This document shows positions 1 to 64,000 of a stretch of DNA of 64,000 nucleotides, piece by piece. The position numbers and the translations under genes are program-made. Under the pieces are notes generated by a model that saw only the letters and a list, made by a program, of their open reading frames with translations, did no database searches and was not told the origin of the DNA. Where the stretch lies: assembly GCA_963681505.1 (NCBI GenBank), contig OY811974.1, positions 3,302,511 through 3,366,510 of the forward strand. Direction: 5' to 3'. This stretch comes from Eunapius fragilis (lineage: Eukaryota; Porifera; Demospongiae; Spongillida; Spongillidae). Numbering within the stretch: the first letter of the stretch is position 1; each line of letters starts with the position of its first letter.

Positions 1-714
1 CCACAGGGAGATGTAGAACGCTTCAACCGCACACTACTTGACATGCTGGCCACCATGACAAAGGAACAGCCTGGCGACTGGGATGGTCATATTAGGAGAG
101 TGTGTCTGGCTTACAACAGCAGCATTCAAGCGACCACTGGCTACACCCCATTCTTCCTGATGTTTGGTCGTGAAGCCCGTCTCCCTCTGGACCTGATGTA
201 CCACAGTTGCACACCGGAGACGGTCACTCATAACGAGTATGCCACCAGGATGAAGGACAGCATAGAGAAGGCGTATGATCGGGTGAGAACTAAGTTTGGC
301 CAGGAACAGCGGGCACAAAAGCAGTTTTATGACCAGAAGTGTCATGGAAAACCGTATACCCCAGGAGATCTGGTCTGGTTGCACTCTACTGTGGTTGCCT
401 GAGGAAAGTCAAGGAAGTTACACCATCCCTGGACAGGACCCTGGAAGGTGCTCAAGAGGATTGCTGATACCACTTATCGGTTGCAGGATTGTCGCAATCC
501 TCGAAAGAAGTTAGTGGTACACTTTGATAGGCTGAAGCGCTGTACAGAGGACACACGCATGGAGCAACCACAAGCTGCCATACGTGAGGAACGGCATAAA
601 CCCTGGAAACGACCAAAACCAGTTAGAAGGGTTACAGGACCGAATGAACGGATTACGCTACTGGATGGTGATGACGACACTCCAAATTTATTTGGTGTTC
701 CTACCGCAGTTTAG
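1..714 (+). pseudogene. Ty3/gypsy integrase C-terminal fragment, broken by a stop
   Basis: The frame is open from base 1, so the element starts left of the window. It begins with the end of the catalytic core (E-R-F-N-R-T-L, carrying the third acidic DDE residue) and continues through the gypsy 'F-x-L-M-F-G-R-E-A-R-L-P' block to a C-terminal chromatin-side domain with G-P-W-K-V-L and V-V-H-F-D-R-L-K. Integrase joins retroelement cDNA to chromosomal DNA. A TGA at 400-402 interrupts the frame and the same frame resumes at once (K-S-R-K-L-H-H-P-W-T-G-P-W). This fits CGA to TGA decay of a methylated CpG. The last codons before the stop at 712-714 lie in sequence shared with the repeat element that begins at about 683, so the natural end of the integrase is probably replaced. 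No LTR follows. Confidence 0.88.
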
Positions 715-749
715 TTGTTACTTTGGCTAGCGAAGTTGTTTCTCTAAAA

Positions 750-1255
750 ATGCCTTCGCGTAATCAAAAGAAGAGATCTATCTAAGCAACGAGCGGAATA
801 CCTCCAGAAGCAAGACGAGAACAAAGCTAAAGCCCGAGCGCTCTACAAGGCCAATCAGAATGCCTCTGTTAGCGACAACTACAAGGCCGATCCCGAAAAG
901 AAGAAGGCCTCTGTATGCGACAAGTACAACGCAGATATTGAATCTAAGCGATCTGCTAAAAGGCGGCGATATGAAGAGGACCTCGAGGAGAACCGTGCTG
1001 CTAAAAGGCGGCTATATGAAGAGGACCTCGAGGCAAACCGCGCTGCTAATAGACAGAAATACAAGGACAATTCAGCTGCCATTAAAGCATCTAAAAGGAG
1101 TCTGTGAGTATTGGAATGACCCGCTGTCCGATTGGCTAAATGTGCTTCTGAGAGGACGCGGTACCGCAGGGGTCACAGAACTACCACTACCACCCAAAGG
1201 TATGTTATGGCATGTTGTATTAACATTAAAAAGCTGTGCATGCAACATTTGTACA
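750..1255 (+). pseudogene. Basic repeat ORF of element copy A, frameshifted
   Basis: The start M-P-S-R-N-Q-K-K-R-S is shared with copy B at 5174. After ten residues a four-base TCTA duplication (around 780) makes the frame run into TAA at 783-785. The homologous reading continues in another frame: A-E-Y-L-Q-K-Q-D-E-N-K-A-K-A-R, K-A-D-P-E-K-K-K-A units, then two R-R-Y-E-E-D-L-E-type units. A second break near 1104 removes the R-Y-W-N-D-P tail. The intact protein would be highly charged and probably helical. I recall similar repeat proteins in sponge and coral gene sets but know no function for them. Confidence 0.6.
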
Positions 1256-1256
1256 G

Positions 1257-1335
1257 CATAGTCGGGTGGCCCGTTTGGTCGGGCTTGTCACCCTACTACC
1301 TGACCAAACGCGGTAGTAGGGCCCGCCCGACTATG
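1257..1335 (+). repeat. Interleaved inverted repeats (pseudoknot order), copy A
   Basis: Three pairs of complementary segments: A CATAGTCGGG (1257-1266) with A' 1326-1335; B CGTTTGGTC (1272-1280) with B' 1302-1310; C CCCTACTACC (1291-1300) with C' 1312-1321. The order A-B-C-B'-C'-A' means the inner pairs interlock, giving either a pseudoknot inside a closing stem or two mutually exclusive hairpins. Copy B keeps the same arrangement at 5911-5987. Confidence 0.85.
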
Positions 1336-1668
1336 TACAGCACGGATCTGCACAAAACCATTCACTAAAGCATGCATGGTGACTCAACTGTGTGTACAAT
1401 AGATTGTTTTAATCTGATAAGGCTTCCTTACTTATCAATCTACACTGAGTCATGTAGTTCGCTTCCTGAGTTCCCACACTATCCATCTATAAGCAAGTCG
1501 GCTACACCTTCATGTTTCGATGGGAGCATTATTACTGGATCAAATTTGACCAATAGATTTTTAGCAAAACTGATACACATACACCCCTTCCCTCCCTGTC
1601 ATTTATATGATGGAATTGGACCAATAGAATCATAGCACAGTGTACACACGTGTTAAAGCTTTGCAAGG

Positions 1669-1676
1669 TATAAAAG
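1669..1676 (+). promoter_or_regulatory. TATA box upstream of ORF A2
   Basis: TATAAAAG lies 124 bases upstream of the ORF start at 1800. The same octamer is found at 6372-6379 upstream of the matching ORF in copy B. Its conservation between two diverged copies suggests a pol II promoter internal to the element. Confidence 0.5.
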
Positions 1677-1799
1677 TCTTTCACCCGCTGAATAGTGCAC
1701 TTTGCAAAAAGAGGTAAATATTTAATAATACTCTGTGGATTCTAGGCTTTGCACTAAAGAGGTAAAAATTTAATCATACTCTCTGTCACGTACATGTAG

Positions 1800-2102
1800 A
1801 TGGCAGCTGAAGACCTCAGAGGTTTTTTCACCAACAAGGGGTCAGAGGAGGAAGAGGATGACTACATTCATCCTCCGACTCCTCTCCCCTTCACCCCGCC
1901 ACCTCCTGAAGCAGAGCTGCCCCCACCACCACCACTAGTGCTGCCCCCACCGGCGCTCCCGCCGGCACTACCAGCGCTGTCCCCACCACCGCCACCACCA
2001 GCGCTGCCCCCATCACCACCAGCAGTGCTGCCCCCCTGGCCCGCCTGGCCAGAACAAGCATGGCGAGGAGGACGGCCCCGAAGAAGAAGAGGACGTGGGT
2101 GA
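1800..2102 (+). CDS. Acidic/proline-rich small ORF of element copy A (ORF A2)
   Basis: A 100-residue open frame. It has an acidic start (M-A-A-E-D-L-R-G-F-F, then E-E-E-E-D-D-Y), a long Pro/Leu/Ala-rich middle and a very basic end (R-G-G-R-P-R-R-R-R-G-R-G). The same start is preserved in copy B at 6541, where a one-base loss breaks the frame. The acidic head, flexible linker and basic tail could suit a nucleic-acid-binding or packaging role, but no domain family is recognisable. It is preceded by a TATA box and followed by the fold-back at 2201. Confidence 0.45.
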   Translation: MAAEDLRGFFTNKGSEEEEDDYIHPPTPLPFTPPPPEAELPPPPPLVLPPPALPPALPALSPPPPPPALPPSPPAVLPPWPAWPEQAWRGGRPRRRRGRG

Positions 2103-2200
2103 GGACACATCATCATACATTCTACTAATTCTTATAATTATAATAATTATTAAAAACATTTGATTATTGACTACGATAGGGCGAAAAAAAACTTATGAAA

Positions 2201-2490
2201 CAAGTAAATAAAAACATTCTCTAACGAGAGAGTTGTTGGTATATAGGATTGACCAATGGTGGTGTAAAAAGCATGGAAACAAGAGTGACAAAAATTTTAC
2301 TGCAAAATTGAAATAGGCCTATATTTAGCACACTCACAATATAACAGCGCATGCCTGACAAATGGGTTAAATATAGGCCTATTTCAATTTTGCAGTAAAA
2401 TTTTGGCACTCTTTCCATGCTTTTTACACCACCATTGGTCAATCCTATATACCAACAACTCTCTCGTTAGAGAATGTTTTTATTTACTTG
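2201..2490. mobile_element. Fold-back MITE, complete copy
   Basis: Two arms of about 120 bp are near-perfect reverse complements: CAAGTAAATAAAAACATTCT at 2201 returns inverted and ends at 2490. The central loop is about 45 bp. The inner part (GGTGGTGTAAAAAGCATGGA) recurs in four other places in the window (about 7130, 31884, 52305, 59112). No ORF is present, so movement would depend on a transposase supplied elsewhere. Confidence 0.85.
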
Positions 2491-3039
2491 TATCCATTGG
2501 AAGGCTTACTACCTCTACACCTCCTGTATATTTATATGTCCCAACCCCTCCCCCTCTGAAGGGCTTAGTCCCAACCCCCTCCTCCCCTATTAAAGGCAGA
2601 GTGCCTCACACGTCCTCTCCTGCACTAAGCCATTTAGAAGGGAGGAGGGGATTGGAACACACACAGTGCTTAGAGATGGAACTCACAACCATAGCAACCT
2701 TGTTTCAGGCCATCTACCATCCTAAGGAGAGTGCAGGTGTCAGTACAATATTTGGGTGGTCACAACAAGCTCACCTAGAAGCATCTGGGAGATGCCATGA
2801 TCTTTATTCATCCCTGTAATAAAAAATAGAGGCCCCAAAACAAAGACGATCAGATAAAGGGACATAACATATATGTAGACAGCTGGAACAGACAAATACA
2901 TAACCACATAAGTACATAGGCTTTGGATATGAATATAATATTAACAAAACAGTAGTTCCACATTTCAAAAAGTACATCCTCTCTTTTTGTTGGATTCTTT
3001 GCACTATTGGAATGTTTATCACATGCACAGGACAAATTA
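2491..3039. other. Intergenic, no gene seen
   Basis: Contains C-rich stretches with GGGCTTAGTCCCAACCCCCT-like repeats (2540-2600). No coding signal or known repeat was recognised. Confidence 0.4.
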
Positions 3040-3440
3040 AAAGCCCTGTGAGTGTGGTGTACTTTCCAGGCATGTGAGGGGTTAAGGTGCGTAGCCTACA
3101 AAAAAGAGCCCTGTGGGTGTGGTGTACTTTCCCGGAGTGGAAGGGGATAGCCGACAGAAAACAGCCCGGGATGTGGTGTACTTTTCAGGAGTGGGAGGGG
3201 TTAAGTAACATAGCCAAATAAGAGGGTGTGGTGAGAAGTGTGTGGATTGTTGGCTATGTTCCTTAACCCCTCACACTCCTCACCACTTCCACATGGCTCT
3301 TATTTTGTAGGATCTGGTTTAACCGTTACCCCCTGCACTCTTAAAAAGTAATCCATACTCACAGGGCTCTTTTTGTCGGCTTAACCCCCACTCTTTCTTT
3401 CAAATTAGACCACACCTGCAGGGTTCTTTACGTCCGCTAA
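3040..3440. repeat. Degenerate inverted-repeat cluster
   Basis: Three direct units of about 60 bp carry GTGTGGTGTACTTTCC followed by GGAGTGGGAGGGGTTAAG (near 3050, 3115 and 3172). They are followed by inverted versions (TTAACCCCTCACACTCC near 3263 and CACAGGGCTCTTTTTGTCGG near 3361). The whole block can fold back on itself and looks like an old MITE or nested MITEs. Confidence 0.6.
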
Positions 3441-4263
3441 GTAGGTCACACCAACACTATACTGCTCACAACATGAGTTGCCTTGTTACAGACAATCCAC
3501 CATCCGCAAGCAAAACGAAGAGGACAATAGAAAAGCGAGGGAATATGCATTCTTTATCACGGGACTATTTTATTTTTTATCACGATCCATCCAATCATTC
3601 ACGAATGCGCTTTCAGCACGCCCTGGTGCAATTCCAACGATCACACATACCATAGATATTAGTATCTATGCACATACACGCCTTACAACTTACGTTAAAG
3701 AGGTGGCGATGGGTAATTATAAAATGTCGCGTGAGATGTACAAAAAATACGCAGTGGTCTGGGAACCATATACCTGTCAATTTATTTTGCTCATGCATTT
3801 TATATTTTGCAAAAAAAGGGGGTTTTCGCGATGAAAAATACAGTTCTCGTCGTTTTATTAGTTACCTAAAATGAGGCATTCAGGAAAAAAGTTGATTAAT
3901 TTTACTTTTTTTAAATATGTAAGTTACACATCAAGCACAGACAGGTACGGTTCTACACTCTTCGGAGAATGGCTCTGGCATTCGCGCGCTCTAATTAAGC
4001 AAATGCTTACGTTGGAGAACAGGTCGAAAGAAGCCTGTAACTTTGGCACGGACTTGTGGATTGCTGCAACTAATTAATAAACTGTTGTGTTATCTTTATC
4101 CTAACGTATCTGAACCTGCGCCAGCAGGTTCAATATAGGATTGATTGAGGGTTGATGAAGTCATTAATAAAACTTCACTAGCATCTGGAGGGACAACGGA
4201 GAAACGGCTTTATCGCGATGGAATGAGAGCACAACGATCTACAGTCTACGTTGGTACCGTGTC
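3441..4263. other. Intergenic, no gene seen
   Basis: Only short random ORFs. CTCTGGCATTCG occurs at about 3971 and again at about 4922, suggesting a further diverged repeat. Confidence 0.4.
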
Positions 4264-4590
4264 CAGTGGCGGATCCGGGGGGGGGGGGGGGGGGGGGGGG
4301 GTGGCGGGGGTATACCCCCTCCCGCCAAGATAGAAATTAAATATTCATAGCTACAAGGGGCGGTGTCTTATGTCGCGCCATAGAATATCTATGGTCGCGC
4401 TGATGATATAAATACAACGAAAACGCGCCGAAGTAACATGATAACAGTAAAAAGCGGCTGGGGCGAAGCGCCAGACCCCGGGTACATCTTCTTCTCTTAC
4501 GGGCAGTATTTCGTAGCCACGCCCAAACCACGATTATTAACGCCCCTCCCCTTTGCCCCCCCTCGCAAGAAAAATCTGGATCCGCCCCTG
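4264..4590. mobile_element. hAT-type MITE (327 bp)
   Basis: The left end CAGTGGCGGATCC and right end TCTGGATCCGCCCCTG are inverted repeats matching the 3' end of the hAT element at 10058. GTGTC is found immediately outside both ends, consistent with a short target duplication. Next to the left end is an uninterrupted run of 25 G (4277-4301). There is no transposase. It was probably mobilised by a hAT enzyme related to the one at 7740-9695. Confidence 0.75.
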
Positions 4591-5105
4591 GTGTCATAAA
4601 ACGGTGTGGTAATAGAGAAACAAACAATTTCCTGTTTCTCGTGCCCAGTCCTAAAATAATTCTCCATCGTCGTCGTCGTCGTCGTCTTCTTATTCTTAGG
4701 AAGGTATAACTCGTTATCCTTACATGTCATATTGACACACATACATCAAATTTTATTTAATAATGATATATAATAGATTTTTATTCAATTACGATTTTAT
4801 ATATCAGAATCATAGTACATGTATAAACAAGTATTTAACTAGTAAACTATGTACTTATGTATGAGTCAACCAAATAGGTAGAGGTCTGAGACTTTAGCAC
4901 GGGACCTGCCCTTGCAAGAAATGCTCTGGCATTCGAGCGCACAAGGGAAAGGTTTAGTCTGGAATAAATGCTGTCCAGAGTGGTGGAAGTGGAGGAGTTA
5001 ACCTGGACTGAAAGGCGGGAAGCAAGTTTCTTGAATGTGTTAGAGGCAAGTTGGCCCCAGGCCCCGAATGATTAAGTTTAGGTAGTATAAATACTCTAAC
5101 CTGCA
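4591..5105. other. Intergenic, no gene seen
   Basis: AT-rich (4740-4860), then TATAAATA at about 5090 just before element copy B begins. A GTC/GTCGTC microsatellite lies at about 4667-4687. No coding evidence. Confidence 0.4.
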
Positions 5106-5173
5106 CTAAATTTATTTGGTGTTCCTATCGCAGTTTAGTTGTTACTTTGGCTAGCGAAGTTGTTTTTCTAAAA

Positions 5174-5908
5174 ATGCCTTCGCGTAATCAAAAGAAGAGA
5201 TCTAAGCAACGAGCGGAATACCTCCAAAAGCAAGACGAGAACAAAGCTAAAGCCCGAGCGCTCTACAAGGCCAATCCCGAAAAAAAGAAGGCCTCTGTAC
5301 GCGAAAGCTACAAGGCCGATCCCGAAAAGATGAAGGCCTCTGCACGTGACATGCAGCTACAAGGCCGATCCCGAAAAGAAGAAGGCCTCTGCACGCGACA
5401 GCTACAAGGCCGATCCCGTATCTAAGCGATCTGCTAAAAGGCGGCGATATGAAGAGGACCTCGAGGAGAACCGTGCTGCTAAAAGGCGGCGATATGAAGA
5501 GGACCTCGAGGAGAACCGTGCTGCTAAAAGGCGGCGATATGAAGAGGACCTCGAGGAGAACCGTGCTGCTAAAAGGCAGCGATATGAAGAGGACCTCGAG
5601 GAGAACCGTGCTGCTAAAAGGCGGCGATATGAAGAGGACCTCGAGGAGAACCATTATGCTAAAAGGCGGCGATATGAAGAGACCTCGAGGGAAACCGCGC
5701 TGCTAACAGGCAGAAATACGAGGACAATTCAGCTGCCATTAAAGCATCTAAAAGGAGTCGGTATTGGAATGACCCCGCTGTCCGATTGGCTAAATGTGCT
5801 ACCGAGCGGACGCCGTACCGCAGGGGTCACAGAACTACCACTACCACCCAAAGGTATGTTATGGCATGTTGTATTAACATTAAAAAGCTGTGCATGCAAC
5901 ATTTGTAG
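5174..5908 (+). pseudogene. Basic repeat ORF of element copy B, frameshifted
   Basis: Starts M-P-S-R-N-Q-K-K-R-S-K-Q-R-A-E-Y and proceeds through K-A-D-P-E-K-K-K-A-S units. A four-base insertion near 5351 shifts the frame, after which the reading continues through six R-R-R-Y-E-E-D-L-E-E-N-R-A-A-K units. A one-base loss near 5686 shifts it again before the R-Y-W-N-D-P-A-V-R-L-A-K tail, which ends at TAG 5906-5908. The protein is strongly charged with no catalytic motif. Comparing the copies shows independent lesions, so neither copy is intact. Confidence 0.6.
5433..5702 (+). repeat. 45-bp coding tandem repeat, six units
   Basis: Units start at 5433, 5478, 5523, 5568, 5613 and 5658. Each encodes A-K-R-R-R-Y-E-E-D-L-E-E-N-R-A. 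The first five are nearly identical at the DNA level, which suggests recent unequal exchange or slippage. Copy A has only two units. Confidence 0.9.
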
Positions 5909-5910
5909 AG

Positions 5911-5987
5911 CATAGTCGGGCGGTGTTTGGTCGGGCTTGTCACTCTACTACCTGACCAAACGCGGTAGTAGGGCCCGCCCGACTATG
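5911..5987 (+). repeat. Interleaved inverted repeats, copy B
   Basis: Same A-B-C-B'-C'-A' order as 1257-1335: A 5911-5920 with 5978-5987; GTTTGGTC 5925-5932 with 5954-5961; CTACTACC 5945-5952 with 5964-5971. Changes from copy A fall at the outer edges of stems B and C, and the stem cores are retained. Confidence 0.85.
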
Positions 5988-6540
5988 TATACAGCACGGA
6001 TCTGCACAAAACCATTCACTTCACATGTAAAGTATGCATGGTGACTTAACTGTGTGTACAGTAGTGTCTATTGTTTTAATCTGATGTATAAAAAGGCTTA
6101 CTTATTTGAAGGCTTCCTTATCTTAAACCTTGTCTAGCCATGTACATGTACAATGTGTATGAATATAATTGCAAGGGCTGGGTGAAATGAAAATAACTGC
6201 AACAATATCCTTCTCCCATATACATGTAGCTACTCATTGTATAAACCCAAATCTCATGCACTAATGGAGTATAAAGGTGGTCTTGAAAAAGCTATTCTTA
6301 GGGATAGTGAGCTTCTAAGTGAAGTAAATGATGCCTTTTGTAAGTCACATCCATTGTTAAGGCTTTGCAGGTATAAAAGTCACTCATGCACCCGCTGAAT
6401 TATCGTGCACTTTAATTTGTAAAAAGAGGTAAAAATTTAATAATACTCTAATATGTGGATTCACATGTAAAGGCTTTGCACTTTGCTTGAAAAAAGAAAA
6501 AGGTAAAAATTTAATCATACTCTCTGTCACGTACATGTAG

Positions 6541-7012
6541 ATGGCCGCAGAAGATCTAAGGTTTTTTTTTTTCAACGAGGGGTCGTCGGAGGAGGATGAC
6601 TACATTCATCTCCGACTCCTCTCCCCTTCACCCCGCCACTCCCACCACCACCACCGGTGCTGCCCCCGCTGGCACTACCAGCAGCCCTGCCCCCACCACC
6701 ATCACCAGTAGTGCTGCCCCCGCCACCACCACCAGCAGTGCTGCCCCTGCCACCACCACCTGCAGCACTGCCCCTGCCGGCACCACCACCGCCACCATTC
6801 CCGCTGGCACCACCAGCACTGCCCCCCCTCCCCCCCCCTCCCCCCCCCCCCCCCCCCCCCGCCCAACACCACCAGCAGCGCCAGTACAGCTTCCTCCCTG
6901 GCCTCCTGGCCACTGCCACCCTGGCCCGCCTTGCCAGAACCAACATGGCGAGGAGGCCGGGGGGGAGGACGTCCCCGCGCCCGCAGAAGGAGAGGGTGCG
7001 GGCGAGGACATG
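6541..7012 (+). pseudogene. Acidic/proline-rich ORF of element copy B, frameshifted
   Basis: Starts M-A-A-E-D-L-R-F-F-F-F-N-E-G and keeps the acidic E-E-D-D-Y-I-H block of copy A. It then loses one base near 6610, so the proline-rich reading continues in another frame. The middle contains a 20-C run (6841-6860). The basic tail (G-G-R-P-R-A-R-R-R-R-G) is present near 6960-7000 in the restored frame. Several long opposite-strand and out-of-frame ORFs here are artefacts of GC-rich repeats. Confidence 0.5.
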
Positions 7013-7129
7013 CTATAATACACTCAAGTGACTCAACAAATTCTTATAATTATAATTATTATTATTATTGCATACATTTGGTTATTGACTACGATACTGC
7101 TATGACAGGGTGAAAAAAAACTTATGAAA

Positions 7130-7326
7130 CAAGTAAATAAAACCATTCTCTAACGAGAGAGTTGCTGGTATATAGGATTGACCAATGGTGGTGTAAAAAG
7201 CACGGAAACAAGAGTGACAGAAATTTTACTGGAAAATTGAAATAGGCCTATATTTAGCACACAATATAACAGCTCATGCCTGAGTAAAGGGTTAAATATA
7301 GCTCTATTTCAATTTTCCAGTAAAAT
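7130..7326. mobile_element. Fold-back MITE, right arm truncated
   Basis: Left arm CAAGTAAATAAAACCATTCT to AAATAGGCCTATATTTAGCA matches 2201-2318. The right arm stops after TTTCAATTTTCCAGTAAAAT, where TG-rich sequence follows. The break lies at the junction with the hAT element. Confidence 0.8.
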
Positions 7327-7670
7327 GTGTGGGTGTGTGCATGTGTGTGTAGGTGTGTGTGTGTGTGTGCAGGTGGTGCACACATTTAGGAGCAAGCAGT
7401 GAATGAATTATTCAAGTACATTAAGCATAACAATTTTACCTGATAAAGTTTTCAAAACTGGAGCAAAAAAAGACCCTTTCAAACTGGTAGAAGCGAGATA
7501 ACTCAGGCTGGTGTTGGTGGTGTGCTTTAGTCCAAGTTTCTTACAGTCCCACTCCTTACAGTGGTCTGCTGAGAGGAGGAATCTGTCGCTGCTGTATACT
7601 TTTTACAGAAGGACCAAAAAGAGGAGGAGCTCGTGGATCATTACCAGGCGTATTTGTTTTATCCCCTTAC

Positions 7671-9695
7671 CAATATCCTTACAACAAAGCACTTGGTAAA
7701 GAGGGCATCCTTTCTTCTCATGCAAAAAATGCAGTTCATGTGCAGGCTGAGGAACGGGCAGATCTTCTTCGCCAAAACTATCGGAACCCTGAAGCACGCG
7801 TTGATACCCATCTTCTAAAGCAACAAGATAAGCAGGTCAATGAAAATAAGGAGATTCTTCGTCATATTGTAATGGCTGTTGAGTTTTTGGCAAAACAAGG
7901 TTTGTCATTTAGAGGCCATAGGGATGATAGAGTAGATTTTGGAGTTGTTGATGACAACAAAGGAAACTTCATTGCCACTCTTCAGCTCATGGCAAAGGAT
8001 AGCAGTATTTTACAGAAACACCTACTAAACGCTAGTAAAAATGCTAAGTACACCTGCAAAGGTGTTCAGAATGAGATCATCCATATCTATGCCAGTAAAA
8101 TTAGAAGCAATCTGACACATCAACTTAAAGAGCAATGCTTGCCCTTCACAATAATTGCTGATGAGTGCACTGATTCTTACTCAAATCAAGAGATATTGTC
8201 AGTGTGCTTAAGATTTGTAGATCTATCGAGTTTGAAAGATCCTCATATCAAGGAGTGCTTCATTGGTTTCATTCATCTGGATAGGACAAATGCTGCCACA
8301 ATATCAAACAAGATCCTGGAGTGCATTAGTGAAGCACCTGTATCCTTGGACCCATCACTAATAAGAGGTCAGGCTTACGATGGAGCAGCTGTTATGTCCT
8401 CTGACAAAGCGGGTGTACAGGCTAAAATTAAAAAAATCTCTCCATTAGCAGTCTACACTCATTGTTATGCACACTGCCTGAATCTATCTATTGCATCAAC
8501 ATGCAACCTTCAAGAAGTAAGAAATCTTGTTGGAATAATTAATGAGGCATACCTTTTTATGCACAACAGTCCAAAACGTCAGCAAATGTTCCAGTTGACT
8601 ATGTCGTATCACTTACCTGATTCATCTCATAGTAAGCTTCCATGGCTATGCAAGACAAGATGGGTTGAAAGGCATACATGTTTTGAAGTGTTTTTTGAAA
8701 TGTATGTTTTTCTTGTGACGTTTCTGGATGCTATTGTATCTCCTCATGAGTACCCAGAACTAGTATCATCCTCTGGTAGTTGGGATTGGGATCGAGACAC
8801 AATAGTGAAGGCTCAAGGAATGAAAAGTGCACTCTCATCATTTCAAACAATTGCAGTTTTTATCATCACTAAGAACATTCTTGACATGGTAAAATCACTG
8901 GCTATTAAACTGCAGCAAAAAGATCAAGATGTACTTGAAGCTTACAAGATGATAGATGAGGTGGTTGAAGGCATACGGTACACAAGAACAAGCATTAATG
9001 AAAACTTTCATTTCTGGTATGCTGACATCAAAAACTTGGCTGACAGTGTTGGAACAGTTGAGGCTGTTCCTAGGAAGACTGCCATTATGAAAAATAGGAG
9101 TAATATTCCTAGTGACAGTGCAGAAGAGCATTACAAGAGAACCATTGCTATCCCATGTCTTGACAACCTCTCGGCTCAGATGGATCAAAGATTTAACAAA
9201 GAAGATCGCCATGCCTGTGGTATTCTTTCTCTTGTGCCATCTATGTTTCTAGACTTTGATGTTAATCCAGATGATTACATCAAAGATATGCTTAAATGGG
9301 AGAAAGACCTTCAATATCCCCTTGGAAGTGAAGTAAGGAGGTGGAAGGGACTATGGATGAATGTAAAAGTAGGTAGAAATAAAAGTGAAATTCCTAAAAC
9401 GCTTCTTGAAGCTTTGGCTGCATGTGACAAAGATTCATTCCCAAACATCCATTTCCTGCTTGTTACTGGCTGCACATTGCCTATATCCAGTGCAGAAGCA
9501 GAACGCTCTTTCTCCTTAATGAGAAGGATAAAAACATATTCGAGATCAGTTATGACAGAAGAACGTTTTTCTGATCTGGCTATGATTTCAATGCATTATA
9601 AAGAAAGAGTACCTGTGGATGAAATTTGCAAGGCATATGTGCAGGCGAATCCAAGAAAACTGTTTCAAGCATCCTTGTTTGATGATTGTGTATAA
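7671..9695 (+). CDS. hAT-superfamily transposase (ZMYM1/DUF4371-like), 5' incomplete
   Basis: Cut-and-paste DNA transposase with an RNase H-like DDE core and hAT dimerisation domain, acting in the nucleus. The main frame is open from about 7620, with clear homology from L-G-K-E-G-I-L-S-S-H-A-K (about 7692) to the TAA at 9693-9695. Landmarks: I-I-A-D-E-C-T-D-S (first catalytic Asp, about 8155), Q-A-Y-D-G-A-A-V-M-S (about 8372, second Asp), K-T-R-W-V-E-R-H (about 8652), and S-S-A-E-A-E-R-S-F-S-L-M (about 9488, third acidic residue plus dimerisation motif). The N-terminal zinc finger expected upstream is not recognisable, so the copy is 5'-truncated or has an unseen upstream exon. About 670 codons remain without a stop, making it the best-preserved transposase here. 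Confidence 0.85.
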   Translation, partial: QYPYNKALGKEGILSSHAKNAVHVQAEERADLLRQNYRNPEARVDTHLLKQQDKQVNENKEILRHIVMAVEFLAKQGLSFRGHRDDRVDFGVVDDNKGNFIATLQLMAKDSSILQKHLLNASKNAKYTCKGVQNEIIHIYASKIRSNLTHQLKEQCLPFTIIADECTDSYSNQEILSVCLRFVDLSSLKDPHIKECFIGFIHLDRTNAATISNKILECISEAPVSLDPSLIRGQAYDGAAVMSSDKAGVQAKIKKISPLAVYTHCYAHCLNLSIASTCNLQEVRNLVGIINEAYLFMHNSPKRQQMFQLTMSYHLPDSSHSKLPWLCKTRWVERHTCFEVFFEMYVFLVTFLDAIVSPHEYPELVSSSGSWDWDRDTIVKAQGMKSALSSFQTIAVFIITKNILDMVKSLAIKLQQKDQDVLEAYKMIDEVVEGIRYTRTSINENFHFWYADIKNLADSVGTVEAVPRKTAIMKNRSNIPSDSAEEHYKRTIAIPCLDNLSAQMDQRFNKEDRHACGILSLVPSMFLDFDVNPDDYIKDMLKWEKDLQYPLGSEVRRWKGLWMNVKVGRNKSEIPKTLLEALAACDKDSFPNIHFLLVTGCTLPISSAEAERSFSLMRRIKTYSRSVMTEERFSDLAMISMHYKERVPVDEICKAYVQANPRKLFQASLFDDCV

Positions 9696-10035
9696 TTATA
9701 CTGTAATAATTATTATATTGTGCATTAAAGTTGTCAATAAAATATTGCAGCTGTGCGGGAAAACAAACGGCAACGACTTATTATTGAAGCTGAGGTTTGC
9801 CTAATTCATTATTTACATGTTATTACTGAAACGTTGCCCACCACAGGGTTTTTGACGATTGTAGTACATAGATCCATAGATTATTATAGATCCCGTAATT
9901 GTAAGTTACAAATTTGTGTTTTTCCGAACAGTTTTGTATAGCGTTCTGAGCGTGATATAGCAAAAAAAAATCCTGGGGCCCAGACCCCCTAGCTGGGGGT
10001 GGGGCTGACCCTCCCCCTTCACAACCCCCCCTTTC

Positions 10036-10058
10036 CTGAATTCCTGGATCCGCCCCTG
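10036..10058 (+). repeat. 3' terminal inverted repeat of the hAT element
   Basis: CTGGATCCGCCCCTG at the end is the reverse complement of the hAT MITE start (CAG-G/T-GGCGGATCC at 4264). It lies about 360 bp after the transposase stop. I find no matching left terminus before 7671. Confidence 0.65.
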
Positions 10059-10652
10059 AACCCGAGACTCCTAGCTAGGATCGAATTTAAAGTGCAAAAG
10101 CACATAGAATTGCCAAGCCGGCAAGGAACGGTAGGGCCGACTTGGATTTTATGATCAATTGAAAGTATCCAATGTATTTTAGCGGCGTGGTTTGATGGAA
10201 TTATATAAATTTTTCGTACCTGAAAGCGATGTTTTGTTTCTCAGTACGCCTATACATGTATAATAAGGTAAATAAAATAAAAACTTGTATTCTCGTTTCA
10301 TTCGATTGAAATCTTTGACTTCATAAGCAAAAAAAAAATCTCAATCCTCCCTTAGTTAGTCATGCTTTGGTAGCGGGCGAACAACAAAAAAACTTGTTTT
10401 ATAATCAATACAACAAGCTAAATACTAATCATAACCACCAGCGGGTGTGGCTAAAACCCTTAGCCCTTTATGTGGATACAGTCAATAAAGACTTTAGCGT
10501 CTGATAGGATATTATCCTATTATCGGTAAGTCAGATCACTCTAAGAGAGCTGGACGAGGTTGTTGAATTCATATGACGTTTAATTAATTTTCCGCACTGC
10601 GTTATGACGTCATGTTAGTTATTGCTTGACGACAGTACCAGCCAGTGCTTCG
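10059..10652. other. Intergenic / presumed ADAM10 promoter region
   Basis: AT-rich with no coding signal. GGATATTATCCTATTATC at about 10508 is a short palindrome. No TATA box is evident near the ADAM10 start. Confidence 0.4.
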
Positions 10653-13600
10653 ATGTACACTGCGGCACTACTGTGCGTACTTTTCGGAGTATGCTGTAAG
10701 TTCTTGGGTTCACCGAGTTTGATGTAATTCAGATATCTAGTTCGACGGTTGTGTTTCTTCGCCGAAAAAACCAATATGCGTATGTTAGTGTGCATTTAAT
10801 AGGGGCGAGAGACGTTCATCAGTGCATTTTTGTCAGGCACTGCCTGGGAGACCAGCTCAGAGTGCTGGATTCGTTATCGTTTCAAGGATATTCGGAAGGG
10901 CGAAGGGCGTGGCAGGCAAACAAACATGGGTCGATGGTCCTAATTTGTCGATGGGAACGGGGTGTGGCAGAGTTTCCGGGTCTAGTCACTTTTCTGAAAG
11001 GCTTGAACGTGGGCGCCAGATACAGACTGCCCGCCATAGTGTAATTACCCCTTGCATAGCTACACGTCTGCTGGGGAGGGAACCGACATGCGGGGACTGT
11101 AGCCAAGGGTTCTCTTTTTTTTTTTTTTTTCTCTCCATATATGTAGTTGCGACGCCACTCAATCTATTTGTGTCACATTACGAGCCCTTGAATTACGACC
11201 AGCACAACCTAATATGGAACCATAACCGCGTGAGGCGAAGCAACGTCGGACCCAAAGAGATTGAGCTGCGCATCGATGCATTTGGAAGGTAAACACAGTC
11301 GCAGCCTGTCATTAGATAAGGGCATTCGTCATCCATCACTTGTTACCGTTGCCTGCTCTTGCCACGAACACCTTAGCTTCTTCAACCTAATACTCTATCC
11401 TGACAACAACCTTTTTGATGAGGACACGGAGCTGGAAGGCGGGGGTCAGCCATTTCCGAAGCACCATATCCTGTCTGTGATGTATTCGGGACATGATATC
11501 GGTAGGCTAATAACAAAGGTGCACCCATAAATGAAGTTATTCCAATTAGGGCCACTTGTTGTGTGTCATAGAGGGATGATGTGTGCGTGCATGTGAGTGT
11601 GTGTGTATATGTATGTGTATGGGTATCTGTGTATGTTTATGTGTGTGCACTTGTATGTATGTGTATGTGTGTATGTGTGTGTGTGCATGTGCTCGTATGT
11701 GTATGTGCTTGTATGTGTGTATATGGGTGTGTGTGTACATGTGTGTTGTTTGGTTATTCCAAGCTTGCCACTAGGAGGAAGTGATGTAATGCTGTAGTTG
11801 CATTCCTTTTACTTCCTTATACATGTACACAAGTTGTTGAGACCATTGTCATGTGACATTTTCTATTGACCTGAATTTAGTTGACCAAGTCACACTTACC
11901 CTTCCTCTCCACACCTTCCATTCCCTCCTCACTTTCCTCCTCACCTTGCACTTTTTACTTCCCACCATGCACATTCACACCCTTCCTGCCCACACACCCT
12001 CCCCACACACCCTCCCCACACACTACACCCTTCCCTTCTCCCTTTTTAGATGATGAAACCATCACAGCTCACGGCCATGTAGCGTTTGGAGTGTTTGACG
12101 GAATTATTAGAACCGAATACGAAATCTACTACGTGGAACCGGCTTCAAGGTAACGTGTCTCCCAAACCAACTGTTCAAATTCACAGCACTCAAATCATCA
12201 CGATGTCTGTGCCACTCCATCCAGGTACCACACCAACTCCTCCGGCTACCATTCTGTTATATACCGTCACTCGGACCTGAACACCACAGCGGTCAACCTT
12301 GCATCGTGCGGGGGCGGCGATGGTTCGTTGGCCGAGAGCTTTCAGAAGAGCTCAGCGCGAGGCGAGAAGCAGCACCGCCTCCCTCTTGCAACCTCCTCCC
12401 CCCCTGGCGCCGACCCGAGTAGACCCGAGATGAAGCGACAGGCGGCGACCCCATCGTCCAACACACGCTGCAGGTTGAGGGTCCTGGGTGACTACGACTT
12501 CTACAGCGCTGTGACCTCTGGGTCCAGCGCCCAGGAACGCATGACCCAGGCCATGGCCATACTCGCCACCATCATCAAGGAGGCGAGCAACATATACCAG
12601 TCGACGAGCTTCACGCCCACCAGTGGCGGGAACATTGCGGGAATCAACTTTGCCATCTCGAAGCTGCTCGTGGATCCGGATCCGCCCACCGGTCCGCCGT
12701 TCAATAATGCCTTTATCGGCGTTCAGGCGTTCTTGGACTACCATTCACAGAGTGATTACTCGCAGTACTGTCTTTCGTACCGGTTCACGTACCGGCAGTT
12801 CGACCAAGGGGTTATTGGTCTGGCTTATGTGGCTGCAGCTGGGAGTTTAGGTACGTTGTAAAAGAACATGTACAATGTACTTGTATTTGGTTTGCGCGTC
12901 GTGTGTGGGTGGGGCTTACACATAATGCACGTGGGTGGGGCATAAACATGCCGTGTGGGTGGGGCTTACATGTACACATTAGCATGTTTGTTCCATCGCA
13001 TCATATGTAAGCACCACATGTTTCAGGTGAGCTATTTTTTTAACCCCCTGTCATTGCAGGCGGGATATGCGAAAAAGCGACCGTCTCGAATGGTGTGACA
13101 AAGACACTGAACACCGGTATTGTAACGCTCCTGAACTATGGCCAGAGGGTCCCTCTTATGGTGAACATATTGACCTTTGCCCACGAAGCAGGCCATAACT
13201 TTGGCTCCACGGTAATGCAGCCTGTTCTAAGAAATAAAAATTCACTGGGCAATAATGTAGCCTTGGCCCCAGACCCTAATACGTTACAGCACGGATGGAT
13301 TACATCACCGCATGTTTGAATATGATTCAAGCATGTGTGCTATGACGTAGTATTTGGGTCAGGGGCTGAAACAAGCAATAACTTTATTTTTAAAAATAAT
13401 GAGCATTAAATATTCGTAGCGTTTGCACATGTGTTGCCTTTACAGTGTGTGTCTCTCGTTTGGTAGCATGACTCTGACACAGACACGGTGTGTGCCCCTC
13501 CCGAGGGGAAGTACATCATGTATGCCCATGCCACTGATGGCTCACAGCCCAACAACAAGCAGTTTTCGCCGTGCAGCAGGAAATTGATGGGTGACATCAT

Positions 13601-15880
13601 CAAGCTAAAGCAAGGTCTGGTCTTGGAATGGAAGGGAGGGGGGGGGGGGGTGCTCACTTGGGGGACTTTTGTTTGGGTGTTCAATTGGGGACTTGCACGG
13701 TGCTCTTCGGGGAAGGTGGGGGGGGGGGGGGGTTGTCTTTGCATCACACTTTTATTGGGAATTGTACTGCAGTGGTTACACATTACAGGTTGATCGCGTT
13801 ATCACATAAGCACAGTGCTTTTGCCCAAATGATTGTACTGCAGTAGTATACATACTGCTCACAACTCCTTCCCAACCGCACGGCTTTCCTTGCAACCTCT
13901 TCCTCCCCATGCTTGTCATTTCTGTTTTTAACTGTTGGCTTCTGTTATCTTCTAGATGTGTGCTTTGTTCGCGGGGACAGCAACTGTGGGAATGCCCTGA
14001 TTGACGCTGGAGAGGACTGTGACTGTGTTGATGCTGATTATACCAACAAGAAGTGCCTCAGTGATCCTTGCTGCAACGTGACTTCCTGCAAGCTGAACAT
14101 TGGAGTGCAGTGCAGGTGGGTGGTGTGTCACTTGGCGTGTGTACGTGCATGTAAGATGTGTGTACATTTTTTGTATCTGAACCATGTGACGTGCACACTG
14201 GTATACATGTACACGTGCATGTAACATGTACACGTGCATGTATGTACATGTAGGGTGTGTTGTGTACAGGTGCACTGTAAACTTGCAATTACATGTACGT
14301 GTACTGTGTACTGTGCGTGTAGGTTTCTAATTGGGTACAAAACATCCTCCCACCCCCCCCCCCCCCCCCCCCGCCATACTCACCCCCACATAATCACAAT
14401 GGCATACCCTGGCCTCACCAGGTTTTTGGAATGCAGTTCTCAATGATCCATTTTGTTTACAACCTTTTTAAAAACACCATTAGATGGTGCTAGTATATTC
14501 CTTCCAGATATTGAAGCTTTCAATACACGCATTCTTTTGGTGAAGCCACTGCTTCTTCATGTGATATGTGTAGTGTGTATGTGTGTATATGTATGTATGT
14601 GTGTGTGTGTGTGTGTATGTTGTGTATAATTCTGTGTGCATGGGATTCTGGCGGTAAATCAAGCGTGCATGCGCATGGTGGTTTCTTCCATGTCTCCGAT
14701 AACCCTCCCTCGTGGCGGATGCCTCTTCCCCAGCCCATGTGTTATGCCCCCCACATGTGTCATGACCACTCCCCATATACCTCAGCCCCCAGTCATCTGA
14801 CCAGCAAGGCCAGGGAGGAGTATGCTGCAACGCCTCTACCTGCAGCTTTATCACTGAAAGTGCACGTGTAATGTGTTCCAATGAGACAGAGTGCGCCTAC
14901 AGTCAAAACTGCAGATATCCTTTTTTTAGGCAGTAGATAAATGCATGCACGTACCAATAATTGTGCATAGCTGTGGTTAACCGAAGCCTTCCCCCCCCCC
15001 TCCTCCTTTCCCTGTTGCCCTTTGCCACTCTCCCTCACTCATCTCACTCTCCTCACTCCCTGCTCTTACAACTCTTGTTTGTGAATACGAATACAGCTCC
15101 TTAACCACACTTTACTGGGAATTCCAGTGTGTGCCCTACCCCAACACCCAAAATCTTTTCAACGCCTAAACGCTGTGGCTCCAATGGTGCCTACTGCAAA
15201 AATGGGGTAAGATACATGTATGTTGGCCTGCAAGCCTCAGACTCTCCCCCCCCCCCCCCCCCCCCCCCCCTGAAAAAAAAGTTTCCCTGCATGCATATGT
15301 GCCTCTACTTCAAGAGTTGTGTGCATTGCTCGAGGTTACTACTACTCCTCCTGGGCAGGTGTGCGATGGAACAGTCTGCAACGTGGTCCTCCGTGTGAGC
15401 GACTGTGAGTGCACCACTGCCGATAAAGCCTGCCACCTGTGCTGCAATTTCGGAGGGACCTGCGTCTCCTCTTTTAACTTCGACACCTCCTTGCTCACCT
15501 CCAACAACATCACAATCAACATCACGAACAACATCGCGAACATCACGCGCCAGATAGGCCTCCCCTGCGCCAACTTCACCGGACACTGCGACTTCCTCAA
15601 CAAATGCCAGCTGGTGAACTCGGACGGGGCGCTGAAGCTCGTGTTCAGCACCATCACCAGCAACCTGGGCAACATCCTCGTCCAGATCAAGAAGTACTGG
15701 TGGGCGGTGCTCCTGGCCGGGGTGGGGGTCCTGGTGGCCATGTTCCTGTTGGTCCTGGCCTGCCACTTCCTCCTCCCCAGACCCCAGAAGGCCAGGAGGA
15801 AGGCCCAGCAAAGGATCGACAGGAAGAGGCAAAAGGGGGCCAGCAGCAACGAAACAGAATTGCACAATCGACGACGTTAG
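10653..15880 (+). CDS. ADAM10: ADAM10-type metalloprotease-disintegrin (11 exons)
   Basis: Membrane sheddase of the Notch/adhesion-protein processing type. Exons: 10653-10695, 11147-11288, 11377-11501, 12050-12149, 12225-12850, 13060-13211, 13467-13614, 13956-14115, 14786-14914, 15116-15206, 15359-15880. All phases match and the sum is 2238 nt (745 residues; human ADAM10 has 748). Domains: signal peptide (1-15); prodomain with H-Y-E-P-L-N-Y-D and Y-V-E-P-A-S; basic cleavage site E-M-K-R near 205; catalytic domain with [12 protein letters not shown] near 387-398 and Met-turn Y-I-M-Y-A-H-A; disintegrin-like and Cys-rich parts; transmembrane [10 protein letters not shown] near 686-710; basic tail. 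The zinc motif is split between exons 6 and 7. The intron after exon 9 has AT-AC ends. The gene converges on the espin-like gene, with stop codons about 290 bp apart. Confidence 0.92.
11581..11745 (+). repeat. TG-rich microsatellite in ADAM10 intron 3
   Basis: Imperfect (TG)n with TATG interruptions. Several overlapping ORFs here are pure repeat translations and not genes. Confidence 0.9.
14915..15115 (+). other. U12-type AT-AC intron in ADAM10
   Basis: The 5' end reads ATATCCTT, the full U12 AT-AC donor consensus. CTCCTTAAC at 15097-15105 matches the U12 branch-site consensus, and the intron ends in AC 10-11 bases after the branch A. Using these ends, exons 9 and 10 join in phase (N-C-S-G-N-S-S-V-C-P). 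No GT-AG pair does this at the same place. Confidence 0.85.
15246..15270. repeat. 25-bp poly-C tract in ADAM10 intron 10
   Basis: An uninterrupted C25 run. Similar runs are at 4277-4301 (G25), 6841-6860 (C20), 14353-14372 (C20), 30073-30088 (C16) and 34501-34517 (C17). Confidence 0.95.
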
Positions 15881-16172
15881 ACCCCCCATATATTTGTGTG
15901 TGGTGTGTTTTTTTCCCTCACCCTGTATTTAGAAAGTAGCCACGCCTCCCCACACCGTATACTCAACATTTTGCATGCATTCACATTGCACATTCAGTGT
16001 ATTTAAAGACAGCAATAACAAAATATTTTACAAAGTGCAGCACTGACTGTGTGATCAATACTTGTTCCCTTTTTTAAAAGCAATGTCACATGACATAAGC
16101 ACAGCAATTATTAATATAACATGCAATTAATGGAGAGGGAGGGGAGGTGGCAATGTGGAGGTCTTGACTGAC

Positions 16173-26099
<9,927 letters not shown>

Positions 26100-27070
26100 C
26101 GCGCGAGTACACTATTTAATCATAATGGGCGTTGCCAGTAGACACGCAGCGATGTCAGTAAACAACCCGCTCCATGACTATCGTCAAAGCAACGATGTAT
26201 ATGCTCGGCAACAATAATCATGAACTGTCTAGCAACGGATCTAGAGCACACAACAAGCAAACAAACAAGCAAGCGGGGAGATATAGAAGCAGCTACTTAA
26301 TCACGAGATTAAGCCACCAGCCTTAGGACGAGATTTATGCGCATGCATATATGCGAAGAGAACGGATCGTAGTTTTAGTTTTGCAGGTGAAATAAATCCA
26401 ATGTTTTGGTTGAAGCGAATATGCTTTTTTTTTTGGGTCTTTGCGAGAAAGGTATTTTTTAAAATTCATCACTAACCATTTCAGATCAAAAGCCCTTATA
26501 TCGCAATAGAATCATATACTGTTTGTAGTGTTCGTTGATGACTCACGTGTGCAAAGATTGTGAGTTTAACAACATTGAACTGCCTATCAACGCTATTCTA
26601 TATTATTATTATTGTAATTAGTGGGGTGCTGATTGCACCAACCATTGCTCCCGCTTCAGCTAAAGTTGAAGTGATGTCCAGGGCAACGATCCTTCCAAGA
26701 TCCGAATTCAGCACCAGAATATCAGACGGTCGTGACTGCGAATAGTAAATTGGTATGATTATTAATTTGAGGACACCGACCAACGCAGTTTCAAATATGA
26801 GATTCTGTTCTTTAATGCCTGTATGTTAAACTCAATCTCAAAAGCGGTGCTTCTATATGTTCCATCCAGCCATGCTATAAGACCTGCTCTACATTGAAAA
26901 CGGTCACGTTGGGATGAGACTTTTAAGCTGATACAATGCAACGATCGCATTATTGTAACACCTTATGGCAATTAATAATTATGGCGGAAGTGGAAGATCA
27001 CGTGCGTTGATAACACAGTTCGGCGGAGGCGACAAGCGCATCAAGGCTCGGCACGTTTATCGGCTCATCG
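26100..27070. other. Intergenic between divergent genes (espin-like and ILEI-FN3)
   Basis: Holds the 5' flanks of both genes, about 970 bp apart head to head. A retroelement fragment lies at 26630-26740. No other gene seen. Confidence 0.5.
26630..26740 (-). pseudogene. Fragment of a restriction-like endonuclease from a non-LTR element
   Basis: The minus frame reads S-R-P-S-D-I-L-V-L-N-S-D-L-G-R-I then A-L-D-I-T-S-T-L. This matches the R-P-A-D-I-L ... A-F-D-V-T-I-T-S core of the element at 33400-33480. Only about 35 codons remain. Confidence 0.55.
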
Positions 27071-30000
27071 ATGGATTATATTGTGGCGCTTATAGTACCC
27101 AGTAAGCATATCTCGAAGTGTATGTATATACTTGTTCCATGGAACGCTAATTCAACATTGTGCTTGCGTGTTATGTCTAGTTATTTGGAACGACGCTGGA
27201 TATGAATTAAATCGTATAATGTATATGAACTATTGCAGTGTTTCATGCACACCTGTACTCAGTGTGGCGCGCACCGATTAGGAAATATTACAGTTGGCCG
27301 GATAACTTCGATTTTTATATTAAATTGCGGGATACGTTAACCCAGGGCCGTATATATACCCCGAGGTTCTTGTATTAACCGGACCACTTTTTCCAGAATA
27401 AATAAAATTAATTGCGAGGTTAACCGGGCATGACAAATATCAACAACTGACTGTACGTGCGTATGCACAGCTGCGACGATTTGTACAAACATTAGCGTAA
27501 TTGTATCTGCGATTGCATGAACCCCATGATCTAAACAGCCGCCTATACTACATCTAGCTGTCTTTCATGTAAAAAAAAAAAAACTCGGATATTTCAGCAC
27601 ATGCACATCAGGGTGCTTTTTATTTACACTTACACTTTTTAAATGACACAGGGTACGCGAAAAAATCCCATGGCCAGGCATTGCAGTAGCTACTCCCCAC
27701 CCCCGACACCTGTCATGAGTTGTGATCATTCTCACATTGCGCGTGCGAAAATACATGAATCATGGCTCGCTTCCAACCCTTCGCTATAGTATCTCTGATT
27801 ATGTTCATATTTCATCCGGACCATAAGATATGCATTATTTCCATAATCTCTATACGTATGCTCAGCTACTAAGGACCCTCTCACAAATCTGAATATGTAG
27901 TATGCATGTGTATGTTTAATTTGTGTGTGTGTGTGTGTGAATGTTGGTATAATTGATGGGTGAGAATACCAGTGTTTTCATCGAGTGCCTTTTGTTGAGC
28001 ATGGTGTTGGTTGTATGGTGAGCCTGTCACATCCTGTGTGAACATGGAACATCCTGTGTGAGGATGGAGCATGTCATGTTTCACACGAACAAATTTTAGA
28101 TACAAACCTTTTGCAATTAATATAAATATTCAACACATGGATAAAGTTCCTCCCCCTCCCCCCGAAATAAAAATAAAAATAAAAACTTTGGAACAGATCT
28201 AAGCCACCATCTGGCATGAAGGATAGAATATTCTGTTGTATAATCAGCATACTGATGCACATGTTTTCCAGCATGCTTACTGAAAGTAGTATTATTAATA
28301 GTAAAAAAAATCGAAATGGTATAGGTAATGTTGGGACAAGTTCCATGTTCATGCTAATGATGACAGGATTTATAATCATGCCTCGCATACCCTTCTGCCT
28401 GCATGAGGTAACACAGTATGCATTGCATTGAGTACAATAGCTGAGTACATCATTACAATGTTAACTCTTTAATTCATTCACCTCTCAGGTATTATAGTAG
28501 CAGTTGCTGCGCAAACAGGTGAGCAAATAACCCATGCAAGGGAGGACCTAATGAGTGGATACTGAGAGGGTTTCCAACAGGCTCCAACCTGGCCTATATA
28601 TATTTAAGAACCACGTGTATTAAGTAGTGTCAATGGTGTAATCTTCTCCCTTGATGTGTTTGAGCAATACTCCCTTGATGTATTTGAGCAATGCTTGCAC
28701 AATACATGAACTATTAGTTATTGCTCTGTAACAATATTGACAACAGTTGTGCAATCACAAGCAACACAACTTTTGTACCTATTGTGTGGAAATAGAGTTG
28801 GTTCAATGTCACAGAAGATGATACTGTGTGCAGCATGAGCATAGATAACTTGCTCTCCCACCATTCTGTAAAACAGGAAACATCAGTGTGTATTCCAGTA
28901 TGTACCTTGCTACTGTCACGATTCAATATATGCAGAATGATGGACTCAAAGCTATCAACACGTATAATGGTATACAACGAGGCATGCATGTTGTGGTTGT
29001 GGATGGAGATACGGTTAGCCTTTGGGTGGTCTATATACGCCGGCCATATTAATGCTTTTACTGTCCTTGAAGGGAAATTTGACAAGCTCCAATGCTTTTG
29101 ACACCTTTGACAGTCATAGTGAAGCTGATGAGTTATTCTCCTTCATCAACTCTGTACCCAATGGGCAAATTCTTTGTTTTGCTATTGTGGTAAGCATGGA
29201 ATTGGTCTAACCCTAAATCTAACCTGCCTAACCCATACCCTAACTGTTTGCTTTTAAGGCAAGCTTCACATGTCGTATTTATTGATGATAGCACAATCTC
29301 CCCACCCCTGCAGGATGAGGCATTAAACAACTTATATGATCGAAGCATCTTTAGGAGCCTTGGGAGCCAATACATTGGTACAGTTAAATGACTATAGTTA
29401 CACAACAGACTTCATTGTTTCTAATTCTCTCAGATGTCATTGGCTACCGAAGCTTCTGGAACTTTGTTGTGGTGAAGGGAGGAGAAGTGATTGGAGAGAA
29501 TTATACTCTTAACATTGACCCAGACAATACTTGGCCAGAACCCCTAACACTGACAGTCTCGATCCCAATACCAGGTGAATTTTTTTAAAGAAAAAAAGGT
29601 AGGATTACACATGCTAGTGATGTGTAGTATTATGTAGAGTTAACATATTTGCTTAGTTCATTTTTGCCGTATGGTATATAAAAAGTTCCGATTTTTCCCC
29701 TATCAGTAACAATTCCATACAACCTGGTTGTAGTGAATGTAACTTCTACATCATCCACTCTACAATGGAACGTTCCTATGTATCATCCCACTGTCTTCCT
29801 TATGTATTTGGTTAACTACTATCAGGCAGATGATGTCACCTCATCAATGGAAGCTTCTACTTTAGGCAATATCACAACATTGTTGATCAGTGGTCTTAAC
29901 AGTGGTCAATTGTACACCTTCAAAGTGAGGACAATTACCCAAAGAGGACTGAGCGGCTACAGTACTCCTGTTAATGCTGCCACTTTGGAAGATGGTAGTT

Positions 30001-31378
30001 ATTAATGTGTCAAAATGTATATAAAGAGTAAAGAAAGAGAGAGAGTTGGTAATATTCTGTGTATGAGCCCCACCCCCCCCCCCCCCCCACTGATGGCTAC
30101 ATGTGGCAACACTTGCTGCCTATCTATACGTTGTCTCCTTTAGTTCCAGGGCCTGTAGCTGACTTAAAGGTTGCAGCAAGTACGTTCACAACTGTAATAC
30201 TCCAATGGAGGCCTCCTCTTCATCCAAATGGAATTATCACGAGCTACAAAGTGTCCATCATTAACCAATCCTTGGGGCAACAAATAGTGACTTCTGTGAA
30301 TGTACATGTGCTGTCACTAACATTGTTTAATCTACCCCTATTATCTAAACATAATATATCAGTGTTTGCCTGCACCTCCAAAGGAGCTGGCGTTCAGAGC
30401 TATATAGTAGGAAGCACTGCAATTGTTCGTACGTATAAAATCAGCATTAATCCCTGGGGATATTCTAAATGTCTTGCCCCACAGCCAATGTGACTGGGAT
30501 ATGTGCGATATCCATCAACAAAACAGCAGTTCATGTGAGCTGGGATCCAGTCCAACTACCTTCAGACGGGGTGCTAGTTGGATATACTGTTTTCTATCAT
30601 GATGTACAGGAGAGTGACAATATGAACATGCCTTTGCCACCCACTTACACGTGGGGGGACATGACTGGGCTCGACCCTGATCATTCATACAAGTTTGGTG
30701 TGTCCACCAGAGCAAGTGTCAATGGGATTTTAGTTTATGGAGCTATGCAGTTACTAGCAGTGAATCAGCGTAAGCTGTGTGGTATATGGAAGCATTTTCT
30801 TTACTGATGCAGTTTCCATTTCTGTTCCTTCTTCACGTGCATGCACATTTGTTTGCAATTCATCCAGTGGCATCTATGCTACTATTCATCTTATCACATA
30901 ACTATAGTTTGGGTATGAAGCTAAGTCTAGAGTGGACTCAGTTTAGTAATTAGATTTCAATTTTGGAGTAGGTCACTTAATTCTCTATGTAGGTGCGATT
31001 CTGTTGTCCCATTTAATCCCTTAATTGTTTAGAGCCTGATGACAAGGCATCTTCTACACTCATCCCACTAAGCAGTGCCCTAGCAATCGCATTTCTTTTG
31101 ATTCTCATTGCAACACTTGCTGTCATCATCCTGACGGTCCTGCTGTTCCGAAGAAGGAGGTAGAGTCCATCATCAGATGCCAGTGATGTGCTTTGATTTG
31201 ATTCCTCCATAGCACAATACCAAATATTAGCAGTGACCGAAGGAATAATGTGTAAGCATGCCATGTATGCATGTTTATGTACTCGTTTACTTTAGGGCTA
31301 ACATCTTTTTACAGAAAGGATTTTGACATGGACACCAATGCAGCGTATGAAGCTACATCTGGACACTATTACATTTGA
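27071..31378 (+). CDS. ILEI (FAM3-type) + three FN3 single-pass membrane protein (11 exons)
   Basis: Exons: 27071-27101, 28489-28518, 28877-29013, 29073-29189, 29314-29377, 29434-29574, 29707-29994, 30144-30428, 30485-30769, 31033-31159, 31315-31378. Phases match throughout; 1569 nt, 522 residues. Exons 1-2 give a signal peptide (M-D-Y-I-V-A-L-I-V-P-S-I-I-V-A-V-A-A). Residues about 25-165 are an ILEI/FAM3 'GG' domain: G-M-H-V-V-V-V-D, F-D-T-F-D-S, F-I-N-S-V-P-N-G, S-L-G-S-Q-Y-I, G-Y-R-S-F-W-N-F-V-V-V-K-G-G. Three FN3 domains follow, each one phase 1-1 exon, the pattern expected from exon shuffling. The transmembrane helix A-I-A-F-L-L-I-L-I-A-T-L-A-V is followed by R-R-R-R and a 23-residue tail. 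ILEI domains occur in secreted and carbohydrate-associated proteins; the ligand here is unknown. The 59-bp intron 3 has a weak acceptor (TTGAAG) and is the least certain junction. Confidence 0.83.
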
Positions 31379-31789
31379 TGGATAAGAACATACTTATTGT
31401 TATAATGTACTCAGGTGTAATGTGAAGCCAAGTACAACCAGACAAGCAAAATATCTATGTTCACGTTCTATATCAATTCTATATAATTAGCACGCATCAG
31501 GTTAGCATAGAGATTGAAATCATGTTAGAGCTGAAATTACACTGCATGTCTATCGCCCAATTAATAGTTAGACAGTTCATTTGCAATATGGGACAATTTC
31601 TCTATATATGACATGATAAAACTGTCTCTACAAGAATATTGGCGGGCAGTTGTGATAATTAAGCTAGCGTAATGCGTTAATTGAATGCCAGGATAAAAAT
31701 TAATAAAAAACTGAAGACAGCACTGTGCATAACTTAGAAGGCTTCCGTCATGGCTATTTCATCCGTTGTTTCCTTCTTATTCTTCGAAT

Positions 31790-32131
31790 AAAAAGGACCC
31801 ACGAAATTAGCATTGATCCATAAAACTGAATACCATAAATATTAAGCATGAATAGATGTAACAAGTGATAACAACTGTATCTATGAGAAAGCTGGTGGTA
31901 TATATGACTGAAAGGCCATAGTGGTGTTAAAAGCAAGGAAACTAGGTTTACTGAGTGGGAAGGAAAAATGATAATGAAATAGACCTATATTAGCACGTGC
32001 ATGTCATTTCATTTTTCCTTCCAGTCGGTAATCTTAGTTTCCTAAGCTTTACACCACTATCACCTTTCATCTACTCATGTTTAATATTCAGTTTTTATGG
32101 ATCAATGCTAATTTCCTGGGTCATTTTTACT
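31790..32131. mobile_element. Fold-back MITE, diverged copy with long outer arms
   Basis: AAATTAGCATTGATCCATAA (about 31804) is inverted near 32095. Inside are the family motifs AGTGGTGTTAAAAGCAAGGA (about 31919) and their complement near 32050. The left arm carries about 50 extra bases including AGCTGGTGGTATATATGA. Confidence 0.75.
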
Positions 32132-32164
32132 ACCAATATTCTCATACAGATAGTTTTTATCTGG

Positions 32165-32690
32165 AGATTTTGTTGATGGGACTGGGTACGGACATTAAAG
32201 ACGAGTATTTTTGTTCTCTTTGTTACAGTGCTACCGCCGTGCTGAACTGGAAAAAAAACGGGCATATGAACAACCGGCAGTGGCGGATCCAGGCATATTT
32301 TAGGCTCATTAAAACCGGGCAATTACGGGCACGGGCCCATAATTGCCCGATTTTAATGAACCTAAAATATGTTGGATCCGCCACTGCAACGCATTCGGGA
32401 AATTGAGTTTGGTTCCTTTTCGCCATTAGTTTCTCAACCACAGGCGGATTGGGATCTACTGCTACAGTAGTTTTCAAGAGACTTGCTTCATTGATCGCGG
32501 ATAAGCAGGAACAACCGTACAGTAAAACACTATTCTGGCTTCGCTGCAAAGTGAGCTTCTCCCTACTTAGGTCAGCTATCATGTGCCTCCGTGGTTCGCG
32601 CTCTTCTTACCACAGGCCACAACAACTCTTCGACACATCAATTGACCTTGCAATTTCAGACAGCAAGGTCAATCTCTCGGCTGTGTAAAA
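32165..32690 (+). pseudogene. Retroelement ORF C-terminal fragment, interrupted by a MITE
   Basis: On the left side the frame reads A-E-L-E-K-K-R-A-Y-E-Q. On the right, after the MITE, it continues R-I-R-E-I-E-F-G-S-F-S-P-L-V, then (after a frame change) F-K-R-L-A-S-L-I-A-D-K and L-R-C-K-V-S-F-S-L-L-R-S-A-I-M-C-L-R-G. I recognise this block as the end of repetitive ORFs common in marine invertebrate genomes, but I cannot assign its superfamily. Confidence 0.55.
32281..32386. mobile_element. 106-bp palindromic hAT MITE
   Basis: CAGTGGCGGATCCAGGCATA at the left is repeated inverted, ending GGATCCGCCACTG at 32386, and the arms meet near GGGCACGGGCCC. CAAC flanks both sides. It shares its ends with the hAT MITE at 4264 and the hAT element ending at 10058. 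Confidence 0.87.
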
Positions 32691-32777
32691 CCCTTTCAAC
32701 TTGATACTTAATTAATTTTATTTTATTATTCATTTATTGTTTTCTTTTTAAAATTATATAATGTATCAGTATCCAAT

Positions 32778-33894
32778 TTGACATGGCAGCAGGCTCAGCT
32801 CAGTTTAAGCCATGGTGGTTTGGGACTCCGCTCTGTTTCTCACCACTCTTCGGCTGCCTACATTGCCTCTCTTTGTTCTTCTGGTTTTGCTAATAGGGAT
32901 CACAAACACCTTGCTCACGCGGTTGATAGTTTCAACAGTATTGTTTCCCCGTCTGAGATAGTTACTGTGGCATCCATATTGGCATCACCCATGCAGCAGA
33001 GAGCACTATCCGAGAAGATAGAGGACCATCAATTTTCAAAACTTTATGAAGCATCAACATCTGCAGACAAGGCAAGTCTTTTATCCACGTCAGCCCCACA
33101 TGCTTCATCTTGGCTGTTAGTCACTCCGGCTACCGGACTGGATCTCCATCTTGACTCCAATTAGCTACAGACAGCTGTGAAAAGGTGGTTAGAGGTGGAC
33201 ACTGCAAGAGAAACCTCCTGCTCTTTATGTACAGATACAGCACTTGACCGGCTGGGCAATCATGCCGCCACTTGCAAGCGAGGGGGGGATGTGGTATCTT
33301 GTCACAATCTCCTCAGAGATCTCGTGCTGGAATTCTGTCGTCGTGCCCACCAGGTAGCGAGGGTTGAAAAAGGCAGTGGTCTTACACCTGATCACAGCCG
33401 TACTCGACCAGCTGACATACTTGCTTTGGATTGGGACAGAGGAAGGCATGCAGCCTTTGATGTGACCATAACATCCTCATTATCTGTCTCCATTCTCCCT
33501 GAGGCAAGCATGTCAGTGGGGGCAGCAGCACTTGAGGCAGAGGTGCGAAAGCACAGAGCCAATGACCCCAAGTGCTCTGAGCTGGGATGGGTTTGTATCC
33601 CACTTGCTGTAGAGACATACGGCAACTGGGGCAAAGAAGCTCAAGCCACCTTCTCCATCCCGCATCGCCACCACCTCTTCCTGCCACAAGAGCCAAGTCT
33701 TGGGTGAAATGTATGGCAGGCTAAACTTCACCCTTGTCTGAGCCATCTCAAGGGCCATCCTGGGTAGATGCCTACCGATCAAAGACAATATAGAATTATT
33801 AAGTGTATTAAGTTGTATTGTACTTTTTCTGTTTGTAATGTATCATTTTAAAAAATCATATAATGCTTGCTACTGAAAAAAAAAAAAAAAAAAA
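32778..33894 (+). pseudogene. 3' end of a non-LTR retrotransposon with zinc finger and restriction-like endonuclease
   Basis: One frame runs from about 32778 to 33707 with a single TAG at 33162-33164. Motifs: H-G-G-L-G-L-R-S at the start; a C-x2-C ... H-x4-C finger (C-S-L-C ... H-A-A-T-C) near 33216-33276; then R-P-A-D-I-L-A-L-D and A-A-F-D-V-T-I-T, the D...D-x-T core resembling R2-type restriction-like endonucleases; then G-N-W-G-K-E-A. A frameshift at about 33690 moves the terminal G-R-L-N-F-T-L-V block out of frame. A 19-A run at 33876-33894 is the retrotransposition tail. The reverse transcriptase part is missing, so this is a 5'-truncated dead copy. Confidence 0.7.
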
Positions 33895-34590
33895 CAAGGT
33901 ATTTTGTTCTCTAAATGCGCACAGCCTTATGACACAGAAACAACGTAGAACTGTTCTCCTTTTTGATATCGGTCGATTGTCACTAAAAGCAAGTGACCCA
34001 AATCTCTAATTTCCTGCTTGATCTTTAATGACATCATCGTACTGCATCATATTATAATCGGAACTACAGTCGTATAGGTTCCGATTAAGCTGGGACATTC
34101 ATTGAGAAATATGGGAAGAAAGGAGGGGTTGCTTTGCTTACTTATATGCGTGGTGCTGTGTTGGAACTGCACTGTTCAGAAGTTGCTATAAAAGTTACTC
34201 GTTATTAATCTTTAATCTATTCCATCCTTAATTTAGGATGGAAATCCTGAACTAAGGATGACTTTACGCCGCTCGTATCACTTCAATTCACATCATATAG
34301 GATATTTTGGGGTATATAGGCTTTCATCTAAACAGCGCAAGCGCATTAAATCCATTGATGTCAAGCCAATGAACACGTCTCGCTACGAACGATTTAGTAT
34401 AGCTTTGGAATTAATAAGAGACCGAAGCCTGTAACTTTGTTGATCATGATATCCTAATTAAGATTCATGATTGCGGGAAAAACTGGAGCTTGTATAGCCG
34501 CCCCCCCCCCCCCCCCCGCCCCCAGTCTACGCCCTTCCAATATTGCAAGGTCCCCACGTGACGACCATTTAATTCAGAGCAATATGAAGA
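33895..34590. other. Intergenic with dispersed repeat and poly-C tract
   Basis: 33898-33970 (TTTTGTTCTCTAAATGCGCA ... TTATGACACAGAA) recurs at about 53036-53095 and, inverted, at about 44085-44215. C17 tract at 34501-34517. CATCCTTAATTTAGGATG at 34225 is a short palindrome. No gene seen. Confidence 0.55.
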
Positions 34591-34830
34591 ATGTGTACAA
34601 ACAGCGATGAATCCTTTGCTGGACTACTAGTCTACTACTTCAGACCTGCTGCCAAAGTGTACCACGAATGTGGGTCCTGTCTGTTGTGGATCGAAAACCC
34701 GTATTCAGGAAATCAGGCTCACGACCACCCAGAGGCACACCAGCTATCAAATGACACGTTTGTCGACTCTAAGCGATGGAATTATTATAAAAAAGGTGTG
34801 TGGTTTTTCGGTGCGATGTCGCAGGAATAG
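34591..34830 (+). CDS. Hypothetical 79-residue ORF, possible FLYWCH-like zinc-finger remnant
   Basis: Reads Y-Y-F-R-P-A-A-K-V-Y-H-E-C-G-S-C-L-L-W then A-H-D-H-P-E. The aromatic stretch, Cys pair and H-x-H spacing are vaguely like the FLYWCH fingers of MULE transposases, but key positions are unclear. It may be non-coding. Confidence 0.2.
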   Translation: MCTNSDESFAGLLVYYFRPAAKVYHECGSCLLWIENPYSGNQAHDHPEAHQLSNDTFVDSKRWNYYKKGVWFFGAMSQE

Positions 34831-35126
34831 AAAATTTTACGTATCTATACGTCGCTGTATCTGTTCACAATACGTGCAATATCACAGCAGGATACAGCAC
34901 CCCAGCGCATCGCGGCGTCTTGCGTCAATTTGCATGCAGGCTTTAAAGTGTTAAAAAACGGAACTGACTACAAATGTATGCGATATGGAAAGTCCATTTT
35001 TTAGGCACACTGAAAAAAAAGGGACGAAAGCGCGTCTTATTTACGTACGTTTGTATAAATGTTCTAATGAATACATACAGAGTACAGAGTCATGACATCC
35101 ATGATCAAACTGTACTAGTCATAGCA

Positions 35127-38100
35127 CTAAACACGACGAATGATTCTCACTGCACCAGTCTGCTTATTTATCTGCTGCCCTTGGGCAAAACAAAGGTCAT
35201 AGATTTCTGGTCGACCTGGAAATTGTAATGAAATTTTAGACGGTCCACGTTGTGTAGTATAATCTCTAAATGCTGCTTCAATTTTTCCTTGTGTAAGTAG
35301 GTCATAAGGGATCCAGGCTATGCCATCGTTGTATTGCCAGGTAGATCCCTTAAACAATTGAACATTTACTTCTTGACGTGAGATTTTTCGAATGTATTTA
35401 GATTTCATATTCATCTGTTCCATTTTTGGAAAATTAATAACATATACTTGAGGTAAGTCATCTACAAATCGAATTATTGGTGGTGTTACATATTCTGGTG
35501 AGCTAATGTCACCCTGAAATATACTGAAAGCCTCTTCGATCAGGACATTTATTGTATCTGTATATGCTTGAAAGCCACCTTCATCAGTCTGCCAGTGCCA
35601 ACGATATGGTGATATCCAGTTGTTGCTAATCTTCAATTGCTGATCATTAACTGGATGTTCGATATCATCCACTTCTGGTGGATCATCTGAGCCAAATAAA
35701 TGAAGCGGCAACTTCTGAGGTGGATAATTGGTAGTAAATGTCACTGGACAGAGCGCTGTGCCATATGTTACCACAAGAACTGGCAAACAGAAAGACATCT
35801 TCCAATCTGTAGGATTATTGACAACATAACAGAAATTGCCATGTTTTGTTGTATGTGGTCCTTGAACAAGTTGCGCAACAATCATTCGTGATGTTCCGTT
35901 TGCATAGCCATGTGAAACTTCAGCTGTTTGGCCAAAATATTCACCTGTTCCATAAGCCTGACCACTTCGACGAGTAGGGTCAAACCCATTGTGGCAAATC
36001 GATTGTATAGCTGCTTCAGAAGATGTGCCATGCCAAGCAAACAAAGTAGAAGGAAGAGCCAGTCCCCCAACAGTCAACATAGCATTGCAGTATTTAATCA
36101 TAGCAGGACACCCTAATTTGATCCCTGGATTTTCATCAATCCTTTGCGGATCTCCAAGTTTGTAGCTCCAATTTGAGTTAACAAATGACTTGGCACTGCT
36201 GAAAAGTGATTCAAAACATAATCCACGTCTTTCAAGTTTGGCAGCATATTTAAAATCAGCACAGTTTTTCCCAATATGCAGATGATTATCAACTGTCTCA
36301 CACATGACACAAACAAAAGACTGACAACTTCTGCACTGTCCATAGTCCATGCTACGTGAAAGCAGAGCAGAACAATTTTTTTGTGGACAAAAGGTAAGGC
36401 AATGTTTGGGCTTAGTTTTAAGAAATTCTTTAGCACTGGTGATACAAGCCTCGTCAAATACACGACTGTCTCGTATATCTCTAATTGAAATCAATTCTGA
36501 ACAAATAGGACAACATATTCCATGTGGAGTTGGTTTCTTAATATATTCTTCACATAGTATTGTTCTGCATTTTCTACAGCAAGGATGCCCACAAATAGAT
36601 AATTGCATGCCCTCATATACTTTACACTTCACACAAGACTGATCCAATATTTTTCTTTCAGCTCCACACAACTCAGTAACAATCTTCTGAATGGCCTCTC
36701 TACAGGACATCAACATATTTCCACGTTGACTTTCATGAATATCTGGGTTAACTAGAATTTCAATACTATCTAAATGTTTCACAAAAACCAACTTGGCACC
36801 TGTAATATCCTTTTGCAAAGCCTGAAGACGTTTGCTGCCAGCACTAGGTATTTGAAAAATGGAGGCAGTAATTGGATCATAACGTACACAGTCATATCGC
36901 CCTTCAAATGCATTACAGTGTTCAGAAATAGTGCTCATAAATTGTCCCTGTTTACTCTGGGGACCATATATGGTCAGGCCAAAAACTCCACCGACTTCAG
37001 ATGTATGAGGTTCCACAAACACACCACACTTGGATGCATCTTGCAAAAGACGCTTACTTGAATACAATTCAGTAATGAACAACTGTGAAGGAATGAACGA
37101 AATTATGATATCATTATAATCTGCTAAACATGGCTAATAGATTTTGAATTTATTGGACTGGACTTACACATGTATTTAGCGGACTGAGATAATTTTATTC
37201 CATAGAGACAAAATGTATTATGTAAAACCATTAATACACTAAACTTGCCCTGGTATGGGCAAACCCAAGAGCACTGCTGTCCCATTGAATGTCTTTCAAG
37301 ACACCTGCTACCTATTTGTGTTGTGCTAGGTGCTAAAATAATAATGTGCACATTTATGTAAAATCATAGTTCTCATGTAATTAGGATGCTTGCCATTTTA
37401 GTTATACTATAAATTTACAGAAAGTGTACCCCTAAAAAATTAGCAATAAGAAATGGACCCTTCAATGAATCTAAAAATAAAAGTCCAGAACGGGAAGAAA
37501 AATTGTTATGTAAACAGAGCTGACAAAAGAAAAATTTCTACTGAAGTTGTGTTTCATGATGCAACTGCTTTAACATGAGTACTGTCCACAAGTCATGTGT
37601 CACAGCAACAAACAAATGCTAGTACCTCAGGCAAACTAGTTAAAATAAGGTGCAGTTCAGTTTTAATATGGGTATTTACTTCTTATCTCATTGCAATGCA
37701 AAGTTCAAACACAGGTACAGCATTCAATTCTAATAAATTTGCCAGAGTTCAAGGCTCAAGAGCTAAACATGAAAAGTGAGTATTTCTATTAACCTGGATT
37801 AAAATAACCTTCACAAAGTAACTTTACATGTCATCTTATCATGACAACATGGCAAGAAATCACTATTCATTGAAATGTACTACAGTAATAGTTATTACCC
37901 TAACAATACTTAGAATGATGCAGATCATCATCACTAACGCTGCCTTTTAGCTTTATGACCATAATGATATCTACTTTAGATATATCATAGTTTAACACTC
38001 AGTTCCCATACAATAACATGGGGGAAGAGGGGTGTGTCCATACCTGCTGTTTTCTCTCTCCAAGGTGTATCTTTAGAGGGCATACATATGCTTGAAGTGC

Positions 38101-41100
38101 TTGTGCACATAGACCAACTTGTTGAGGAGATGATCCTGTAAATCTGATGGCATTGTTCGCTTTTTGTATTTTGAACTTCACGGAATACTTTTCAGCCACT
38201 GAATGTGCAAGAGACGGAATATCATACAGCTCAGGATGACTTATATATACCACCGCCTCTGCATAGAGTTTACTATCTGGCCATCTATTGTGATTGTTAA
38301 TTACAAATTGTTCAGCATCTTCAGTTTTAGCAAATACAAGGCTAATAATACAAGCTGACTGCACTATTGTAGTATCAAGTGAAACTTGAATTAACTTTTG
38401 GTACCCTTTCTTTGTTGTAATCTGTTTTTGAAACCGTGCATTTCCAAGCAAGCTTTGCTTCAGGATCAATTCAGCCCTCAAATAAGCAGCCTTAGAAAGG
38501 GCATTTGGTAAGGTCATAAAAGCTTGATCATGAACAACATTAATTTCAGGATTTGTTAGTTCAATATCTAATGTATTATATAACTGCTCTGATATATTCA
38601 TTCTTGTAATGTCATCAAGGGGTATATTGCGCAGTCGAAGTGAAAATGTTTGTGGCTGAACAGTTGTAACGTGCACAGAATTTGGCAATAACTGGTCAAG
38701 TTGACTGCGTAGCATACTCTCATCCATTTTTACAGAAAGGAGCAATTTCTGACCCTGCTCTTTGTTAGCAGTAGATGATCTTTGTATCGCTGATCCTTGT
38801 TCTAGATTTATGTTAGAGGCTTTCTCAGCTGCTATCTCATCACGAAAAACAGCAATTGCAAAGGCTTCTTTATGTTTAGTGCCCTTATATTGTGATGGGT
38901 AGTAGTGGTACCATTTTATTGTCTGATCAGATAGTTTTGTTTTTTCAAGTATCCAAGTTTTAAATTCATCACTGGATTTTACAGGTGGATTAACATATTT
39001 CACTCGAAGAGCTAATCCGATTTGTTCCAGAGCATGGATACGTAGCCCTCCAATGATTGTAGCATAAGCAGATCCTTCACCAATCAATACAACTTGTTCA
39101 TACTCTCGCTCTTCTTTCAATTTCTTATCAATGATTTCTGACACACAACATTTGACATGTGTACCAATTTCTTTTGGAGCAGATACACACACAGCATTTT
39201 TATCCGAATCATAATAACAAGAGATAAAAATTTCCAATCCATTACATGCTTCATTAATAGGAATTACTGTTAGCTGCTTTTGAAGATGTGTCAAAAACCT
39301 TTTGTTCAAATTATCATGAGAGTAGCAGACCAACATCTGTAGGCAACGCTTTGAAACTTGTTCTAACTGAGATTGTGTTAACCATGACTCTTTAATGGGG
39401 TGGGCATGATCTGCAATTGTCAAACCATTAGGGATTTGAGTAACTAACATTGAAATAAAAAATGGAGGGGCTCCTTTTTTACCCCTAGCAATAGCCAAAG
39501 CAGTGGAGTTGGAAAGGTGAGCCTTCATGACACTTGACACCACATAAGCTCCGGCTTTAGGATTATGTTGCAAAATCATTTGACATAGCTGATCTTCAAA
39601 ACCTTCAAGCAGACAGCGGCCTATTACTTCCATATTATCAGTGTCAATATCTCGGGATAATACCTTTGTATGGGCTCCCTGCAATTTTTTAATTTTATTT
39701 CTCTCTAGAATTGTCATTACTGATGTAACATTTTTTAGGACAATTTCCATTATTTTATTGTTAAGTCCTTGTTCATTTGAATGGCATATGCGACAAGATC
39801 GACATCCACTGTTTCGTTTGAACAAACATACAGGTATTTTTTGGGTACAAGTATTGCAAGTCATGGTCACTGGATCCACACTTCCTGCTGTAAACCAACT
39901 ATGATAAATGGACTGGAGGTACAGCAAATCACTTTCAATCTTTGCACTTTCATCAGCCATACGTTTCTTGACTTCGTTACGACCAGTCTTTCCACCTCCC
40001 ATAAAAAATATTGATCCAGGTGCACTCAAAATAGCAGCAATATTTGAAGCCAATTCTCCTTTTCCATACTGCTCATGGGCTGATACAACAAAATGACTTA
40101 ATCGCGGATCGAATGGCAATTCACTAAAAACACTTCCTCTCGGAGTAATTTTGTACATTGTGTCCAGGCAATTAAATTTATGCAATGTCTGTGAAGAGGA
40201 ATCAATTAAAACAGCTTCTGGTGCATCAATGAAAGGAAATGTCCTCGGGTCATAGCCAATCTTGCTGATTTGCAATACCACAAGGTCTAGGGATGAACGA
40301 AGTATTTCTGGTGTAATGTGCTGTCTTGTAAGACGTTCATATTTGTACAAGCGAATGCAGTGACCAGCTGCTGTTCTACCAGCACGACCTTTTCGCTGTT
40401 CAGCACTGGACTTGGAGATGTGCACAAGTTCTAAAACTGTCATGCGACGCTTAGGATCATATCGTGCTTCTTTTGCTAACCCTGTGTCAATAACAAGGCG
40501 AACATTGGGAACAGTCAAAGATGTTTCTGCAATATTTGTACAAAATACAACCATGCGCAATGTTCCATTAGAATCATCGAAGTTCAGAATTCTGCTTTGC
40601 TCTTCAGGTGGTAGACTGCCATATAAAGGCAAGCCAATCCATTGAGGATTAGCTTCCTTTGTAAATTGACGCAAGGCACTGTCAACTTCATTACTGCCAG
40701 GCAAAAACACCAGGCAGTGCCCTTCTTGATGCATTTCTAAGGTTTTTATTACTTTTGAAATGAGGTAGCCACTTTTTAGTAGGTCGTCATCTTCGTCATC
40801 TATGTCATTAGCATACTCAACGTCTACAGGAAAGGTACGGCCCGGAACCTTTAATGGCTGGCAACAACTGCCCCCTCCAAAGAAGAATTCAATAAAAGGC
40901 TTGGGGTCAATTGTAGCTGATGCTATAACAACATAAAAATCATCTGGGCGTTTTTTTCGCACAAGCTTTGCAATTCCAAGAACCATATCAGTATTCAAAC
41001 TTCGTTCATGAGCTTCATCTATAATCAAAACAGAAATATGTTTCAGGTGTACATCATTTTGTGCTATGCGAACAAGAGATGAATCTGTCATTAACATAAT

Positions 41101-42303
41101 TCGTTGCCCTTGTACAGAATTTCCCCCAACAGTATAACCAATACTTTTTCCGGCTGCAGTACCATCAAATTCATATGCCATTCTTTGTGCAATAGAAATA
41201 GCAGCAACTGCTCTGGGCTGTGTACAAACAGTAAGACCACTAAATGCTTCAGCGCAATACTGGGGAAGTTGTGTAGTTTTTCCTGATCCAGTTTCTGCTG
41301 TTACAACAACTACTTTTTCCCTCTTAAGTTGATCAATGAACTCCACTTGGCTGTTCAAAATGGGCAAAGCAGCCTTAATTCGTTCCTGTTGTCTCATTTG
41401 AACAGATTTTAAATAATTTGATTCTTGAGATGTGGCAGCTGAAGGGTCCCAATTTTGAGGATGAAGTAATATGCAGTCAGTATTTGGACAGTTGATCTTT
41501 TGTGGACATATTTTTGGTCGCGTAAGTGGATGGGTGAGACAACACATTATATCAAAACAGATTTCACCTAAATGGCAAACTTTGTGACCTGGTGGGTGGC
41601 GTCTTTGGCAATCTATCTTATAACACATGCTTTTAAACTGACATATTATGTCTCCACGAGACGGGGGGTGGTTTAAAGTGCATTCAAAATTTTCGCAGTC
41701 TTTTCCTTCACTGCATATTTGTCTTTTAGAACTGTGAAGATAAGGACAGTTGATATTATAGCATGATTCAGCATACCAGCAAAATTTGTTTGGATGTAAT
41801 GATGGACAGTCTTCAACAGTATCATCAGCTGAATGGTACTCTGATTCTGATCCACTCTCATCTGTACCATATGATTCTAAAGACAATTTCTTTCCATCAG
41901 GGTGCACAAAGGAACAACCCTGGCGTGTGCATTCACTTCCAAATTTGCAAATATCAGATGCAGTTGATTCTTTTCTATCAGGGTGCACTAATGAACAGTC
42001 TGAGCGTGTGCAACGTATACCAAACTTGCAAACAGATGTGTTCATTGACTTTTTTCCATCTGGATGCAAAAATGAACAATCTAATCGTGTGCAATTTGTA
42101 CCAAATTTGCAAATAGAAGCTGTGGTCGTTGCAGTTTTTCCATCTGGGTGTAGATATGAACACTCAGAGCGTTTGCAACTAGTTCCGAATTTGCATAAAA
42201 TAGAAGACGTTATTGATCTTTTCCCATCAGGATGAATAAACGAACAGCCTGTGCGTGTGCAGTTTGTTCCAAACTTACAAATGGGTTTCCTTTTCTCTTC
42301 CAT
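35127..42303 (-). CDS. CCCH-finger DEAH-box helicase / RBR-like / PARP-like / WWE protein (2 exons)
   Basis: Exon 1 42303-38044 and exon 2 37082-35127 join in phase 0 (CAG/GTATGG ... CTTCACAG/TTG), giving about 2071 residues; an in-frame stop lies just upstream of the ATG. Residues 8-285: ten C-x5-C-x4-C-x3-H fingers (e.g. C-K-F-G-T-N-C). About 310-1000: DEAH helicase with E-T-G-S-G-K-T-T (338), D-E-A-H (430), S-A-T-I, Q-R-K-G-R-A-G-R (639) and the HA2 region. About 1570-1700: RING1-like C-V-K-C ... C-G-H-P-C-C followed by an IBR-like Cys/His cluster. About 1770: PARP-like F-A-W-H-G-T and G-T-G-E-Y-F-G, keeping His and Tyr; a third-position Glu is not apparent, so mono-ADP-ribosylation or no activity is likely. 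About 1916 and 2002: two WWE-like segments (W-H-W-Q-T-D, T-W-Q-Y-N-D). Helicase-RBR fusion is known from plant DEAH11/12; finger+WWE+PARP recalls ZAP/PARP12. An RNA-surveillance or antiviral role is inference. Confidence 0.87.
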
Positions 42304-42490
42304 GAGGTTAATCTAAGCCTTGGTAACCTATTATGGTAAAAAGGCATAATTTGAATAGCCAATGAGACATTCAACTTACAATACAATATTATCTTTAATA
42401 TACATTAAACATTCACTTCGTGAAGTTTGTGGTAGAGGTGTAAAACAAGATGATTGAAAACAAAATTAAGAAACTAACTACTTTAGCATC

Positions 42491-42706
42491 CTATACATCT
42501 GGACTTTTACAATTTCCTTGCAATTTGTAGCTCCCAACATTCTGGATGAGATTCGTACCATGTTTGTTCATAACCTTCCAAGGCTGGCGTTTACAACAGT
42601 TGGTCGATGTAACATCAGGAACAGAATAACGGTACTTTGTACTGTAAGGCTGAAAAGTTGGATTCCTTCTGTGTTCTTTTAATTTTGCAACATTTTGGCT
42701 GAACAA
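42491..42706 (-). CDS. Hypothetical 71-residue ORF upstream of the helicase gene
   Basis: Reads M-F-S-Q-N-V-A-K-L-K-E-H-R-R-N-P-T-F, then Q-P-Y-S-T-K-Y-R-Y-S-V-P-D and C-C-K-R-Q-P-W. The composition is protein-like, but I recognise no family. It lies 190 bp upstream of, and on the same strand as, the helicase start, and no splice joining them is evident. Confidence 0.3.
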   Translation of the reverse strand: MFSQNVAKLKEHRRNPTFQPYSTKYRYSVPDVTSTNCCKRQPWKVMNKHGTNLIQNVGSYKLQGNCKSPDV

Positions 42707-45700
42707 GACTCCTAAGAGGTAAAAATTCGTCGCTAGCTATAGTTGTTATTATCCTTTTCCTTCCATAGATGGTGGCATGTGGTGTATGCTATGGGTCTTT
42801 GACAGTTGTGAAGAATGGTTGAAATCAGATGTTATCATGTACCGCTGATTGCTGGGAGGTAGATCCATGTATTGAACAGAGTGGTATCTCAGTTATGTTT
42901 TCCTTTATATAAACAGGTTTTGTCCCAGTTCTGTATCAACTTTCTAAATATAGTGTTTCTTATTTTGTAACTTGGAAACGACAAATTAAAAGTGTAACCT
43001 CTACAAAATGTAATTTAACTATTACAATAACCTCAGCAAATAATAAGTTAATAAGTACACATAACTTTCGTTACGTCATGAAATAATCAATTGCGCGTAC
43101 ACACAGTGTGTTGCTTGGTCTCCTACAAAATAGCACATTCCATGTGATGTTGAACCAGAATTACCTAGTGTACATACACAGTACAAATTATCCCCAAGAA
43201 ATCATTCGTATGAAACCGGTCCACTCATGATGTCGCGAGCAAATGGCATGCAAAATTAGAAGCGTTTTCTTCCAGGTGATATCACGTGTTGTCACAGGCC
43301 CGGAATTAAAGCCCTGAATTGTTATGTAGCACACACTGGTAAATTTGCTATGAAAAAACATCTCCTATCAGTTAATACTATGGGCTTCCTATTTTAAAAA
43401 TTCATGCAGATAAAAATATTCTGATAGCTTGCACAAGCTTGGTGCTGATGTTACAAGGTTTACAACCACCACAGTTCAAGATAAAGGTTCATATTGCTCC
43501 AAAGTATGATTTAAAAGAAAGGCATGTCATTATTGATTTGTTCTGATCATTGTTATACAAAATTCATGAAAGTAACTGCACATTCCTTGGAAATCACATT
43601 TGGTGTAAGCTGTAGGGGATTTGAAAAGGACAACAATTTTGATCTAGGAGGCTGGTTTCTTGGGATTCTGAACAACGGCCAATACAATTCAGTGCTCATC
43701 CTCTGCCTCAATGTGCCACATGGCAGACTTATAACTCTGGATTAGTGTTGGCAAATTCCTACGAAAATGGGTTTTAAACTAGAAGTCCGATATCCGTTCT
43801 TATCAGGTGTTCGATTGGACTTTGATGGACATTCGGTCTGAACACCCATGCTAATGAAATTAATTAATGATAATTAATGGGATGTATTGCAGCATTGCAG
43901 CAATATATTAATACAGCTATGTACGTGCAGCAGTCTTGCTAAATGTTAAATGTGCACTTCACTGGTTACTGTCTATCGGAACTGCAGAATCGAATAATGA
44001 GTGTCATTTTAAAATGTGACTTGCGTTTAGAGGGATAACCGTGAATCAGATCGTTTACCTCTTTATCACTATCGAACGATAACACAAAAAATAACTGTTT
44101 CGCATTGGTTCCGTGTCATACGGCGCGCTTTTTAAATTTAGAGAATAATAAATGTGCTCGTGCCCATATTGTACCCGATCCAACCATTATTCGCCACCAT
44201 TTTACATCTCTTCTTCCTTCCACCACTTTTTGTAACTTGTTTCCTCTACTGGTACCCAATTACAAAGCCTAGCAATAGTGGCTGACTGGCCTGAATTCTT
44301 TCAGGGTCAAAGTGTATTCTTCTTTGAGGGCTTTGAATATTTTGATTTATGAGGGATTTCATACAGTTACTTAACCGCTTATAATAATTGAAATCTAATT
44401 GGAATATTTGTATTTGCCTAACTATTGCAAAATATTTTAAAGAAATCGGGCAGTTAATTAATTTCAATCCTGAGTTATAGGGGTTTTAAAGTGTTGCCTT
44501 CTTTCGTAAACACCCTGTATATTGTGGTCTTGTTGGAGGCAGCATGGTGGACATGGAGTGGACAATGACACTGTCAAGACTTTCCGTTTGCACCAGTTGG
44601 ATTGGAGTGTGAGTAGCAGACACAAATAAATGTATGTATGCAGAGAGCCTAGGAGACTTTTCCTGGCAGGTTGTGTTGAAGACAATGAAAGTGTACCCTC
44701 ATAGACTGCAGAAAAACGTTTAGAGCTTGCCACAACAGGTTTATACAGTGTGTTCTCTCTCAATCCAGATATCTCAAATTAAGTGAATACTTGTTGCGCA
44801 GCAATGGCACTCTTCACAGCCATGCTTTTGGGAATTTTCCACTGCTTGCAACCTACATGCATGAGCCACTGCATCCTCCAAAGTATCAGGTTCTTCAGTT
44901 AGAAGCTTTTATTAATTGCATGGTAACACATGTACTCATTGTCTCATTTTTCTTGGGAGTTCTCATTACAAATGGAGCAGTTAACATTATCAGCACAAGC
45001 ATACTAAAAGGAACACACGAAACCACAAAAGGTGAGATGTTGGACTTGCAGATAATCTGGTCATCTCCATTGTGACTGCCCATTGGAGGAAGCTAGGTGC
45101 CCAACAGAGGAAGTGTGAAATTGGGTATACTTCAGGAGTAGCATGCAACTGACAGTGCATGGATGTTTTCAGGGTCACGTAGGCTATCTGTCACTTTGTT
45201 GCATAAAGAGGTTTGGGATTAAACGTTGTGTAGATAAAATGGTCTTGTATCTTCTACAGTACCTATCATGGTAGTATCTGGTAGCAAGTAGAGGGCCAGA
45301 CTAAGTCAGACAAAGCATAAGGTCCTTGTAGTGAAAGACACGCCACAGCAGCGTGACAAACTCCCTGGAGCCACACTGTTAACAATTGAAATGGATACCG
45401 TTGCTTCCCCTGCAAACAGATGTCCAGTCTGTCATGTCATTTTGGGGGACACAACAATTATCCCAGGTGTATCTTGTCTCAACATACAGCCATACCATTT
45501 GTAATGTGGATCTGGCTGAGAGGCATGGGGTACTGCTAGCCTATTCAATATCACCAGTACAACCTGGTCAAATAGATAGGTGGAATGACTTTGTACATGC
45601 GCACTGTGTGCAGAAGTAGACGGGATAAGCACATACAGAAACAGAGTTACATGATATGGTACAGATCCCAGTATCTTATTCTAAAAGCTTGGTTTTGAGC

Positions 45701-48700
45701 ACCATGTAGCACAAGGTTGATCATGTTAACTACTTCTGAAACAATGAAGTTAAGAAACTGTGTCGCTCAAGTGGTTTGAGTGGGTGTACTCAAGCAAGCA
45801 ATGAAGTCATGGGATGCAAAGAGTATTAATCAACCAGCTAGTCAGTTACCCTATACAATCAGAAGAGTACAATTCTATAGATGGCATAGCAGGGTATAAT
45901 TTAGCACAGTAATGGTTCATGGTCATCTACAAAATGAATAACCAAATGGGTCCATTTGATTTTGGGTTCATTTTTGCCATGCTAATAATAATGATGAATA
46001 AACTGTACTGGGCATCTTCCCAGAGGACATTTATCTACCTCGGTGTACAAATTCTGCCACTTTAACATCTCTTTTCCATTTGATGGTGCATGCTCATTGT
46101 ATGTACATGTAGGTTTGTTATTTCCTTTTCTCTGACCCAAGCCAAAGCATCAAAGCAATTGAGATACACAGTTACAGTAACTATGTGAATCAAGATTGAA
46201 TAGCTGGACTTTGACACTCTGACGAGGAACCAGAGATAAAGAATTAGAAATTGGCCTGGTATTTTCAACAGGTTTGCTGAATCTATGATCCTTTTCCAAT
46301 GGATCGGTGATTGGAGTTGAGTTTAGCTTGCATTCCGCATCATCAGCTTAATTCAATAAACTATTGTTGAATGAAGTCATAAGTTGTTCCACATGAATAC
46401 CAAGAATAAAATGTCCCATATACATGATTTAAAAGTGAGTCTCGAGTAAATCCTTCAGTTGAACCATTTCATTCTTTGTTGTAGTGAAAAGACTGAGGTT
46501 ATTAAGGTAGTTGTACCCATAACGAGGTTTTTTTGGAAAAAAAGTTGATAAGATCCACCTTATTGTTTAAGATATGCCACCTTGATATCATTTCAATAAG
46601 TAACGTATTTAACCGAGCGCAATGCCAAAAACTTTGGCATCCGCCATCTTGTAATTCGCGCACGCATGCGCAGTTTGAGTCCGCCATGTATTTTGGGGTC
46701 TGAATTATTAAAATATGTCACCAACAATTGGTAGTTCTGTTCTAGTACCGTATATAATTCGGAGAGAATCCACCTTATTGTTGAAGATATGCCACCTTGA
46801 TAGCATTTCAATAATGCGCAGAAACACTAGCACCGCTTGTTTTACGAGCACCTTAAAATACGAACGGCAAAAACTCTATTTCCTGTACATTCAGGACAAC
46901 AGACCTTATGATCAAGTGTTGAGCATATTATTACGAATGGAGCTAAGCACCAAGAAGAGCGTACGTGTAGGAAAATATCTTGTCCTTGTTTTCAAAATAA
47001 GTTACTCTTTTCTAAATAGCCGAAAACCGAAAAATAACATTTCAATTTCAAGGTACAAATATGGCGTCCAGGGATGCGTAACTTTGTAAAAAATTGCTGT
47101 AAATTTGTGGAAAAGGATAGTAACTTTATCGATGCACCAAAAGGACAATTAAGTAATGAAGAACGTGTATTCACGATAAAGTAGCTGTTCTGGAATGCCC
47201 AGCATGAGTAACCCATGTGTAGCCTAATTAGTTCACCCTGAAATGATGGTTAGCATAAGCTTTGGCACAAACCTACTGCTCCGTTTGGAAACTAATGCAC
47301 CAAACGAAAGAAGATATTCTTTCATATATATCCTCCTAATTTGGTGATTTTTAAGCACTACAGTTTTCAACAAACCAATTATAAAGTTTTATTTGTACTA
47401 TTTTTACTGCTCATCTAATTACTGTCAAAATGATAAGGTCCTCTAAGATGCTCTCAGGCTACAAGCTAGTATGATTTTTTTTTTCAAATTCCAGGAGGGT
47501 TCCTGTCACCTTAATAGTCAGCCTGTATCATAATAGAAATTGTTTCATCATCTCTGAAGTACATATGGGTTAGCCATACTCTGTAAAAAATTATTTGAGA
47601 GGACATCATTGAATTCATGATTCCAATATCGTACCAATCATTTCATGATAAGAAGAGACATCAGTTGCTTTGCCAAAACATCAAAAGTATAGATCTCTCC
47701 TGTTGACAATTCCTGAGGAGTCCAGCAGTATTGATTATTTCAACCCAAATCCCAACACCTTTCTTAGTCCTGTATGGAACAACTAACTCAGAGAGTTTGA
47801 TTAATCTTTTCTGCTACTCGGTTTTGTTTCGGTGTTTCCCTGAATGTCATCTCAGGGACACACCCTGACTGAAAGGGCTTTAAGGAAGTCTTTGAACTCT
47901 TACTCCTATACTTGCCACCTTAAATCATTTCACAGTGTATGGATCTGTGATTCCCACTAATACCATACCTTTGCTTTGAATTCCTTAAAATTCACCATTG
48001 CCTCCTCTCTCAAAAAAGCAGATATTGATCCATCTGGAGAAATCATAGATGAGGTAACAAAAATATTACTGCCACCAATCCTCTCAGCCATTGACACTGG
48101 CCCCAAGATGGCAACCCTGATCAGGCATTAATGTTATATATTGTGTGAGCTCATTAAACCAATCAACGCCGGAATACTAAAATAAAGTTGTCCAAAATCA
48201 AATAAATGGGGCACCCAAGGAATGTTAGGTAGCAGGAAGGGTTTTTTTTAACAATATAATCTGAAGCTCTGAACATGAAAGTGGTATGTTTATAAAGTCT
48301 GGAGGAATTATTTGGTAACAGTAAACACATCCTTCATGCTGATATGCATACATGTGTATCTCGGCATTAATTGGCTAAACGAATGCACATTTGCGTATTC
48401 CTGTATAATCTATTAAAGATGCTCAAATGCCTGTGTTTAGTCTGGTATGATAAAGTACTTGCAAAGCCTACAAAGACCAGAAGGAGGGTGGTATGGTTTA
48501 TCAGAAATCACACCACAAAGGTCAGTGTTCTGGACACCAGGTAAAGCACTTAAACTGGTGAGAGGAGTAAAAATATATGAAAAAAGAATGTATTAATTTT
48601 CATTCTTCTTAGGAAATAAGGTTATATGCTGTACCATCAATTAGAGTATTAATGTTTATGTATTCTATCAGGGTCAAGTCTTGCTGAGCAATGTTAATTG

Positions 48701-49920
48701 ATATTATGACGGCTCGTGTGTTTTCCAATGGTTTTATCTACAGGAAAGATTTGTAATCTCAAGCAATTTCTTTCTATACAGGAAGAAATACATGTACACC
48801 ATCATCACATTTGGCGTATAATTTCATTATTGCCTTCATTAATGATTGGTGCCTTCAAAACATCACGGATGTACGTAGCTTGCAAACAATGGTAGTGAAA
48901 GTGAGAGTATGATAAACTGGATCCCAGGTCATTCCAGCCACTCTCAAACTAGGAGAAGTGAAAAGTTCCATGAAGTTAAATTACAAATTAGTTCACCTGT
49001 ACCCAAGTAGAATTAATGAGGCGCTTCATTTGGATTGTTGGGCATGTTGTTAAGAGATATTATACGGGAAGGAGATGACCTTGATATTGGATGACCTTCA
49101 CATATATTGATATTGGAAGCACAGTCAATCGAAAGTTAGCGGTACATAGTGCTTTGTACCTTGGTAACATAAAACCATATGGTGCAGAGTATTTTTTTTA
49201 CATCTGTGCTGTAGTGTAGCTGGGTTTTTTTACATATGTACTGTAGATGTAGGGTAACTTGAACATACTGTTGCAACAATTTAAAAAATGCCTCCACATC
49301 ATTTTGCTTTAATCCCTAAACAATGAGTAGCCATGCTTCTTAAGCTAAATGAACCAATGCTTGTCAATCGTTCACTGAAATACAACTGTGCCAGTCTCAA
49401 ATGTGCAGCTACTTACACATATACAAAATCAACCAGACTAGAGAGGCATAGTACTACATGCTGCAGTATATGAGATATTATTAGGTCAAAGTCTATTAGT
49501 TCCAGTCTAATCACTACATAATCTGAATGATTTAAGAAAGTGTATGTGAACTAGAGGATGGCTCTATTTATCATCATCTACATATGAACTGATTGATGAG
49601 ATGACTACCAAAGGCTTTGGTTATCATTACTGCCAAAGGCTTGGCAATCATTGTGCAGGTCAAGTTATAGGACACAGCCAGCTTTCATGTGCACAAAAAG
49701 AATTTTATAAGCTCATGATTAAAAAGTTAAATACAGGAACCTACTGGAGTACAAGTTCCATACAGGAATGATGAAGCCATTAAAAACCATCACTCGCATC
49801 GAGCAGTACAGCCAAGAGTCGGGTCACTTAGCTCTTAGTGGCAAACGACCAATATCAAAAAGGAGAATACTTGTTGCAACGCGTAATGAATGTTTTCCTT
49901 GCATGTGCTAATATACACAC
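42707..49920. other. Seven-kilobase stretch without a convincing gene
   Basis: AT-rich, with only short random ORFs in all frames. It contains a dispersed repeat at about 44085-44215, a direct repeat of about 50 bp (46548-46600 and 46764-46820, CCACCTTATTGTT.AAGATAT), and nothing else I can name. Introns or regulatory DNA of an unseen gene cannot be excluded. Confidence 0.45.
44085..44215 (-). repeat. Dispersed repeat, inverted copy
   Basis: Its reverse complement (GGTGGAAGGAAGAAGAGA, GAATAATGGTTGGA, GGGCACGAGCACATTT, TATGACACGGAAC) parallels 52938-53095. A shorter related copy is at 33898-33970. No ORF. Confidence 0.65.
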
Positions 49921-49924
49921 CCTA

Positions 49925-52162
49925 ACAGAAAAAATCCAGGGAGTGGCTATGGACAAAGCGGTGTGAAGATGCCTTCATTGCTCTCAAGACCCATCTGACC
50001 TTTCCTCCAATACTCTCATTTCCTGACTTCCAGGCAAAGTTCACTGTCGATACTGATGCAAGCCTGGATGGAGTTGGTGCAGTACTCTCCCAGCAAAATG
50101 ACAGGTGTGTAATTGCATATGCCAGTCATGTGCTCAACAAACCTGAGTGACAGTACTGTACCACTCGCCGTGAGATGATGGGCAGTTCAACTTTTCAAAC
50201 CTTACCTGTGGGGCTGACCGTTTGTTGTTCGCACCAATCACAGTGCACTTCAGGGGCTACGGAACTTTAAGGATCCTCAGGGACAGGTTGCTAGGTGGTT
50301 GGAAATCCTGTCTGAATATGATTTCAAGGTTCAGCACCGTCCTGGTGTCAAACATGGCAACGCTGACCCATTGTCAAGGCTTCCACGCAAGCAATGTGGG
50401 CTGTCAGAGTTGTCAGAAATGGGTGATGTTGGTCTTGTTAACTTAGTAACATGGTTTATCTTCTTCTGAGCAGAGACAGTTGCAGCAGTCTGACAAGGAG
50501 TTAAAACACGTCCTAGCATGGATGGAAAAGGACCATGTCCAGCACTATTCCCAAAGAACAGTGGATACTGGGTGCAGACTTTGTGGTCACAACATGATCA
50601 TTTCGTGGTGAAAGATGGGGTGCTTTTCAGAGAATGGGAGGACGTGCAAGGGAAAGGTCGTAACAAATGCCTGCAGTTTGTTATTCCCTAAGATATGGTT
50701 CGCTCCATATTGCAACAGCTTCATGATGCACCAAGTGGTAGCCATTTAGGTGTTGCTAAGTCACTTAATAAGATCAGTTCTTGGTTCTATTGGTCTGGGC
50801 AGCAATGAGATGTGGTGAATTGGTGCAAGCTTGTCATGTGAGTTATGTGCAGCACATAAATCTCCTCCTAGAAAACGGAAGGCTAAACTGCAGACAGAAC
50901 TCTCCAGCCATCCATTTCAGCGGGTGGCAAGGGACATCCTGGGACCACTACCTCAATTGGTGAGAGGTAGTAAATACATACTGGTTATTGGTGACTACTT
51001 CACCAAGTGGATGGAGGCATTTGCCATACCTAGCATGGAAGCAGTTACTGTGGCTGAGGCATTTGTATTCCAATTTGTGAGTCGGTTTGGTGTCCCTTAC
51101 TTCCTTTACACTGACCAAGGTTGGAACTTTGAATCTGCATTATTAAAGGCTGTGTGTACTATGATAGGAATCAGTAAGACCAGGACTAACCCCTATCATC
51201 CTCAGTTGGATGGTCTGATTGAGCAGTTCAACCGTACACTGTTGAATTTACTGAGTATGGCAACTAAACAAGATGAACACAATTGGGACTTGCATCTGCC
51301 TTTAGTGATGCTAGCTTACCGCACTAGTGTACAGGAATCCACAGGGTGCACTCCCTTTGAACTTGTATTTGGAAGAGAAGCTCGGTTACCTGTGGATGTT
51401 GTGTATGGTTTACCCCCTCAGACTTCCCTAACAGAGGTGAATCAGTATGCTTTGGATTTGAGACTTCGCATGGAGAAGGCATACTGACAGGTTCAAGAGC
51501 ATATGGGGCTACAGCATCAACGGCAGAAGGAGCTGTATAACATATCTTCCAATGGTGACCCATTCAAAGTAGGGGATATGGTGTGGCTGCACTGTCCGGC
51601 AGTTCCTCATGGTAAATCCCCAAGGCTTCATTGCTTCTGGCAGGGACCTTACAGGATACATAAAGTGGTTAGTGATGTGTTTTACAATATCTCCCTGCGG
51701 GATCGTCCTTGTAAACATCAAGTGGTTCACTTTGACCGGCTAAAGCCGTGTGTGCACCTACCTTCAAACCTGCAGGAGAGACAGCAGAACCCAGCTGAAA
51801 CCATTCTACCAGATTGTCTTGACATCTCTGCTGACCCAAACCTTGATGGTACTGATAATGGTCCCAACTTACCAGTTATGCCTGGAGATCTAGATGAAAC
51901 AGATGATGACTCAGATGATGACGACCCTGAATTACCAGATGTACCTGCAGTGCCTGTAGACATTGATGAGACAGATGCTCCTCAAGATTTTCAGATTGCA
52001 CCACAGAACTTACCCATGGTGCAGGCAGAAGAAGGTCCAACTGGAGTGAAGGAGGTTCCTTTCAACCCCAGAAAAACAACTCGACCTCATACATGACCTC
52101 AAAGACTGGGACAGAACATTCATGACATTTAGGGGCCTGCCTTTATCTGGGAGGGGGAGTAG
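49925..52162 (+). pseudogene. Ty3/gypsy pol remnant (RNase H and integrase), many lesions
   Basis: RNase H begins near 49940 (C-E-D-A-F-I-A-L-K, then F-T-V-D-T-D-A-S, G-A-V-L-S-Q) and has a TGA at 50148. The Q-H-R-P-G-V-K-H-G-N-A-D-P-L-S motif is near 50332. The integrase zinc region (50690-50860) has stops and shifts. The catalytic core is open from 50831: G-D-Y-F-T-K-W-M-E-A, Y-T-D-Q-G-W-N-F, G-L-I-E-Q-F-N-R-T-L supply the three acidic residues. A TGA at 51485-51487 interrupts A-Y/Q-V-Q-E-H in frame, after which the chromatin-side domain (P-Y-R-I-H-K-V, V-V-H-F-D-R-L-K) and an acidic tail run to 52096. Purine tract GGGAGGGGGAGTAG (52149-52162) precedes the LTR. Gag, protease and most of the reverse transcriptase are absent. 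Confidence 0.85.
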
Positions 52163-52290
52163 TGTAGTGTGTTTGTGTGCGCATGCGTAGTTCCTTATCT
52201 TTAGGTATATAATGTGCCTTCCCTGTAAGATATATAGCTCTCATTATAAGCTGTACTGGTCTCGCTACATTACTATTAGTTAGACTAGCC
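52163..52290 (+). repeat. Start of the 3' LTR of the gypsy element
   Basis: TGTAGTGTGTTTGTGTGCGC directly follows the polypurine tract and contains TATATAATG near 52206, a plausible LTR promoter. The LTR runs into the MITE at about 52290, so its CA end is not identified. No second LTR is in the window. Confidence 0.6.
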
Positions 52291-52510
52291 CACCTTTTAT
52301 CTCTATGGGAAAGTTGGTGGTATATAGGAATGGAATAGTATTGATGTGTAAAAAGCAAGGAAACAAGGTTAGGAAAAATTAAATTGACCTACATTATAAA
52401 AACATATGGGTAAATTTCATTTTTCCTTCCCAGTCAGTAAACCTAGTTCCTTGCTTTTACACCACTACAGCTTTCCATCACTTTGTACCACCAACTTTCT
52501 TGTTGAATGC
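52290..52510. mobile_element. Fold-back MITE copy next to the gypsy LTR
   Basis: AAAGTTGGTGGTATATAGGA (52309) and GATGTGTAAAAAGCAAGGAA are mirrored by CCTTGCTTTTACACCACTAC and CCACCAACTTTCTTGTTG (to about 52505). Same family as 2201-2490. Confidence 0.8.
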
Positions 52511-53928
52511 GGAAATATTAGCACTCATGCTATATACACTACATGATGGTGAGTGAAACAATTCGATAGAGAATGTACTGCTACAGATCGGAAATGGAGA
52601 TTTAACTAATTAAGTGAGTAGTCCATTTCTTTATCCATTTTTTCTTTAAGCGTAGTAACATAGGTTGGTGGAAGGACTAACAGCAATGCATTGAACAGGT
52701 ACGAAGTCTTGTTTTAATTTTCTGTTTTCATTTAGCTTACTATAATATATATATAGGTTGTATAACAGGGCAACTAGAGATTCGTTGCCTGGTTTTTTTA
52801 TTTTTACAAATAGCAATGCATCGGCGTCAGTGTTGTGTACTTAAGGATCAGAATTGTGTGTGATACATGTATCTGGCCCCTAAAGATAAAATCCGGATAT
52901 ATGCCGAAGTGATTGGTGCTGTTGGCACTCTTCTACATCGTTTCTAATCCTTCGTGGTGGAAGGAAGAAAGAGAAGGCAAAGAAAATGGGGTGAATAATG
53001 GTTGTTGGACCGGTACGAGATGGACACGAGCATATTTTGTTCTCTAAAAGAGCACCGTGTTATGACACAGAACTACCCCAAAACTGTTCTTTTTTTCTGC
53101 ATTATACTATGGTGTCTTCAATGAATAGAGATATAATCTGTTCCACACATACTGTAATACTTAAGGTGAAATACTCACAGGTTAAAACATCAAACACCCA
53201 GCGACCGGCCCTAGTCAAGGCATAGAAATGGCCCTAATGAAGGCCCAAAGTCATAGTGTTCACAGTATGTGGTGATAGTTACCATAATTGGTGAAATTGA
53301 ATGAATAATATATGTTTGACGACCCATCTATTACTTCGATCAGGGCTCAGGGCTGTTCCTACACCAAGACTACCAGTTTGATAAGTCATTAACATAATTC
53401 ACAGTGCCTCACATGACGTTATCAACTTGCGATTGCTGAACAAAACAAGGCTAGGGAAATTCCTGTGTATTTGATCGAATTTGTTGTTTTTCTCGTTACA
53501 TAGATACACATTAATCCTGCGACTACGTGAGAACAAACACTAGACACACATTAATCCTGCGACTAACGCGAGAAAAAAAACCGACATACGTATACCTGAT
53601 ATTCTTTCAAGTAATGCACCACATACAAACCCCAGCAGGGCGCCTCTGATATGTTATGGCTGTTGGTTCGAATTCTAAATAACAACTGCGCACTTACTTT
53701 GCGGTTACAGGTCCAAAGTCAGAAGTACCTGCTGCAACCAAAATTCTATTTATGCGCATATGCAGGAATGAATGCAGGCCAAAAGGCGTGACCCGATATT
53801 GCATCCTTGACCGTTCAGTGAGTGCGAGAGCGCCGTCGAGCAAAATCGGGTCGCACGGAATTTATATAAATGATGATCTGAATGGACCAAAAACACCCTA
53901 GTGGTATAGTTTGGGGTTCCCGCTACAG
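52511..53928. other. Intergenic with dispersed repeat, no gene seen
   Basis: 52938-53095 is the dispersed repeat also found at 33898 and (inverted) 44085. A short duplication, ACACATTAATCCTGCGACTA, is at 53507 and 53545. No coding evidence. Confidence 0.5.
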
Positions 53929-55070
53929 GGTTGCCAACCTGCCAAAATATAAAACCTGGAGTTTTATATACGGGTCAATCCATAAATTGAGGAAGGGGAC
54001 TGATGATATAAGTCAGGACTATATTAATGAACTGTATGTAATCCTCTAGTGAAAATAACTTATACCATTGCCAAGTAATGAACTTCAAATAATTAAAAAT
54101 GCACAAGAAAAAACAAAACACATAACATTTTATACATTGCTTCCACAAGTAAAGCTATTAAAAAAGTGAATGGAAATTGCATTTTTACAATCGGTACAAT
54201 AATACGTACTTGTAAAGTGTGGAGCAATTGCATTATTTAGTATGCAGGTGGTTTTTGTCCTGCCACTTGCAAACGTTTTAGAAATTTGGCTGTCTGTGAA
54301 AATATTACGAAATAGCAGTCCCAGATCATCAGCAATGGATAGCGGTATGTTATGCTGAACTAAAAAGTTTGTCATCTTCACTTCTACTTGAACAACCTTA
54401 GGAGGAAGCATTATAGCGAGTATTTAGTTATTATACAGCATCTATATACCTTCTGCGTAAGTGGATCGACTGAAGGAAACGAAAGCTTAGGCTGTAACGG
54501 TGATTCCTTAGCCAGTATTTGATTATTTTTTTCAGCTTATGTGATCTTTCACATCACGTACTCCCTGGTACTGGCATGACACTTTCCTAGAGCACACAGT
54601 ACACAAAAAGGCGTAGATATCCCCAGGTACCCCAACAATGAAGGGCCAGGTCTTTGTCCATTTTTTTGAAAATTTAGTCTTGTACTTTATCTTGCGTTTT
54701 TTCGATGGACCCGGTTGGATTCCTCGCTCACGGTCTCAATCGCTTGTTTCTGAATCGGATGGAGACATAGAGCGTTTTTCTGCCATATTTTTTAAAATCG
54801 AGAACAAAAGAATAATAATTATATCGACAATAGTTAAGTTACGAGGAATTACAGTAATCTGCTTATAATTGGTGCTACTATACTACCGTATATGATTACG
54901 GCAAAGCTTAAAGTGCATATTATTATAAAGCGCCAGATATAGGCCGAGCGCATGCATTAGTGGGCGAAAACCTTGAGAGTCGGACCGCTTCCCTTGAGAC
55001 CTGGAGATATAATTGAAAATCTGGAGACTCAAGGTTTAGCCGGGAGGGGGTTGGCAACCCTGCCGCTACT
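53929..55070 (-). mobile_element. hAT-like DNA transposon relic with TTGCCAACC ends
   Basis: The left end CAGGGTTGCCAACCTGCCAA (about 53935) and right end GGGGGTTGGCAACCCTGCCG (about 55048) are inverted. Between them the minus strand encodes two transposase pieces (54130-54790). The size of about 1.1 kb is too small for a full element, so most of the catalytic region is deleted. Confidence 0.65.
54130..54790 (-). pseudogene. hAT transposase N-terminal pieces (BED-like finger and following helix region)
   Basis: Read on the minus strand from about 54790: K-K-R-K-I-K-Y-K-T-K-F, W-P-F-I-V-G-V, F-L-C-T-V-C-S-R-K, D-V-K-D-H-I, a BED/ZNF862-like C-x2-C ... H finger. It resumes at 54411: Q-V-E-V-K-M-T-N-F-L-V-Q-H-N-I-P-L-S, D-D-L-G-L-L-F, G-R-T-K-T-T, ending in TAA/TAG near 54130. 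This is the usual start of KIAA/ZNF862-type hAT proteins, without the DDE core. Confidence 0.7.
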
Positions 55071-55445
55071 CAAAAATGTATTTGTCTCAATAGCACCACC
55101 TAAAATGACCGAGATATTTTTCAAACCATCCTGTAATTCCTAATGCTAAGTTCCACCTCTAGTTTGATCGTCATATTCTTGAGTTCCGAAAAGCGGTGGC
55201 TTATTCTTTTTCTTGTGTTCATCAACAAAACCTTACACTCAAGGCCAAGCAGGAGGAAGCTCTTTCCATCTCACCGTCGGGATGTGTTTGTTTGGTTTCC
55301 AACTAGTTACGAAAAGTAATATGCTATCAACTAACCATGCAGGCATTCTCCTAGTAACCATACGTTACTAGTTGTGTTTGCACGGTGTGTATTTCGAAAT
55401 GATATCTATAATAGTCAAGCATTATAACCATATGATCATATTTTA

Positions 55446-57911
55446 TAGATACAAACATGTGACATTTGCCAGCGAATGAACAGAAAACTCACTTGTGGCG
55501 TGCCTGAACTTCACCCAGTTCCCGTGAAATCCCCATGGTACATGATAGGGATTGATTTCATTGGTCCTGTTAGCCCACCTGGAGAAGATGGAAGTAAATA
55601 TATTCAATTAGTGACTATTTCACGAAATGGGTCGAGGCCATTCCAACACCAGACAAAACAGCAGCTACTGTTGCAAACTGCCTTTATAAGGTATGGCATG
55701 TATAAACTAATGATTTATATGCTGCAATTCATTACACTTTAGTGTTTATATTGCTTAGCATTAGTATTGCCTAGATGCATGTGCATAATGTAGCAGTGGG
55801 GTATGCACGTATAGGTGTTATTTCAGCAAATGTCTGCCATTTTGTGCTGTGCATGTATAATCATGTATATTCTTGTGCAGATCTTCATGAGAATGGGATT
55901 ACCCAGAGTTATACTCTCTGATAATGGTTCAGAGTTTTGCAATAAATTGAATGACAAGCTGGCTGAGATTCTTGGAGTGAAGAGGCGGCTTACTACACCA
56001 TGCCATCCTCAGGTAGGTGTCAAAAGCTATACTACATATCATGAAACCTTGATTAACATTATTCACAGGCAAATGGTCTGGATGAACATTCCAATCAGAC
56101 ACTGCAAAACATGCTGGCAAAGTTTGTTTCAACCAAACAAACAGTGTGGAGCTCCTACCTAGACAATTGTACTTTTGCATACAATACATCAAGACATGAG
56201 TCAAGCACATATACACCATTTCAATTAATGTTTGGTCGTCAAGCAATTCTACCTATTGATATAGACCTACAGAAGGAATCAGGTGATGAATTGCATCACA
56301 AGTATCAAGTGTTGAATGATCCAGATATTGTAGCAGTTCAACACAAACATCAGGTCATTTTGGAAGATGCAAAAAAGCACATTCTTGATGCTCAAAAGAA
56401 ACAAAAGCAGAAGTATGATTCAAAACGTGCCAAGCCAGATTGCTTTCAAGTAGGAGAGCTAGTGATGAAGAAGAATTTTAGAAGAAAGAAAATGAAAGGT
56501 GGTAAACTACAAGACCGATTTGATGGTCCACACAGAGTTGTTAAGAAGATGCCACATGGAATATATGAACAGATCAGCAAAGACGGCACTCTAATTCGAG
56601 CTACTGGAGGTCACCTTAAGATGTACCACAGCAATATGCTCCAAGGAAGTACTTCATTTGATGACAAGCAAGCCTCCAGCAAAGTGATATCTGATGATCC
56701 ATCAACCAGTGGTGTTAAGCCTGATGACACATCCATCTGCAGTGGTATTGAATGTGATGACCCATCCACCCCCAGTGATGCTGAGCATGATGGCCTACTC
56801 ACACCCAGTGATATTGGGTATGATGACACACTTACCACCAGTGATGTTGAGCATGATGGCTTAACCGCACCCAGTGATGTTGGATGTGATGGCACACAAA
56901 CCATCAGTCATGCTAAACCTGATTACCAACCCACCACAAGTGATATTGAGCCTAAAGACCTACTCCCCCTAAAAGATGCTGACTCTCCTGTCTTATACTA
57001 TTTTGCTCCTGCAAAACACGTTGTGCTACTAAAAGATGTCCACTGTGCAAGTTAAATCATTCATGCTGTGGACACTATTGCCATCCAGGTAAAAGTTGTT
57101 GTAATATGGAAACAGCAAAACCAAAAGAAGTTGTAAATCTAAGTGCCAGTGATGATGATGCCCAAAATGATTCTGTATGGATAAAAGTAGGAGAATCTGT
57201 GTTGCATAAGGAGGACAAAGTGGTATTGTCGAATGATGGATGGTTAATGGACAATATAGTACATGCAGCTCAACAGCTTCTTAAACAAAGTCATCCTCAT
57301 ATATCTGGCCTTCAAAACCCAATTCTTCAGAAAACAAATACCTTTGATGTGCAAAGAAACCTACCTAGACTTTGTACAATGCCTGAATATCAGAGACAAC
57401 CATGCACTGGATAACAGTATCTGCTGCTTCAAGCATTCCAGACACCATAAATGTATATGATAGCTTGAATGGTACATTAACTGAAACTTTGAAACAAATT
57501 ATTGCAGATTTAATGCATTCTGCGGGAAAGCAAATCACAGTACAGTATGTGAATGTTCAGTACCAGAAGGGTTTGCAGGACTGTGGTTTATTTGCAATAG
57601 CCTTTGCCTGCGAAATTTGCTTTGGCAAAGATCCTTCATCCGTTAAGTTTGTCCAATCCACAATGAGACAGCACTTTATAGAGGGACTAGAGCAAGGAAA
57701 TATTTTGCCATTTCCATCAGCTGTACGACGACAAAGATCACAGGTGGTGCGTCAAGAGGTGTTTAAAATATTCTGCTCTTGCAGGATGCCTAATGATGGT
57801 AGAAAAATGATTCAATGTTCAAAATGCAGAGAGTGGTATCATTTGAGCTGCGTCCGAGTCGACAGGAAATGTTTGAGACACACTGTGCCACGGTTCTGTG
57901 GTTGTAAATAA
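55446..57911 (+). pseudogene. Ginger1-type transposase: gypsy-like integrase + Ulp1 protease + PHD finger
   Basis: Ginger1 elements are cut-and-paste DNA transposons whose transposase derives from the gypsy integrase family and carries a C-terminal OTU or Ulp1 protease. Exon pieces: 55446-55692 (T-C-D-I-C-Q-R zinc end, G-I-D-F-I-G-P, then D-Y-F-T-K-W-V-E-A in another frame), about 55880-56012 (I-L-S-D-N-G-S-E-F), 56070-57050 (A-N-G-L-D-E-H-S-N, third acidic residue; GPY/F-like D-G-P-H-R-V-V). Next: a Cys-rich run (C-P-L-C-K-L-N-H-S-C-C), a Ulp1 domain with H-W-I-T-V-S-A, V-Y-D-S-L and G-L-Q-D-C-G-L-F-A-I-A (His-Asp-Cys triad), and a PHD finger (F-C-S-C-R-M ... C-S-K-C-R-E-W-Y-H-L-S-C ... F-C-G-C-K). 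Two GT-AG introns interrupt the integrase core. Frame breaks near 55607, 57010, 57355 and 57398 make this copy defective. Confidence 0.8.
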
Positions 57912-58029
57912 GTTAATCAGTTTAGTACTCAACGTAATCTATTGTACTCTGGTTTCATATTCTGTTATTACTCCGGTTTCATGTGATCAATTACTTTTCA
58001 AAATATTTGCATGTACTTGCATTGACACT

Positions 58030-58215
58030 TTCCACGGCAGACCATTATTTCCGGTAAAACTCACGGCTGGAAATTTTGGTACATACATATATACGCAAGT
58101 TAACGGACCAATATTTCCAACACGGACCATTATTTCCGGTAATATCGGTCCGGGTGGACCAAAATTCGTTGGAAATTTCGGTCCGCCCGGACCCAAATTT
58201 TCAGGACCAAAATTC
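58030..58215. repeat. Palindromic GGACC-rich block
   Basis: GACCATTATTTCCGGTAA occurs at 58039 and 58124. CGGACCAATATTTCCAAC (about 58103) is partly mirrored by GTTGGAAATTTCGGTCCG (about 58169). It may be a small MITE. Confidence 0.55.
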
Positions 58216-59111
58216 CGGTGACAGGCCTAGTAGCGCATGTGCGCTCAGTAAAACATTGCCAATCGTGTACATGACCTCCTCCCCGCATGTGTTTTTGAGT
58301 GGAGTTTTCTATTTACTGTATGGAGTTCTGCGTTTTCTACTTACGGTACTTCGATCACAGCGCTTACCGTTGCTTCAAACTTTTTCAAAGACTATAACAG
58401 CTAGAAAGCCGCCATCTTTTACACACAAAATGGTTTATTAACTATAGGTTTATATGCAATGGCTTTACGCATGACTCGCAATGTTCTATCTTCCGTACTT
58501 CACATCAGACGGTTTTCTAACGTAAAACACATACTTGGATTTTGCACTACCTCCTTGCCATCATGCACTCCGACTCTCCGAGGTCGGACACCATATTGGG
58601 TTCAAATTAAACTGCCATATCTTTTGATAGGAGCACACTAATCGCTTCGAATTAAGTTGGTACGTAGTAAAGTCCTGCAGCTATTGAAATGTTCTGTTAG
58701 TAAAACTTTAATCGATCCGTTACATGTTTATAGGCTAGGTGAACGAAGTATGTGCACATTTTCCCGCTTAATTCGCGCCGAATGGGGGCGGTTCGCCTTC
58801 GGGTTCGCTTGGGGCGAAAGTTTTCGAATATCATTCTTCAACCAGTGCAGTTGGTTTTATTGTCACTTTTATGTAATTACAAAGCTATAGAAGTTGATAA
58901 CAACTATAAAGGAAGCCCCATGGCATAGAAACAAGGTGCCATTTCCCCGCCATTTTTACCTGGTTCCACCTTTAGTATATGGAAAGATTACAAACAAAAT
59001 TACTACAGTATATGCGGCAAGTTACTTGGTAATGAACATTGCCAATCGCTACGAGTCCATATTTTTTCACCACAACTGTGATATAAAAACAAGTGATAAA
59101 ATATTCTCTAT

Positions 59112-59185
59112 ACGAGAAGGTTGGTGGTACTGATATAGGAATCAATGGTGATGGTGGTGTAAAAAGCAAGGGAACAAGGCTACAA
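59112..59185. mobile_element. Half copy of the fold-back MITE
   Basis: TACGAGAAGGTTGGTGGTAC ... GGTGGTGTAAAAAGCAAGGG matches the left arm of the family. The right arm is absent. Confidence 0.7.
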
Positions 59186-59477
59186 TTAATACAATTGTGC
59201 AATAATGCAATTGTACCGGTGAAAGTAGAATTTTTATATTGTACTCCAGGCCAGATCTACTCGGTGAACTTGGTAGGGTGCTGAGTCGATTCATTCAAAA
59301 TTTCATCGACTAAGCCTGGCATTTGCACCCATAAAAGACAAAGTGAACCAGTTGCAATGCATTGTCAAAGAACATTCTGAGTATTGAGCCACAATTGGTT
59401 GCTGCCATCCCCCCTTCAACAAAGAGACAAAAGTGCCAGTCCTGCTCATCATTTAATGTGTATTATGAATATGTTAC

Positions 59478-59980
59478 TTAAAGCTCAATTGGATGGTTAT
59501 AACCTTCTGGATCTATATAGGTTTCCTGAAGTGTTGGGCTATCTATAGCATGTAAAAATACATTCTGAAACCAATATAATTCTGTTAAATCAAATGCACA
59601 TACCAGTGCATACATACTCGTACGTAGGCCAACGTTACCAAGAAAATGGCGTATTTCAAGAGGCTTTAAAACCACTTCAGAAAATTCGTCATCACTAGCC
59701 TTTACCAAAAAACGATAGGACACTCTATTTACGTTATCTTAACATGTGTTGTTTGGCTATTTCTTGTGTCCGAGCATCGGTATCGCTTTTTGAATTCACG
59801 AGGTCTCCGTTCCCCGAGAGTAGTACCTTCGCTTTCGAGCGCTATAGCTAACGGTTCATAAGAAAAGGTGGTTTGATTTTTGCTATATAAAAGGGTAAAA
59901 GGTGCTTCTCTCTTATGGTGTGGCGTTAAACTGTATATTACACGTCGCGTATGTTGTGCACAGCACATTTGTAAGGACAT
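59478..59980 (-). CDS. Hypothetical minus-strand ORF pair, head to head with the NTPase gene
   Basis: 59980-59729 encodes 83 residues starting M-S-L-Q-M-C-C-A-Q-H-T-R-R, with R-E-A-P-F-T-L-L-Y-S and E-S-E-G-T-T-L-G-E-R-R. 59723-59478 encodes 81 residues (S-Y-R-F-L-V-K-A-S-D-D-E-F-S-E-V-V). They could be two exons of one gene joined by a short intron near 59730 (a GTAAAT donor is there), but this is unproven. No family recognised. The start lies 187 bp from the NTPase ATG on the other strand, so a shared promoter is possible. Confidence 0.3.
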
Positions 59981-60166
59981 CGGTTGTCTAGTTCGTTGCT
60001 ATGGGGGTTCGCAACCATTTCAATATTTCTGGGCGTAGGGCCTAATTTCAATGAGAGCAGACTACCGTGAAAGGCTGTGATGTATAGCAAAAGGTTGTAT
60101 AATTAGAGCAAGACTTTTTTCTTTAAATCTAATTATAGGTAATTCAGTAATATTAGTAGGCGCGCA

Positions 60167-61846
60167 ATGGAAAGGTTCATAGAACGAGAATGCAGCAGCT
60201 ACTTTTACATCGACGACAGTCGTCGCAGATTTATACAAGACACAGAGGAGACATTGAGTTCTCTTGTCAATGGAAAACTCCTACACAGAACTCACTTCCG
60301 TAGGCTCCTCCTCGGTCGAAAGGGAACGGGCAAAAGCACGCTCCTTGAAGTAATTGGGAAAGCGGCTAAATCAGTTTATAAAGAACAGCTAACCGTCTGC
60401 GACGTAGAGTTTCTAAACCCCACATTCGCAGTGCTTCCATCCACCTTAATAGCTATGGCTACCGGGGCAGAACAGTGTCTTCCTGTACGTATCAAAGTCC
60501 TTGACGATCTCTTGGACAAAAACAAGAAATTCGTTTTGTTCGTCGTGGACGAATTAGACCAAATTTTCCGTTCGGACAGCGCTATTGGGAAACAGATAAT
60601 TGGAGAGCTGGCCGAAATTGGCAATTCAAGTAAAGGAAGAGTTCACTGTATCATTAGTGGGTCCAGCAGTCGCCTTCGCCAGCTATGCTTTAGCAAACTT
60701 CCAAACAAGGATAAAGCTGAGTTCCCAAACTATGAAGGTATTGACCTTAACAGTACAAAATTCTCTGCCCGGTGGATACATCCTTTTCTGGGAAAGAATG
60801 ATTTTATCAATGTCTTCCGTATATTGCATGAAAATGATTATGATCAGCTGGATGAGTCTGAAAAGGTCAAGTTATATATTCTAACTGGAGGAAATGGCAG
60901 ACATATGGCAGAGAAGGATGTTAGTTTGAACACTTACAGTGTGTCTCTCAAGAATTTTTCTGATTCTGACATGACCTTGCTAAAAGCTCTCTTCACTTCT
61001 ACAAGGGACTTCATGTCCCGCTTTGAAGAGGCGCTTGACAAGGTGTCTAATTTCACTCGCTACATTCCACTCTCTACTGTTTTACATGAGCTCAGCGGTA
61101 CTACATTTGAAGACTTACTACCAACCCTGTATAATTTAGCTGATAGAGGTCTGCTTCGTTTCAAAGATTACCAGGATAAGTCGGGACATGGACATGAAGT
61201 ATCCCTTGGTACTCCCTTGATATACCTACAGCTAGCAAACATGAATAACTGTGACCTCACAGCACAAGAAGCTGCTGCCCTCATATGCCCTGAAGCAAAC
61301 CAAGAACTGTCTGGGGAAGTGGCAATGAGGTTTTTATTGCCAAAGGCATATGAATGTGGTATTGGTCACCAACTGAAGCGAAGACATGTAAAACAGCGGC
61401 AGCTGTACATTAATAGTGCAGGGAGTACTGATGACCCAAACATTGTAAACCTTAACTCCACTAGCAAGGAAGACCTAACAAGCTACTTCTACAAGGAACA
61501 ACCGGATGCATATGGAGCTGATGCTGTTATTCATGAAGTGGAGGAAAATGGTACGATGGTGGCACATCGCATACAGCTTAAGCTTGGAAGAAAGCGGATA
61601 GACTTACAGGAAGCTGAGAAAATTGCTAATAGATTTAGCACTCACGAGAAAACGATTGAATTTTTTTACTCACAGTGTGGAATAGAAGGATTGAAACAAA
61701 AATTTTATCTTGTGTCCACTAGATCTTTGGCACCTGCTGAAAGAGAATTTCTTACAAATCGCTGTATCACCACTATAGATGCAGCAATGCTGCGAGAGGT
61801 GGTGTGGCCAGATGTGGTAAAGGGTTTGGGTAAGCCTTACAATTAA
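60167..61846 (+). CDS. Intronless P-loop NTPase with C-terminal nuclease-like motif (Crinkler-like)
   Basis: 559 residues in one uninterrupted frame, flanked by intron-bearing genes and transposons. Walker A G-R-K-G-T-G-K-S-T at about 47-55; Walker B F-V-L-F-V-V-D-E-L-D-Q-I-F at about 122-134; sensor-like I-I-S-G-S-S-S near 163-169; helical middle with Y-I-L-T-G-G-N-G-R. Near 448-471, G-A-D-A-V-I-H-E then H-R-I-Q-L-K-L-G fits the D ... (E/Q)-x-K pattern of restriction-endonuclease-fold nucleases. Crinkler-type proteins, described in oomycetes, fungi and some free-living eukaryotes, combine these two parts; the NTPase is thought to regulate the nuclease. I recognise the architecture rather than a specific orthologue. 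Alternatives are an AAA/STAND regulator or a transposon-derived protein. It carries no signal peptide or transmembrane segment, so it is probably intracellular. Confidence 0.7.
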   Translation: MERFIERECSSYFYIDDSRRRFIQDTEETLSSLVNGKLLHRTHFRRLLLGRKGTGKSTLLEVIGKAAKSVYKEQLTVCDVEFLNPTFAVLPSTLIAMATGAEQCLPVRIKVLDDLLDKNKKFVLFVVDELDQIFRSDSAIGKQIIGELAEIGNSSKGRVHCIISGSSSRLRQLCFSKLPNKDKAEFPNYEGIDLNSTKFSARWIHPFLGKNDFINVFRILHENDYDQLDESEKVKLYILTGGNGRHMAEKDVSLNTYSVSLKNFSDSDMTLLKALFTSTRDFMSRFEEALDKVSNFTRYIPLSTVLHELSGTTFEDLLPTLYNLADRGLLRFKDYQDKSGHGHEVSLGTPLIYLQLANMNNCDLTAQEAAALICPEANQELSGEVAMRFLLPKAYECGIGHQLKRRHVKQRQLYINSAGSTDDPNIVNLNSTSKEDLTSYFYKEQPDAYGADAVIHEVEENGTMVAHRIQLKLGRKRIDLQEAEKIANRFSTHEKTIEFFYSQCGIEGLKQKFYLVSTRSLAPAEREFLTNRCITTIDAAMLREVVWPDVVKGLGKPYN

Positions 61847-62286
61847 GTGAAGAACGGACTGTTACGACTTACATCATCCGGAACTAAGTTGTTCATAAAC
61901 TTTTCATACACAAAATTTGTAGGAAAAGTACACTCTATGACACATTCAGTAAAAGCTGTATTGTCTTTGCATTTTGGAAATCTGAACCTGTCATGATTAT
62001 GTGCATTTATACATTATTATGCATAGGATATATTATTGAGAATACCCATTTTGAATTCATAGTCGCAGATTTCAAATGTTATACTTTTATGAATAAGTTG
62101 TAACGATGTACTTGCTGAGTGAGGGGGTTGAGGGTGGATGGCGACTCGGCAGTTTTTGTTCTGGGTGAAGAATTCATAAGTATGGGGTGTACGGGAGCGA
62201 GCGCAGCTGGGTAGCGCGGTTGGAAATCTTCGCTGCTTCGGTATAACAACCATAAGCGTCACAAGAGGTATTATACAGTGCAGCTC

Positions 62287-62397
<111 letters not shown>

Positions 62398-63018
62398 TTA
62401 CATGCTATAATTGTGATTATTTATTTCAATTATAGTAGTAAATGAGTAAATGGATTTTCTTTTTTGTTAGTTACCTGTAATTTATTCTCTCTTCAAGAAC
62501 ATTAACTTTAAGACACCAACACAAGATGCTTGCACATGCAAATTGCTTGGGTAAAGCAGCTCATGACTGTCTCTGACACTGGTTACGACATTTCTGACTC
62601 AATGAAAAACACTCCAACATGTGATAGAGACCATGAGAACAAGCATGCCAAATGACCATCATTACCACTCCCCAACTGAGATTTTGCTCGTTAATTTATA
62701 TTCATACTTCCAATTTACTAATCATGACACATGTGGATGTGCTTGTGTTCATTAATAATTCATAGGCAAGTCCCAAGCCCATGTTCCTCCCCTTGTCCAA
62801 GTAAGAGTGATGTAGCAATTCCTGCAGATAAGAAATTGTACAGGTCAATGCCCACTGTCATCAATAATCATACAAATGCAATGTGGTTGAAGAAGACCCA
62901 TGAGAACAGCCAAATGACACCCTGAAAATCACACACAAATACACACACACACAAACACACAAACAAACACACACACATCCACTCTCATGTATTGGCAGTG
63001 GGTAATGTTAGGGTGTCA

Positions 63019-63205
63019 TAGCGGATTCTGTCCCCCCCATAAATTGTCCCCCCGGACAGATTCCGCTAGCGGATTTTGTCTCCCGGACAGAATCTGCTAG
63101 CGGATTCTGTCCCCAACGGACAAACTCCGCTAGCGGAATCTGTCCGGGGGGACGCGTTTCGCTAGCGGATTTTGTTCCTCCTCCGCTAAATATGTCCCCC
63201 CATAA
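63019..63205. repeat. GCTAGC-centred palindrome cluster
   Basis: Repeated palindromic cores CCGCTAGCGGATT.TGTCC at about 63063, 63095, 63126 and 63158 alternate in orientation (GGACAGA.TCCGCTAGCGG). The block starts and ends with direct copies of TGTCCCCCCCATAAA (63030, 63193). Confidence 0.85.
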
Positions 63206-63716
63206 AAAGATATATACATGTAGTATCCCATTATGCCTTTCATGAATGTATGCGCATGCAGCTTCTGCTATAGCTGCGCATGCATCCACACGTCCTTCAC
63301 GGAGTTTTGCTTACCCAGGTTTTGGATGGATACCTGAGTGTCATTTTGCTAATCTGAGGAACTGTATCACAGTAGTGCGCTCTTACTAATCTAAGGAACT
63401 GTATCACAATGGTGTCAAATGATGCCTGCATGTTTTTTTTGACATTTAGAAGAAACAAGTAATAGTATGGTTTCATAAAATCTTTAATCTTAGTTGCAAC
63501 CCACACCACTAACTTCTCAAAAGTGGTTGACTCACTCCACAACCCCTATATTTTACCATGCATGTGTGCATGGTTCCCACTTACCACCGTCTCCCTCTTT
63601 CCCTATTATATTTTTACTTGTGAAGGGTAAATTAATCATTCACATACTGAATATTTTGTTTACAAATAACATTAGAAAGAATGTTTAACCGAAATTCATA
63701 TCTAACATAATCAACA

Positions 63717-64000
63717 TTAGTTTTGTGACTTGCAGACAGGACAGAACAATTTCTCTTTTCTTTGATTCCAAGCACTCTTTGGTATTGCAGCTACACACAC
63801 CTCCCCATGATACCATTCATGACAGTTGCTGCAACATATCATTGGAATTTCAGCAAGCCTTGGCAACCTGCAAGTGCAGTAGACTTTAACCAATTGCCTG
63901 GAATTGACTTTGAATCCTTCATGTCGTTTCCGATTTAACACGGGAAAACTAGTAAACTCTCCTGCCTCGACGCATTGTATCAAGTGCTGTCGTAATGCTG
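63717..64000 (-). pseudogene. C-terminal end of a second Ginger1-like protein (Ulp1 tail + PHD finger)
   Basis: On the minus strand from the window edge: A-L-R-Q-H-L-I-Q-C-V-E-A-G-E-F matches the end of the Ulp1 domain at 57665 (M-R-Q-H-F-I-E-G-L-E-Q-G). It is followed by a PHD finger (Y-C-T-C-R-L-P, C-C-S-N-C-H-E-W-Y-H, F-C-P-V-C) and a stop near 63717. No lesion is visible in the part shown, and the rest lies outside the window, so it might be intact. Sequence differs widely from the first copy, so they are different families or old copies. Confidence 0.6.

Follow-up and report, generated by a model that had tools for sequence, protein, structure and literature searches.

The locus examined here, on the minus strand of a 64-kb stretch of Eunapius fragilis DNA (the window), raises the question of whether one gene encodes a protein that joins RNA-binding, helicase, ubiquitin-related and ADP-ribose-related domains, and what such a protein might do. 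A sequence-only reading had proposed that RNA binding, unwinding, ubiquitin transfer and ADP-ribosyl recognition are united in a single chain that would suit RNA surveillance or antiviral defence. Splicing of two minus-strand exons in phase yields a protein of 2071 amino acids with a single stop, which is terminal, and the 1437-codon open frame compares with a longest frame of 193 codons across 100 base shuffles of the window. The positions of the features are given in the table.

Table. Features of the Eunapius fragilis gene, in positions of the window
Feature	Positions	Strand	Content	Basis
Exon 1	38044..42303	(-)	residues 1-1420: CCCH fingers, DEAH helicase, most of middle region	open frame and splice donor
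Intron	37083..38043	(-)	961 nt, GT...AG	5' end GTATGG, 3' end TTCACAG
Exon 2	35127..37082	(-)	residues 1421-2071 and stop: end of middle region, RING1, IBR, ART, WWE1, WWE2	
Ten C-x5-C-x4-C-x3-H (Nab2/CCCH-type) fingers	41461..42279	(-)	residues 9-281	Pfam PF14608
DEAH helicase region	39895..41373	(-)	residues 311-803	DHX15 match; Pfam DEAD and Helicase_C
Cys cluster 3' of helicase	39781..39858	(-)	residues 816-841	sequence
Middle region, exon 1 part	38044..39765	(-)	residues 847-1420	order as in DEAH11/12-like proteins (hhalign)
Middle region, exon 2 part	36636..37082	(-)	residues 1421-1569	position of DEAH11/12 KH domain (hhalign)
RING1-type zinc domain	36501..36635	(-)	exon-2 residues C150 C153 C164 H166 C169 C172 C191 C194	
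IBR-type zinc domain	36261..36389	(-)	exon-2 residues C232 C237 C250 C253 C258 C261 H269 C274	
PARP-type ART domain	35757..36224	(-)	at RING2 position	Pfam PARP, PARP12 profile match, triad and loop counts
ART triad	H1771 36032-36030; Y1802 35939-35937; C1838 35831-35829	(-)		
WWE1	35373..35600	(-)		Pfam WWE; tandem match to DTX1
WWE2	35133..35354	(-)		Pfam WWE; DTX1 and TRIP12 WWE matches

Given that a 961-nt intron separates the two long frames, we considered that they might be two neighbouring genes or a wrongly joined model. Against this, a homologue (P0001, 2129 aa, from a 6547-base contig) can be aligned end to end across residues 9-2071 (61%), and the alignment of another (P0002, 2505 aa, a Trinity-named record) also runs across the exon junction. 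Homologous open reading frames in other genomes break no more than three residues from the same place: P0027 and P0028 end at residue 1423, P0139 starts at residue 1421, and P0140 and P0141 start at 1420. Moreover, helicase and ART motifs lie together in one frame in 36 of the 57 relatives. The two-exon model of 2071 residues is thus confirmed by its frame, its GT...AG intron, and the homologue breaks and alignments at the junction; homologues support the inclusion of both exons in one predicted chain, and the two-gene or mis-joined alternative, already nearly excluded, is extremely improbable. Within the window, tblastn of the whole protein matched this gene and no second copy; among eight short loci (L001-L008), only L006 was matched, weakly and in the WWE range (9.4e-7). 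Scans for bacterial-type promoters and terminators gave nothing above chance, and bacterial models are inapplicable to this gene.

The N-terminal part of the protein is what the sequence-only reading had described, namely ten CCCH fingers followed by a DEAH helicase. Ten C-x5-C-x4-C-x3-H patterns occur in residues 1-300, as compared with a mean of 0.013 and a maximum of 1 in 5000 shuffles, and Pfam zf-CCCH_2 matches the full protein at 7.8e-23. The helicase is matched by Pfam Helicase_C (4e-14) and DEAD (1.8e-11), and phmmer aligns the helicase region with DHX15 chains at 2e-85. A Cys cluster similar to the one that follows the helicase was found by pattern count in 20 of the 47 relatives tested. 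No Pfam match to HA2, OB or KH_DEAH11 was obtained in the E. fragilis protein at E up to 1, for which divergence beyond the reach of HMMER is a possible explanation, and in one of the relatives, P0039, HA2_C is matched below threshold. Among the Pfam families expected from the earlier reading, zf-CCCH (as zf-CCCH_2), WWE and PARP were recovered in the joined protein, alongside DEAD and Helicase_C, and RBR (RING/IBR) and HA2 were not.

Downstream of the middle region lie two Cys/His clusters that had been described as RING1-IBR in style, and both ligand conservation and profile matches to RBR ligases bear out this description. In 33 rows (exon 2 and 32 relatives), 15 of the 16 zinc ligands are invariant, these being C150, C153, C164, H166, C172, C191 and C194 of RING1 and all eight ligands of the IBR, and C169 is conserved in at least 90%. 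Pfam finds neither RING nor IBR in the E. fragilis protein at E up to 1. An eight-row family profile spans RING1 and IBR of the RBR ligases HOIL-1 (1.8e-8, from profile position 17) and ARIH2 (3.9e-6), in each case as one continuous match, and matches HOIP as well. The likeness to these three ligases is therefore RING1-IBR as one stretch, and the difference is that no RING2 was found in the sponge protein. The 57 relatives, 48 of them extending into the ART domain, showed no RING2-like pattern, and all three DEAH12-like control proteins showed one; likewise, a profile of the post-IBR tail compared with the RING2 tails of DEAH12-like proteins gave 0.4%, which is no match. Because no RING2 with a catalytic Cys was found, RBR-type ubiquitin transfer is not supported, and to judge from its sequence the protein does not belong to the RBR ligases. 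Lacking a RING2, the RING1-IBR part may serve as a scaffold only.

The helicase-RBR proteins DEAH11 and DEAH12 of plants had been named as a lead, and this lead proved to be a good one, since hhalign finds, along the central part of the chain, a likeness in order to DEAH11/12-like proteins. The comparators are only P0058, P0063 and P0064, two of which are near copies, and the E-values refer to a single comparison. The family aligns with them over 784 columns (99.4%, 5.3e-22), in a comparison in which the cut of the P0010 row fell too early, at an incorrect position, and 3 of 28 rows were left out. Without the zinc domains, 504 columns align (93.0%, 3.6e-7; reversed controls 0.1% each, HrpA 0.4%), and RING1-IBR alone aligns over 127 columns (98.4%, 6.1e-15; reversed control 0.2%). 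The separate tests of middle region, zinc domains and tail used a stricter cut with 22/23 rows, P0010 being left out, and residues 1421-1569 are covered by the long alignment only, outside the separate middle-region test. One control was not clean, with the DEAH12-like middle matching HrpA at 67.1% across 74 columns. The shared features are thus the DEAH helicase, a middle region in the same order, and RING1-IBR. The DEAH11/12-like proteins differ in having Pfam HA2 and OB matches, some of them below cut-off (at least one HA2 or OB model is above cut-off in each of the three comparators), KH_DEAH11 (above cut-off in all three), and a RING2-like pattern, whereas the present family has ART-WWE-WWE at the RING2 position. 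From these sequence comparisons, common ancestry of this family with DEAH11/12-type helicase-RBR proteins is probable. Overall, the single multi-domain chain and the DEAH11/12 lead of the original interpretation stand, and its RBR ubiquitin transfer does not.

The PARP-like domain that had been proposed at this position is substantiated by a Pfam PARP match above cut-off (2.1e-6; 27.9 bits against a cut-off of 26.7) and by an ART profile whose best match is PARP12 (1.6e-7). PARP13/ZAP, the PARP domain of which is not known to be active, is also among the solved structures matched by this profile. The usable ART rows, 57 in number, were picked by the motif G[EV]YF[GH] and include E. fragilis, rotifers, Chilomastix and Eukaryota sp. 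TZLM1-RC. The triad His and Tyr, an NAD-site Ser and a second Tyr are found in 57 of 57 rows, with the invariance of the triad Tyr being a product of selection because the motif contains this residue. At the third triad position, 54 rows have Cys, two have Ala and one has Ser, as compared with Ile or Val in six PARPs of the same genome. Since the local ART profile matches end upstream of the Cys, its assignment rests on one MAFFT alignment with these six PARPs; the Val of LPV was considered for this position and rejected, as the alignment places the position at the Cys of FCYVV. The loop ahead of the third residue has 17-21 residues, versus 48-53 in the six PARPs. Because the third residue is neither Glu (poly) nor the usual aliphatic (mono), and because the preceding loop is short, ART activity is uncertain as predicted from sequence. 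In addition, the ART motif has been lost from P0039 (from Pelomyxa) and from P0053, both of which keep the rest of the protein, and the ART may therefore be dispensable or non-catalytic. The proposal of ADP-ribosyl recognition is altered rather than dropped: conservation of the His and Tyr suggests that the ART may be a writer and not only a recogniser, with the two relatives lacking the motif to be set beside this.

The two WWE segments noted earlier were verified by Pfam, which finds two stretches (6e-20), and by a match to DTX1, the closest solved structure, that spans both of its WWE domains (4.9e-11). Clade 3 PARPs (PARP12, PARP13/ZAP, PARP7) contain CCCH fingers, a WWE pair and a PARP domain, according to an excerpt of PMC10450202, and mostly lack the catalytic Glu, according to an excerpt of PMC2964712. 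The sponge protein resembles them in all of these features, as far as those excerpts describe them, and in the PARP12 match. It differs in the position of its ART, which lies upstream of the WWE pair, whereas ZAP and PARP12 (Clade 3E) have the order CCCH-WWE-PARP with a C-terminal PARP; in its additional helicase and RING1-IBR; and in having Cys as the third triad residue where theirs is mostly aliphatic.

We also asked how widely this architecture occurs. The exon-2 part has 26 homologues, and with residues 600-1720 as query, 40 proteins among the best 120 of 130 matches have E-values of 6.9e-68 or lower, after which there is a drop to 2.2e-23. Among P0001-P0057, several of which are fragments, DEAHER or DESHER occurs in 44 and the ART motif in 48, and at least three C-x5-C-x4-C-x3-H fingers are present in 23 of the 36 that bear both motifs. 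Proteins with helicase, RING1-IBR, ART and WWE are also found in rotifers, Chilomastix and an unclassified eukaryote (Eukaryota sp. TZLM1-RC). This order is common to the relatives, and it is therefore not a chance fusion; the same build in relatives supports the claim that RNA-binding, helicase, RING1-IBR, ART and WWE domains occur in one chain. In a tree of helicase domains, a branch with SH-aLRT 100 separates 47 family rows, out of 58 candidates, from 10 other rows, and a more careful tree of 37 rows groups the 21 chosen family rows at 100/100. In these trees, which are unrooted and hold three DEAH12-like rows, the family does not adjoin the DEAH12-like rows; both form separate supported groups, and a long branch separates the family from the DEAH12-like, HrpA and DHX34-like rows. 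A viral origin was rejected after a scan of viral contigs with two peptide patterns from the ART alignment gave no relative and tblastn of exon 2 against phages gave no match, and a prokaryotic origin was rejected after the same ART scan of genome contigs gave no relative. An assignment of the C-terminal tail in some relatives as a nucleotidyltransferase was likewise rejected, this being a motif only, with a four-tail profile matching one solved structure at E 0.91. No description of a helicase-ART-WWE architecture was found among the matches listed from the open-licence papers searched, and one may exist elsewhere; the word helicase is absent from the text of the two PARP-evolution surveys examined.

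Tentatively, we place the gene in a distinct eukaryotic family in which an ART (H-Y-C) and two WWE domains occupy the RING2 place and which would have an RNA-helicase/ADP-ribosyl-writer mechanism. Its most likely role would be that of an RNA-loaded surveillance factor with an E2-binding RING1-IBR, an ADP-ribosyl writer and a WWE pair that reads the product. Judging from the domains, the CCCH fingers and middle region would hold RNA for movement or remodelling by the DEAH motor. By homology to RBR ligases, RING1-IBR would recruit an E2-ubiquitin conjugate. The ART would then use NAD+ to ADP-ribosylate a target held at that place, which may be ubiquitin itself, the end of an RNA or a protein bound to RNA, and the WWE pair, by analogy with the Deltex-like tandem, would bind the ADP-ribose made and keep the enzyme on its product. 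The protein would in this way mark RNA-protein complexes that are aberrant or foreign. It may have a role in RNA surveillance or antiviral defence.

A different account, which we regard as somewhat unlikely, is that the ART fold binds NAD+, ADP-ribose or RNA without transfer and that RING1-IBR acts as a scaffold, either structural or for E2 docking, making the protein an RNA-surveillance helicase that senses ADP-ribose through its WWE and ART domains. The missing Glu, the degenerate ART of P0039 and P0053, the failure to find RING2, and the profile match to PARP13/ZAP all fit this account. However, identity of the His, both Tyr and the Ser throughout the motif-picked rows is not what one would usually expect of a dead site, and the triad His is lost in none of the 57, though it is lost in P0039, which lies outside that set. 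We think it quite unlikely that the protein is instead a Deltex-like or Cys-based ligase, in which ubiquitin would pass from an E2 bound by RING1-IBR to ADP-ribose made by the ART, or to the ART Cys, so that one chain produces an ADP-ribose-ubiquitin hybrid. The tandem WWE being closest to DTX1, the prevalence of Cys at the third triad position, and the location of the ART at the RING2 position speak for it. Deltex enzymes have RING-DTC, with their catalytic residues in the DTC, where the sponge protein has RING1-IBR and ART. Pfam includes a DTC model; nevertheless, the search of exon 2 at E up to 1 gave WWE and PARP only, so that neither RING-DTC nor the Deltex C-terminal domain was found, and nothing indicates that the ART Cys can reach E2-ubiquitin. 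In an excerpt of PMC7615817, Deltex enzymes are described as joining ubiquitin to ADP-ribose, which favours such a ligase, but also as supplying their own catalytic residues, which does not; the resemblance of the sponge protein to the Deltex ligases (DTX1, DTX2, DTX3L) lies in a tandem WWE closest to that of DTX1 and, on that partial account, in ubiquitin and ADP-ribose parts combined in one system.

Beyond the writer mechanism that we tentatively prefer, it is conceivable, although a long shot, that the ART took over both the place and the job of RING2, with E2-bound ubiquitin passing by way of RING1-IBR to the third-triad Cys or to fresh ADP-ribose, and with hybrids forming on RNA or RNA-bound proteins through a single RNA-loaded chain. 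The bacterial SidE enzymes also make an ADP-ribose-ubiquitin hybrid. If true, the takeover of RING2 by the ART would be a further route to the hybrid besides that of Deltex, as partly described in PMC7615817. According to an excerpt of PMC11414379, vertebrate ZAP assembles with TRIM25 and DHX30, so that a DEAH helicase and a RING ligase work jointly with a CCCH-WWE-PARP protein, all three being separate proteins, whereas the sponge protein carries comparable parts on a single chain; we claim no common ancestry, and the protein would, if the proposal is true, be an ancient one-chain counterpart of the ZAP-TRIM25-helicase assembly. Besides the sponge protein, the helicase-PARP family has members in rotifers, in a metamonad and in other eukaryotes, and an archamoeba has a degenerate form. 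The family suggests that domains were exchanged at one defined site of an RNA-helicase chassis, ART for the ubiquitin-transferring RING2, and would allow a direct test of how signalling by ubiquitin and by ADP-ribose came to be linked on RNA. Its ART is also unusual in having Cys at the catalytic position and a much shorter loop ahead of it.

The sequence-only reading had proposed that two long exons join in phase to encode about 2071 residues, and this was borne out: on the minus strand, exons 1 and 2 join in frame across a 961-nt GT-AG intron to give 2071 residues. The ten CCCH fingers it had counted also stand: the C-x5-C-x4-C-x3-H pattern occurs 10 times, compared with a mean of 0.013 and a maximum of 1 in shuffled sequences. 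When the joined protein was searched against Pfam, we observed matches to the fingers, the helicase, two WWE domains and the PARP domain, the last with a score barely above the cut-off, and none to RING1 or IBR. The DEAH helicase is confirmed by an alignment of residues 311-803 with DHX15 (2e-85), and the WWE pair by a match of both domains to the DTX1 tandem (4.9e-11). Likewise, a 14-row profile of the PARP-type ART upholds the PARP-like assignment, matching PARP12 at 1.6e-7 and then PARP13, PARP10, PARP15 and PARP14. Directly after the helicase lies a CxxC...CxxC cluster, possibly a small zinc knuckle, which is present in 20 of the 47 relatives tested.

Features of the window with their positions and the matches on which they rest
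Feature	Position	Strand	Basis
Exon 1 of the helicase-ART gene	42303-38044	-	
Exon 2 of the helicase-ART gene	37082-35127	-	
CxxC...CxxC cluster	39781-39858	-	
hAT-type transposase-like gene	7491-9695	+	DUF4371 and hAT dimerisation region
Perhaps exons of a single ADAM10-like gene	12154-12861 and 15170-15880	+	Reprolysin and ADAM10 Cys-rich matches
Integrase core frame, probably mobile-element remains	50819-52096	+	rve match
Frame, probably mobile-element remains	56057-57055	+	Tf2-1 SH3, weak and below threshold; no other match
567-aa open frame	60143-61846	+	weak NACHT (6e-4) and AAA (1.2e-3) matches, both below cut-off

RING1 and IBR were revealed by the family profile and by their 16 zinc ligands: in a 33-row alignment of exon 2 with 32 of the 57 relatives (P0001-P0057), 15 never vary and the other is conserved in at least 90% of rows. 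The RING1-IBR profile matched HOIL-1, ARIH2 and HOIP across both domains, and many single RINGs as well. A RING2-like pattern was found in none of the 57 family proteins, 48 of which extend to the ART. Of the RBR-like E3 module suggested earlier, the RING1-IBR part holds, and RBR-type ubiquitin transfer is not supported.

A search with the exon-2 part found 26 proteins, exon 2 alone found 10 (including the window's own), and residues 600-1720 found 130; among the 120 of these listed, 40 had E-values of at most 6.9e-68 and the next had 2.2e-23. Named sources are the rotifers Adineta, Rotaria and Didymodactylos, together with Chilomastix cuspidata (Metamonada), Pelomyxa schiedti (Archamoebae) and the unclassified Eukaryota sp. 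TZLM1-RC. Among the 57 relatives, which include several fragments, DEAHER or DESHER is present in 44, the ART motif in 48 and both in 36. Of these 36, 27 also carry PGR[PS]E, a signature of WWE2, and 23 have at least three C-x5-C-x4-C-x3-H fingers, so that fingers are widespread in the family without being present in every member. Relative P0001 (2129 aa, from a 6547-base contig) can be aligned to residues 9-2071 (61%), and P0002, a Trinity record by name, to residues 4-2071 (39%). Because these two span the exon junction and other open frames break at 1420-1423 (homology of P0027 and P0028, on large contigs, stops at residue 1423, and P0139, P0140 and P0141 start at 1420-1421), the fusion is, on sequence comparison, kept in relatives, and it seems that the intron position is too. 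Judging by the style of its name, relative P0144 (Em0008g387a) presumably comes from Ephydatia muelleri, a freshwater sponge.

We compared the family with three DEAH12-like proteins, P0058, P0063 and P0064, two of which are near copies; in these, helicase, KH_DEAH11 and IBR lie above Pfam cut-offs and RING matches below, and they have a RING2-like pattern. The post-helicase profiles (25 of 28 rows, with P0010 cut too early) aligned over 784 columns (99.4%, 5.3e-22; E-values here refer to single comparisons). In split comparisons (22 of 23 rows, P0021 left out), the middle region without zinc domains aligned over 504 columns (93.0%, 3.6e-7), compared with 0.1% in two reversed controls and 0.4% with the control helicase HrpA; the DEAH12-like middle itself gave 67.1% over 74 columns with HrpA, so that this control is not clean. 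RING1-IBR aligned over 127 columns (98.4%, 6.1e-15; reversed control 0.2%). The tails beyond the IBR gave 0.4%, with no similarity found to the three comparators. The similarity therefore extends to the end of the IBR, with none found past it. The separate 504-column alignment stops roughly 140 columns short of the RING, so the support for the KH-like stretch (residues 1421-1569) comes from the 784-column alignment.

In a 57-row helicase tree, a fully supported branch separates 47 family rows from the remaining ones, and in a careful 37-row tree such a branch sets apart 21 chosen family rows; both trees are unrooted. The 57 rows are those left after 11 of the 58 family candidates and 3 of the 13 other sequences were dropped for a missing motif or shortness. 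The 37-row tree does not place the family beside the three DEAH12-like helicases, and because the trees show no such adjacency, we only infer, from the middle region and zinc domains of these comparators, that the two groups share a helicase-RBR ancestor.

For the ART triad (H1771, Y1802 and C1838), we began with 67 rows, made up of the query together with P0001-P0057 and P0139-P0147, with P0138 omitted as the window protein itself; 57 were usable, after P0027, P0028, P0031, P0051, P0052, P0054, P0141 and P0144 were dropped as fragments or too short and P0039 and P0053 for a lost motif. The triad His and Tyr and the NAD-site Ser and Tyr are each present in 57 of 57 usable rows, the triad Tyr by selection, because rows were picked through a motif containing it. 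The third position is Cys in 54, Ala in 2 and Ser in 1, as placed by one MAFFT alignment; the PARP12 profile match and a second, local profile match end before it. In contrast, Ile or Val occupies this position in six canonical PARPs of the same genome (some of the six are near copies; they come from eight loci examined among 38 matches), and 48-53 residues separate it from the preceding strand, as opposed to 17-21 in the family. In Clade 3 of Citarelli et al., the available text describes this position as mostly aliphatic, with one Glu, one Gln and five Ser/Thr (PMC2964712). The degenerate ARTs of P0039 (Pelomyxa schiedti) and P0053 have changed or missing HGT and GEYFG motifs, which suggests that the ART can decay with helicase and zinc domains retained. 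P0039 also has, by eye, a second IBR-like cluster.

The strongest mechanistic hint is the position of the ART, at the site where a RING2 would accept ubiquitin, behind a RING1-IBR with complete zinc ligands and before a Deltex-like WWE pair. Linkage of ubiquitin to ADP-ribose by Deltex has been described (PMC7615817, PMC10810221, PMC11467253, PMC11460948). The conserved ART site speaks for catalysis, and caution is advised by the absence of the Glu and by the degenerate sites of P0039 and P0053; we infer every functional step. ZAP has been reported together with TRIM25 and DHX30 (PMC11414379). By analogy, this suggests a similar purpose, with no common descent implied: the vertebrate assembly consists of separate proteins, whereas here comparable parts belong to a single chain. 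Searched by word, the main texts of two PARP-evolution surveys (PMC2964712, PMC4245714) contain neither "helicase" nor "DEAH", and the available text of a human PARP domain survey has "helicase" once, within the name of RWD (PMC10450202). Among the matches listed from the open-licence literature searched, no description of a helicase-RING1-IBR-ART-WWE architecture was found.

The N-terminal RNA-binding parts differ between relatives: in P0015 there are three RRM stretches and two fingers of the C-x5-C-x4-C-x3-H pattern, and P0056 shows no such finger and matches La weakly, below the threshold. The window protein stops at WWE2, without the C-terminal tail of P0002 (2322-2400), P0024, P0029 and P0056, in which GG[FY][VI]RD..D.D is followed by a later conserved Asp. 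We take this motif to resemble CCA-adding-type nucleotidyltransferases; a four-row tail profile matched one solved structure (E 0.91). Many of the 38 PARP-domain matches in the Eunapius fragilis genome lie in long frames, with groups on G000:C21 and near G000:C1 16.6-16.7 Mb, an abundance that is a sign of PARP expansion.
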